Origin: Patiria pectinifera
Lineage: Eukaryota; Echinodermata; Asteroidea; Valvatida; Asterinidae
Assembly: GCA_029964075.1 (NCBI GenBank)
Contig: CM057142.1
Coordinates: 573,770-637,769 of the forward strand
DNA length: 64,000 nt
Direction: 5' to 3'
Below are positions 1-64,000 of this stretch, in pieces (the first letter of the stretch is position 1; each line of letters starts with the position of its first letter). Under the pieces are notes generated by a model. That model was not told the DNA's origin. It was given only the letters and a program-made list of their open reading frames with translations, and did no database searches. The position numbers and the translations under genes were made by a program.

Positions 1-331
1 ACCCCCAAATTTCCCTCAAAAAATCAAAACCCTGCCCTTAATCTATAACATACCTGTTTATTGAGAATGTCGCCAACTAGTTTGGTAGGTCAGTAATTTT
101 AAAGTGTATTTTGTTCCCTATAGAAACCGGGCCCTACACTACACGATTGCCAAAATTACTGATGGCCAGTTTATGGGAATCTTTCCTTTTTGTTCTCTTA
201 GATGGAACGGGGTCTTATATTATAAACTTCATGTACACGACTACCAGAAAAGCATTTCTAAGAAGATCAAAAGAAGGCTAAGCCTAAGCAAGGCTGTGAT
301 TGGCTGTCGTACTGAGTTGCCTTAAAACAAA

Positions 332-3329
332 ATGGCGGCCTACATGAGAAACTCCGAACAGAACGACAACGTCGAAAGTGAGTTTTACTTCAGGTTTAAA
401 ACGACGATAATCAGCTTTGATTGCATGCAGTAAATGATTTAAATATTAAGTACATAACCTGATTATTAAAAAATAGTATCACGACAAACTTACCCACGTA
501 AACCATAGAGTTTAAACACAGCTTACACGAGACGTTCTGCTGCTGTTGACACTTATTTACCTGTTGACTTACTTACTCTCAGGGCACATATGCTATGATC
601 CGCGGGATTGATCCATCCCACGTACGCGCGCATGCCTATATGAGTACGAGGTTGATCCAGTGGTAAGGTATGGGGGGCCAAATGTGATTTGGCATGGGTG
701 AATTATAATTTGTATAATTATATGGTCGGAAGAACATTTAATATCTGTTATTTTTAAGTCTTGCCCGTTTACTGCAACTTACATGAATTTAACCTCAAAC
801 ACTTATTATTACAAATGTGTTGAGAAAAAAGTCGAAATTAGGATTTAAAAACAGTCAATATTTATGTGAGAAAATAGAAGTCTTTTTCATTGTGAAGTTT
901 GACGTTTGAATTAACACAAGTGTCAAGACTGTTGGTCCTAAATTACACTTTTAGTTTTACCAAGTGCGGACACGGATTTCCATTATAATTTACAAAAAGT
1001 ACCATTCCTTAAATTTATTCTAGGAAAGAATGTAGCATAATAATCCTGATGCCACCTTGGTGGTTGTGTACATATTGTAAAGGTACTTCTACTACTACCC
1101 AGGGTAGTATTTTCCAGCAAAGTTGGAAATATTTCTAAACATCTAACAAACTCATGGGCTTTTTTTTTAAATTTATTTTCAGTATCATTGAGGTTATATT
1201 TTTATAACTAAATGTAAAAACCGAGCGCCAGAATTAAGTACTATTCATAACAGTGTGCTACCGACTAAAAGAAACAAAATTGTATTTTTTTTAAACAAAG
1301 TTGAAAATGCTCCTGAATTTTCAAATTCATGTTTATTTTTCTTAATATTTATTTGCAGTAGCACACAAAATTGTAAAAGTACACTGCTCATCAGCCTACT
1401 ACAATTTTAACTACTACAAACCAAACCAAAGTGGACAATCATCCGACAAAGTTGACCTCTGCTATCCAGTAACTTATTTTAGGTTTAACATTGCTAATAG
1501 TTTTCACCCAATTTTGTTGTCAGGTGAGAGTAGTACATCACGTGATGAAGAAATGCATACTTCCAAGAACATAGGAGACAACGCAGCCGCTAGGCAGAGC
1601 ATGTTTGCTCACATCGCAGCCAGCAAGGTGCTGATCAAAAGCCAGCAACGGGGCGAGGAAGACCTCAGCCCAAAAGAGAAGCTCAGTATCCTGTCAGAGC
1701 TCCTGGACCACAAGCCCGCCATCTTCCTCGAACGCTTCCACGCTTTCCTACGTGAGGAAGATCTGGACGTCTTCAAGCATCTCGCCGGGGACTACGAAAT
1801 AGAATTCTTCCTCAAGCAGGCAAGGAAGAGGTTGAGTGCCGGGAAATCACTGACAGGAGTGAGAAACCGGCGCTATGAGGCTCTTAAAAAACTTGAGAAG
1901 GAGGGTACCTATTTTGAGGACAAGGCCATGAAAGATCGCGACCCTCTGATGTTTGAGGAGTACATCGGGCAGTACATGACCGAGGAAGAAAGGAAGGGGC
2001 TGCTGAAACCCATCGACCACAGTGACATGAGATTCTCCAGTATTCTGATGACATTCATGGATGAGCAGGAGATCAAGGAGTTGCACAAGAGGCAGAAACA
2101 AGAGGAAGATGACATGATGGAAGAAGAAGAGGAGGAGGAGGATGAAGATGAAGATGACAGTGAAGATGAGGGTGAGAAAATATCTGGGGAAAAATTCAGT
2201 AACACCTTTTTTTCACCATACAGTATACAGGGTGGATCAAAAAAACCGAAACCGAGATATTATTGCTAATTGGAACAGAAGTAGGGCACATGTGAATCAA
2301 AGGGAGATATCCTCTGTTAGGGTTGAATCTTCTCTTTAAAATGACACCCTGGTCATGTCATTACATTCACGGTTGACTGAGCAGTGACCAATTTTATGAA
2401 AGGGTCTTGCGCCACTTTTCATGGTGAAATCTCTTTTTTTCCCCACCTGCCTTGATTGGCAACCATAGCCTTTCACTGTATCTGTCACAAATGACACAAC
2501 AAAAACCACAATTGAAAAGTGGCGCAAGTCTCTAAATCGACCCTTTCATAAAATTGGTCACTGCTCAGTCAATCGTGAATGTAATGACATGACCAGGGTG
2601 TCATTTTTAAGAGGAGATTCAACCCTAACAGAGGATATCTCCCTTTGATTCACATGTGCCCTACTTCTGTTCCAATTAGCAATAATATCTCGGTTTCGGG
2701 TTTTTTTTATCCACCCTGTATAACCAACATGTAACTGATGGTCAGTCATTGCAAATCTGGAAAAGTTGGCAAAGTAATTTTAGCTACTTTGCACTAAACG
2801 GCAACATCGAGCTCTATACTCCCCAGGGAGCTGAGGTGGTCTCACTATGGTCTTATTATTATTATTTATAGGTGTTTATGGAGCATCTTCAAGTAACAGG
2901 GGACAGCCAGGTGGGGCAGCCAAGGAATGGGAACCAACACCGGCAACGGAAGAGGAAAAAGCTTTAATGAGACAGGAATTCCTCAATCACATGCACCAGA
3001 GATTCCTGAGCGGTCAGGAACAGGACTTTGACTACTCGGCCGTGGACAGCAATGTAGAGTACGACTCGCTCGTGCTCAGAGCTCAGGACGAAGAGGAGCA
3101 GTACTTTGACCAGGAGGCGGCAGAAACCTGGAGCTTGGGGTTGGAGGAGAGGACAGAAGCTGAGAACAAAGATGCTGATTGTGATTTTGATGAATTTGCA
3201 ATGGCAGATGTTGGAAACAGGACAGGTGGAACCTTATCTGGCAAGACTAGAGAAGGGAAATTCAGTATGGCCCCAAAGGAAATGAATATCAATGCAAGTA
3301 CTGTGAAGCCAGAGGATATGCAAACTTGA
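332..3329 (+). CDS. CCDC97: CCDC97 homologue, three coding exons
   Basis: Coding exons at 332-377, 1524-2171 and 2872-3329 join with GT-AG borders (donors GTGAGT and GTGAGA, both introns phase 1). They give 1152 nt, 383 residues plus stop; human CCDC97 has about 343. The family signature (DUF2052) is plain: an N-terminal helical block with SPKEKLSILSELL and AIFLERFHAFLREE, then RNRRYEALKKLEKEGTYF and EEYIGQYMTEEER. An acidic tract follows at about residues 205-231, and a C-terminal block contains MHQRFLSGQEQDFDYSAVD and EEEQYFDQE. Exon 1 starts at an ATG in the context AAAACAAAATGGCGG. CCDC97 is a nuclear protein reported with the SF3B/U2 snRNP; its precise role is unsettled. Intron 2 contains a foldback MITE and a SINE tail touching the exon 3 acceptor. 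No frame damage is seen. Identification is by recalled family similarity. Confidence 0.93.
378..1523 (+). other. CCDC97 intron 1
   Basis: This is AT-rich intronic sequence between the 46-nt first coding exon and exon 2. I see no open gene, RNA gene or clear mobile element in it. The 3' end is a T-rich tract followed by CAG at 1521-1523. Confidence 0.8.
2228..2718. mobile_element. Foldback MITE with TA target duplication (Tc1/mariner-like)
   Basis: Two long inverted arms (about 2228-2400 and 2550-2718) both begin CAGGGTGGAT from outside inward and pair over more than 150 bp. TA dinucleotides flank both ends (2226-2227 and 2719-2720). The TA duplication and CAGGGTG terminus are typical of Tc1/mariner-type non-autonomous elements. 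No transposase is encoded. It sits in CCDC97 intron 2, starting 56 bp after the donor. Confidence 0.85.
2775..2871 (+). repeat. SINE 3'-end fragment ending at the CCDC97 exon 3 acceptor
   Basis: The stretch with ATCGAGCT, TATACTCCCCAGGGAGCTGA and a TTATTATTATT tail matches the 3' part of the fuller SINE at about 15.34-15.70 kb. The tail runs directly into TATAG, the splice acceptor of exon 3. The pyrimidine-rich stretch before the acceptor is thus probably SINE-derived. Confidence 0.65.
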
Positions 3330-3710
3330 TGGAGTAGAATCATGTTGAAATGCTTGGAGAGCTTTTGAGGATGCGTGGCATCGGTGTGTGGTTCTGGAGT
3401 TCGTAGCCCTACTCCAGTCTGTTCGTCTGCAACATTGACTCCATGGGCTGCGTGCGCATTCCTTATTAGCTAACCCCTGGCAGTGTGGAATACGAAGATG
3501 ACGCTGATTGTCTATTCAGAACCTACTGCGCGTGTATTTCAAAGGCTACATCACATTATAGGCCTATGCGCTCGCGTTATCCTGCACGTCATGTCATGTA
3601 CAAACATTTCTTTTCAAGAATGTCAACGCCTTTACGATATTTACAGTGTTGTAAAACAGTGTCGAAATCTCATGTCTGAAAGGATTTATTCTACAAATTA
3701 AAAAACTTCA

Positions 3711-4098
3711 CAATAAGCCATTTGCGAGTAACCTATACCCTTTGGGATTTACATTTGAAAAACGTCTGGTACAATGACTTGCTCAGAATGCTTGGCACAT
3801 TTTAACTTTGAATTCTCCAGACCAAAGGCACTGTTGCTAATCACATGACTCGGGGCAAGCTCTTTCATAGTTACGTAAGAGACGCTCAGCACCAATACAT
3901 CGTTCACAATGGGTGAGAATGGCACAAAGACACCAGACCATGCCGGAGCTGGGGGTTGCTAGCATAAGGCTTGCCCCGAATCATGTGATATAGTAACAGT
4001 CTCTTTGGTCGGGAGAATGCTAGGTTAAAACGTGCAAAGCATTGTATTAAGTCAGCGTTCCAGATTTTATTCAAATTTAACTCGCAAATGGCTTATTG
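3711..4098. repeat. Foldback (palindromic) repeat in the CCDC97 3' flank
   Basis: The outer arms CAATAAGCCATTTGCGAG and its inverse near 4081-4098 pair, as do inner segments around 3840-3860 and 3965-3985 (AATCACATGACTCGGGGCAA and its imperfect inverse). It lies between the CCDC97 stop and its likely polyadenylation signal, so the mRNA could carry this hairpin. I cannot assign a transposon family. Confidence 0.7.
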
Positions 4099-4274
4099 AA
4101 AGCAGTGTTGCGCATTTAACACATCGAATCAAGTCCTAATTCAAATCTCCCAAATAGTGGGATATTTACATTACAAAATACCAGGGGTTGAGATCCCGCA
4201 AGGCGTGATGGGAACCAACATGGTGCAGCGCGATCTTACCCGTGAGAACGAGGTTGGTCGTCTATGATTGTTGA

Positions 4275-4317
4275 AATAAACACAAGCACTCCTTATATTC
4301 TATGAAATATGTTTATT
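4275..4317. promoter_or_regulatory. Opposed polyadenylation signals between convergent genes
   Basis: AATAAA at 4275-4280 reads on the plus strand, about 0.95 kb after the CCDC97 stop. TTTATT at 4312-4317 is AATAAA on the minus strand, in the direction of DESI2. Cleavage 15-25 nt downstream of each would place both ends near 4.29-4.30 kb. The hexamers are seen; the assignment is inference, and it would need a DESI2 3' UTR of about 6.4 kb. Confidence 0.4.
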
Positions 4318-5201
4318 ACAGTTCTTACTCTTAAAACCAGTGCATGAATCAACAAAACCTGATTTTAAATCGTTAACAACGTTAATTACCCAACACAATG
4401 TTAGTCCTCACTCCAAGAAAAATATTCTCATGATGTTTCAAATAAAATAAAATGCAAGAATATGATATAAGCGTGAATAAAAATATATTACTGCTCAGCC
4501 CAACCATCTTCACACAAGTTCTCAATGGAAAGAATACAATAGCACAACAAAAATAAGATGTGATTCGTTTCTCAAAGTGATAAGGAAGTGGACATGTGTT
4601 CTAGCCTGACTTGCAATCATTGTAAACACACACCCAAAATTCCAAAGCCAAACCAAAAAACAGTTACATGTAAGTATCGTTTTCCAACGTAAATATACTC
4701 GGGCAGTGCTCTCCAGTTAAATTTTCAGCAAAGTCCTATTTTGAAAACTTTTCATTTTTGACCAAGGTAAAAATAAAATATACCCAAGCAGTGCCCTTCA
4801 AGTTAAATTTTTAGCCAAGTCATATTTTGAAACTTTTCATTTTTACCAAGGTAAAAGTGTGTAAACTCATACATTTATTGAAAAGGTATAAGTACAATAC
4901 ATGCAATTATGTCTGATAAATTATCTGTTGGTGGCTGTCATAAAAGGTCAAGTGATATTATTGTTTCTGTATTTTTTTTTTACAAACATGACAAAATGAA
5001 AAGGCAAGAATAAAATGAATGTAAAAATTCAAGCAAATACATGAAAAAAGTCTATGAAATAATCCAACAATACCTCAGAAGGACAAGTGAAAAGTATCAT
5101 GTCCATTGTTAAGGTTGATTTACCGGGCACGAAAAGGGATTTTCATTGCATGTGTTGACATTCATTGTGAATTATTACAGCCAGTCCTAAAAAACAGTCC
5201 T

Positions 5202-5464
5202 CTATGGTGGCTTCGAAGAGACATCGTGAATATGGATGTTACTATTCACAATAGAACTCACAAATTGCCCCACACAGCAATTACGTCTCACTCTCGGTGA
5301 TGTTAATATCCCCAAATATTGACGTCAATTCACGAATACTGAAGTGAAGTTTTTGATGCAACTATTGACGCCAATATTTGCTACCGGAGAGCGCGATGAA
5401 ATTTTTGTCGTGAATATTGATGTCAGCATTCGCAAATTGCGATGTCTCTTGAAAGCCACCATAG
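5202..5464. repeat. Foldback repeat, about 260 bp
   Basis: CTATGGTGGCTTCGAAGAGA at the left pairs with the inverse of TCTCTTGAAAGCCACCATAG at the right, with more weakly matching ATTGACGTCAAT-type sequence between. No family is assigned. Confidence 0.6.
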
Positions 5465-6032
5465 TCCTCCCTTTCTCTATTTTGCTCATACATTGTAATC
5501 ATATTAAGTGTAATTCTGCATAATGGATATGTGCAAGATTATATCATTACAACTTTGAAACAAATCATGTGTTTTCCGGTCTCATGGTAGGACGAATTGA
5601 TTCCTGGACACCATATACTAAAACAACTCTGACTCAAGGCCAGGCACCAGACTATTCCAAACGATAATGTGCATGATCTTTGAACATGCAAACGATCCAG
5701 TATTAAACAGGGCGAGAAAGCAGCTATAGTAGGAGCATACTGCTCGACCCCATGGGGACGAGGTTGTGGCTTACTCTCTTGCTTCAATGTCATAGGACCC
5801 TGACTTTGGAGGCTGTGGCTCAATATGGATCCATGCTTTCGGAACATCCGTGCTTTCGAAACATCAAATCCTACGATTTGAGGCCAAATTCATAGCATTT
5901 CCATTTGGTTTTATTAAAATGATTCTGAAGGCAAGGATCAAGCCAAAGTCAAGGTTTCACAAAAACACTATGAAACGTTAAACAGGAAGCAATCGCGACT
6001 GGTAAGCCACCCCCCCCCCAAAAAAAATGTCA

Positions 6033-6414
6033 CCATGGGGTTATTCTGTGTCAAATCACCTGGTGGGTCAAACCCCACCCCCTCTAAATCAGTTCATATT
6101 GGTTGTATGGGGTAATATTGGTTGAAAAAGCTGAAATCTTAAAAAAGTTTTAGCGCCACCACTATATTAACCCCATACACTAAATATGATATAATTGCAG
6201 GCATGCAACTTTTCCTCGGATCCGCTGATTTCCTCGTTTTTTACTTCTCATGAATGCCATTACCAATTGAAATACATGTACACTGTACAAAGTCTTGTGT
6301 GGTTTTTTGGGTTTCCTGGGTTTTTTAAAATTCCCAGTACCATGCCTGTAATTGAAAGGGGGTGGGGTTTAAACTTTCAAATTTTTGGGTGATTTGACAC
6401 GGAATGAACCCATG
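6033..6414. repeat. Foldback repeat, about 380 bp
   Basis: The left arm with TGTGTCAAATCACC and AAACCCCACCCCCT pairs with right-arm sequence GGGGGTGGGGTTTAAAC and GGTGATTTGACACGGAAT. Non-coding palindromic MITE-like structure. Confidence 0.6.
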
Positions 6415-6830
6415 TCAAAAAATTATCACACATACTAAATTGTGGAAACTGTCTTTGCAACATAAAGATATCCATTTGGAGAGAGCGTTGAATAGAAATA
6501 TATTAGTACAGATTATAAAAGTTTCTCAATTTATGTATACTTCACTGATATGGAAGGTTTCAATACAATTTTTAACTTTGAGCTGGGAAATTGGAAAATA
6601 ACCACATACTAACATTAAAAGGCAAGAATATAAAAATCTAGTTATTATCAATGAATACATGCATGATTTCTTTTCAGTAACACACATTCATAAATACCTG
6701 AGACTGTTTACTTATTCCATATAAGGAGATATGTACCATAAACATGGCTAGATGGGTGTTCATAAACTATGAAGAAAAATTGTGAATTTTTGACTTGTTT
6801 TGATTTTTTCACCGAAAGGTATTTATGAAT

Positions 6831-6966
6831 GGGAATAAATATGTGCTCGGCCGGTATTAAACAAGTAAGTTTAAAACCGGCTAGGTGCCTTGTCGCGGAT
6901 AATGGCCCAAAATCCAGCCGGTTTAAAAGTACTTGTTTAAAACTGGCCAAGCACATATTTATTCCC
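6831..6966. mobile_element. Small palindromic MITE, probably 8-bp duplication
   Basis: A 136-bp near-perfect palindrome starts GGGAATAAATATGTGCT and ends with the inverse. Flanks TTATGAAT and TTATAAAT agree at 7 of 8 positions, consistent with an aged 8-bp hAT-type target duplication. Confidence 0.6.
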
Positions 6967-7444
6967 TTATAAATAAGCAAAGTGATTTTATCATGTTCTG
7001 TTATTACAGTAAGGACCAACGTCAATCTACAAAGTACACAAAATATATATCCTCTATTACATGTAGATACAAAGGTTGGAGATACCTAAAATGCTAGAAG
7101 TTAATATCTAATTAAATTTAACTTTAAACAATATCGAATTAATTTTTTTTTTATCAAATTAAATATAATCTGTACACTGTTACAACAGGATCTCTGATCC
7201 GTAACTTGTATCTCACTGCAATTGTGTTGTTTTTTTTCAAAGCGTCAAAGCTCTAATACTGTACACATAACACAAAAAGCAGCCAGTTTTATTACCCTGA
7301 TCACAAAGTGATTGTTCTTGATGTGTTAACTCTTAATTTAAACTTTTTAAAGAAAGTACTAAGATTGGTTATTTCACCTTAACTGTGGTATTAATTTGGT
7401 AATTGAGGAATATGAGGAATGCTTACAAAATTTACAAAGTTTTA

Positions 7445-7960
7445 AGGTAGAGTAGATCATTTGTCATTTGTGCATTTTATTTGTTTGAATCAGCAATGAA
7501 GCTCAAAATGTAAAGAAGGGTGCTTAACAACTAACCTGATGAACTTTTAGCTCAGTGAATGCTGTATATTCCGAGAAAACAACATTCTAGGAACTTGACT
7601 TCAATTCATAAGTTGCCAAGTCATATTTTGAATTGCGTCCGAAATCAGCATCCGGGACACGTTCTCATTCAGCTGATTGCAGCTACGCGATGTCACGCAC
7701 TGAACCGACGAGAAATAGCAACCACGCTTGCATGTGCGTCTTGTCAACACTTGCACGCACCCATTCATAGATTCGCCCAATTACAAACCAACTACTAATG
7801 GAAATTTCCAAAAAAGTGTCACTTGACGCATCTTTGGAAATGACTTTCTTTTATTGTTTTCTTCAAAATGACAGCATGCCAGAAGGAATCATTTCACAGG
7901 GAGTGTAGAGTTATTATCTTTAAACCAAGTAAGCTTTTAACAATAATTTAGTCGGTTATG
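7445..7960 (+). repeat. Interspersed repeat, copy 1 (second copy at 22.8 kb)
   Basis: About 515 bp matching 22838-23330 in the same orientation. Shared blocks include ATTTGTGCATTTT, AACCTGATGAA, GATTGCAGCTACG and TTTCTTCAAAATGACAGC. The divergence suggests an old non-coding repeat family. Confidence 0.65.
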
Positions 7961-9565
7961 TTTTTGGATAGCTGCAAATGGTCGACTCTACCGTACCTTT
8001 AAGTCCAAGCTTGGGATTTTCTCATTTTGCTTGTACATATTTGGTCACTTCTGTTTTGTCTGACTATTTTTTTAAAAATAGATTGAACTGCCTTTCAAAC
8101 TTGGCTATGTAAGAAGATCAAATAAAGATTTATGTATAGCTTATGGGTATTGTTTTAATTTGCGACAGCTTTGCATGGGTTGTTCAATTTTCATAAAAAA
8201 ATCCCCACTAGATCCAACGGACATTTGCGAGAAATATTAAACTGATATTCGACACCACATTAGTCCAAGTAATTTTCTGATGTCAAACGTAACATTGTTA
8301 GGTTCAACAATTAAGCATGCGTCTACCATGTCTCCTTCATTAGAAATCAATTTCAATGAAATGAAATCCACTTTTAAAATCAAAGTCACTAGAGTGGCAT
8401 CAAGTTCTAAATTGTGTGGATATAGTATCCTTTACTATAAGCTCATGTAACAAAGATATCGGGTGACCATACAATTATTTCAGTGTATGTATGATATTCC
8501 TGCCTGTGTTGTGCAAAACCCAATAAAATTTATTATATCCAAAAGTATTAGCGAATTGAATTTCAATGTTATTTTCCGATCATGTCGATTGTGTTGATAT
8601 ATCAACTGCTTTGGACGAACAACAGTTCAATAAATATTATGATTTCAAATTTGCAGTGAAAGGCGGTGACAAATGCACTTTTTAATTCAATGCTCATTTT
8701 GTCATAGATAAAAATATGACAAATATTGCAAAGTGCATATATAGCAAAAAAATGCCATCAACACAATTTAGAGTACTTCACATAAATTTCACTGCGACGC
8801 GAATTTGTCAGGGTAAAGGAGAACATTACAATGAAACTTCAATTCTTGACGTCATTAAATTTGCCTTGCTTTTGATTTCGTATGACAGGCATTCACTTTT
8901 CTGCAGTGAAAATTTAGATCTCCTCTTTACATATTTTATATTTTTCCTTTCAATTTTTGTTTCTTAACTCCAAAACTTGTACAGGAAATAGTGCTAGTAC
9001 TGCATTAAACCTAAACCATCTGTGATATAAAACCAATCGAGAAAAATTCAGAAAGCATTCTGCATCACTCACACTATTTTACAGAAAGATAATAAATTGG
9101 AAGCAACACTTGCAAATCGATAAATCTCACGTCACACAATTAATGCTGATCGAATTGTTCATTTCTGTAAATACCAAATATGCAGTACAAGGTTCCCTTT
9201 TCTTGTGACTTAGCAATACCTCAAGAATTAAATATCAAAATAAAATCTGATATTGCCAGGACAAGTATAAATAATTTGTCTGCATTGTCTGCAAAATGGT
9301 TTAAATATTTTCCTTTCATCTTAAATACAATACTTGTCCATTAGTCTGTGTACATGTGTGCATACTGTTAATACCAACATGCATAGTGTTTTGTTTATTG
9401 CAACTGTCTCTCGATTCAGATAAATATCTCATAGACAATGATTTGCTACTTTCTTCAGGTTCCGTACGGGATATACACGTAGAAAAACAGCTGTACATGT
9501 GCAGTGATATTTACTGACAATGTAGCAAAAGTGTAACAGCTTTGCTACCAGTAAATCTGTCCAAT

Positions 9566-9714
9566 TAAATTGTGCAGCAGCAGGATTCCAGTCAAACCAG
9601 TGAGTTTGGCGGTTTTGAGACATCATCTTTCATTGAAAAAAAAAACCTTTTTCATTTTGCCGACGCGCATGGCTACGACGACTACTAGAAACCCGAGACT
9701 TTTTTTTTTTGGCC
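9566..9714. mobile_element. Half of a GGCC-A(n) MITE (PIF/Harbinger-like)
   Basis: The segment with GCAGCAGGATTCCAGTCAAA, GCCGACGCGCATGGCTACG and a T-run ending GGCC matches one half of the elements at 42358-42715 and 51263-51628. The other half is missing. Confidence 0.6.
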
Positions 9715-9914
9715 CAATGCACAAATTTTTTGTCCAGATTTTTTTTTTTTTTTACAAATAGGAAGATCAAACAAAAGAAAATATTATCATTATCATAAAA
9801 TATTAATATTATCTTTTGCACAGCAGCCATCTTGAAAGTGTTCTTTTTTTCCCACAGGGATATGTAGAAATACACCTCTCGTGGATTTTTTTTCTACAGT
9901 ATCTCCCAAAAAAG

Positions 9915-10523
9915 CGTCCGTCTATTTTTGAAATAATTAACTACGAAACCATGAAATCTACATAATGTATTTTGAAAATTTCTGAATGTGCAAATGCTCC
10001 TCATTCTCGGCCTTAAACCCCTATGAGCGTCATTTAATTTCAGTCACACATCACTGCACAATGGTTAATTTATCACATCATTTTTGGACACCGTGACCAC
10101 GTTCCTTGCCTTGATGAATTTCACTGTGTTATGTAAGCTTTGTAAAATCCTGCATGTTGTGAAACAAATGCTGATGTGGTTTGGGATTGGAATCATTTGC
10201 CGTTGAGCATTAAACTGAGGTCTTGCCATGATGACTGATAGCCAGGCAAATGATTCCAATCCCAACTGCAGCCCTTTTCACAACATGAATGATTTTACAC
10301 AGCTTACATAACACAGCACTGAAATTCGTTAAGGCAAGGAACTTGGTCACAGTGTCCAAAAATGCTGTTGTGATCAATTGACAATTGTGCAGTAATGCGT
10401 GACTGAAATTAAATGAAACTCATAGGGGTTTAGGCCAAGGATAAAGAGTATCTGCACAATCAACAATTTTCAACATTGACTTCATGGTTTTGTAATTATT
10501 TCAAAAATAGTAAGACGGACACT
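9915..10523. repeat. Large foldback repeat just downstream of the DESI2 stop
   Basis: Long inverted arms pair from about 9917 (CGTCCGTCTATTTTTGAAAT) and 10522 (its inverse) inward through ACCCCTATGAG and TGTTATGTAAGCT to a centre with AAATGATTCCAATCCCA in both directions. It lies 200-800 nt past the DESI2 stop on the minus strand, so a transcript through it could form an arm of about 250 bp. Confidence 0.75.
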
Positions 10524-10726
10524 TGCCAGCTTTGTCTGTTGACCCAGTTCGACTAGTCGCAGTGCTTGCTTGACTAGCCTTTGTTAAAAGTATAGCAGGG
10601 GAAGTGGAAGTGAATTTTGACTGTCTGTGGCTGTTTAAATAGCAGGAGGGTTCAAGTAAAAGGACAACACCTCCAAGATGGCTGCCGAACGCAACGGCTC
10701 TATACAATATGGACATGAGGCAAGTA

Positions 10727-13700
10727 TCAACTGCCACCGCTAGCAGCACCTGTGTCCCGGGTCGGTTCCGGTTCTTTAATGGATGTCTCTAGGGCCAAGG
10801 GAGTCAGCCATTCCTTGGGTAGCATCTTCTCCATGAAGGGAAGGCGGGCACCAACGGTCGCTAGTCGGTTGATCCAGCTGGGGATGTCTCGCCGGCACAG
10901 GATCTGGAATCGAGTAAGCAATCACACGTCCAGTTTACCGGCTGTGGCTAGCAGTGATACACATGTCTATGGACAGCGATTGAGCCGCTTCCATAGAGAC
11001 GCATTTATAATTGTAAGCCGTAGTCAATTAATTTGGAGACGGCCCAAAGTTACAAATTTAGTTGCCACTTTTCAAGAAAGAAAACTCAATCGAAAATGGC
11101 ACTTTTTTCAAGTTGTGATTTCCCCCACATGGGTGTGGTGTTCTGACTGTGTGTGTAGATGACACTGTTCATGGTGACACATTAGTTGACAGTGACAGGA
11201 TTTTTGCAGGAAAGAAGATTGATGTTGTTGAAGGAAAATTATCAGGATTGCCCCTCCCAATCTAAACCCCCAATTAACCCTAACCCTTCTCAATCCTCCA
11301 AAATCCTCCTTGTGGTTTTGGATGATTTTGGAGGATTGAGGCTGAATGGTATTTTTTTTTAGATAAGGATTTTGGAGGATTGAGGCTGAATGGTATTTTT
11401 TTAGATAAGGGTTTTGGAGGATTGAGGCTGAATGGTATTTTTCAGAAAAGCATTTTGGAGGATTGAGGCTGAATGGTATTTTTTTAGATAAGGATTTTGG
11501 AGGATTGAGGCTGAGTGGTATTTTTTTCAGAAAAGGATTTTGGAGGATTGAGGCTGAATGGTATTTTTCGGAAAAGGATTTTGAAGGATTGAGACTGAAT
11601 GGTATTTTTTTAGATAAGGATTTTGGAGGATCGAGGCTGAGTGGTATTTTTTTAGATAAGGATTTTGGAGGATTGAGGCTGAATGGTATTTTTTCAGAAA
11701 AGGATTTTGGAGGATTGAGGCTGAATGGTATTTTTTCAGAAAAGGATTTTGGAGGATTGAGGCTGAATGGTATTTTGAGGCAGGACTGTCTGACGATTTT
11801 GAAGGATTGAGGGGCTGGGTACCCTTCATTTGAACATACAAGTGCAACATTTTTGGATGAGGAGGATTTTGGAGGATTGAGGATGAATGCATTTTGGGGC
11901 AGGACTGTCTGAAAATTTAGAAGAATTTAGGCGCTGTTGTAAAATTTTAGAGGATTTTGGAGGATTGAGGATGGTTCCTAGCAAAAACGCCTAGGAGGTT
12001 AGGGTTAAGAAACACCCATGCTCTTATTGTAAATGGTGACAAGTTCTAGGATCCACCTGGCCGTTAACTATCTTTAATTCCAGAAGTAAAATTGGGATAA
12101 CAAAAGAATCACATGAACTTTGGCAGTAGTTAAAGGGAATATACATCATTTGCTTTTGCTGTAATTTTCAGAAATGGATGGAATTGGGGGGGTTGGAAAT
12201 ATATATCAAATATAGTTACACTGACTTTTTTGAGGTTTTGGGTTCGAAAATGCTATAAAAACCAAGAAAAACAATCATTTTCCTGTAGTCTGGTTCCCTG
12301 ACTCCATATAAGAAGAAACAGAGCAGTTTACATACATTGGGGAATTGTAAGGTCAGGGAACCAGTCTAGCTGGCTCGTACCCGTTCATAGGTTTGTAATC
12401 GATTGCAAACAAGTGCGATGGTCAATTGGGGCCAGTATTTGAAAAAAAGCCAGTTTTTTCCAACGCTGATCGGCCGATCAGCATTGGAAATTGATACAAA
12501 AATACCACTTTTCTTGAAAAAAATGACAGTATACCAGGTGCCATGATTTTACAGGATGCTTTACACTTTTATTCACTAACAGTCCAGCAAGGTATTTGAA
12601 AACGATTTGGTAGTTTTATTTTTTGATGTTTGCAAATGTTGTATTTTCCCTTTAAGTACATGCATGTTCTCTTTTAAAACTGCACAATCCTAGAGGTCAT
12701 ACATGAAAGTGGTGCAGTGAGCAGTGAAACAGACATTTTGATGACTGAAATGAGGTATGATAACCGAACCGGTGACTCCGAGTGGCAACGGCTCTAAATG
12801 ACTCGGAGGAATAAAATCGAAATCATCACCCGTCACGATAAGACTTCCTCTTATAATCACCCCTGCTTCTCTACTATCTCTCAACTCGCTCAACTCGCTC
12901 GCACCCGTTTCTCCTTCAATAAACTTTAAAGCCAATTCCTCACCTTCAAAGATTTTTCTTTCTCTAACAAATAATATTCTTACTAAAGATTGAAGCGTAT
13001 TAAGTTCTAATTCAGTTTTTGGTATTTCTGAATTCATGGCGGCTAAAATCAACCCTCGCCGTTCAGCTATAATGGCTCTTTTTCTTTTGTTTGATTCTAA
13101 AACGGATTCTAGTCTATCGTCTTCGTACGCTTTTATAAGATCGTTTATAGTTTTTTGTAAAACATTTTCATCGTTAAATAAATAGTGGTATGGTATGGCA
13201 CAGTAGCTCACAAGCCTAAAGAAACCTGTGGAGAGAAGACAATGAGAAGAAGTTACAGTTTTAGAGGTGGGAGGAAAAGCCCAGAAGAATAGTCTGGGGA
13301 AAACCTGCGGAATCAGGTAGGGGCTGAAAACCCAATCCACATATTGGCCCAGGCGGGATTCGAACCCGGGTCACAGCGGTGGAAGGCGAGGAAAGTACCG
13401 CTACGCCAACCTGACACCCCTTAGTTTCACATGTAACAACGATGAAAACTGGACCCAATTCAATGAAGCATTTAGTCGGTTTGATGATAAAAGTGTACAA
13501 CATCCTCCGATCAAGATTCAATAAAGATTTCATTTCGTTCATGAAGGGATAACAGACGTTGGACAGGAAGCTAAGAAAACTTGATTTATGGAGGTGATGT
13601 GCTACGTTCTGAATCATCTTTATAAAGAGCATGGATAAAAGAAAAATGATATGTGGAATAAATCACACACCTGTACTAACTCCTGAGCAAAGTGGTTGCA

Positions 13701-16700
13701 GTTTTTGCGTATAAGATGGTACTCATCTCCAGGATATTTCTTGCCGAGGCAATCTACCACTTTGATGACGGCTTCCTCGGGTAGATCTGTGGTTCCCAGA
13801 GATATACATTCCCTGCAGCGGAAAATATATGCATGGACGGGTACGGTAAAACTTTTGAAACATCAACATTAACCTAACTCCCTACTGAGTTTTACTAAGT
13901 AGAGTACCAAGTCCGTCAAAATCCATCACTGACTCTGCTTCACATAATGCTTCAGGACCAAATCCATTGAAATCCACCACTGCTATAGGTGGGTTTTGAT
14001 GGAATTGGTACATATGGCTTATCTGCCAAAATCTCCCAAAATGGGAGAGGGATGGATTTTGAAGGAGTTGGGAAGGTTAGGGTTCTTGGAAAGGGTAAAA
14101 CTTTGCTAGAAATTTCAAAGTAACCTGTCGGAAACTTCATGAGGACCACAAGAGTGATCTGAAAATGTAATCCACTTTATGCCCTCATCAATACAATTAT
14201 TTATTCGATTTAAAATCTAAATTTATTTTTAGAGGTTGGAAAACATGTTATGGAAAGACATGTACATACTTGAACTTCATGTATAAGCATTTTTGGAAGT
14301 ATACGTTACAACATAATTTTGTGTAAAATATAAACTGGTCATATTTTTTTTTCATCATTTGAATTCAACAAAGTACAGGATTATTAACCTTTTAGTGAAA
14401 CTTCTGCATGAATTCACATCACATTTTCTCCCGTTATGCATGTTAACACAACATGTGTCCATTTCCTCAAGTGTCTAATGAATGTGACTAAATTCATTTG
14501 AATATATTTCATTTGCAAATAGGAACAATGACTGTATTGTGCATACCAAATTATGTGAGGTGTCTCATATCATTTTGAGGCATCTGTTTATCTTACATGA
14601 AGCATATCTTATAATGTTAATCTTCTAATTGATATTAATCTTCTAATCTGATAGATTGCCTGGACAGTAGTGCCATTATGTATACCATATTTATCAAATA
14701 AATGCTTAAATCAATTATCAAAACTTAATAATATTATTTCTTTCAGAAGGAATTATTGAAACTTAACAATAAATAGCTATTGTGTAATAAAGGCTATTGT
14801 GTTGCAAAAAAAGTGAAATTCAGTGGTATACATGGTTGGAAAGCCCACAAAGTAAGCTTTCATTTGGTATATAGTACAGCTCTATAGCCCCTCCCAATCT
14901 GGAGATATGACGTATTTGCAAATAGTTACTTCCTTGGAGTTCGAATTACACAACTGAGAAAACAGGCTTTGAAATAGCTGGCTCTGTTGTAAAAGTGGGC
15001 ACGATGCACTCATAATTGTGTTTTCCCCCACTTTATTCATCGAAATCAACATTTCTGTGAATGAACCCTGAAACTTTAAGTAATACAGATGTCATTCATG
15101 ACAAAAAATGAGAATCATGACGAAATGTTCACCCTCTCAATGTTGAGCGGGCCATTACACGATAATGCACAGCGCGACTTAAAATACCCTATCTTTCAAA
15201 GGACACTTACTTGAATTGAAACTGTTCTCCTAGATCATCACAGTCCCTGGGCTCGATCTCAAAAATTCCAGTAAAAGGGAAGGGATGACCCCCGAAGGCA
15301 TATTCTGTTGGACAACAATTAAAATATACTGGTGATTCTAAGAGCCTCGTGGTTAAGGGCACTGATTCGTGGTTGGTGGGTAAAGCTGCAGGTCGTGGGT
15401 TCGAGTCCTGGCGGGGTCATGGTGGCTGCGCCCTTGAGCAAGGCACTTTGTCACTCACTGCTTCTCTCCACCTCTCCACCCAGGAGTAAATGGGTACCTA
15501 TGAGGGCAGTGATGATTATTGTGATTGAATTAGCTTCCTTGCGCCTAACAGGCAGCATCGAGCTGTATACTCCCCAGGGAGCTGACATGGTATATATGGA
15601 ATGTTTAATTGGCCCAATGATTAGGGATAATAATAATGTAAAGCGCTTTGATCTTAGTTAAAAGCGCTATATAAGAACCTGTTATTATTATTATTAGTAG
15701 TAGTATTTAACCCACAAAACAGACTTTCACTTTGCTGTGTCCAAACAAAAAATTATCTCAATTACTTTCAACATAATCTGAGTTTACATTATGGTCATTT
15801 CATGGAAAAAATCTTGCAGGAAAAGCCATAATGCTGTTTTTTCCTCATTGCTAAACTAGCAACTTCCTTCCCTTTCAAAATACTTTGCCAACAATTTTCA
15901 GTTCTGTGAAAAAAAACAAATTAGGCGCCGTCCATAAAAGCATGTACAATGTATGCATGAAATGGTGACTTTTTAGATTTTTAGATCCCCCGCCCACATG
16001 GCATACGCTGTAGTTCCAAACCCCCCCCCCCCAAAAAAAATCTAAATGGCTGGGGTGAAGGGTATAATAACGAGTTTCGATGCAAAAAAGCTGCTCCTGA
16101 TAGGTATTAAATTTGAGAAATTACATTGATTTTATGACAATCAATATTTAACCAAATTATCACTCTGCGTATATTGTACACATTGGCTTGGACCCCCTTC
16201 CTTCCTCCTGTACATATGGTGCGTGCAATGTTAACATCCCCCCCCCCCCCCTTCGTGCGTGCATACTGTATGAATGGCCCTTATCTTGATATTTGAAAAG
16301 TAAGCAATGTGTTCCTTTTAAAAGTACCTTCAGGAGACAAAGGCTAACAGAACAAATCGTATGAAATGTCAAGTAAACTGGTTTTTCTTACAACAAACAA
16401 CCATCACAAAACGATACACGTACATACATGCACATGGTGCTTCTGCAAAATCTTTTAAGCCTGGTTCACACTTCACACGAAAGCAAGTGCGAAGCAAAAT
16501 TCATGTCATCAACAATGTCGGAAGCGCTTCAAACATACTGTTGACGTCACAAATTTTGCTTCGGTTTCGCTTGTGCTTGAAGTATGAATAAATCTTCAAG
16601 TTAGTTAAGTTGGCTACAATTACAATGTAAGGTGTATTATGGCTTGAAGATGGACGCTATTCTTCGTATACAATGCATTACCTTTCCCATAGACCTCGAC

Positions 16701-18876
16701 GCCAGCATGGAACACTCCTAAGCCCAATGTTGATGTGTACTCATTGGTCCAATACTGTAAGATATGGAAAACAAAAATACATTCCTCACTGAATACTTTA
16801 TAAATTATCCTCATTTGTGGGATACCTGCCATAAAACTAACTCACGCTGCGTGCGGTGGCCTAGGGCCATGGGCTCCGTGCATGAGTACCCCCTCAGTGG
16901 TAAGAAAGGGAGAGTTGAGGGAGCCCACTGGGTGGGAGAGACATTCAAACACATTGCCGATGACGCCCGACGCTCATGTGAAGAGGCTATGGCTTTGCGT
17001 ACACAGTGCATACTTCGTACACGTGCCCTCCAGTAAGCACACGTGGTGTGTCTGATCCACTGGGCTCTTGAAACTGGTAAAAAAACACCATTTCTTGGTC
17101 CCGCACGGAGCCCATACCAAGGTCATGATGATAGCAGTGCTTGCTTTGTTGCAACCTGGGGGAACTTCCTACAAGTATGTGTAGGTTAACCCTGCTCAGT
17201 CCAACAGGATCCAACTATTTTACATTTCCATTGGATCCTTTTAGACCTTGTACATGTACACATTCCTGCTGAAATTTGTTGGATCAGCAGGTAACTAAAA
17301 AGGGAACACGGTTGGATTCTGTTGGATTCAGCAGGCAAATGAAGACATTCATAGTGGGATTCTGTAGGGTGCTAGTTGGACTTTGTTGGATTCAGCAGGT
17401 AACCAATATGGACAGTTGGATTCTGTTACATTCTGTTGGATTCAGCAGGCAACAGAAGTATAAGGCACAGTTGGATTCTGTTGGATTGAGCAGGCCAGTC
17501 ATTTTGTATTTTCAGGTACCCAGCAACTTGGCAAGTTGGATTGTGTGGGATTGTGTGGGATTGTGTGGGATTGTGTGGGACTGTGTTGGATTGAGCAGGA
17601 AACTCATATGAGTAACCGTCCGACTCTGTTGGATTTAGCAGGGCAGTCCCAGGAATCTGAATTCAAAAAATGCTATTAGAAGTTGGCTTCAAGAATGGTG
17701 AGGCTCACTTTGGAACTAAAAATCATTCAGTAAGTGCACATAAACTTGTGTTTTCTGTAGACAATCATGATCAGCCATGATAAAACATCAACGGTAATTC
17801 AGCATGTATGAAACTGATACCAAAAAATGATGTTGTTTTCAGTTTTTGAGTTTCTGCATCACTTTTACTGCTTCATACAAACAAAAGTAATGGATCACAC
17901 AAAATATTATGCATCATTCCATGGCCGGAATATTACTTTTAGAAAGGAAAGGCATTTCCTGTAAATAATCAGTATCATTTAATATCATATCAACCACATA
18001 TCGAGCAAAATTGTCCATGTTCACGCTGGAAAATACACGTAATTCAATATGTAATGCAATGTGGATGGCTGAACACACATTGCACTGCAAGATTAATACT
18101 GCATGATAAATAATGCATTTGCATACGTGTACATGGTATCAGTACATACAAAAAATTGTGTACACACTAATTACACAGTGAACAAATGCTGGTATGCTAT
18201 GTGATACGATGCACAAACTGTGCACATACATGTACATGTACAATATAGAATGTGTTTCTTTGGTGTACAACAAAGTATTTAGAGTTTGAGCACACAAGAA
18301 GAACACTCCAAAGAACTGGAAAACAATGGGGTTGAAACGTAAAGAAGAAATGTAGTGTAAGAGACCATGCAATAAATCTGCAAGATTTTATGGGAATACA
18401 GTACATTCAGGCACCTTGTGCACGGTGTATAAGATAAATGTACAATGTGTGTAAGGCCGAAAAAAAAGATAAGTCAGCCTCTGGTCGGCGCGCACGTCGA
18501 TTTTAATCATGCGCGTCAACCTTTTTTTTTCCAAAATGTTCCGCGGTAGCTCAAACAGCTCTATCGCCGCACCTCCTCAATTTTTTTTACCAAAGAGCGC
18601 CAAGGAATGAGAAATTGCACCAAGGCAAATGATCGAGGGCACCAAGGCAAATTATGGAGGACACCAATGTACATGAGGACACATAAAAAAGCAAAATAGT
18701 ACCCCACCTTGTCTGTACAATTCAAGCTTGAAAAAAAAGAAAAGAAGCCACGTCGCCGCCAGTGTTGTAGTCCAGACCGGATAGTCCGAGACCGAGACCA
18801 TGACCGAGACCTGAAGTTGCGAGACCGAGACCGAGACCAACCCCTTCAAGGCGGATCGAGACCGAGACCAAAATGG

Positions 18877-18911
<35 letters not shown>

Positions 18912-21835
18912 GGATAATAAATAACAATAATCTAAATAAAAAAACAAGTCACTAATTACAGCTGAACAGTCTGTCCTTGAGATGATGATGTTGATGGGGA
19001 TGTGAAGGAAGTGATTGAAAGCTAGGAATCACTTGTACCTGCTTAATTGTGTCATGCGAGTGCTCTTCATGTTTGCTTCATACCATAAATTACAACATGG
19101 CAACAGAATTTGTTATTGTCACAATCAATTAAAAAAGGGAAACAACCTAATTTAAAGAAGGGGAAAACCTAATTTGATGAACTCCATATATTGTTGCCAC
19201 TTTTTTAAAGGCATATTTTTCTTTAATATAATATTGTTTAACTACTATAAAGTGTCAATCTGATGAAGAAACTCTAACTTAGGAGTACGGCAATTTGTAC
19301 TAGTTTTTTGCGATGTTGAAACTTGACAAAAGTAAAAAGTTAAAGGTGGATGTTTCATCTGTTATTGGAACTAAACTAAACTGTTACAGGACCCAAAACT
19401 CCACAGCCACTCCTTGGTTTCAGCAATGACTACTAACGGATATTTAAAAGCAGCTTTAATTTTACATTGGACATCCTTGTAAACCTGATTCAAAAAAAAA
19501 TTTGGAACAAGAAAATATTGATTTATTTTTTTAAATTTCAGTCATGGAATATAGACTTGTACATGTAGACCCAAAAATTGAGAGGTGGTCCCCAGAGAGG
19601 CCTGACTTAGGCTGAAATGTAATGCCACTTTATTTGTGTATAATGTCAATACCATTACATACACTATAGAAGATCGATGAACCATATTTGCCTGATCTAT
19701 CTTCGGTTAATCTGCCCGCCGTCATCATCGCCATTAGCCTATTTGAGAATGAGGCCGACACAATAGAAGGGCGCTGTCACAAACTGAATGTGGTGGGCGA
19801 GATGTACTTTTAGGATTCATGGCTGCGTGCGCACGCCTATTTGTATTTTGTACCAGCGTATCACCCGCATCGGCTACTATGCCGGGCGATAATACTTGAA
19901 TATTTTAGTAATTTACAAGTACAACATATTGCCAATATTTCACTCTTGGTTATTGTGATGGCCGTAAACAGCATTTAGCGATTAATGGAACAAAAGTCTT
20001 CTCGACTCATGCAAACGCAACTGGCATTTAGAAAGGAGACAAGGCAGGCAATTAGACTCTATTTTTGTGTGACTATGGCAGTAGCTCAATTTGTGTTCAT
20101 CACAGATGAAAAGATGAATACATGGCAAGTCAAAAATAAAGTGACAGTATGATAAAAAAAAAAAAAATGGCACCCTCCATATTTGTAAAAAAATATAAAA
20201 AAAATTGGGATAAAGAACATGTTATTGAGTAGTAACTCTGAAAACTTGCATTCTCTATTCCCAAGTCGGGCCTATTTTAATCAAGAGATCACAAAATTCA
20301 GCTGTCCACCACTAATAGCAATTTAATGGTCTACGAATTGATAAATATCCATTAATAAATATAATAAAAAAAAGAAGTTTTCCCGCCTCCATAAATAAAT
20401 AAAGTAAAAATTGAAAAGGAAAATAGAAAAAAAAATCACCAATATTTCTGGGGAAAAAGAGTTGAATTGTTTCCCATATTCAAAACAAAAAATCTGACGG
20501 TAAAAATAATGCTTCAATCTTGATTCATAAGATTTTAATCTCAGTTGTATTTGGAATCAATGAGGATGGCTATAAAGTGCTTGTTTCAACAAACCATCCC
20601 ACAGTAAAAACAAGAAACAAGAAAAGGAGCAATGGTTGTTGGACTATGCCTCACTCACTAGAAAGTGAAGAGAGACATGTCTATCAGCATTACACTGCAG
20701 TCACATTTGCCCTCAACTGATTCCCTACTTAATCCTAAACTGGGGCCGGGGCGAAATCCGCCCCCCTCACTTTTTGGCTGGTCTCGACTCGAGACCAGCC
20801 AAAATATCGAGACCAAAGGGGACCGAGACCGAGACCAAGACCGAGACCACAGCTCCCGAGACCGAGACCAGCAAAAAGTGGTCTCGAGACCGAGACCGAG
20901 ACCGAGACCGGTCTCGAGACCTACAACACTGGTCGCCACATCAATTCCGGAACTTTGGCCTGACCAGAGACCGAGTATTTTTTTTTTTTGGCCTAACATC
21001 CTATTTTTCATTTATTTTGTATCAAGTCTATGGCAATAATTGTGGCTCTGTGAATGAAAAGAAAGAATTACAATTTGCAACATATTGTAAATATTGCGAA
21101 TTGATGACTATAATAGACTGAAAAGTGTTGACCTCGACTTAACAATTGGGTAAATTCTAACACAGAGTCTGTGACTAGACTAGTCAGTGTTGGGTATCGA
21201 GATGTTCACATGAAAAATGTTAACTGGTGAGTAGGGGTGTGCATTTACAGGTAGTACGGGAACCAGCTACCAAATTGGGGAAAAAAAACACAGCTACCCG
21301 GGTACTTGTTAAAGAAACCCAACCCCAAAATTCAAATCTCGGAAGTGGCTGTACAGATTGTGCATAAAGGTCCGCACGATAATACTACCACATCAGTACG
21401 TCAATGCAGCAAGATACATGCGTGTACAGTGAGCTTTGTATTAGCTTTCTGGTGAAAACTGCAACTTCCGCGAACGTCATAAACGTGAAACCCGTAGCCT
21501 GGTTTCATTTTGAAAATTCCCCACAAATGACATTCAAAACCTTTCCTTTTCATTGTCTGAGAAGCTACTAAGTAATTTTTAATGTTGCTTATGGGTACCT
21601 GATCCCATAATCTGGAACCGGTTCCTGACATCAGCGGTTGGGTACTCGGCTACCCAGTTCTGACGCACAGCCCTACTGATGTGACTTGCACGCTCTAGTC
21701 ATGAGTGACAGTCTGTAAGTGGTTAGGTAACTAGCAAAAAGTTGACGTACTTACCATATCATAGACATTGAGCTTGACTTCCGTAGCTGTCTTTAGGTCT
21801 CCATTGGGAAGTTGGGAAGACATAGCTTGCTGCAT
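10727..21835 (-). CDS. DESI2: DESI2 homologue: PPPDE-family deSUMOylating isopeptidase 2, five coding exons
   Basis: Minus-strand coding exons are 21835-21755, 16754-16682, 15304-15211, 13812-13671 and 10903-10727. All have GT-AG borders and join in frame to 188 residues (human DESI2 194). Matching signatures are [76 protein letters not shown] and [17 protein letters not shown] enzymes are papain-fold thiol peptidases; His43 (in VFHAG) and Cys121 (in KNCNHF) are the expected catalytic pair, so the protein looks active. DESI2 is a cytosolic SUMO/ubiquitin isopeptidase candidate. An acceptor-like TTTTTGTAG at 21905-21913 suggests a further 5' UTR exon upstream. A second in-frame ATG lies four codons after the first. 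Introns are rich in repeats, but no exon is damaged. Confidence 0.95.
11318..11960 (+). repeat. Minisatellite, unit about 42-45 bp, roughly ten units
   Basis: The repeated unit contains GGATTGAGGCTGAATGGTAT, then a T-run, AGATAAGG or CAGAAAAGG, and ATTTTGGA. Copies vary by small changes and the last few decay. It lies in DESI2 intron 4. Open frames through it on both strands are products of the periodicity, not genes. Confidence 0.9.
12690..13200 (-). CDS. Unrecognised reading frame of about 160 codons in DESI2 intron 4
   Basis: The minus strand is open from the SINE at 13.2 kb to a stop at 12690. The part outside the SINE reads as protein: charged helical stretches such as [37 protein letters not shown] and [17 protein letters not shown], then a hydrophobic-polar tail. 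Third positions are AT-rich, unlike the DESI2 exons on either side. No clean start is seen: the upstream end runs into SINE sequence, and MNSEIPK is the first internal Met. I do not recognise the family. It could be a fragment of an inserted foreign or mobile-element gene. Function is not assigned. Confidence 0.4.
13205..13420 (-). repeat. tRNA-derived SINE
   Basis: On the minus strand the head has an A-box-like GTTGGCGTAGCGGTA and a perfect B box GGGTTCGAATCCCG (inverse at about 13352-13365). A body with GGTTTTCAGCCCCTACCTGA and ACTTCTTCTCATTGTCTTCT follows. It lies in DESI2 intron 4 and truncates the upstream end of the unrecognised frame. Confidence 0.75.
15338..15700 (+). repeat. tRNA-derived SINE, full head to tail
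   Basis: The head has an A-box-like CCTCGTGGTTAAGGGC and a B box GTGGGTTCGAGTCC. The body has TTGAGCAAGGCACTTTGTCA and TATACTCCCCAGGGAGCTGA, and the 3' end has AAAGCGCTATATAAGAACCT with a TTATTATTATT tail. It lies in DESI2 intron 2, beginning about 30 bp from the exon 3 acceptor in opposite orientation. Confidence 0.85.
17190..17645 (+). repeat. Irregular minisatellite of GTTGGATTC-type units
   Basis: Repeats of GTTGGATTCTGTTGGATTCA plus GCAGG and variable spacers, with a block of four GGATTGTGTG units near 17535-17580. It lies in DESI2 intron 1. The open frame through it is a by-product of the repeat. Confidence 0.85.
18455..20993. mobile_element. PIF/Harbinger-like MITE, split by a nested insertion
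   Basis: The ends GGCCGAAAAAAAA and TTTTTTTTGGCC are flanked by TAA (18452-18454 and 20994-20996). Sequence beside the ends (AAGTCAGCCTCTGGTCGGCG; GGAACTTTGGCCTGACCAGA) matches the uninterrupted elements at 40279-40661 and 58149-58511. The middle is occupied by the element at 18760-20931. The TAA duplication and GGCC terminus fit PIF/Harbinger-type MITEs. Confidence 0.8.
18760..20931. mobile_element. Non-autonomous hAT-like element with GAGACC subterminal repeats
   Basis: Termini CAGTGTTGTAG and CTACAACACTG are inverted and flanked by GTCGCCGC (18752-18759) and GTCGCCAC (20932-20939), an 8-bp duplication with one mismatch. Both ends carry runs of GAGACC and variants over 100-150 bp. The 1.9-kb interior is AT-rich and I see no transposase. 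The 8-bp duplication and CAG terminus point to hAT. Confidence 0.8.
21231..21679. mobile_element. hAT-like MITE with TAGGG(C/G)TGTGC ends
   Basis: The left end TAGGGGTGTGCATT and the right end (inverse TAGGGCTGTGCGTC) are inverted. The interior carries GGGTACTCGGCTACCC and GCTACCCGGGTAC, close to each end. No clean target duplication is visible. Confidence 0.5.
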
Positions 21836-21921
21836 GGCCCCTTAGGGGCCAAACTTTAGGTTAAAACGTAAAGCAGTATTAGTTTCTTGTACCAGCTTGG
21901 GAACCTACAAAAAGAAAATGT

Positions 21922-22130
21922 CAGTGTTGTAGTCGAGTGGAGTCCATCACAAGTCCTCCTAAGTCCATCACAAGTCATCTCCATGTAAAAGTCAAATCAC
22001 AAGCTATTCAAATACAGGTAAACTGACATTGACAAAGGCATTCCTTTGTAATTGCTCATCCCCTGTTACTTGAGAACGGACTTTTGGACAGACTTATGAT
22101 GAACTTGTCATGGACTTGACTGCAACACTT
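21922..22130. mobile_element. Short hAT-like element related to 18760-20931
   Basis: It starts CAGTGTTGTAGTC and ends GACTGCAACACTT, the same terminal family as the 18760-20931 element. Near the ends are repeated AAGTCC/CACAAGTC units. No target duplication is evident. It lies just 5' of the first DESI2 coding exon. Confidence 0.55.
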
Positions 22131-22837
22131 TTAAAAAGATAGGGCTGAAATGATATATCGTTACATATCCGTATCGCGATATTTTGATACGATACAATAT
22201 ATCGATACGAATGTTAAATAACGATACAAAACGATACATACAACTGCGCCAGAATTCAAGGGAAAAAAGTACCACGTACTTGGCGCCATGCCAAAAATAA
22301 CATGTGCAGCCAGCCACACAAAAAACAACTCAGATCGTCCCGATATCCAAGCGCTGCATGCACCATGCACGTACATGTACGTACGTTATGCGCAGTACAT
22401 GCAGTCTGTACTACAAACCGCATGGTTTGTAGTACAGCATTTTTCAGTTCGGCATTTTTCATTTGGCATTTTTCAGACTTCTATTTTTTCGTGTAATTTC
22501 CAGGTTCGTTTGCACACGTTTGCGTACCTAAATTCCACAAAAAATAGAGGTCATGTTTACTGAAAGGCAGGCCTGCAGCGCCAGCTTAATATCCACTATC
22601 AAAAATGGAAAGAGTGCTGCATCAATCCCGACGCCACTTTTTTCACTATCTTAATGAAGGTCAGTCATTGCAAATATGTCGAAAAGACATGAACATGATG
22701 AATCTGGGACTGATTGATAAACATTTCCAATTTTGTTATAAATTACTTTGCACTCGACTCTCCATAGACTTTAACACAACCAAAGAAGTGGCGTCTGGAT
22801 ACTACAATATTTCCTCAAACAGTCATCCCTATTTAAA

Positions 22838-23330
22838 GGTATAGGGGCCTAGTCCATCATTTGTAATTTGTGCATTTTGTTCGTTTGGAGCAAAAAAAGT
22901 GCTCAAAATCTAAAGAAGGATACTGAACAAACTAACCTGATGAAGTTTCAGCTCAGCTTCAGCTGTATATTTTGAGAAAAACAGCATTATAGGATCTCGA
23001 TTTCAAAACAAAAGTTGCTGAATCATGTTTGAATTGGGCCGGAAATCAGCGTCCGAGATACGTTTTCACTGAGCCGATTGCAGCTACGTGATGTCGCGCA
23101 CTGATCCGACGAATTATAGCAACCTCACGCACGTGTGCATCGTGTCAACGCTTGCGCGTGGTTCGCCGAATAACAAAACAAACTACTAATTTAAATTTCC
23201 TACGGTGCGTCTTAAGAAGCACCGTTGGAAAGGCCTTCTTTTGTTGATTTCTTCAAAATGACAGCTTGCCAGAAAGAAGAATTTCACAGGGAGTTTATTC
23301 CCCTTACTATCTTTCAACTTTTAACAATAA
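22838..23330 (+). repeat. Interspersed repeat, copy 2 (partner at 7.4 kb)
   Basis: Same non-coding repeat as 7445-7960, in the same orientation, with many substitutions. Confidence 0.65.
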
Positions 23331-23461
23331 TTATGCCATTTGGGCTATTTAGCAGTCATACTAATAGCTGGGTTGCTTTTCTGCTGACAAAATAATTTCG
23401 ATTTTTAATTAATTTTCGGCTCCCCTAGCAACGGGGACGCTCTGCGTTTATACCACAGGTG

Positions 23462-23830
23462 GATAATAATAATAATAATAATTTGGGAGGCTAATCATCC
23501 TTACTCGCAGCTGGTATGCTGAATTGCGAAGGACGCGGCTACAACGTGGTCGGGCCGCTGGCACGTGAAGACACCTATGGCTGCCGGCCACATCGACCCA
23601 TATACATGTATGACCACGGAGCACAGCCTGAAACTATCGAAAGTGTTTGACTTTTCTGGATGGAGGATAACCGGAGGGCCCGGCGAAAAACCCTCGTGGC
23701 ACAGGAGAGAACCAACGCACAACTCTACTCACATGCAATCCGCGGCCAGGATTCGAACCGTGGTCACCTTGGTGAGAGGCGAGCGCTTTACGCACAAGCC
23801 ACCCATGCCACCCATCAGTGGATGTGTGAC
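23462..23830 (-). repeat. tRNA-derived SINE
   Basis: A minus-strand head with A-box-like GTGGCTTGTGCGTAAAGCGC and B box GGTTCGAATCC (inverse at about 23750) is followed by a 270-bp body. The plus-strand 5' side shows the AATAATAATAAT tail in inverse. A different body from the SINE at 15.3 kb. Confidence 0.75.
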
Positions 23831-23923
23831 GTTAAATACGGAGGTAGTCCAGTATTTCCGTCACATTTATGGGACTAACTCTGAACTGTGGACTGGTCAG
23901 ATCATCCATCATGTCCATGATTG

Positions 23924-24950
23924 CAGGTCAACTCGCCCCCTGGCCGACTCGCCCCTTACCGACTCGCCCCTTACTGACTCGCCCCTGACCGACTCGCCCC
24001 CTGACTGACTCGCCCCTTACAGACTCGCCCCCCTGGCCGACTCGCCTCCTAGCCGACTCGCCCCCTCGACAACTCGCCTCCTAGCCGACTTGCCCCCTGA
24101 CCGACTCGCCCCCTGGAAGATTATGCACCTTACAAGGACACCGTGAAAAAAAAAAGACAATGGAGGGGGAAAACATTGCATGCCTGGTCGTGTCGATCAC
24201 CACTTTTTTCAATTAATTTTCTAGCGCCAAAAGTTACAACTTGTATGGTTATTCCCTCCACTTTCCTTCCTCTACTCTCACCCTCTCCTTTCCTTAATTT
24301 CTATTTATCAATCAGTCACTTACGTGTACTTCATCAAGATTCGAACCTCGGACGCTTGCTTGATACACGAGACTCTTAACCGCTAGGCCACGCACGATCG
24401 CTGTTGCAATGATCAATCTTTGGACGTATTTGAAGTATCCATTGAAATAAACTAAATATTCATGAAAAAATAAATATTCATAATGACGTATTGCACTATC
24501 ATTGGCCGGCTCATGCGACGTCATGATTATCGATGTCATGCGTATAACGTACCGCTGTTCCACACACTTCAATCAGTTTTGACCGGCTGCTTCAACTCAG
24601 ATCTGCACTACATGTGCATGCAAAATGTGCTCTAAAAACACATTTTTACTACTTTTTTTTCGCATATCCGCTGTTTCCTGGATTCCTCTTGGTTGAAATC
24701 ACAAGGTGAGGTGAAAATTTGGATGTTTGGCGGCAGGTAAGTGGTGATCGGGTGGCCGAATTTTCCCTGTCCTTGTAAGGTGCTTAACTTTCCAGGGGGC
24801 GAGTCGGCTAGGAGGCGAGTCGGCCAGGGGGCGAGTCGGTAAGGGGCGAGTCGGTAAGGGGCGAGTCGGTCAGGGGGGAGTCGGTCAGGAGGGGAGTCGG
24901 TAAGGGGCGAGTCGGTAAGGGGCGAGTCGGCCAGGGGGCGAGTTGACCTG
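23924..24950. mobile_element. Foldback element with CGACTCGCCCC subterminal minisatellites
   Basis: The ends CAGGTCAACTCGCCC and GGGCGAGTTGACCTG are exact inverses. Each arm carries about ten 14-17-bp units built on CGACTCGCCCC, then AAGATTATGCACCTTACAAG on the left and its close inverse on the right. The interior holds a tRNA-like SINE head near 24.32-24.40 kb. The CAG terminus suggests hAT, but no 8-bp duplication is visible. Confidence 0.7.
24322..24400 (-). repeat. tRNA-like SINE head
   Basis: The minus strand has an A-box-like TGGCCTAGCGGTTAAGAGTC and a B box GAGGTTCGAATCTTG. The acceptor stem does not pair convincingly, so a SINE head or tRNA pseudogene is more likely than a working tRNA. 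Confidence 0.55.
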
Positions 24951-24986
24951 ACACCATGTCGATGCATTCATGGTCACTTTCATTTC

Positions 24987-25952
24987 TAGCCCCACTATGG
25001 CCGCGGTATGCTGCGCTGAACCAGGGGTGCGTTTTGGCGGTCATAACCAAGAATTGGTTCGGTGGTTTCTCTTTGGTTAATTGTTTTGGGGATTTGAGTA
25101 CTCGGCATGGGTACAACTATAGAATGCAGGGCCACTTTACTCTACATCCGCGCCTCCGTACGGCTGCGTGGAGGCGTGGAGCCGCAGTCGACCTACCTCC
25201 GAAAATCGATCGTGGAGCCGCCGTCGATATCTCCAAGAATTGCGCCCTCTATCGGTGCGCGTCTCTGCGACTCCGCCACTCCGCGCCTCCGCCACTCCAG
25301 TGCCCCGCGTCTCCGCGACTCTGCGACTCCACGACTCCGCGCCTCCGCCACTCCAGACAGTGCCCCGTCGCCCTCCTCCCTTCCTAATTTGCGAGCTCAT
25401 GTAAAATGGATATGGATGCTTCGTTCTCAAAAAAATTCCGCCGAGAATTGCGCCCTCTATCGGCGTGAGTCTCTGCAACTCCGCGCCTCCGCCACTCCAG
25501 TGCCCCGCGTCTCCGCGACTCTGTGACTTCACGACTCCGCGCCTCCACCACTCCGCGACTCCGATCCGTACCGTGCCCCCAACACATTTACAAGCACGCC
25601 CTCCCTTCCGATCCTTCATGAGAAGCTTAGAAGACAAGTGCATTCGCTGTACTTAGCACTTTTTGCAGGTTTGCATATCTATTATTACTCCTATCCATCC
25701 ACGCCTCCAAGCAAAATAAAAAACCTTGCTCCGGCGTGGCCCTGCATTCTTTAGTTGCTCCTCGGCATGCTCGGTGATCATGTGTAATTCTAACCCAATT
25801 AAAATTGTTGAAGAAATTCACTGACAAGAAACCACCGAACCAATTTATGGTTATGACCGCCAAAACGCACCCCTGCCGTGGTATGCTGTGCTGAACGCAG
25901 CATACCGACGGCCACACTAGTGGGGCTAACCGCGGCTACACTAGTGGGGCTA
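24987..25952. mobile_element. Foldback DNA transposon with 9-bp target duplication (Mutator-like size)
   Basis: The element starts TAGCCCCACTA and ends TAGTGGGGCTA. It is flanked by TTTCATTTC on both sides (24978-24986 and 25953-25961), a perfect 9-bp duplication. Arms of about 100 bp include GGTATGCTGCGCTGAA and CGCCAAAACGCACCCCTG. The interior holds two inverted blocks of CCGCGACTC/CTCCGCCACTCC minisatellite. Nine-base duplications are typical of Mutator-like elements; no transposase is present. Confidence 0.75.
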
Positions 25953-26094
25953 TTTCATTTCAATTTTCATTTTGCCATTTCTACAATTTTCCTAACGAAG
26001 TGGCTATCGTTACGGCAGTCGTTGTTTAGCGCCCTCTACGATACTTTTTTGATACGCACGTAGGTACATAATTATTTGTTTCCACACATTTTAG

Positions 26095-26180
26095 CGAGCA
26101 ATGCGACAGCTCAGTCGATAGAAAGTAAGATTTTGCACCGCGAGGTTGCGGGTTCGAATCTCAGTTTTGCACTCGAACTT
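26095..26180 (+). repeat. tRNA-like sequence, probable SINE head
   Basis: An A-box-like CGACAGCTCAGTCGATAGAA and a B box GCGGGTTCGAATCTCA are spaced as in a tRNA (about 40 bp). The acceptor stem is poor. No tail was recognised. Confidence 0.5.
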
Positions 26181-26629
26181 TTTTCCTTTTCTAACCTGAG
26201 GCTTTGGGGAAATAAAGTCCGAATTTCATAACGTTCAAATTCACTGTTTTCCTTCTAATTTTATATTTTCTTGTCATGTTTTTATAAAAGTTGCAGTCTG
26301 CCGTAACGATAGAAAATTGGAAATGCGTTACGGCTGCCGTAACAATAGCCACTGCGTTTTCCTAAACATGCTTAATCACAAACATTGTTGACCAACCTTC
26401 GGGTGTGCTCAAAATACCAGAAGTATTAAAGATAAATGACGTGCTCAAGTTGTCTAGGTATCAACGTTCGTCGGCCATTCCGTTCTCATAATTGGCTTTC
26501 AGAAAGTTTGTTGTGTTGTTTCCTGGAATTCCCACACACTGATCACGACTGACCACGTCTACACGTCATGCACGTCTATCATGTCTATCATCATGTTGTC
26601 TATGGACTGATACGCAATGCATGTGCATG

Positions 26630-27130
26630 GTGACCGTAAGGTCATGGCCAAATTCTACTAAATGCACTTCGAAAATCTGTCAGATTTTTAAAAAATCTGC
26701 CAAATTCCCCAGAATTACTCAATATAAACACTTAAAATCACGTGCAGATTTGTAGTATTGCCATAATTAAGGTTCAAATTACATTATGAACAATTTATAG
26801 TCACATAAAGATGTTATGAAATTGAGTAAATTTCAGGCAAAATGCGTTGCTAATTCACGACAGAGTCCGGCGCGTTCCCAGTGAACCTCAGCACCTAGAC
26901 AAGCCAACCTGTCCAATTATGCAAGGGTTTGTGTAAAGAGATTGAAGCTTTTTTAAACAAATATATCTTCTTCTTTTTTTAAATTCGCTATGTTTTTTCT
27001 GTCAAATAGCCATTTTTGCAGAATTCTGCCAGAAATCTGCCAAAAAACCATTCTGCAAATTTTCTGTCAAACTCGTTTTTTAACAAAACATCTGTCAAAG
27101 TTAGCCGAAAATCGGCTAAATTGGTCACCC
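26630..27130. mobile_element. Small hAT-like element, 8-bp duplication
   Basis: Flanked by TGTGCATG on both sides (26622-26629 and 27131-27138). Its ends GTGACC and GGTCACCC are inverted. Inside are repeated AAATCTGCCA/ATTCTGCCAGA motifs. Non-coding. Confidence 0.6.
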
Positions 27131-27304
27131 TGTGCATGTGATCGTGAACGTCACGCGCCGTAGTTTCCAGTGCATCCAAACATCGGATTTAGTCAGGTAC
27201 CAATGCCTTTTAGATTACATTTTAGCTGTTTGAAAGATACGCGATACTATTCCTGTAAAGCCTGCCGGATTCATACGGTATTTTGCGGATTCAGCTGGAT
27301 AAAG

Positions 27305-27442
27305 TATGAAGCCCGGGAAGGGACAGGTTGGAATTTTTTTTTTTGACTTTGCTAATTCGTTCGCACGAATTACTAATTCGTGCGAACGAATTAGGAAATT
27401 CCAAAAAAAAAAATTCCACCCTGTCCCTTCCCGGGCTTCATA
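27305..27442. mobile_element. Near-perfect 138-bp hairpin element
   Basis: TATGAAGCCCGGGAAGGGAC and its inverse form the ends, and the centre is CTAATTCGTTCGCACGAATT meeting its near inverse. ATAAAG flanks both sides (27299-27304 and 27443-27448). The arms are almost identical, which suggests a young insertion. Family not recognised. Confidence 0.65.
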
Positions 27443-27789
27443 ATAAAGACTATATTGCGTCAATGACAGTGTGCAGTCAGTGCATTACAGACAGTGCCCG
27501 GCAACCCGATATAGCCCCCTCTATATTATCAGGACCCGAAACTTGCCCTGAATATTCGACCATTTGAAACCTTATAAAATACAGGAGAAAGCATCGTAGA
27601 TTTCAAAATTTTCCAACCCCCCAGCATGGCGCATTCGGCACGCCTTCGTCGACTCACTCCCCCCCCCTTATATCACCCCCACCCCACCCCGTTTCCTCAA
27701 AGCTAGTTCCTCAACGTGTGCAGCAATTAGATGCGATTTTGGAAGCGTTTATAAATGCTAAGCAGGATGTTTTCTTCAATGCTGATGGG

Positions 27790-30710
27790 TGACTACGGCA
27801 AGCCTTCTGGCCCACCACGCATCGTCCCGGCCACGCGCCCTCGAGGCCTCACGTCACAAGCGAAAATCTGGCCCCGAAAATGACCAAAATAAGCCCCCTA
27901 TAAAGTCTCCCATTAAAATATTGAGATTGAAAGGGGTTTGTCTAACCTTGACTCTGTCCTACACAACAGGAGAAACAAGAAGATTGGTGGCTTGCTTGCC
28001 AAGCAACAGCAACGCAGACACAGACGTTTCAGACGTCCTAGGTCCCCATCTACCACGCCACCGCCAGAACCCCCTGTCAACACTGTAGTTAATCTTTCTT
28101 CCTCATCAATATCTGACGCAGAGCACAAACTTCTCTCCAAGGGTCTCAATTTTTGTCCCGCTCCCCGTTCTGTGAACCAGGTTCAGCTCAGCCAAGACCT
28201 CACGGAATACTACCGTAGAATCCGTCTGCGTGAGTTTTTCCTGGACAGTGAACCGTGTGAACCTGAGCCTTTTCGAGTCAAGAGTTCATGGGTACCCCCC
28301 AAGAATCGTGTGCCAGCCATAGAGACATACGTTCAAGTTATCAATTCCCAAGTCACTAACCCGGACAACTTCCCCCACAGGACTCATGATAATCTCCCCA
28401 GAGAGGAGCGCCTGGCTCTCAACTCCTTGCGCTCTCGCACCGACATCATCATCAAGCCAGCAGATTAAGGTTCAGCTGTGGTCATCATGGATCGTCAGCA
28501 GTACATTGATGAGGCCCACCGCCAGTTGGATAATCGCACTAACTATACCCGCCTTGACTCTGACCCCACAGGCACTTTCTGTCGAGATATACAACAGGTA
28601 CTTGACGATATGCGATCACGTGACCAGTTGTCCAAGAAAGCTCACAAATTCCTTTCTCCCTGTGATTGTAGGACTGCAAGATTTTACCTTCTACCCAAGA
28701 TTCACAAGGCTGGCAACCCCGGTAGACCCATCATCTCCGGTAATGGCTCACCCACAGAACGCATCTCCCTGTTCATTGACAGTTTTCTCAAACCCCTTGT
28801 CCCACAGATTTCGTCATACATTCACGACACCCCAGACTTCCTACGCAAGCTTGAAGGAATCAAGGACCAGATTCCCAGCACAGCCATCATTGGGACTTTC
28901 GACGTCTCATCTCTGTACACCAACATCCCACATGAGGAGGGTGTTCGTGCTTGCTCCTTGGCTCTGGCCAAGGCAGGACACACGACTCCTCCCATCAGTG
29001 ATGTTGGCACCCTCATGAGACTTATACTAACGAAGAACAATTTTTCCTTCCTTGGTGAACACTATCTACAGGTACACGGCACCGCAATGGGCACTCGCAT
29101 GGCCCCTTCCATGGCTTGCCTCTTCATGGGTGACCTCGAAGAACGCATGCTTGCCTCGGCCCCATGTCGCCCTTGGATCTGGTGGAGATATATTGATGAT
29201 GTTTTTCATCTGGACCAGTGATGAGGACAGTCTCTTGACCTTCACTAACCACATCAATTCCTTCCACAGAACCATCAAATTCACGTCGGAGTTCTCGGCT
29301 CACCAAACCCACTTTCTGGATGTCACCGTCCGCAAGCAAGGCAACTCACTAACCACTGACCTGTATTCCAAACCCACAGACACCCACCAGTACCTCCACT
29401 CCTCCAGCTGTCACCCCAGGCACTGCAAAACTGGCATAGCGTTCAGCCAGGCACTCAGACTCAGAAGAATTTGTTATAATGATTCCGATTTCTCCCGCCA
29501 TACACAGATACTGAGGAACAACTTGGTGGCCAGGGGTCACAGCTCTCGCCAAGTTCATCGTGCCATTGCCAGAGCTAAAGCTATCCCCAGAAATCTAGCC
29601 CTCACGGGAAAGGCCCATGATGCCATGGCCAAACCCATGATTCCCTTGGTTACCACGTTTCACCCCAATCTCCCTCCCCTTCGCAAAATCACAAATGACA
29701 ATCATCATATCCTCCATACTTCAGATCGCCTTGCCCGCGCCATCCCCAACGGCCCCACATTGGCTTACAGGCGTCCTCGAAATCTACGGGACCTGATTGT
29801 TCGAGCTGAAGTCCCATCCTTAGATGCATCCTCCCACCCAGCATGGTACTTTCAAGTGCAGTTCCAGATGTGTTGTCTGCCAGATTCATATCCAGGAGTC
29901 TGACTCCTTTTCTGGCCACTCTTCTGTCACTACCCACAGAACCATTGGTAACATCACTTGTAACACCTCTAATGTCATATATCTCATTTCTTGCAGGGTC
30001 TGTGGAGTGCAGTATGTAGGTGAGACTAAGAATACGCTCAAGAAGCGTTTCTATGCCCACCGGTCAACGGTCAACACCAAGAAACTAGACACCCCTGTTG
30101 GTCATCACTTCAACGTGCCTAACCACTCCATTTCTGATATGATTTTGCAGGGCATTGAATCTCTTGGCCATCGCAAGGACTCAGTTCGCCTCAGCAGAGA
30201 GAAAGTGTGGATGAATCGTCTTCGAACTATTCAACCACATGGTCTCAACATCCAACTAGGGAATGATTAATCCTTTTCTTCCTCCATTGTCTTCTGTTAC
30301 AGATAATCCACCTGGTCTTCCTTGTTTGTGTTTACCCATCTTCCCCCATCTTTCATCCCTTTCCCCCCCCATACTGTTTCCCCCCCCCCCCCATCATCAT
30401 CACTCTCACACTCTTTTGTCCGTTCCCACTCCCTGTGACCTTTGATCCTTCCCCTTTCTGATCCCTCCCCTGTTTACACTAGACCCCTTGTGGTTTGCCA
30501 TCTCCCTTTGTTCCTTTGTTCTCTCATCCACCCTCCCCTGCATCTTTCCACACCTTTCCCACCTAATCCTCCTTTTGTGTTTCTTCTTTCAGCCCTGCAT
30601 GTTTGTGTGCACCCCCATGTTAATGTTTGTACCTCTGTCATTTCTGTTTTAGCCTCTGAAGAAGAACTTGCTAAGTTCGCAACGTCAGGCCACATTAATT
30701 TTTAGATTAA
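27790..30710 (+). mobile_element. Penelope-like element (GIY-YIG class), broken
   Basis: Fossil retroelement of the Penelope-like class, plus strand. Parts in order: a basic N-terminal region (about 27.8-28.4 kb); a reverse transcriptase region (about 28.5-29.3 kb) showing YLLPKIHK, TFDVSSLYTNIP, HGTAMGTRMAPSMA and RYIDDVF; a connector; then a GIY-YIG endonuclease region (about 29.8-30.27 kb) with an upstream Cys cluster and VIYLISCRVCGVQYVGETK. A C/T-rich 3' tail follows to about 30.7 kb. It is not whole: the coding region is broken in at least two places. The motifs are well kept, so it is probably of moderate age. Outer ends are approximate and no terminal repeats were recognised. Confidence 0.85.
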
Positions 30711-31218
30711 AATATTGCGTGATTTTTCGCGCGGAATTATAGCGTGCTGTATACCACGCTTTATTGACAAAAAATTCATAAACAACTTCACAATTTTTAT
30801 GAAGTATTTAAGATTCATTTCGTGTAAATACTTCATATAAGTGTCCACGCTCAAAAAATCGAATTTTTTTAAACTTTGTGGGATGAAAGGACTTTGGGGG
30901 CAAGTAACCAAAATAGACTTTTTAATCTTTTATTTTGCCCGTTGCCATGGTTACGGGCCATTATGTGTTTTATTATTAATTTTGAGGCTGCAAAAATTCA
31001 TTTTTTTGCGTTATTTTCAAAGGTCATCAAGCCAAACTGCGAAGTAATGTCACAAAAGTAACTATATCACGACAAGGTATCATCCTTACCCTTACCAGAA
31101 AAAAATAGAAACACTTCTGAAAAATCTCCTTTACATTATTTTCAGGCCCTATACCACAGAATGTTTTTACAACTAGCAAAATTGCATTTTTCTACCCCAC
31201 TTTTATCCGTCCAAAATG

Positions 31219-32241
31219 CAGTCATGCTGACTCGAGTCATGTGACTTGGACTCGAGTCGGACTCGAGTCGCTATTTTTGTGACTTGTGACTTGACTTGTA
31301 AATACCAGCTTTGACTTGTGACTTGACTTGGACTTGCAAACAATGACTTGTGACTTGACTTGGACTTGCAAAAAATGACTTGTTACCAACCCAGGTCAGA
31401 AGCTACTCGATTTTTTTAAATTGAAGTCGCCCATCACAAGGCCCAAAAGGCCACTCAAGGTGTTTATAAATGCAGTTTATAGATGCAGCGAGAAAGTTTC
31501 ATTCCAGAAAATTATCTCAGTGACTGAATCCAGTAAAATGAATAGTTGCCACTAGTTTCAAAAGTTTTCAATAAGACTGTCACAGCAAACTACAGTTTTC
31601 AATGACCAAGTCTCTTGCTTAATGTAATGGTTGAACAAACTTTGAAAGTAACCTTTCATGAAAAGAAAGCATATACCTTTGTCAATTGCATGTAAAAACT
31701 GGATAGCTTAGCCCATTGGTAGGCGTTTAGTATGTATGAAAATTGAACAATAAAGTGTTAGTATACTACATGTAATCGAGTGAGTAAAGTCTTATTTTTC
31801 ATGTCATCTCAACATTTATTTCGACAATGTAAAATACATTTATTTAAGTATACAAAGGGCTAATATCCGACGGATATGTAATAAACTACAAGAATAGTAA
31901 TTGCAACACATTGGAAAAAGGGGAATTAAGGATGCATGTTCAAAATAACTCATAAATTAACGCCAGGTTCTTTTTAAAGCTGAACAAAATAATGTGCAAC
32001 TTGACGTGTTCTTGGACAAAGATAGTTGTGACTTGACTTGTGTTTAGACCAAACATGCCAAATGACTTGTGACTTGACTTGTGACTGGACCTTATGACTT
32101 GTGACTTGACTTGTGACTGGACCTAATGACTTGTGACTTGACTTGTGACTGGACCTTATGACTTGTGACTTGACTTGGACTTGCAAACAATGACTTGTGA
32201 CTTGACTTGGACTTGCAAAAAATGACTTGCTGCCACCTCTG
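31219..32241. mobile_element. Non-autonomous hAT-like element with GACTTG subterminal repeats
   Basis: Flanked by CCAAAATG on both sides (31211-31218 and 32242-32249). The uninterrupted inverse copy of this site, with a single CCAAAATG, is in the other arm of the long inverted repeat near 34.98 kb. Ends are CAGTCATGCTGAC and the inverse of CAGAGGTGGCAGC. Both ends carry arrays of TGACTTGTGACTTGACTTG units. The interior is non-coding. Confidence 0.85.
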
Positions 32242-33762
32242 CCAAAATGGCACTTGCCAGGGCACTCAGAATAATTTCCCTTCGGCTATGGTTAGATCAG
32301 ACATTGGTCTTTTCATATCTGGTGAGAACATTTTGGGTTATTGTATATCCTCTGTGCAGTAGCGCTCCAAAAATGGTAAATTTCACAAAAACCTTAAAAA
32401 AAGTGTATTTTCAGTGTTTTCCTTTGTTTTGAGTAATAACTTGTATAATTGGTATTGTTCATGAATATAGCAAATTTTCACAAACAGAATGAGACTGTGT
32501 ATCATTTTTAGACCAGTGGATGAATAGTAGGTCGTGTACTCTTCCCCCTCGCCCCCACACACACCTGGCTAGGCCCCGCCCACTCCCCGTGCCACCGAAT
32601 TTTGAACTTGTGTGTTGCATAACGAAACAAATGTAAATAAATTATATGCAAGTGAACACATTAGAAATTATATAGACTTCCTTTTCACAGCCTTCCCTTC
32701 CCCCACCCTTGGGCCATTGCTTGGGATTGAGTGTGACCACCCACCAATAACTTGGCTTTGTCGGTGAAATCATTGTCACATGGGCAAAACTCATGTGTTT
32801 GCAAGCCGCAATGAATAATAATGGCCATATCCATTGTCCTCTGATTGAAGTGCATTCATTAATTAAAATAATAATGTCTAGTCCTCCCCTCCCAGCTAGG
32901 CCCCGCCCCTTCCCTTGCCACCAAATTCAGATTTGATTGCTACTTGTATTTGCCTACATTAAAATTGTAAATAGATATCAATTTGCAAGTGAACCTTTTA
33001 TAATTTACACCAACAGGCGTACCCATCTCACAGCCCACCCCCTGCCACCCCTCTTCCTACTCCAGTGCTCATTATGTGCAGCGACCCCTCCCCCTCCCAA
33101 ATAATTCAACATGTATTATTTTTAAGGTTACATATTGCCTTGCTGAAAGTACACATATTTATATGCACTATGTAGGTTTGGCTATTTTTTTTGTCAAGGT
33201 GGGAGTGGTTTGGAATATCTGGAAAGCGCGGGGGGGGGGGGTGTAATATGGATACATGTACATGGTACATGTACATAATGCTGTAATGAAATTGCATTTA
33301 TTTTATTATTTTCAATACAGAGAAGAGATGTGGCGATTACGAGAGCAAATAACTCATATTTTTATATTAAAATACATGTACTTTAAAACAACTATCACTC
33401 TAGTGAAAACTCAAAATAGCCTCTATTTTGATTGATTGAATTGCCTTGGCCCTACGTGTAAAAATGGTCAGATCGAGCACGTATAAAGTCGAATATAGTA
33501 CCACTGTGGGTGCTGCTATGCCCTCCAAAATCGTAATTTTGTAATCAGCATAACATTTTGAGTCTCTTCCAAACTGTCATCAGTAGTCAACATGGCCACA
33601 CTTCTGTGGCGCATCCATTGTTGCATGACAAGCAATCTAAATGTATTGGTGCTTATAAATTACAGGGGTTTTTTTTATACAAGCAGGGAATGTTTTGTTA
33701 ATGTGTTAATTATAAAGATGTTAATTAAAAAGATATCAACTTCCCCACCGAACCACAAGTGC

Positions 33763-34059
33763 TTACAGATTTGAACCCTTTCTGGCGGGTATTTGGGTTT
33801 TTTTTTTAAGGGAGGGGTACAGCACACTGTGATCCCCATGTTGATTTGCATATGCTTTGACCGATTTTCCTACAACTGATTTGGCAGGAAAATATTGGTT
33901 GACCATTACTCTGTAATATGACATTCTTGGTTCTATTGCTGTTACCACTAGAGGTGTTTTTTTATATATTTTTCCAAACTCTTGTCTAGATAACATTTTG
34001 GGCATAATTTCTGTATTTTTTGTGTAAACATTCATCCCAGTCAGGCAAGTTGTATGCAT
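33763..34059 (-). CDS. Unrecognised 98-residue frame in the loop of the long inverted repeat
   Basis: The minus strand is open for 98 codons from an ATG. It contains LSRQEFGKIYKKTPLVVTAI and MVNQYFPAKSVVGKSVKAYA and ends in a basic tail. It is the longest non-trivial frame in the loop and reads like protein, but I do not recognise it. It may be a remnant of the element's own gene or chance. Confidence 0.25.
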   Translation of the reverse strand: MHTTCLTGMNVYTKNTEIMPKMLSRQEFGKIYKKTPLVVTAIEPRMSYYRVMVNQYFPAKSVVGKSVKAYANQHGDHSVLYPSLKKKTQIPARKGSNL

Positions 34060-35400
34060 CCATTGTCAATGCCATAGGGACTATATACTTAGTGATTTTA
34101 TTCCAAAAATTTGTGGGTTTTCAACCCGAATTGGCAAAACTCTCTTTTGAGCTTTGGGAGTGGGGGTGGCAGGGGAAGGGGCTAGCTGTGAGACAGCTGT
34201 TGGTGTAGATTTTAAAAGGTTCACTTGCAAATTATTATCTAGTATTTACAATTTAATTTAGGCAAATACATGCACAAATCAAAAACTGAATTTGGTGGCA
34301 AGGGAAGGGGCGGGACCTTGCTAGGAGGGGAGGACTAGACTTGCTGGGAGGGGAGGACTGGACATCATTTGAATAATGGTGCACTTCAATCAGAGGACAA
34401 TGGATATGGCCATTATGATTCATTGCGGCTTGCAAACACATGAGTTTTGCCAATGTGACAATGATTTTACCGACAATGCCAAGTTATTGGTGGGTGGTCA
34501 CACCCCACCCTCAACCCCAAGCAATGCCCCCGGGGTGGGGGAAGGGGAGGCTGTGAAAAGGAAGTCTATTTCATTTATAAAGTGTTTACTTGCATATTAT
34601 TTATTTACATTTGTTTCGTTATGCAACACACAAGTTTAAACTTCGGTGGCACAGGGGGAGTGGGCGGGGCCTAGCCAGGTGTGGGGGGAGTACACGACCT
34701 ACTATTCATCCACTGGTCTAACAATGATACACAGTCTGATTCTGTTTGTGAAAATGTGCTTGATTCATGAACCATACCAATTATACAAGTTATTACTCAA
34801 AACAAAGGAAAACACTGAAAATACACTTTTTAATGTTTTTGTGAAATTTACCATTTTTGGAGCGCTACTGCACAGAGGATATACAATACCCCAAGACTTT
34901 CTCACCAGATATGAAAAGACCAATGTCTGAAATAACCATAGCCGAAGGGAAATTATTTTGAATGCCCTGGCAAGTGCCATTTTGGAGGGATAAAAATGGG
35001 GTAAAAATGCAATTTTGCTAGTTGTAAAAACATGCTGTATTTTAGGGCCTGAAAATAAGGTAAAGGAGAATTTTCAGAAGTGTTTCTATTTTTTTCTTGT
35101 AAGGGTAAGGATGATACTTTGCCGTGATATAGTTACGTTTGTGACATTACCTCGCAGTTTGGCTTGATGACCTTTGAAAATAACGCAAAAAAATGAATTT
35201 TTGCAGCCTCAAAATTGCCAAAAATGGCCAAAACACATAATGGCCCGTAACCATGGCAACGGGCAAAATATCGGTTAAAAAGTATATTTTGGTTACTTGC
35301 TCCCAAAGTCCTTTCATCCCACAAAGTATAAAAAAAAATTCGATTTTTTGAGCGTGGACACTTATATGAAGTATTTACACGAAATGACTCTTAATGTATT

Positions 35401-36302
35401 TTGTTAGCTTTTTTTGTGAAAATTAAAATTTGGTATTTTATGGAAATTAACTTAGGGGCTCGTTTTGGGTAAATTTTCCGGGGACAGACCTACCGACCGA
35501 CCAACCGGCGACCGACCGACCACGAAGTGACATGTAGAAGCTCCTGCCAGAGCTTAAAAAAATACGAACTTGCTTCATCCAGGGATAAAGAGAATGACAA
35601 GTGGGTAAAACGACATTCATCTGAATTTTGCTTAATATTGGTGGCAATGTTTTTCCTCTTTTTTTCATCGTCATGTTTTCGTTTTGCATGCATCATTCAA
35701 GTTGGCAACTCACGGTCATACGTTCAGATTATTAATGTTTCGAATGATTTTGCTCTTGCTTCTTGCGTTACACTTTTTGAATAAAATGAACTGTGAGTGT
35801 GATAAATTTTACCGGTTGTGTTGTTAATTAGGAAAAACCGATCCCAAGGTTTCCAAATTCGCGCGCTCAAAATTAAGCCTGAACTCTTCACTCAAAGTCA
35901 GTTTTTCAAATGTCTGTTTGTGTCATTTCTATGGTTCTTCCCGTTTGTATGGAAACGCGTCCTTCTGGTTGATTGTTTTATCGTTCAAGCTTGTACGTAT
36001 AATAATTGCAAGCTAGTTATAATAAATCATACTCGTATACTGTGATCGATGTTTCATTGCGAGCAGTCTTTCAATAATAGTCTGCAAAGTTTGTAGCATA
36101 TGAATAATTGTTCCCATTCGTATGGAAGCGCGTCCTTCTGGTTCATAATTAATACGTCGTTAGGCTTGTACTTGTTAATAGTATCATGGAAATAGGCCTA
36201 ATTGGAAAGCAATTGTAATGAATCATCTTCCTAATCGGTGATAATAATTGCGAGCTATAAGGCGTTTTTCTCCACTTGCCTCACGATTCTGACACATACA
36301 AG
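35401..36302 (+). other. Lectin 5' flank with duplicated motif
   Basis: No gene is seen here. Two related tracts (about 35.93-36.06 and 36.11-36.26 kb) each contain a version of CGTATGGAA(A/G)CGCGTCC-TTCTGGTT followed by TTGTAC and a TAATAATTGC-type segment. The same tracts flank the lectin copy at 54.2 kb. They may be promoter repeats. Confidence 0.45.
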
Positions 36303-36866
36303 ATGCGAATCCCTGGAACTTGTTCGTTTGTTCTCCTCAAGATGATGTTTTCTTACTGGGTGACTCTGGGCTCCATCCCCTGTCCACCCACCTGGCAGGC
36401 ATTTCAGGGGACTGGGTACTACGTGCATTCGGTTCCCATGACCTGGGCCCAAGCCAAGGAACTCTGTCAGAAGATGGGAGGCAACCTGCTGATGCCCAAG
36501 TCATCTGAGGAGAACGCGTTCGCCGACGCTCTGCTCGAGGGACGCGGGGCGAAATCGGCTTGGTTCGACTGCAGTGACAGGGTGGAAGAAGGCAAATGGC
36601 TGTGTTCAGATGGAACGCCGTCGAACCATCTCCCATTTCACAACACAGCATCTAACCATGGAGATAGCCAAGCCGCGGATTGCGGGCTGATCGAGACCGT
36701 GGACGGCAAATGGTACGCCGCACCGTGCGACCAGGAAACGACTACCGTGTGCGAGAGAGAAGCGACGGTACAGCAAGCCAGCCTCGCCATGCGCTGCATG
36801 ACCCTAGGAGAAGACGGTCGTCCAATAAACGATGGACAGTGCATTCACAATCCTCCACTCAAGTAA
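36303..36866 (+). CDS. Secreted single-domain C-type lectin-like protein
   Basis: A single open frame of 187 residues starting at MRIPGTCSFVLLKMMF. An upstream in-frame ATG at 36276 would add nine residues ahead of the signal peptide and is less likely. Residues 1-24 form a signal peptide. The C-type lectin-like domain spans about residues 25-153: Cys27, WQAFQGTGYYV, MTWAQAKELCQKMGGNL (Cys55), WFDCSD (Cys90), GKWLC (Cys101), ADCGLIE (Cys127), GKWYAAPC (Cys142) and VCERE (Cys150). The EPN/QPD and WND motifs are not present, so calcium-dependent sugar binding is doubtful. A 34-residue tail follows with two more cysteines. Such small lectins act in invertebrate immunity or coelomic fluid; the ligand is unknown. 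A broken copy is at 54.2 kb. Confidence 0.85.
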   Translation: MRIPGTCSFVLLKMMFSYWVTLGSIPCPPTWQAFQGTGYYVHSVPMTWAQAKELCQKMGGNLLMPKSSEENAFADALLEGRGAKSAWFDCSDRVEEGKWLCSDGTPSNHLPFHNTASNHGDSQAADCGLIETVDGKWYAAPCDQETTTVCEREATVQQASLAMRCMTLGEDGRPINDGQCIHNPPLK

Positions 36867-37736
36867 ACAACGAACTTTATTTTCCTCGAAAATTGGCGAC
36901 TTTTGAAGTGATAAACTTCGCCTATTCGCAAAGGAAAGCTTGACAGTCTTTACGTGCAAAATTGAATAGTGTACAAACTAAATCTAGTTTGCGTTTTGGG
37001 TTATACTCATATTCAAAGTGGCTGATATAATTATGTAATCTTTCAACTATGTTCTTTTGTACATCGAGACACTCCCAGTTCAACGATTTTAAACCAAAAC
37101 TGCACCTCATTCATCTGGTGATGAGCAGAACCAATGGCAGCTAAATCGTAACTATGGCAACAAAGTGATATTACTCCCAGCTGGACTGAATGCGTGTTAT
37201 TTCGGAACAATTGAAAATTTACCCTGAAACAACTAAGAAAGAAATACCATTCTGTCATAACTTAGGTTTAGAGTTCAATTAATTCTTTCTTTTCAGGCAG
37301 TGAAAATTCAGTTTTTGCAATGAGAAAAATCTTTCTGCATATTTGCTGTCAGTATTCTCGAGTTATTTTGACAAACTTGAATAATAAAGCATGAAACTGC
37401 TCAGCAACATACAAAGATGTATAGTGTTTTTCCCGCCAAAATTTTAAACTGAAAGAGTACGATGTATTTAATGATGTTTTCCATTTGGCCAGGTTAACGA
37501 AAGAAAAGGGGCGCTGTTTGTTTTTGTTTGGGAGGGGAGGGGAGTTGCTTTTAGTTTTTTGCAACAACATAATCCTCTTCACTACTGCACTGACAGGGCG
37601 TATACAGATAGGCATGTAGATTATACCATTCGTTCATCCGAAAAAAAGATGATCAGCTTTACAAAGCTTCAATAATTTTCGGAATAAAAATAAGAAAATA
37701 ATTATTGATAATGATTCAACCAGGATATCAAGATAA
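36867..37736 (+). other. Lectin 3' flank, duplicated at 54.76-55.61 kb
   Basis: No gene is seen. The sequence follows the lectin stop, and most of it (CTATTCGCAAAGGAAAGCTT onward) recurs with few differences after the unit 2 lectin pseudogene. A portion from about 37.43 kb recurs a third time at about 50.89-51.25 kb. Confidence 0.7.
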
Positions 37737-37815
37737 TTGAACAGCGACCTCCCATTTCACAACTCGGCATCTAACCATGGAAATAGCCAAGACGCGGATT
37801 GCGGGCTTGTAGATA
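37737..37815 (+). pseudogene. Lectin exon fragment
   Basis: About 75 nt encode LPFHNSASNHGNSQDADCGL, matching the LPFHNTASNHG...ADCGL part of the lectin domain at 36.6 kb. Nothing else of the gene is attached. Related fragments are at 51.23-51.68 and 55.60-55.67 kb. Confidence 0.7.
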
Positions 37816-37854
37816 ACAATTCCAACCGCGTACATAGCCCCCCCCCCCTCCCAG

Positions 37855-38190
37855 ACGTCTCGATAGTCCGACGTCCCATTGGTCCGACGTCCCATCGGGT
37901 CCGAAGCCCCATTGGTCCGAAGGACCATTGCTCTATACGTTCCATTGGTATAAACGTCCCATTGGTCCGAAGTCCCATTTGCCCGAAGTCCCATTGGTCC
38001 GAAGCCGCATTGGTCCGAAGTCCCATTGGTCCAAAGTCCCATTGGTCCGACGCACCATAGGATTAGGGTTAGGGTCAGTCAACTTGCTAGTGGAACTACA
38101 TGTACATGCACAATATTATGTTTCGTCGGACCAATGGGACTTCGGACCAATGGTACTTCGGACCAATGGGACTTCGGACTATCGAGACGT
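37855..38190. repeat. Foldback element of GTCC(G/C)A-AGTCCCATTGG units
   Basis: The left end ACGTCTCGATAGTCCGACG and the right end (CGGACTATCGAGACGT) are inverted. About eleven 15-18-bp units with CCCATTGGTCCGA fill the left side, and three inverted units the right. C-runs lie just outside both ends. The unit 2 copy is at 55705-56056. Confidence 0.75.
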
Positions 38191-38944
38191 AATATACCCC
38201 CCCCCCCTGGCGTTTACTTGAATTCCATCTCCTCCCAACCGGCCGATGACCTATCAGCCTCCTGAAGATTTGTGAGCATTTGTTGAGGATTCTCCCTCGT
38301 TGACCCCTTTAAAATGCTGGTGTTCCCCCCTAGATACTATCCACTGAAAAGACCACTGTTTGGCATGCGCTTATGCATGACCGCGTCCATTTTGGTCTTT
38401 ATAGGGTGCAGACCTGTACTCTCACAGACCTCCGTTTTAATTACGCGCACTTCCAACAAAAATATTCAAAATTCTCACAACTCGGGTTCCAAGATGTTTG
38501 AGACACCCATCAGAAATTAAAGCTCATTTTATCATCTTTCTTTTTCTGATCATTTTTTTGGGGGGTAATCAATGACCTTTGGGAGAAGTTATCAAGGAAA
38601 CGCGAAAACTCGGACGGTAACTTTAAGCTTCCGTAAAATATACAAACGCGCGATTTTGATGAGTTTTTGATTCGATGCACAAAACCAAAGTTTCTTCCTT
38701 TATTCTTGAAAAGTTGAAGTAGCCCAACAGAGTAAGAAGTTGTAGGAGTAAGTCCTTCCTGTAGGCTCCACGTAAGTAAAAAAGAAAGTGTCCGAAATGG
38801 AAAAAAAAATATTTAAAAAAATATGTGGCTCGCTCCATTTCATAAAAACAACATAAAAGTACATGTCATTGACTAGTTACCGTAAAAATGCCCGTATTTT
38901 GCAAACTCTACTTCCAAGTTATGTCCATTTTTAATAAAATGATC
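38191..38944. other. Unit 1 non-coding tract, nearly identical to 56.06-56.81 kb
   Basis: No gene is recognised. It is one of the best preserved parts of the large duplication, with very few differences by eye. Confidence 0.7.
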
Positions 38945-39331
38945 ACACAATTCAGCTGTCCACCACTGATCATTTTATGAATATCCATTATTAAACACAA
39001 ATATCGACATCAATATTTCAGGGGAAAACAAGTTGACTTGTTCCTCATAGTCAAAACCCAAAATCTGACAGTCAAAATAATGTTTCAGTCTTTCTCCCAA
39101 AATTTGCAGTACCACTCTGCTTGCTAGAATGACTCTTCGAACTTTCTGCACCCTCTAAAAATTGGCTTTTCATGAAAGGTTTGCCCATTCAGCTTGTGAT
39201 TGGCTGTTTAGTCTGAACTGCTCAGGTTCCTGGATTGGCACAATTTTTTTATGGCATTCTGTACAATAAGTAATTATCTGGCTAATTCAGCTATACTTTA
39301 TAGATATTCATGCAAGACAAGCACTGTCAAA

Positions 39332-39650
39332 CAAGGGCGGATCGGGGGGGGGGGGCCAAAGGGGGCCATGCCCCCCCCAAAAAAAACGAAACCAATATTT
39401 TTTTTTTGTTATGTGACATCGCAATAAAGGCAGGAAATGAGTACACCACCATCTTTTCCTCAAGAAAAAATTGGTTAAAGTGGTCAGAAATTGCCTCAGA
39501 TCGCACCACAGAGCATCTAGAATCCAAAAAAATTTCGGGGCCCTTAAGCGGGCCCCGAACCCCACGCCGTAATTTTTTTGACCCACTTTTTTGGGGGACC
39601 AAATTTTTTTTGGCCCCCCCCAAAAAAATTGTGTTCTGGATCCGCCCTTG
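39332..39650. mobile_element. hAT-like MITE with CAAGGGCGGATC ends
   Basis: Termini CAAGGGCGGATC and GATCCGCCCTTG are flanked by CTGTCAAA on both sides (39324-39331 and 39651-39658). The 8-bp duplication marks hAT. The interior has GC-rich runs GGGGGCCAAA and GGGCCCCGAACCCCACGCCG. Apparent open frames through it are not genes. Orthologous copies: 41824-42140 and 57198-57531; an independent one at 52636-52925. Confidence 0.85.
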
Positions 39651-40278
39651 CTGTCAAAAAGCAATTGCAATTCTGAAGTAGTCATTGTAGCATAGATAGT
39701 CGTAATATGCACATGTTGTATAATTACAGTTCAATAAAACAATTGAGTCTGTGGCATCCTCCTTATTTATTCCTACAATTGTAATTTGTAAATAAGAATC
39801 CCAAATTAAGACTATAAGATTATAATTGATCTTTTAATGATAAAATGTAATAATAAGTTTACTAACACTGAATGGATAGGCTTTAATATTTATACAGTAT
39901 TATAGGCGCATATACCATCGGCTTTAATTATGATGAACAACGTTAATTCTCATTCTACTACTAGCTTCTTATTGTTAGACTCATCTACTACATGTACTTA
40001 CAAAACTCCTTTGAGAGAAAACAATTACATAAAGCTATAACAACAGCGCTTACCATTTAAGAAGTCATATTAACAAGAGAATAAACATTATATTATTCAT
40101 CTCAGGCCTGACTGCCAGGGAACGGACTGACTCCCGTATAATGCCAATTCCCTCCCCCCCCCCCTCCCCGGCCCATTTTTTTAATGACCCTGTTGCATGT
40201 ACTTTTGTTTAACTATTTAGTTTCATTAATTTGTTTTCAGACCAGGACTGTTGAGAAAAAAATATTTTATTGCTATAA

Positions 40279-40661
40279 GGCCAAAAAAAATATAAAAAAA
40301 TAAGTCGGTCTCTGGTCAGCGCGCGCGTCGATTTTAATCATGAGCGTCGATCTTTTTTTCCCCAAAATGTTCCGCGGTAGCTCCAACAGGGCCCTCTATT
40401 TCCGCACCTCCTCATTTTTTTTTTTACCAAAGAGCACCAAGGAATGGGAAATTGCACCAAGGCAAATGATCGAAAGCATCAAGGCAAATTATGGAGGACA
40501 CTAATGTACATGAGGACACCAAAAAAAGCAAAATAGTACCCCACCTTGTCTGTACAATCCAAGCTTGAAGAAGAAAAAAAAGAAAAAGAAAAAAAAAGCT
40601 GCGTGGCCGCGTCAATTCCGGAACTTTGGTCTGACCAGAGACCGAATATTTTTTTGGGGCC
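40279..40661. mobile_element. PIF/Harbinger-like MITE with TAA duplication
   Basis: Ends GGCCAAAAAAAA and TTTTTGGGGCC are flanked by TAA (40276-40278 and 40662-40664). Copy B of the internal duplication has the empty site with a single TAA at 43129-43131. The same insertion is present in unit 2 at 58149-58511. Confidence 0.88.
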
Positions 40662-41292
40662 TAAACTTCATTGCGTTTCAGCCATATATACTCATTCGGC
40701 TCCTACAAAATAGCACGCATGATACACGTGCCCAACTCATTAATGCGTAATTACCGGTATAGTTGCTTTTTATTACCAACGTCAATACTGGACACTCCTG
40801 CTTGTGTGAAAATCCACTTGTTTCTCAGGCAATTTAAACGAACTTAAATCTTAAAACATAACCATATTTGAGAGAAAATCCATGCAAACTATCTAGATAA
40901 TGCCATTTCTTCGTTAAATTTTTTAATTTTATGTTGAAGTTTTTTGTTGTTGACGGATTACATTTAGATGATTTTAAAACCAGAACAAGAGGTTAGACCT
41001 TCATTATAGTAAATCGCAGGTTCAAGCCCCGCTCCAGTCTTTGTTCAGCTTTTCAATAAATTGTTACAATTCACCTTGTCAGTTTCCCTTTGTAGTTCAT
41101 TTCAAAATAGGTAATAAAAGGCCGTATATCCTCTCTGAGTGATCTCCGTTTGCTATTCCCAGGTATACTAGTCTACATCGTGACTATGGGTGTGGTCCCT
41201 GGCTATACACGGCATTATACGGGTTGTGGCGTCTGACTAGCGACCCTTCATTTGAACAAAGATATTGACGAATTGAGGTACCACCAACATAG

Positions 41293-41364
41293 GGTTGGAT
41301 AGTTCAGTTGGTAGAGCATCGGAACGGAAATCCGAAGGTCTGAGGTTCAAAGCCCCATCCAGTC
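41293..41364 (+). tRNA. tRNA-like sequence, probably not functional
   Basis: A 72-nt cloverleaf can be drawn: acceptor GGTTGGA with TCCAGTC (G-U pairs), an A-box-like TAGTTCAGTTGGTAGAGC, a good anticodon stem with loop ACGGAAA, and a T arm TGAGGTTCAAAGCCCCA. The loop has C where U33 is expected, a GGA anticodon would need a class II serine tRNA, and no T-run follows. A tRNA pseudogene or SINE head fits better. Copies at 44736-44807 and 59144-59215. Another tRNA-like 3' half (GCAGGTTCAAGCCCCGCTCC) lies about 300 nt upstream in each copy. Confidence 0.4.
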
Positions 41365-41823
41365 AATGTCTTTGTTCACACAATTCAGCTGTCCACCACT
41401 GAGCATTTTATGAATACCCATTATTCAACACAATGAACATTGACGTTTCCTGCCTCCATGAATAAACGAAAATTTGCAAAAAAAACCCGCCAAATATCGA
41501 CATCAATATTTCAGGGGAAAACAAGTTGACATGTTCCTCATAGTCAAAACCCAAAATCTGACAGTCAAAATAATGTTTCAGTCTTTCTCCCAAAATTTGC
41601 AGTACCACTCTGCATGCTAGAATGACTCTTCCAACTTTCTGCACCCTCTAAAAATTGGCTTTTCATGAAAGGTTTGCCCATTCAGCTTGTGATTGGCTGT
41701 TTCTGAACTGCTCAGGTTCCTGGATTGGCACAATTTTTTTTTATGGCATTCTGTACAATAAGTAATTATCTGGCTAATTCAGCTATACTTTATAGATATT
41801 CATGCAAGACAAGCACTGTCAAA

Positions 41824-42140
41824 CAAGGGCGGATCCGGGGGGGGGGCAAAGGAGGCCATGCCCCCCCCCAAAAAAAAACGAAACCATTTTTTTTTTTTTT
41901 TTTATGTGACATCGCAATAAAGGCAGGAAATGAGTACACCACCATCTTTTCCTCAAGAAAAAAATGGTTAAAGTGGTCAGAAATTGCCTCAGATCGCACC
42001 ACAGAGCATCTAGAATCCAAAAATTTGTCGGGTCCCTTAAGCGGGCCCCGAACCCCACGCCGTAATTTTTTTGACCCACTTTTTTGGGGGACCAAATTTT
42101 TGTGGGCCCCCAAAAAAATTGTGTTCTGGATCCGGCCTTG
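41824..42140. mobile_element. hAT-like MITE, CAAGGGCGGATC family, copy B
   Basis: Same insertion as 39332-39650, with the CTGTCAAA duplication at 41816-41823 and 42141-42148. Carried along by the tandem duplication. Confidence 0.85.
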
Positions 42141-42357
42141 CTGTCAAAAAGCAATTGCAATTCTGAAGTAGTCATTGCAGCATAGACAGTCGTAATATGC
42201 ACATGTTGTATAATTACAGTTCAATAAAACAATTGAGTCTGTGGCACCCTCCTTATTTATTCCTACAATTATAATTTGTAAATTAGAATCCCAAATAAAG
42301 AAATTATGAGAATACAATTGATCTGTTAATGATAAAATGTAATAATAAGTTAACTAA

Positions 42358-42715
42358 GGCAAAAAAAAAAGTCTCCGGTTTCTGGTATGCGCGCGCGTCG
42401 CCGTAGCCATGCGCGTCGGCAAAATGAAGGTTTTTTTTTAATGAAAGATGGTGTCTCAAAACCACCAAACTCACTGGTTTGACTGGAATCCTGCTGCTGC
42501 ACAATTTTTATGTGTTTTTAGATTGGGTTATGGTCGAGAATAAGCTTTATGTGGTCTCTCTGGACTCCCATATATTTGCACTAAGTTTAGTCGGGCACCA
42601 TTTGCAGTCATCAGCCGACATTTGAAGCAGAAAAATCAGGTAAAAAAAAAAGCCGCGTCGCCGCACCACTTTTTGGGCAAGCTCCATATTAGAAACCGGA
42701 GACTTTTTTTTGGCC
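42358..42715. mobile_element. PIF/Harbinger-like MITE, second subfamily
   Basis: Ends GGCAAAAAAAAAA and TTTTTTTTGGCC. The left flank is TAA (42355-42357) and the right flank TTA; copy A has the uninterrupted site CTAACACTGAATGG near 39.86 kb. Inside are TCTCCGGTTTCTGGTATGCG and GCCGCGTCGCCGCACC. The element at 51263-51628 is the same subfamily in opposite orientation. Confidence 0.82.
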
Positions 42716-43368
42716 TTACACTAAATGGATAGGCTTTAATATTTATACAGTATTATAGGAGCATACCATCGGCTTTAGTTATGATGAACAACGTTAATTC
42801 TCATTCTACTACTAGCTTCTTATTGTAAGACTCATCTACTACATGTACTTACAAAGCTCCTTTGAGAGAAAACAATTACATAAAGCTATAACAACAGCGC
42901 TTACCATTTTAACAAGTCATATTAACAAGAGAATAAACATTATATTATTCGTCTCGGGCCTGACTGCCAGGGAACGGACTGACTCCCGTATAATGCCAAT
43001 TTCCTTCCCCCCCCCCCCGGCCCATTTTTTTAATGACCCTGCTGCATGTTCTTTTGTTTAACTATTTAGTTTTATTAATTTGTTTTCAGACCAGGACTGT
43101 TGAGAAAAAAGATAATATTTTATTGCGATAAACTTTATTGCGTTTCAGCCATATATACTCATTCGGCTCCGTACAAAATAGCACGCATGATACACGTGCC
43201 CGACTCATTAATGCGTAGTTACCGGTATAGTTGCTTTTTATTACCAACGTCAATACTGGACACTCCTGCTTGTGTGAAAATCCACTTGTTTCTCAGGCAA
43301 TTTAAACGAACTTAAATCTTAAAACATAACCATATTTGAGAGAAAATCCACGCAAACTATCTAGATAA

Positions 43369-44342
43369 GGCCAAAAAAAAAGAATAGTTCTGCTTCCGGT
43401 TACCCGACCGACCCTATTTTTAGGCTGCGACCCTAAAAATTTTATCGGCAATTCCAAAAATAAAATAAAAATAATGATTGAATAAATAAAAATAAAAACC
43501 TTATGTCTTGTCTGTCTTCACAAAATACCTCTCAACAACCCTTTTGTATCAAAAAATGCTTGTATTTATTGTTTTCTTACTTACATTCGCTATTTTTTCA
43601 AAAGAAACCTCCGTTATTTTTACAAATTTGCTTCGCGATTGAACTACGCAATTCGATGTCTATAATCACGTGCGTACTAGCGCAATGCGGCGACGACTGG
43701 TTCCCGCCGCGCCGCGCAGGGGCCAATGATGAAAATGCGGTAACTAGTCTGTGCACGGCTATGCGATATAGCATGGCTATGCAGGCGCAGGCACGTGCTC
43801 TGTCAACTGGTCGGATTCGACATCGTAAAAATGCCAAAAAAACACCGGTGGAGAAAGAACATTTTTGCAAGTTAATTCACAGATTTGATATAGCTTGTCT
43901 GTGTATGTATTTTCCGTGTTCAAGAGTTCATTTTGAGATCGCACTACTCGTATTTGGAGTGATACAATGCAGCGTGTTTCCCGAAATGTTCGACCCGTTG
44001 GCCGCGGGCACATGTACATGTACAGTGCATCACACACTTCGGAGTTTTGGCCAGCTCCCCTTCTTGACTAGCGTTGTGCATATGGTGCGAACGACCTGAA
44101 TTTTCCACAATTTTTTTTACGAATTATCGAACGTAAATATATTGACGATAATTAAGGTAGGTTTTATTCACTTTTTGTGGCCATTTTGTGTATAGCTTTC
44201 GTAGTGCAATGGAAATAGTTCAGGCTAAAACTTCGCATATAATTGAATACCCCATTCAATCTGCATAAAAAAAATTCCGACCGACCGACCCTATTTTTGA
44301 AAGGCATGTAATCGGAAGCAGAACTATTTTTTTTTTTTTGCC
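43369..44342. mobile_element. PIF/Harbinger-like element, third subfamily, 974 bp
   Basis: Ends GGCCAAAAAAAAAGAATAGT and its inverse, with GAAGCAGAACTATT near the right end. TAA flanks both sides (43366-43368 and 44343-44345), and copy A has the single-TAA empty site CTAGATAATGCC at about 40.9 kb. Subterminal CCGACCGACCCTATTTTT occurs near both ends in the same orientation. A 198-codon frame inside has no recognisable transposase motif. Confidence 0.85.
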
Positions 44343-44735
44343 TAATGCCATTTCTTCGTTAAAATTTTTAATTTTATGTTGAAGTTTTTTGTTGTTGACG
44401 GATTACATTTAGATGATTTTCAAACCAGAACAAGAGGTTAGACCTTCATTATAGTAAATCGCAGGTTCAAGCCCCGCTCCAGTCTTTGTTCAGCTTTTCA
44501 ATAAATTGTTACAATTCACCTTGTCAGTTTCCCTTTGTAGTTCATTTCAAAATAGGTAATAAAAGGCCGTATATCCTCTCTGAGTGATCTCCGTTTGCTA
44601 TTCCCAGGTATAATAGTCTCCATCGTGACTATGGGTGTGGTCCCTGGCTACACGGCATTACACGGGTTGTGGCGTCTGACTAGCGACCCTTCATTTGAAC
44701 AAAGATATTGACGAATTGAGGTACCACCAACATAG

Positions 44736-44807
44736 GGTTGGATAGTTCAGTTGGTAGAGCACCGGAACGGAAATCCGGAGGTCTGAGGTTCAAAGCCCCA
44801 TCCAGTC
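44736..44807 (+). tRNA. tRNA-like sequence, copy B
   Basis: Same 72-nt sequence as 41293-41364, with a fully paired anticodon stem CCGGA/TCCGG. The same objections apply: C at the U33 position and no terminator T-run. Confidence 0.4.
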
Positions 44808-44815
44808 AATGTCTT

Positions 44816-47577
44816 TGTTCAACATTTTTATTACTTTATACATGTACACATAAAATTTCGTTTTGACAAAAATAAGTCGTAACTATACAGTGCATGTAAA
44901 TACGAAGTACAAGTGAAATATAACAAAGATTGTTTCCAAAATTCAGAATAAGACAGAGATATTACACAGGATGAGTCGAAAAGAAATTGACTGAGTTATG
45001 ATTTCAAAATTCATTATAACATAAGAATAAAGAATATTTCTAACTATAGAGCAACTGTCAAATTTTTAAGGTATATTGTATACTCTATTCACAAGTTATT
45101 TTAATCGAAATAACACAAAACTTAGCTGTCCACCATATACATGTAGTACCACTGGTCATTTTGACACCGATACGAATCGATGAATATCCTTTAAATACAA
45201 TGAACAAAAAGTTGCAAAGGAAAGCAGACGAAAATCACCATTCTCATTTCAGAAAAAAACATGATTTGTTCCTCATATACAAAACACAAAATATGACAGT
45301 AAAAATAATGTTTCAGTCATGACTCTTATTAAATCTCAGTTAGATATGAACGCATGTAATCTCTGATTGTCACTCGGCTAAATACTTCAAAGCAGTAAGC
45401 ATTCCATGGAGAGCTTAAACGAGCTTAAAAATACTGCAAGTTAAACTAGACTTGCGCGACCCCCTGGCATGCTGGCAGTATTTATCATATGTCGGCACTA
45501 AACAGTTGAACTAACCTAAATTAACAGTGACCTCATTTGACCCCACGATGACCTTTGACCTCAAATGTCTCAAGTCATCTGAAGTCCCCCTACCCAAAGA
45601 TTATTGTCACCAAGTTTGATTGAGATTGAAGTCTGACTTTTCATATGACAGCACTAAACAGTTAACCTAACCAAAATGGAACACACAGTCGTGAATTTCT
45701 ATACACCTGAGGACAATGCTTTGTGTTTCCCGTTGTCCCTGTAATATAACACTCTCCCATGGATTAAGCACCTAACCGTATGATCGAGGACCGTTTTCAA
45801 CAAAAGACCCAACGCTCGAGGACTGAAAGGATCTCCCCTCGTGTATCTGTCCTCTATCGTAAAGCCATACAAAGTCATGTACACCCCCTACACACACAGA
45901 AGGAATACACTATCGCAATATCCCCCTTTAAGAGGATAATAAAAGCCAATCGATTCTTTCAGTAAAACATGGATCACTTCTGATAACAAAGATCTTTTTT
46001 TCAGAAGATTGTAAGAAATGCTCGTTTAAAATTGCTTCGTTTGTTTATCAATTGTGATTGCTGTTTTAAGGTAAAACAACATTAATCCCGGTCACTCTTT
46101 TTTGACTCACCCCGACTATCGCTACAATGCTACATTACAAGTTACAATGTATATTCATTCTACTAAACTTTCTAATAAATATGTATCGCATTTTACAAGT
46201 ATTTTTGTTTTGTTTATTTAAGTGTTTTTACTATTATCAACAATATTCTTCCTCACGATCAACCCACATCTCACGATAAACTCATATTATCTTTTACCAA
46301 GTGATGGGTGGGTCAGGTTTGATAAAAAAAAATTGCAATAATTCAGTAACATAAAATGAAGCCAAATAGCCATTTCTTTATACACTGCATGGCAAACTTC
46401 ATTTTTAGGTATTTCAGAATAGAAGCATTCTTTGTGTGCGCACAATGAGTAATTCCATTCGCTTCGCACGTCACTCTTTTTTAATCACAAATTTATATGG
46501 ATAGGTTTAAATCGTCTTGCAGTTTGTAATGACGTACGTTACATTTGCAAAACAAACGGACGCTTAGAAATTGCAATCCGTGTGCAGTACATGCTTTTTT
46601 TTTAATCTCTGTTCCCGACTGCAGACCAAATTTCAACCGAGTAGTGCTGGCAAGAGACTATAAAGCTTCATTTCTCAGCTTTGATGACTGAACACTTATA
46701 TTAGATCGTCTATGTAATGTAATTTGTTTGAATACAGCCCTTGTAAATGCACCTTCGTTTCCCATCTAACCTTATTTTTAAAATTTTCATGTTGCCATTT
46801 TTAAGGGCATTTTGAAGCCTTTTTGGTTTTTACGATGGTACAAATTTGCATATTCATGATCAAAAGTGTGATGTCATTTCAGGCAGAAACAGCTACTGCA
46901 GCACCAAAATCTGCCAGGATTTTGGATATTTAACTGTCATTAATTTTCTTTTCTTTAGTGATTCGATGGTGTTTCAATACAAGTCATGACAGTTGGCCAA
47001 TGAACAAAGATTTCTCACAAAGGTTTTCAATGAGCAAATAATTGAACAGAAAATCCCTTAACTGGAACAGTGTTTTACTGAAATGACATCACAGCAACAG
47101 CGCCCTTATTCGTCAGGACAAGCATGGACATTTTAAAATGTTCAAAGATGTGTACTTTTCAATAAGATTAACAAAAAAAGGGATGTCGAATAGTTTTCAT
47201 ACATTTAAGAGGAGTAGAAAGTTGCACAAAATATGTTCTGAAGTGAAATTCATGTGATGGGCCCTTTAAATGCTTTGCGATTGATCAAGGACACATCCAA
47301 CGTTAAAGTCATTCAAAGTGAGGTGCTTTTTATTTTGTTTTGCCTTGTTTTCTCAGTGATTCAATTTTGATTTTTTTTAAACGAAATTAATAGCACAATG
47401 GGCCTCAAATCCAATCTGTCGGCTGTGAGGGTTTGGCCTTTAAAGAAATAAAATCAAATGTGATGGAAATACCGCGTTATTATGGAACTTCATCGGTGTA
47501 CGAGGCTCGTCTAAGTCGCATACATTTTATAGTTGAATAATGGATACGTTCGGCTAGTGACTTTTGTGGATTGCTAA
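44816..47577. other. Unit 1 tract between tRNA-like sequence and Ub/ART-like gene
   Basis: No gene is recognised. The sequence recurs at 59224-62630 with few changes apart from a 657-bp MITE in unit 2. A minus-strand AATAAA (TTTATT at 47329-47334) lies about 245 nt past the stop of the Ub/ART-like gene and is a plausible polyadenylation signal. A 61-codon frame at 45780-45965 is kept in both units, but in such recent duplicates that means little. Confidence 0.6.
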
Positions 47578-48810
47578 TTACAACTCTCGTGTAAGTATAC
47601 CATACGGTCTGACATGATAAATACCATTCTCAGGATCTTGCATGGGGGATAACCAGTAAGGGAAATCAGCATGGCCTGTTTTCTCCGGTGGAATCACCTC
47701 AAGGTGATTCGGGTCTACCCGATTCTGAAGGGCAAACTTATATCTCTTACCGTCTTTAGTAAATTTTTTCGTGTAGCGATGCTCATCTATCTTCTCTAAG
47801 TTGGGGCTGGAGTAGACCGCTCGACCGAAGCGCTCTCTTGGACCAATTTTGTAGCCTGCCCCCAATATTGGTTTCACGCAACGTTTTTCCGTGCCATGGT
47901 AACTAACTGCCCACTCACCAGGACTTGAGTGGGTGCGAATGCCGTTGTTTCCCAGCCACGTGTCGTTCTCATACTCACCGTGCACTTTAACTGCGTAGCG
48001 TTTCCATCCATATGGGCGCTGGTAGACTTCACCACCTCGCAGGTATGTCTTCCCATCATCAGATTTATCTGTAAAGTCGTAGTCGTACTGTGGGTCCAGA
48101 TTAGAGGGATCAAGTTCAAAAATGCCCATCTGTTCGCCAGGGCTGCATTTCATGCCAAATATGGTGCAATCACCACGAATTCCCAGGTATTTGATCTCTT
48201 CGTGATCCTCAAGTTGGCTGCCGTTGAAGATAAGCATCAGTCGCCGGCGGGGAAGGCCTAGCTTGTTCGCCGCCTGCTTCCTCACATCCGCGACGGTCGA
48301 GTTGATATTGACATCCAGTGTGATACTTTTGTTCATCTTGAGCATGTGTATGTCCACTCTTATGGATTGATCATTACCTTCATACACGAATCCATTTTGG
48401 GGCTGAGAGTATATCATTGAGGTCATGCTGAAGAGATCCTTGATGCTAAGCCGAGTGGCACTGTGTGCAGCTTGAGCTGCTGCTGCAGTTGCAGGGGCTG
48501 TTGTAGGGGCTGCTGCAGGAGCGCGAAACACGCGGCGAGCCTCATTGTAATGAATCCCCCGCCTTGGGCACGGAAAGTACTCTCGCACGCGTGCGGTACT
48601 ACCCCCGAAAAACCAGCTAAAAAAGAGATCATCAATCCATTTGATCCAGGCACGCCACTTATGACGGGCGCACTGGTCCTCGTCTAAGAGGCACCCAGAG
48701 CATCGGCGGGCTTGTGGGATTGGACTCTGAATTGGACTCTGGATGTTCAGCCCTGTCGAAGCTGAAAAGCCTGAGGAGATGATTTCTGCAGCAAGGGGAG
48801 AACCCGCCAT
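47578..48810 (-). CDS. Ubiquitin-like plus ADP-ribosyltransferase-like domain protein, unit 1
   Basis: An uninterrupted single-exon frame of 410 residues starting MAGSPLAAEI. A Cys/His cluster C37-x2-C40-x6-C47-x2-H50 is followed by a Trp-rich segment (KWRAWIKWIDDLFFSWFFGG) and an Ala-rich linker (about 95-118). A ubiquitin-like domain lies at about 149-222 (ITLDVNINSTVADVRKQAAN, RLMLIFNGSQLEDHEEIKYL). The C-terminal region, about 264-405, has VSYHGTEKRCVKPILGAGY and FGRAVYSSPNLEKI, recalling the His and Tyr motifs of PARP/ART folds (His305, Tyr333). Similar Ub-like/ART-like architectures occur in marine invertebrates, amoebae and fungi from memory. Enzyme activity, substrate and location are unknown. 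No signal peptide. A near-identical copy lies at 62631-63863. Confidence 0.8.
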   Translation of the reverse strand: MAGSPLAAEIISSGFSASTGLNIQSPIQSPIPQARRCSGCLLDEDQCARHKWRAWIKWIDDLFFSWFFGGSTARVREYFPCPRRGIHYNEARRVFRAPAAAPTTAPATAAAAQAAHSATRLSIKDLFSMTSMIYSQPQNGFVYEGNDQSIRVDIHMLKMNKSITLDVNINSTVADVRKQAANKLGLPRRRLMLIFNGSQLEDHEEIKYLGIRGDCTIFGMKCSPGEQMGIFELDPSNLDPQYDYDFTDKSDDGKTYLRGGEVYQRPYGWKRYAVKVHGEYENDTWLGNNGIRTHSSPGEWAVSYHGTEKRCVKPILGAGYKIGPRERFGRAVYSSPNLEKIDEHRYTKKFTKDGKRYKFALQNRVDPNHLEVIPPEKTGHADFPYWLSPMQDPENGIYHVRPYGILTREL

Positions 48811-49055
48811 TTCATTAGTAGCCTATAGTGGTCGCTAGGTGTTGTTAAAACCAAGAAGGGGAAGTGCAGACTCAGTCTATGTAATGGCGAAAGCTTGGCT
48901 CCGTGGATAACGGGTGCTATGACTCAGACTATAGTGCAGACACGCCACGCCCCGGCCTCTGAAACATGATTGCGTGCGTGGACAACATGATTGCGTGGTG
49001 GTGGAATTCCCCTACGCTCCAAGTAAGGGATCTTGTAGAATTTCCGAAATTGTCT
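48811..49055. other. 5' flank of the Ub/ART-like gene
   Basis: The first 140 nt recur beyond the unit 2 gene at 63864-64000, so the large duplication continues past the window end. No TATA box was recognised. Confidence 0.5.
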
Positions 49056-49230
49056 CCGTCCGACGCCGCATAAGTACGACGCCGCATAAGTCCGACGCCT
49101 CATAAGTCCGAAACAACGTTTGTCGGACCTATGAGGCGGAATTAATGCCTCATAAGTCCGATGCCTCATAAGTCCGAAATGTCGGACTTATGAGGCGTCG
49201 GACCTATGAGGCGTCGGACTTATGATACGG
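49056..49230. repeat. Foldback array of GTCCGA-GCCTCATAA units
   Basis: 15-bp units built on CATAAGTCCGACGCC run rightward, then meet inverted units (GTCGGACTTATGAGGC). The layout resembles the foldback at 37855-38190 but the unit differs. Absent just before the end of unit 2 as far as visible. Confidence 0.7.
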
Positions 49231-50889
49231 CCCCTACGAGTTCACAGAATGTCACTAGCTAGTCCACATGTATTTTATGATTTCAGAGAGGTTAATTCCT
49301 ATTCAAGGTTTCCGGAAGCGCACCACTAGGGCTGAACCTTCCTATAAATGCAGGCCTATGTTAGATTAATATCCTGTCCCCATAGCGGGGGTGTTAATAT
49401 CCAATGCTGGGTTGCAGATATTCTTCGCATGTCGCATGTTTGTACAGGAAGTAATAATTGCAAACGATTTTTTGAGTGATCAGGCACACAACCCGATCAC
49501 TGTTTTAAATGGTAAGAATTAATCTTCTTTATTGGGTGATTGGAGAAATTTATACTGTGGCGAAAACCCCCTATTTCTGGGCTAACCGTCTTTCCGGTCG
49601 CTCCTCCGTTTGGAGACCGTTTATCGCCGCGCGTAACGACCACACCGGGGCAAATGGTTAGGGATGACAAATGGAAACTCACAAAGGGAGAAGGAGACCA
49701 AGCTATACTTGAACAACGTTTGGGTCACACAGCGACCCCTTAGTCCAACACAGACTCCTTGGGGAGAGTTATCCTAAGGGATGGCAAGTTCTTCAGTAAG
49801 AGGGGAATCCAAAAACACAAAGGGGGTTCTTTAAGGGAAGTTTTTAGGCTCACTTCAGGTAGGTTCCAGGCAAGGAAAGGGGAATCCTTAATTAAGGGAA
49901 TCATCAGCAAACAACTTCCTTTAAAACGTTAAGTTGGTTACAATAAGGCAATGATCCAGACGAAATGTTGCCAAAAAGTGCTCTGAATAGTGTAGCGAAA
50001 ATACAAGTGATGATTAATTTCCAGTAAGCACACATTATTCTTCACTCTGATCAAATACAGGTTCCTTTCATAAACTTGATTGATAGGACTTACGGAAGAT
50101 AAGAAATAAGTTTCAAGTTAACAACTCGTATTTCATTGTGAAGAATTAATGTCAATTAAGTTGACCACGTGTTGATAATAGGGCCTATGATGAACTAATG
50201 GTAGAATAACTCTTAAATGAAATGACTTATACAAGTTTAATTCATCTAAGCTTTCCAGGTTAAGACGCTATTATTGTGATTAAGAATTCATATTTGACGC
50301 AGTGGTTTATGACCAATCAGAGCATTGCAAGAGACATTTATTATGATGCGCTAGAGCTCCTTGTAATTATGGCCTTTTAATATAGGCCTAGGTTTTCCCG
50401 GCTATTTTAAAATATTTCATTAATGAATAAAGACCCCCCCCCCCATTCGGCAGACTAGTATGTAGTATAGGTTTTCCCGAGAATTTCGGAATTTTTCTAA
50501 TCAGTTTCATTGTCAGCCGTTAAATTTCGGGTGAGTTTGGCACATGTGGTCAAATTGGGGTTTCTTTTTCATTTTGGGTTCATTCAATTTCATTTTTAGG
50601 TAGCCAAAATTTTGCTCTGAATGTTCATTTTCATTTTCGAGCGTCCTATTTCGTTTTGCTGCATTCAAGACTTAATTTGTAGCAGTCTTAAATTAAGTCT
50701 TTGCAACCTTTTGACGGTTGACGAATTCAAATTAGCGAACATCTGTGAACTTATAACGTATAACCATGCTTTTCGTTTCTTTTTCGTTTATGGACAATCG
50801 CTTTCATCGTTTGGTCATTTTAATTAGTAAGGTTTTTTTAATCGATATATTTTCCTAGTTTCCTCCGAGGTTCAACCCGTGTTTGTTTT
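49231..50889. other. Spacer between unit 1 and the third lectin remnant
   Basis: I see no gene, RNA or clear transposon here. A possible divergent repeat lies near 49.5-49.8 kb (CGTCTTTCCGGTCGCTCCTC) but I cannot classify it. Confidence 0.5.
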
Positions 50890-51690
50890 CCTCCGAAATT
50901 TTATACTGAAAGAGTACGATGTATTTTAATGATGTTTTCCATTTGGCCAGGTGAACGAAAGAAAAGGGGCACTTCTTTCTTTCTTGTTTTTTTTTTATTT
51001 GGGGGGAGGGGGGAGTCGCTTTTATTTTTTGGCAACAACATTATACTCTCCACTTCGCTACTGCCGGCTTCAGCACTGACAGTGCGTACAGATATAGGCA
51101 TGTAAATTATACCATTCGTTCATCCGAGAAAGAAAAAGATGATCAGACTTACAAAGCTTCAAAAAAATTTCGGGGAAAAAATTAGAACATATTTACAATG
51201 ATTGAACCAGAACATCAAGATAGCTTGAACAGCGACCTCCCATTTCACAAAGCAGCATCTAAGGTAAAAAAAAAGAGTTTCCGGTTTCTGGTATGGAGCT
51301 TGTCCAAAAAGTGGTGCGGCGACGCGGCTTTTTTTTTTTTTACCTGACTTTTTGCTTCAAATGTCGGCTGATGACTGCAAATGGTGCCCGACTAAACTTA
51401 GTGAAAATATATGGGAGTCCAGAGAGGCCACATAAAGCTTATTCTCGATCATAACCCCATCTAAAAACACGTTAAAATTGTGCAGCAGCAGGATTCCAGT
51501 CAAACCAGTGAGTTTGGCGGTTTTGAGACATCATCTTTCATTGAAAAAAAAACTTTTTCATTTTGCCGACGCGCATGGCTACGGCGACGCGCGCGCATAC
51601 CAGAAACCGGAGACTTTTTTTTTGGGCCTAACCATGGAAATAGCCAAGACGCGGATTGCGGGCTTGTAGGTAACAATTCCGCCCCCCCCC
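50890..51690 (+). pseudogene. Third, partial lectin 3' unit
   Basis: The sequence from AAATTTTATACTGAAAGAGT onward matches 37.43-37.83 and 55.32-55.67 kb. It ends in a lectin exon fragment (CAGCGACCTCCCATTTCACA; then ATGGAAATAGCCAAGACGCG) split by the MITE at 51263-51628. No signal peptide or N-terminal half is attached. Confidence 0.75.
51263..51628. mobile_element. PIF/Harbinger-like MITE in the lectin fragment
   Basis: Begins GGTAAAAAAAAAGAG and ends TTTTTTGGGCC, flanked by TAA (51260-51262 and 51629-51631). The intact sequence GCATCTAACCATGG in the lectin copies at 36.65 and 54.54 kb is the empty site. Confidence 0.88.
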
Positions 51691-52446
51691 AGGATCTCGG
51701 CCATCGAGTGGCGAAAAAGTTTGAAACTCGGTACATGCATAGAGCAACTCATCATAAACATACCCAAGAAATTTTATGACTATAGGTCAAAGGGGTTTGG
51801 AATTATGGCTAATTAATTATTCATATATACGAATGGCAATTCTGCTATGTGTACACGACGAATATGGGAAAATTCAGTTTTCACGGCGCCTAGCCCCGGA
51901 AAATGTTTCGCTACGCGACAACCCCGGTCCAATTTTTATGTTTTTGGTATCAAAAGATGCGCAAGGCTCAAGGCTAAAAAGTTATAACAGCTCGAGTCGC
52001 CAAAAAAAAAAATTCAAAGGCTATCGCGGAAAAAAGTTGAGGGGGGGGGCGGATTCCGCCACGGCCTTTTTAGGGTTAAACAAAACTCCACCTCATTCAT
52101 CTGGAATGATGAACAGAGCCAATCGGGAAACTCCCCCCACCCACTTTCTTATTGTCTCAAATTAAGTTTGCTGCCGCTTCGTACTGGTACTGGTTGTTCT
52201 CGTTTGAGATTGTATAGCCGATTACGAAATACCAAGTTCCAACGTTTCAAAACGACGATATACCAGCTTGACTGTTAAGCTTTAGCTGGCTTGTCAATAT
52301 TTTATGTTTCTTCTCGTTCCTATGGAAACGCTTCCATCTGGTTCATGATAATGTCGTTCAGGCTTGTACGTCTAACTGACGGACAGTTGCAAGCCAATTG
52401 GAAGAAATCGTATTTATAATACATGCACGAGTCGTGTACTATTGTG
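51691..52446. other. Junction tract and start of the unit 2 lectin flank
   Basis: No gene is seen. From about 52.3 kb the sequence (TTCCTATGGAAACGCTTCCA, then TCGTTCAGGCTTGTACG) matches the first 5'-flank motif of the unit 1 lectin. The left border of unit 2 is therefore around 52.2-52.3 kb, blurred by divergence. Confidence 0.5.
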
Positions 52447-53944
52447 CAAGGGCGGAAATCGCTCCTTGAACGTGGGGGGACAGGGTTTTTTTTCTCCCCG
52501 AAATTATATTACTCACAAAAAGTCACAGGCTGAACGGACAACTTTCCACTCGTAATATTGCCATGGGGTATGGCAGCCATAGCGACAGACTTGAAATCAA
52601 GTCTGTAATGAGTGGTTTTAATCGCGTCCGCCGCAAGGGCGGATCCAGAACACAAATTTTTTTAGGGGGGCCAAAAAAGTTTGGTCCCCCCAAAAAGTGG
52701 GTCCAAAAAATTACGGCGTGGGGTTTCGGGGCCCGCTTAAGGGCCCCGAAAAATTTTTGGATTCTAGATGCTCTGTGATGCGATCTGAGGCAATTTCTGA
52801 CCACTTTTAACAATTTTTTTTTGAGGAAAAAAGATGGGGGGTGTACTCATTGCCTACCTTTATTGCGATGTCACATAAAAAAATTGGTTTCTTTTTTTTT
52901 GGGGGGGGGGTGGTCATGGCCCCCTTGATAATGCAACAATATATATCTAAACCTCATTGTGTGCATCGGGCATTTTGTCATTGCGGTTCTGTAACCTTAA
53001 AAATGGGCACAAACTGCGAACGAGTTCGTTTTCAGGGTGATTAGTTAAACTACAACAAACCACATGGGCCAAAAGGAGCTTACGTTTACAATTGGCGCGC
53101 ACTTCAATTTTTTGAAGGGGATTTACAATTATTCGTAACAGTTTCAACTTCTAAAATTACTTAAATATTACTCCTTTTATTCAAAGACAGTTGCAAAAGT
53201 ACTAATATTATCTACAATGTTATACGTTGTTTTACTGTAATTTTAAAAACAGGACTGCCAAATAAAATGGAAACTTGAAAATGATCGTGTAATAATTACC
53301 CCCATATTTATAATGGTGTTTCTTCGTAAGCCAGATGGGCTACTATTGGCCCTCGTTATGGAAACATCATGCATATGCATTGCAGTGGCTGCATATATGA
53401 ATATTCGCTTGAAAACGTCTTAGTCAAGTCGTTAGACACAGACTGACCATGCCGCGCGTTAGTACATGACTTTTGCATGAATGGTTGTAGCGCTGACGTT
53501 GCATGAACAGCGGTGGTATGCGGATCTTGGCGCTGATCGATGACGGACATAAACCACTATAGTCTAACGACTTGTCATCAAGTCTACCATAGCGATGGCG
53601 GGCCTGAGTGGGGCTGAATTTGGTATAGGAGTAGCAAATTATATGACGTACGCAGGCAACATTGTGTATAACGTATACCCCATGAACCAACACGCACGTA
53701 CAGTACATGTACGTGGGTAGGCTAGGCGTACAAGAGCCGTGGTCGAACCGACAAAAAAACCAAATTGGTTCTCAGCCACAAAGCGACATATCAAAGAGGC
53801 TTTTCCCTAAGACTCTGCCATGGTTGGTCACCCACCCATACCTACACATGAAAACATGGAGGGGACATTCGACATTGTGTCCCCCCTTACCAAATTCATG
53901 GGGGGGACGTGTCCCCCCTGTCCCCCCCGGGATTTCCGCCCATG
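52447..53944. mobile_element. hAT-like element with CAAGGGCGGAAATC ends
   Basis: Ends CAAGGGCGGAAATC and GATTTCCGCCCATG are inverted and flanked by CTATTGTG on both sides (52439-52446 and 53945-53952). The 1498-bp interior has GGGGGGAC/GTCCCCCC blocks near both ends and no transposase. It holds a truncated MITE of the CAAGGGCGGATC family (52636-52925). It separates the two upstream motifs of the unit 2 lectin, which are only about 180 bp apart in unit 1. Confidence 0.8.
52636..52925 (-). mobile_element. hAT-like MITE, CAAGGGCGGATC family, truncated and nested
   Basis: Starts AAGGGCGGATCCAGAACACA and runs in the inverse orientation of the 39332-39650 element through ATTACGGCGTGGGGTTTCGG to a G-run and CATGGCCCCCTT. 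The far terminus is missing. It lies within 52447-53944. Confidence 0.75.
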
Positions 53945-54191
53945 CTATTGTGATCAGTCAGTTTGTCAAGCTTCATTTCCGGTTAGGGGACTTGTTTGTT
54001 GTTCCCGTTCCTATGGAAACGCGTCCGTCTGGTCATCATTTGCATCGTTCAGGCTTGTGCTTTGTAAAATGTCATGGTAATAATTACGAGCCAGTGTTAA
54101 TAAATCATATTCGTTATACTGTGACCCATATTTAATCGTGAGTTATAGCGTTTTTCGCCACTTGTCTCGCAATATTAATGACACAGTCAAG

Positions 54192-54755
54192 ATGAGACTT
54201 CGTGGACTCTGTTCCTTTGTGCTCCTCAAGTTGATGTTTTCTTGCTGGGTGGCTCTGGGCTCCATCCCCTGTCCACCCACCTGGCAGGCATTTCAGGGGA
54301 CTGGGTACTACGTGCACTCAGTTCCCATGACCTAGGCCCAAGCCAAGGAACTCTGCCAGAATATGGGAGGCAACCTGCTGATTCCCAAGTCATCTGAGGA
54401 GAACGCGTTCGCCAACTCGCTGCTGCAGGAACGCGGGTCGACTTCGGCTTGGTTCGACTGCAGTGACAGGGTGGCAGAAGGCGAATGACTGTGTTTAGAT
54501 GAAACGCCGTCAAACCACCTCCCATTTGACAACACAGCATCTAACCATGGAGATAGCCAAGGCGCGGATTGCGGGCTGATCGAGACCGTGGACGGCAAAT
54601 GGTACGCCGCACCGTGCGACCAGAAAACGACTGCCGTGTGTGAGAGAGAAGCGACGGTACCGCAAGCCAGCCTCGCCATGCGCTGCATGACCCTAGGAGA
54701 AGACGGTCATCCAATTAACGATGGACAGTGCATTCACATTTCTCCACTCAAGTAA
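54192..54755 (+). pseudogene. Unit 2 C-type lectin copy, broken
   Basis: About 564 nt line up over the full length of the intact lectin at 36303-36866, starting MRLRGLCSFVLLKLMFSCWV. Two tryptophan codons have become stops: TAG in the MTWAQ segment after about 47 residues and TGA in the GKWLC segment. The rest, including the C-terminal cysteines and terminal stop, is well kept, so the loss looks recent. Expression is unknown. Confidence 0.9.
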
Positions 54756-55597
54756 ACAACGAACTTTATTTTCCTCGAAAATTGGCGACTTTTGAAGTGA
54801 TAAACTTCGCCTATTTGCAAAGGAAAGCTTGATAGTCTTTACGTGCAAAGTTGAATAGTGTACAAACCAACTCTAGTTTGCGTTTTTGGTTATACTCATA
54901 TTCAAAGTGGCTGATATAATTATGTAATCTTTCAACTATGTTCTTTTGTACATCGAGACACTCCAAATTCAACGATTTTAAACCAAAACTGCACCTCATT
55001 CATCTGGTGATGAGCAGAACCAATGGCAGCTAAATCGTTACTATGGCAACAAAGTGATATTACTCCCAGCTGGACTGAATGCGTGTTATTTCTGAACGAT
55101 TGAAAATTTACCCTGAAACAACTGAGAAAGAAATACCATTCTGTCATAACTTAGGTTTAGAGTTCAATTAATTCTTTCTTTTCAGGCAGTGAAAGTTCAG
55201 TTGTTTTCAATGAGAGAACTCTTTCTGCATATTTGCTGTCAGTATTCTCGAGTTATTTTGACAAACTTATATAAAGCATGAAACTGCTCAGCAACATACA
55301 AAGATGTATAGTGGGTTTCCCGCCAAAATTTTAAACTGAAAGAGTACGATGTATTTAATGATGTTTTCCATTTGGCCAGGTTAACGGAAAAAAGGGGCGC
55401 TGTTTGTTTATGTTTTTTGCAACAACATAATCCTCTTCAATACTGCACTGACAGGGCGTATACAGATAGGCATGTAGATTATACCATTCGTTCATCCGAA
55501 AAAAAGATGATCAGCTTTACAAAGCTTCAATAATTTTCGGGATAAAAATAAGAAAATAATTATTAATAATGATTCAACCAGAATATCAAAATAATTG
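54756..55597. other. Unit 2 lectin 3' flank
   Basis: Matches 36867-37736 with small indels; the purine-rich tract near 37.53 kb is shortened. No gene is seen. Confidence 0.7.
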
Positions 55598-55670
55598 AAC
55601 AGCGACCTCCCATTTCAAAACTCAGCATCTAACCAAATAGCCAAGACGCGGATTGCGGCTTGTAGATAAC
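55598..55670 (+). pseudogene. Lectin exon fragment, unit 2
   Basis: Counterpart of 37737-37815 (CAGCGACCTCCCATTTC, then AAATAGCCAAGACGCGGATT), a few bases shorter. Confidence 0.65.
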
Positions 55671-55704
55671 AATTCCAGCCGCGTACATAGCCCCCCCCCC
55701 CGGG

Positions 55705-56056
55705 ACGTCTCGATAGTCCGACGTCCCATTGGTCCGACGTCCCATTCGTCCGACGTCCCATCGGGTCCGAAGCCCCATTGGTCCGAAGGCCCATTGCTCT
55801 ATACGTTCCATTGGTATAAACGTCCCATTGGTCCGAAGTCCCATTTGCCCGAAGTCCCATTGGTCCGAAGCCGCATTGGTCCGAAGTCCCATTGGTCCGA
55901 AGTCCCATTGGTCCGACGCACCATAGGATTAGGGTTAGGGTCAGTCAACCTGCTAGTGGAACTACATGTACATGCACAATATTATGTTTCGTCGGACCAA
56001 TGGGACTTCGGACCAATGGTACTTCGGACCAATGGGACTTCGGACTATCGAGACGT
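55705..56056. repeat. Foldback element, unit 2 copy
   Basis: Counterpart of 37855-38190, with one additional CCCATT(C/G)GTCCGACGT-type unit on the left side. Confidence 0.75.
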
Positions 56057-57197
56057 AATATACCCCCCCCCCCTGGCGTTTACTTGAATTCCATCTCCTC
56101 CCAACCGGCCGATGACCTATCAGCCTCCTGAAGATTTGTGAGCATTTGTTGAGGATTCTCCCTCGTTGACCCCTTTAAAATGCTGGTGTTCCCCCCTAGA
56201 TACTATCCACTGAAAAGACCACTGTTTGGCATGCGCTTATGCATGACCGCGTCCATTTTGGTCTTTATAGGGTGCAGACCTGTACTCTCACAGACCTCCG
56301 TTTTAATTACGCGCACTTCCAACAAAAATATTCAAAATTCTCACAACTCGGGTTCCAAGATGTTTGAGACACCCATCAGAAATTAAAGCTCATTTTATCA
56401 TCTTTCTTTTTCTGATCATTTTTTTGGGGGGTAATCAATGACCTTTGGGAGAAGTTATCAAGGAAACGCGAAAACTCGGACGGTAACTTTAAGCTTCCGT
56501 AAAATATACAAACGCGCGATTTTGATGAGTTTTTGATTCGATGCACAAAACTAAAGTTTCTTCCTTTATTCTTGAAAAGTTGAAGTAGCCCAACAGAGTA
56601 AGAAGTTGGAGGGGTAAGTCCTTCCTGTAGGCTCCACGTAAGTAAAAAAGAAAGTGTCCGAAATGGAAAAAAAAATATTTAAAAAAATATGTGGCTCGCT
56701 CCATTTCATAAAAACAACATAAAAGTACATGTCATTGACTAGTTACCGTAAAAATGCCCGTATTTTGCAAACTCTACTTCCAAGTTATGTCCATTTTTAA
56801 TAAAATGATCACACAATTCAGCTGTCCACCACTGATCATTTTATGAATACCCATTATTAAACACAAATATCGACATCAATATTTCAGGGGAAAACAAGTT
56901 GACTTGTTCCTCATAGTCAAAACCCAAAATCTGACAGTCAAAATAATGTTTCAGTCTTTCTCCCAAAATTTGCAGTACCACTCTGCTTGCTAGAATGACT
57001 CTTCGAACTTTCTGCACCCTCTAAAAATTGGCTTTTCATGAAAGGTTTGCCCATTCAGCTTGTGATTGGCTGTTTAGTCTGAACTGCTCAGGTTCCTGGA
57101 TTGGCACAATTTTTTTATGGCATTCTGTACAATAAGTAATTATCTGGCTAATTCAGCTATACTTTATAGATATTCATGCAAGACAAGCACTGTCAAA
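56057..57197. other. Unit 2 non-coding tract
   Basis: Nearly identical to 38191-39331. No gene recognised. Confidence 0.7.
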
Positions 57198-57531
57198 CAA
57201 GGGCGGATCGGGGGGGGGGGCCAAAGGGGGCCATGGCCCCCCCCCCCAAAAAAAAACGAAACCAATATTTTTTTTTTGTTATGTGACATCGCAATAAAGG
57301 CAGGAAATGAGTACACCACCATCTTTTCCTCAAGAAAAAATTGGTTAAAGTGGTCAGAAATTGCCTCAGATCGCACCACAGAGCATCTAGAATCCAAAAA
57401 AAATTCGGGGCCCTTAAGCGGGCCCCGAACCCCACGCCGTAATTTTTTTGACCCACTTTTTGGGGGGACCAAATTTTTTTTGGCCCCCCCCCCAAAAAAT
57501 TGTGTTCTGGATCCGCCCTTGCTGTCAAAAA
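57198..57531. mobile_element. hAT-like MITE, CAAGGGCGGATC family, unit 2
   Basis: Same insertion as 39332-39650, with the CTGTCAAA duplication at 57190-57197 and 57532-57539. Differences are mostly in homopolymer lengths. Confidence 0.85.
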
Positions 57532-58148
57532 GCAATTGCAATTCTGAAGTAGTCATTGTAGCATAGATAGTCGTAATATGCACATGTTGTATAATTACAG
57601 TTCAATAAAACAATTGAGTCTGTGGCATCCTCCTTATTTATTCCTACAATTGTAATTTGTAAATAAGAATCCCAAATTAAGACTATAAGATTATAATTGA
57701 TCTTTTAATGATAAAATGTAATAATAAGTTTACTAACACTGAATGGATAGGCTTTAATATTTATACAGTATTATAGGCGCATATACCATCGGCTTTAGTT
57801 ATGATGAACAACGTTAATTCTCATTCTACTACTAGCTTCTTATTGTAAGACTCATCTACTACATGTACTTACAAAACTCCTTTGAGAGAAAACAATTACA
57901 TAAAGCTATAACAACAGCGCTTACCATTTTAAGAAGTCATATTAACAAGAGAATAAACATTATATTATTCATCTCAGGCCTGACTGCCAGGGAACGGACT
58001 GACTCCCGTATAATGCCAATTTCCTCCCCCCCCCCGGCCCAATTTTTTAATGACCCTGCTGCATGTACTTTAGTTTAACTATTTAGTTTCATTAATTTGT
58101 TTTCAGACCAGGACTGTTGAGAAAAAAAGTAATATTTTATTGCGATAA

Positions 58149-58511
58149 GGCCAAAAAAAAAATAAGTCGGTCTCTGGTCAGCGCGCGCGTCGATTTTAAT
58201 CATGAGCGTCGATCTTTTTTTCCCCAAAATGTTCCGCGGTAGCTCCAACAGCGCCCTCTATTTCCGCACCTCCTCATTTTTGTTTTACCAAAGCGCACCA
58301 AGGAATGGGAAATTGCACCAAGGCAAATGATCGAAAGCACCAAGGCAAATTATGGAGGACACCAATGTACATGAGGACATCAAAACAGCAAAATAGTACC
58401 CCACCTTGTCTGTACAATCCAAGCTTGAAGGAAAAAAAAAAAAAAAAGCCGCGTGGCCGCGTCAATTCCGGAACTTTGGTCTGACCAGAGACCGGATATT
58501 TTTTTTTGGCC
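58149..58511. mobile_element. PIF/Harbinger-like MITE, unit 2
   Basis: Same insertion as 40279-40661, with TAA at 58146-58148 and 58512-58514. Confidence 0.85.
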
Positions 58512-59143
58512 TAAACTTCATTGCGTTTCAGCCATATACAATTATTCGGCTCCGTGCAAAATAGCACGCATGATACACGTGCCCAACTCATTAATACGTA
58601 ATTACCGGTATAGTTGCTTTTTATTACCAACGTCAATACTGGACATTCCTGCTTGTGTGAAAATCCACTTGTTTCTCAGGCAATTTAAACGAACTTAAAT
58701 CTTAAAACATAACCATATTTGAGAGAAAATCCATGCAAACTATCTAGATAATGCCATTTCTTCGTTCAAATTTTTATTTTTTTTATGTTGAAGTTTTTTC
58801 TGTTGACGGATTACATTTTGATTATTTTAAAACCAGAACAAGAGGTTAGACCTTCATTATAGTAAATCGCAGGTTCAAGCCCCGCTCCAGTCTTTGTTCA
58901 GTTTTTCAATACATTGTTACAATTCACCTCGTCAGTTTCCCTTTGTAGTTCATTTCAAAATAGGTAATACAAGGCCGTATATCCTCTCTGAGTGATCCCC
59001 GTTTGCTATTCCCAGGTACACTAGTCTGCATCGTGACTATGGGTGTGGTCCCTGGCTACACGGCATTACACGGGTTGTGGCGTCTGACTAGCGACCCTTC
59101 ATTTGAACAAAGATATTGACCAATTGAGGTACCGCCAACATAG

Positions 59144-59215
59144 GGTTGGATAGTTCAGTTGGTAGAGCACCGGAACGGAAATCCGGAGGTCTGAGGTTCA
59201 AAGCCCCAGCCAGTC
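59144..59215 (+). tRNA. tRNA-like sequence, unit 2
   Basis: Counterpart of 44736-44807, with a T-to-G change in the 3' acceptor strand (CCCCAGCCAGTC) that weakens the acceptor stem. Further evidence against function. Confidence 0.35.
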
Positions 59216-59223
59216 AATGTCTT

Positions 59224-62200
59224 TGTTCAACATTTTTATTACTTTATACACATACAATTTCGTTTTGACAAAAATAAGTCGTAACTATACAGTGCATGTA
59301 AATACGAAGTACAAGTAAAATATAACAAAGATTGTTTCCAAAGTTCAGAATAAGACAGAGATATACACAGGATGAGTTGAAAAGAACTTGACTGAGTTAT
59401 GATTTCAAAATTCATTATAACATAAGAATAAAGTACATATTTCTAACTATAGAGCAACTGTCAATGTTTTTAGGTATATTGTATACTCTATTTACAAGTT
59501 ATTTTAATCGAAATAACACAAAACTCAGCTGTCCACCATATACATGTAGTACTACTGATCATTTTGACACCGATACGAATCGATGAATATCCTTTAAATA
59601 CAATGAACAAAAAGTTGCAAAGGAAAGAAGACAAAAATCACCATTCTCATTTCAGAAAAAAAACATGATTTGTTCCTCATATACAAAACACAAAATATGA
59701 CAGTAAAAATAATGTTTCAGTCATGACTCTTATTAAATCTCAGTTAGATATGAACGCATGTAATCTCTGATTGTCACTCGGCTAAATACTTCAAAGCAGT
59801 AAGCATTCCATGGAGAGCTTAAACGAGCTTAAAAATACTGCAAGTTAAACTAGACTTGCGCGACCCCCTGGCATGCTGGCAGTATTTATCATATGTCGGC
59901 ACTAAACAGTTGAACTAACCTAAATTAACAGTGACCTCATTTGACCCCACGATGACCTTTGACCTCAAATGTCTCAAGTCATCTGAAGTCCCCCTACCCA
60001 AAGATTATTGTCACCAAGTTTGATTGAGATTGAAGTCTGACTTTTCATATGACAGCACTAAACAGTTAACCTAACTAAAATGGAACACACAGTCGTGAAT
60101 TTCTATACACCTGAGGACAATGCTTTGTGTTTCCCGTTGTCCCTGTAATATAACACTCTCCCATGGATTAAGCACCTAACCGTATGATCGAGGACCGTTT
60201 TCAACAAAAGACCCAACGCTCGAGGACTGAAAGGATCTCCCCTCGTGTATCTGTCCTCTATCGTAAAGCCATACAAAGTCATGTACACCCCCTACACACA
60301 CAGAAGGAATACACTATCGCAATATCCCCCTTTAAGAGGATAATAAAAGCCAGTCGATTCTTTCAGTAAAACATGGATCACTTCTGATAACAAAGATCTT
60401 TTTTTTCAGAAGATTGTAAGAAATGCTCGTTTAAAATTGCTTCGTTTGTTTATCAATTGTGATTGCTGTTTTAAGGTAAAACAACATTAATCCCGGTCAC
60501 TCTTTTTTGACTCACCCCGACTATCGCTACAATGCTACATTACAAGTTACAATGTATATTCATTCTACTAAACTTTCTAATAAATATGTATCGCATTGTA
60601 CAAGTATTTTTGTTTTGTTTATTTAAGTGTTTTTACTATTATCAACAATATTCTTCCTCACGATCAACCCACATCTCACGATAAACTCATATTATCTTTT
60701 ACCAAGTGATGGGTAGGTCAGGTTTGATAAAAAAATTGCAATAATTCAGTAACATAAAATGAAGCCAAATAGCCATTTCTTTATACACTGCATGGCAAAC
60801 TTCATTTTTAGGTATTTCAGAATAGAAGCATTCTTTGTGTGCGCACAATGAGTAATTCCATTCGCTTCGCACGTCACTCTTTTTTAATCACAAATTTATA
60901 TGGATAGGTTTAAATCGTCTTGCAGTTTGTAATAACGTATATTACATTTGCAAAACAAACGGACGCTTAGAAATTGCAATCCGTGTACAGTACATGCTTT
61001 TTTTTAATCTCTGTTCCCCGACCGCAGACCAAATTGCAATTGTCGTGCTGGCAAGAGACTATAAAACTTCATTTCTCAGCTTTGATGACTGAACACTTAT
61101 ACAGCGTGTCCCAAAAAAAATGTCCCTCTCATAGACCACAGAATAACTTTGTACCAAAATCAAGTTTTATACTCAATTAAGTTTACATATTTAGAAAGCC
61201 CACTTAATTTTGTAGTTCCTGTGAAAATTTCAAAGGTCTCGCTTCATTGGTTTTGAATACACAGGCTTTTATGTAACAGCAGTGCTTTCCGGCCCATTCC
61301 AAGTTTGATGAAAAGAAATGCACACTACAGACATACCATACCTTATTCCATGCTTCACTTTTATTTCAACAACTGTGTTCTTGTTTTGTTATTAAGTAAC
61401 TAAAGTCAAGTTCATTTAATTTTTTCAAATGAAAACTAATCAAAGTTCAGTTTCACTGGTCGAGTTTGCTTTCACAGGGTGTGTTCCACTTATGGTTTGT
61501 ACTTCAATGTCCAGCTTGTAAACCTTTATTGTCCTCCTGCACATCCTTCCACCTGCAAACTTGGAATGGGCTGAAAAGCACTGCTGTGACATAATAGACT
61601 GTGTATTCAAAACCAATGAAGTGAGACCTATGAAATTTTCACAGAAGTTACAAAATTAAATGGGCTTTCTTAAACTGAACACTAAATTGAGAATAATACT
61701 TGATTTTGGAATTAATTTAGCAGTCTATCAGAGGGACATTTTTTTTTGGGACACGCTGTATTAGATCGTCTATGTAATGTAATTTGTTTTAATACAGCCC
61801 TTGTAAATGCACCTTCGTTTCCCATCTCACCTTATTTTTTAAATTTTCATGTTGCCATTTTTAAGGGCATTTTGAAACCTTTTTGGTTTTTACGATAGTA
61901 CAAATTTGCATATTCATGATCAAAAGTGTGATGTCATTTCAGGCAGAAACAGCTACTTCAGCACCAAAATCTGCCAGGATTTTGGATATTTAGCTGTCAT
62001 TAATTTTCTTTTCTTTGGTGATTCGATGGTGTTTCAATACAAGTCATGACAGTTGGCCAATGAACAACGTTTCTCACAAAGGTTTTTCAATTAGCAAATT
62101 TTTGAACAGAAAATCCCTTAACTGGAACAGTGTTTTACTGAAATGACATCACAGCAACAGCGCCGTTATTCGTCAGGAAAAGCACGGACAATTTAAAATG

Positions 62201-62630
62201 TCCAAAGATGTGTACTTTTCAAAAAGATTAACAAAAAAGGGATGTCGAATAGTTTTCATACGTTAAAGAGGAGTAGAAAGTTGCACAAAATATGTTCTGA
62301 AGTGAAATTCATGTGATGGGCCCTATGCTTTGCGATTGATCAAGGACACATCCAACGTTAAAGTCATTCAAAGTGAGGTGCTTTTTATTTTGTTTTGCCT
62401 TGTTTTCTCAGTGATTCAATTTTGATTTTTTTAAACGAAATTAATAGCACAATGGGCCTCAATCCAATCTGTCGGCTGTGAGGGTTTGGCCTTTAAAGAA
62501 ATAAAATCAAATGTGATGGAAATACCGCGTTATTATGGAACTTAATCGGTGTACAAGGCTCGTCTAAGTCGCATACATTTTATAGTTGAATAATGGATAC
62601 GTTCGGCTAGTGACTTTTGTGGATTGCTAA
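59224..62630. other. Unit 2 tract between tRNA-like sequence and Ub/ART-like gene
   Basis: Matches 44816-47577 apart from the 657-bp MITE at 61102-61758 and small indels. No gene recognised. Confidence 0.65.
61102..61758. mobile_element. Foldback MITE with TA duplication and exact empty site
   Basis: Ends CAGCGTGTCCCAAAAAAAA and its inverse are flanked by TA (61100-61101 and 61759-61760). Unit 1 has the uninterrupted site CACTTATATTAGATC at 46693-46707. The arms pair over roughly 200 bp and there is no transposase. The TA duplication and terminus fit Tc1/mariner (IS630) type. It inserted after the large duplication, or was lost from unit 1. Confidence 0.9.
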
Positions 62631-63863
62631 TTACAACTCTCGTGTAAGTATACCATACGGTCTGACATGATAAATACCATTCTCAGGATCTTGCATGGGG
62701 CATAACCAGTAAGTGAAATCAGCATGGCCTGTTTTCTCCGGTGGAATCACCTCAAGGTGATTCGGGTCTACCCGATTCTGAAGGGCAAACTTATATCTCT
62801 TACCGTCTTTAGTAAATTTTTTCGTGTAGCGATGCTCATCTATCTTCTCTAAGTTGGGGCTGGAGTAGACCGCTCGACCGAAGAGCTCTCTTGGACCAAT
62901 TTTGTAGCCTGCCCCCAATATTGGTTTCACGCAACGTTTTTCCGTGCCATGGTAACTAACTGCCCACTCACCAGGACTTGAGTGGGTGCGAATGCCGTTG
63001 TCTCCCAGCCACGTGTCGTTCTCATACTCACCGTGCACTTTAATTGCGTAGCGTTTCCATCCATATGGGCGCTGGTAGACTTGACCACCTCGCAGGTATG
63101 TCTTCCCATCATCAGATTTATCTGTAAAGTCGTAGTCGTACTGTGGGTCCAGATCAGAGGGATCAAGTTCAAAAATGCCCATCTGTTCGCCAGGGCTGCA
63201 TTTCATGCCAAATATGGTGCAATCACCACGAATTCCCAGGTATTTGATCTCTTCGTGATCCTCAAGTTGGCTGCCGTTGAAGATAAGCATCAGTCGCCGG
63301 CGGGGAAGGCCTAGCTTGTTCGCCGCCTGCTTCCTCACATCCGCGACGGTCGAGTTGATATTGACATCCAGTGTGATACTTTTGTTCATCTTGAGCATGT
63401 GTATGTCCACTCTTATGGATTGATCATTACCTTCATACATGAATCCATTTTGGGGCTGAGAGTATATCATTGAGGTCATGCTGAAGAGATCCTTGATGCT
63501 AAGCCGAGTGGCACTGTGTGCAGCTTGAGCTGCTGCTGCAGTTGCAGGGGCTGTTGTAGGGGCTGCTGCAGGAGCGCGAAACACGCGGCGAGCCTCATTG
63601 TAATGAATCTCCCGCCTTGGGCACGGAAAGTACTCTCGCACGCGTGCGGCACTACCCCCGAAAAACCAGCTAAAAAAGAGATCATCAATCCATTTGATCC
63701 AGGCACGCCACTTATGACGGGCGCACTGGTCCTCGTCTAAGAGGCACCCAGAGCATCGGCGGGCTTGTGGGATTGGACTCTGAATTGGACTCTGGATGTT
63801 CAGCCCTGTCGAAGCTGAAAAGCCTGAGGAGATGATTTCTGCAGCAAGGGGAGAACCCGCCAT
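62631..63863 (-). CDS. Ubiquitin-like plus ADP-ribosyltransferase-like domain protein, unit 2
   Basis: An intact 410-residue single-exon paralogue of 47578-48810. By my count there are ten differences: T72A, G85E, V142M, N237D, E261Q, V274I, N288D, R327L, P384T and S388C. The Cys/His cluster, ubiquitin-like core, YHGT and AVYSSP motifs are unchanged. Five of the changes (V274I, N288D, R327L, P384T and S388C) fall in the ART-like region. Both copies lacking stops or frameshifts while the linked lectin decayed suggests this gene is kept by selection; that is inference. Confidence 0.8.
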   Translation of the reverse strand: MAGSPLAAEIISSGFSASTGLNIQSPIQSPIPQARRCSGCLLDEDQCARHKWRAWIKWIDDLFFSWFFGGSAARVREYFPCPRREIHYNEARRVFRAPAAAPTTAPATAAAAQAAHSATRLSIKDLFSMTSMIYSQPQNGFMYEGNDQSIRVDIHMLKMNKSITLDVNINSTVADVRKQAANKLGLPRRRLMLIFNGSQLEDHEEIKYLGIRGDCTIFGMKCSPGEQMGIFELDPSDLDPQYDYDFTDKSDDGKTYLRGGQVYQRPYGWKRYAIKVHGEYENDTWLGDNGIRTHSSPGEWAVSYHGTEKRCVKPILGAGYKIGPRELFGRAVYSSPNLEKIDEHRYTKKFTKDGKRYKFALQNRVDPNHLEVIPPEKTGHADFTYWLCPMQDPENGIYHVRPYGILTREL

Positions 63864-64000
63864 TTCATTAGTAGCCTACAGTGGTCGCTAGGTATTGTTA
63901 AAACCAAGAAGGGGAGGTGCAGACTCAGTCTATGTAATGGCGAAAGCTTGGCTCGCTCCGTGGATAACGGGTGCTATGACTCAGACTATAGTGCAGACAC

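What the first reader, a model, noticed from the sequence alone, without database searches (positions are those of the whole stretch)
47578..48810. Single-exon protein joining a Cys/His cluster, a ubiquitin-like domain and an ART-like C-terminus
The sequence shows C-x2-C-x6-C-x2-H near the N-terminus, a Trp-rich patch, a clear ubiquitin-like core, and a C-terminal region with YHGT...GAGY and a later AVYSSP resembling the H and Y motifs of PARP/ART folds. A ubiquitin-like module built into a possible ADP-ribosyltransferase would be an unusual modification system. The catalytic assignment is inference from short motifs.
Basis: partly seen in the sequence, partly recalled or inferred. Interest (0 to 1): 0.75.

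Follow-up and report, generated by a model that had tools for sequence, protein, structure and literature searches.

The report
Ubiquitin-like domain fused to NEURL4-type ADP-ribosyltransferase
What looks like an animal genome carries three tandem copies of a gene whose protein joins a ubiquitin-like domain to an ADP-ribosyltransferase-like domain of the NEURL4 type, which suggests, but does not show, an enzyme that links two protein-tagging systems.

Summary
The open reading frame is real: 410 codons, minus strand, 47578-48810. The genome holds two more intact tandem copies, one in the window (62631-63863, 98% identical), one 17.5 kb beyond it (85%). The ubiquitin-like domain is confirmed (PF00240, E=1.4e-10). 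The Cys/His cluster is not conserved (C37 and H50 lost in copy 3). The C-terminus has no significant single-sequence match in the libraries searched. It is homologous to the C-terminal ART-like domain of NEURL4 from the same genome: score 92, maximum 67 in 2000 shuffles. A profile of both has human PARP3 as best PDB hit (E=0.019), HGT on HGT and GRAVYSSP on GKGIYFAS; a reversed profile finds no ART. So H305 and Y333 are probably the motif I His and motif II Tyr. The motif III Glu of NEURL4 is probably Y385 here, giving H-Y-Y, the triad tabulated for the mono-ART PARP16. Best reading: a free-standing NEURL4-type ART with an integral Ubl, probably a mono-ADP-ribosyltransferase, otherwise a pseudo-ART. 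Structure prediction failed, so fold and pocket are untested.

The parts
47578..48810 (-). Copy 1, 410-aa Ubl-ART protein (the finding)
   Evidence: intact frame, 100% self match in own genome
48661..48702 (-). C37-x2-C40-x6-C47-x2-H50 cluster; not conserved in copy 3
48607..48657 (-). Trp-rich segment, residues 52-68; W52, W55, W58 and W66 invariant in the 3 copies; possible membrane or protein docking helix (inference)
48157..48333 (-). Ubiquitin-like domain, residues 160-218
   Evidence: Pfam PF00240 E=1.4e-10, 41.2 bits, cut-off 25.4; ubiquitin chains in PDB
47581..48039 (-). NEURL4-type ART-like domain, about residues 258-410
   Evidence: similarity to own-genome NEURL4 C-terminus; PARP3 profile hit
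47896..47898 (-). H305, motif I His of YHGT
   Evidence: aligned with HGT of NEURL4, PARP3 and own-genome PARPs
47812..47814 (-). Y333, motif II Tyr of GRAVYSSP
   Evidence: aligned with GKGIYFAS of PARP3 and GKGSYFA of own-genome PARPs; Phe in own NEURL4
47656..47658 (-). Y385, probable motif III position (Glu in NEURL4 'KIEW', Tyr here 'FPYW'); conserved in 3 copies
   Evidence: motif III placement is inference from a weak part of the alignment
48822..48826 (-). candidate 3' splice site (AG at 48823-48824) where similarity between copies 1 and 3 ends
   Evidence: (BLAST end at 48826)
62631..63863 (-). Copy 2, 410 aa, 98% identical

Best explanation
The gene encodes an intracellular, free-standing NEURL4-type ADP-ribosyltransferase (no Neuralized repeats) with an integral ubiquitin-like domain in front of it. 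The ART domain binds NAD+ through H305 and Y333. With Tyr instead of Glu at motif III, it would at most transfer a single ADP-ribose to a target (mono-ART, as tabulated for the H-Y-Y enzyme PARP16). The Ubl is not a modifier to be conjugated, because it has no C-terminal Gly-Gly and is followed by another domain. It would act as a docking handle that brings the enzyme to the proteasome, p97 or ubiquitin ligases, so that targets or ubiquitin-pathway partners are ADP-ribosylated there. The divergent N-terminus with its Trp-rich segment probably sets location or partner. Shown: frame, three copies, Ubl, homology to the NEURL4 ART-like domain, and H/Y register with PARP3 in a profile hit of modest E-value. 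Inferred: fold, NAD+ binding, mono-transfer, cellular place, Ubl docking, N-terminal role.
For: Ubl by Pfam. Similarity to the own-genome NEURL4 C-terminus: Smith-Waterman score 92, against a shuffle mean of 31.5, sd 4.9 and maximum of 67 in 2000; 44 of 150 aligned columns identical. The alignment shares, in order, YxRPxGWxxxAxK, WxVxxHGTxxxxVxxIL, SP, AxQxRVxPN, W, PYxxLxR. Profile search of 177,635 PDB sequences: top of 4 hits is human PARP3, E=0.019, HGT on HGT and GRAVYSSP on GKGIYFAS; the reversed profile gives 14 hits, none an ART, best E=0.57. Against 5 own-genome PARP domains, the hhalign score of the joint profile is 25.9, versus mean 12.0, sd 2.3 and maximum 20.3 for 200 column shuffles, and 12.2 reversed. 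The published NEURL4 ART-like domain is tabulated H-L-E, and NEURL4 loss is reported to remove almost all mitochondrial PAR synthesis (a review passage). PARP16 is tabulated as H-Y-Y with mono activity.
Against: No Pfam or NCBIfam ART/PARP match. Absolute statistics for the ART link are modest: PARP3 E=0.019, hhalign probability 15%. Taken apart, the two halves of the profile do worse: hhalign 18.75 for the three copies alone and 20.35 for NEURL4 alone, below or about equal to the best shuffle of the joint profile. The query alone finds nothing in PDB at E<=10, nor does NEURL4 alone. Genome-wide, the NEURL4 domain finds the three copies only at E 0.16-0.48, and the query did not list NEURL4 at E<=10. 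The motif III placement is weak and needs a loop 6 residues longer than in NEURL4. No structure was obtained. No expression or biochemical data. Within Ubl plus ART, constraint between copies 1 and 3 is not significant (7 of 168 versus 11 of 612 sites, p=0.08).
Confidence: 0.5

Rival explanations
1. Pseudo-ART: the domain keeps the ART fold but not catalysis, and serves as an NAD+/ADP-ribose reader or as a protein scaffold next to the Ubl, like PARP13 or the proposed pseudo-ARTs TASOR and LRRC9.
For: Motif III Glu apparently absent; no match to ART profiles in Pfam; precedents PARP13 (tabulated inactive), LRRC9 and TASOR (title in a search listing).
Against: His of motif I and Tyr of motif II are both kept in 3 of 3 copies, unlike LRRC9 (both lost) and PARP13 (His lost); Tyr is present here where own NEURL4 has Phe; the PARPs with H-Y and a non-acidic third residue are tabulated as mono-active.
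Confidence: 0.38
2. The C-terminus is not an ART fold; NEURL4 and this protein share a different domain with an HGT motif.
For: No significant single-sequence match to any ART; predicted structure not available.
Against: PARP3 is the best of 177,635 sequences with both motifs in register and a reversed control is negative; the hhalign controls agree; published AlphaFold/Foldseek work finds NEURL4 similar to the PARP1 ART domain at E around 1e-2 (passage).
Confidence: 0.07
3. Non-functional or mobile by-product: a recently duplicated open frame spread by segmental duplication without a protein function.
For: Copies 1 and 2 differ by 10 nonsynonymous and 0 synonymous changes; the surroundings are duplicated in blocks.
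Against: Three intact 410-codon frames; copy 1-copy 3 length changes keep the frame; fewer nonsynonymous than synonymous changes per site overall (p=0.009); Ubl and ART motifs kept in 3 of 3.
Confidence: 0.05

Closest known systems
NEURL4 (Neuralized-like protein 4) C-terminal ART-like domain
   Same: Homologous C-terminal domain with the same ordered motifs; His of motif I kept.
   Different: No Neuralized repeats here; intronless coding frame, whereas the own-genome NEURL4 stretch used is spread over four exons; Tyr at motif II (Phe in own NEURL4, L in human); Tyr instead of Glu at motif III; a Ubl is attached.
PARP16 and other mono-ART PARPs with H-Y and a non-acidic third residue
   Same: His/Tyr in motifs I and II with non-acidic motif III; PARP16 is tabulated H-Y-Y, HGS/YLT/PKY.
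   Different: No Pfam PF00644 match; other flanking domains (recalled for PARP16, apart from its membrane anchor).
Clade 6A fungal PARPs with a UBCc (E2-like) domain; DTX3L/PARP9; PARPs with UIMs
   Same: Known physical pairing of ADP-ribosylation with ubiquitin-system domains (passages; DTX3L/PARP9 from a reference title).
   Different: Those carry E2, E3 or ubiquitin-binding parts; here a ubiquitin-like domain itself.
Integral-Ubl proteins (Rad23/ubiquilin type)
   Same: Internal, non-cleavable Ubl; TIGR00601 Rad23 is a weak hit through the Ubl only (E=0.05).
   Different: No UBA domain among the Pfam hits; ART-like C-terminus.

Membership tests
Ubiquitin-like domain (PF00240) | profile match above the curated cut-off | tested here: met
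   41.2 bits, cut-off 25.4, E=1.4e-10, residues 160-218
Conjugatable ubiquitin-like modifier | C-terminal Gly-Gly exposed after processing | tested here: not met
   extending the ubiquitin alignment without gaps, K221-C-S-P-G-E226 stands at the LRLRGG tail; 184 residues follow
NEURL4-type ART-like domain | sequence homology to the NEURL4 C-terminal domain, motifs in order | tested here: met
   score 92, maximum 67 in 2000 shuffles; alignment A2; genome-wide E only 0.16-0.48
NEURL4 protein | Neuralized (PF07177) repeats | tested here: not met
   no PF07177 hit in P0001; own NEURL4 taken as the locus on C6 with 14 of the genome's 19 PF07177 matches
PARP family (PF00644) | Pfam PARP catalytic profile match | tested here: not met
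   not among the hits at E<=10, within HMMER's filters
ART superfamily, H-Y-[EDQ] clade | motif I His (HxS/T) | tested here: met
   H305-G-T307, aligned to PARP3 HGT
ART superfamily, H-Y-[EDQ] clade | motif II Tyr | tested here: met
   Y333 aligned to Tyr of GKGIYFAS
ART superfamily, H-Y-[EDQ] clade | motif III acidic residue (or Gln) | tested here: inconclusive
   aligned position is Y385, Glu in NEURL4; alignment weak there
ART superfamily | ART fold | not tested
   structure job failed, then tool switched off
ART superfamily | NAD+-dependent ADP-ribosyl transfer | not testable with these tools
   needs an assay
Zn-binding Cys/His finger | conserved four ligands | tested here: not met
   C37 and H50 absent in copy 3

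The most novel reading that the evidence does not exclude
A compact animal enzyme that carries its own ubiquitin-like domain and uses it to place a NEURL4-type, H-Y-Y mono-ADP-ribosyltransferase on ubiquitin ligases, proteasomes or ubiquitin itself. It would be a lineage-specific, duplicating effector (possibly immune) with a fast-changing N-terminal targeting part, and would show that the NEURL4 ART domain is a portable catalytic unit.
Probability: 0.2. Interest if true: 0.7.

Novelty: new variant of a known kind. Interest (0 to 1): 0.45.

Why it matters
NEURL4 is a diverged human ART-like protein, reported in reviews to be needed for mitochondrial ADP-ribosylation (passages), and its ART-like domain sits in a 1,562-residue protein. 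A 410-residue relative with Tyr at motif II and a built-in Ubl would be a small, testable protein for asking whether NEURL4-type domains are enzymes. It would also be a direct physical link between ADP-ribosylation and the ubiquitin system.

Tried and rejected
Zn-finger reading: rejected, two of four ligands are missing in copy 3.

Relatives in viruses, phages, plasmids and prokaryotes: none found. Viral scans with P0002 and with A2 gave 0 confirmed of 2 and 0 of 34 candidate stretches. One genome-contig scan gave 0 confirmed of 36. A WPVSYHGT-type DNA pattern gave 2 viral and 2 bacterial stretches, all four chance by translation. A PxGWx[RK]xA[LVI]KV pattern gave 17 viral stretches, 0 of 17 with HGT/HGS downstream. 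tblastn gave 0 phage and 2 insignificant plasmid matches (E 0.3 and 3). PHROGs gave none. These scans need short exact stretches (tblastn and PHROGs apart) and are not sensitive to remote relatives.

Weak PADLOC hits (Cas1e E=0.0013 over residues 72-185, PDC-M42A E=0.047 over residues 302-362) were not followed up.

Other own-genome relatives: the WxVx[FY]HGT DNA pattern had 10 matches, of which only NEURL4 and the 3 copies are real by translation; the pattern read backwards gave 11, so the count itself is no enrichment. P0002 gave one further insignificant match (E=3.55), the NEURL4 domain one (E=3.45).

Organism: no COX1 match at E<=1e-10 in the assembly, so phylum not determined. 'Animal' is inferred from a NEURL4 gene with many Neuralized repeats and introns.

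Papers: De Souza and Aravind 2012 was not looked up (seen only as a reference); Aravind 2015 and Cardamone 2022 are not held. Whether they already list Ubl-NEURL4-ART fusions is unknown. My library searches around such a fusion showed none in their listings; that is no proof of absence. From PMC7955679 I saw abstract, passages and one section; from PMC8195603, PMC8946771, PMC10789625, PMC9503650, PMC3482391, PMC9149570, PMC10450202, PMC8003356, PMC2964712 and PMC11354881 passages only.

Full report
The frame. Window 47578-48810 on the minus strand is an uninterrupted 410-codon frame. The window lies on a 54.9-Mb contig of a 613.5-Mb genome in 1020 contigs. A search of that genome finds three copies of the gene in tandem on one strand: this one, window 62631-63863 (98% identical) and C14:655305-656534 (85%), 17.5 kb beyond the window's end; all three are intact. 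The window also holds other duplicated blocks: 36108-41378 matches 53999-59229 at 94.5%, and 46.7-48.9 kb matches 61.8-64.0 kb at 97.9%.

N-terminus. The Cys/His cluster is C37, C40, C47, H50. Copy 3 has F37 and no His at position 50, so a four-ligand zinc site is not conserved. The Trp-rich stretch W52/W55/W58/W66 is kept in all three. The N-terminal 150 residues diverge strongly between copies 1 and 3 (dS 0.37, dN 0.23), while the Ubl and ART parts do not (dS 0.02 and 0.05). This looks like a mosaic, perhaps from gene conversion (inference). Similarity between copies 1 and 3 ends 16 bases before the ATG, at an AG that could be a 3' splice site; 'single exon' is therefore true for the coding frame seen, not proven for the transcript.

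Ubiquitin-like domain. PF00240 matches residues 160-218 (E=1.4e-10), and ubiquitin chains lead the PDB list. Read off the printed alignment: the isoleucine at ubiquitin 44 is kept (I194) and Lys48 is Ser (S198); extending it without gaps, there is no Gly-Gly tail, and 184 residues follow. It is an integral Ubl, not a modifier.

ART-like domain. The C-terminal 154 residues match nothing in Pfam or PDB by single-sequence search at E<=10. Recalling that NEURL4 has an ART-like C-terminus (confirmed in passages of PMC7955679, PMC10450202 and PMC10789625), I located NEURL4 in the same genome: 14 of 19 PF07177 matches lie within 20.5 kb on C6. I spliced four exons downstream of them. The two domains align with score 92, against a maximum of 67 in 2000 shuffles, 44 identities in 150 columns, and share an ordered set of motifs. 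As a genome-wide search the same similarity is not significant (E 0.16-0.48; NEURL4 not listed), so the case rests on the pairwise shuffles and the motif order. Pfam gave no model for that NEURL4 stretch at E<=10, as PMC7955679 also says of the family.

Link to PARPs. A profile of the three copies plus NEURL4, run over 177,635 PDB sequences, gives 4 hits at E<=10. Human PARP3 is first (E=0.019), with WHGTNMAVVAAILTSG on YHGTEKRCVKPILGAG and GKGIYFAS on GRAVYSSP; the other three are gp130 chains at E 0.59-0.7. The reversed profile gives 14 hits, none an ART (best E=0.57). Against five PARP domains from the same genome, hhalign scores 25.9 for the joint profile, versus 12.0 +/- 2.3 (maximum 20.3) for 200 column shuffles; its stated probability is only 15%, and the copies alone or NEURL4 alone score 18.75 and 20.35. 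Each test alone is modest; together they support ART membership.

Active site. H305 and Y333 fall on motifs I and II. For motif III, NEURL4 has KIEW, its Glu 11 residues before P of PYALLI. Own-genome PARPs have xI[YF]V, the Ile likewise 11 residues before P of PEYLI (sequences). Here FPYW has Y385 17 residues before P of PYGIL. Thus NEURL4 probably keeps Glu but lacks Tyr, and this protein keeps Tyr but lacks Glu. PMC7955679 tabulates human NEURL4 as H-L-E and PARP16 as H-Y-Y with mono activity. The spacing argument is my own reading and was not given a statistic.

Distribution. Among the places these searches showed in this genome, only the three copies and NEURL4 carry the WxVx[FY]HGT domain: 7 of the 10 pattern matches were read and the other 3 are the copies; the protein searches agree. 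The genome has canonical PARP fragments besides (28 PF00644 matches at E<=1e-5). No relative was found in viral, phage, plasmid or prokaryotic collections with the limited-sensitivity scans used. No eukaryotic protein database was available.

Selection. Copies 1 and 2: 0 synonymous and 10 nonsynonymous changes (chance of no synonymous change among 10: 0.08). Copies 1 and 3: about 37 of 272 synonymous, 77 of 946 nonsynonymous (p=0.009); within Ubl+ART 7 of 168 and 11 of 612 (p=0.08). Constraint is visible but mild.

What could not be done.

Verdict. I rate it a new variant of a known kind, with the reservation that unread papers may already list this fusion. My confidence in ART homology is about 0.9, in catalysis about 0.5.

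Noticed in passing
window 47578-48810 vs 62631-63863: The two copies differ by 10 nonsynonymous and no synonymous changes. The nearest 3' flank (1.3-1.6 kb from the ATG) differs by 0-2%, that at 1.6-2.1 kb by 3-12%; recent conversion or selection on the protein is possible.
   Followed up: partly
window 47578-48810 vs L003:1498-2730: Mosaic divergence: about the first 500 bases clearly different (9-43% per 100 bases), most of the rest nearly identical.
   Followed up: partly
window 27917-30270: Penelope-like retroelement remnant (name recalled): reverse transcriptase (RVT_1 E=4.4e-6, just under cut-off) followed by a GIY-YIG domain (E=4.4e-6).
   Followed up: no
window 36261-36866: C-type lectin exon (PF00059, E=4.3e-21) inside a block duplicated at 53999-59229; state of the second lectin copy not checked.
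   Followed up: no
window 1346-3329: CCDC97-like gene in at least two exons (PF09747).
   Followed up: no
window 41293-41365, 44736-44808, 59144-59216: Three tRNA-Ser(GGA) predictions inside duplicated blocks that are 94-98% alike, perhaps a tRNA-derived repeat.
   Followed up: no
window 49050-49230: Clustered direct and inverted copies of a CCTCATAAGTCCGA-like word just upstream of copy 1 (read by eye).
   Followed up: no
window 11324-11936: Short repeat array (82-92% between overlapping copies).
   Followed up: no
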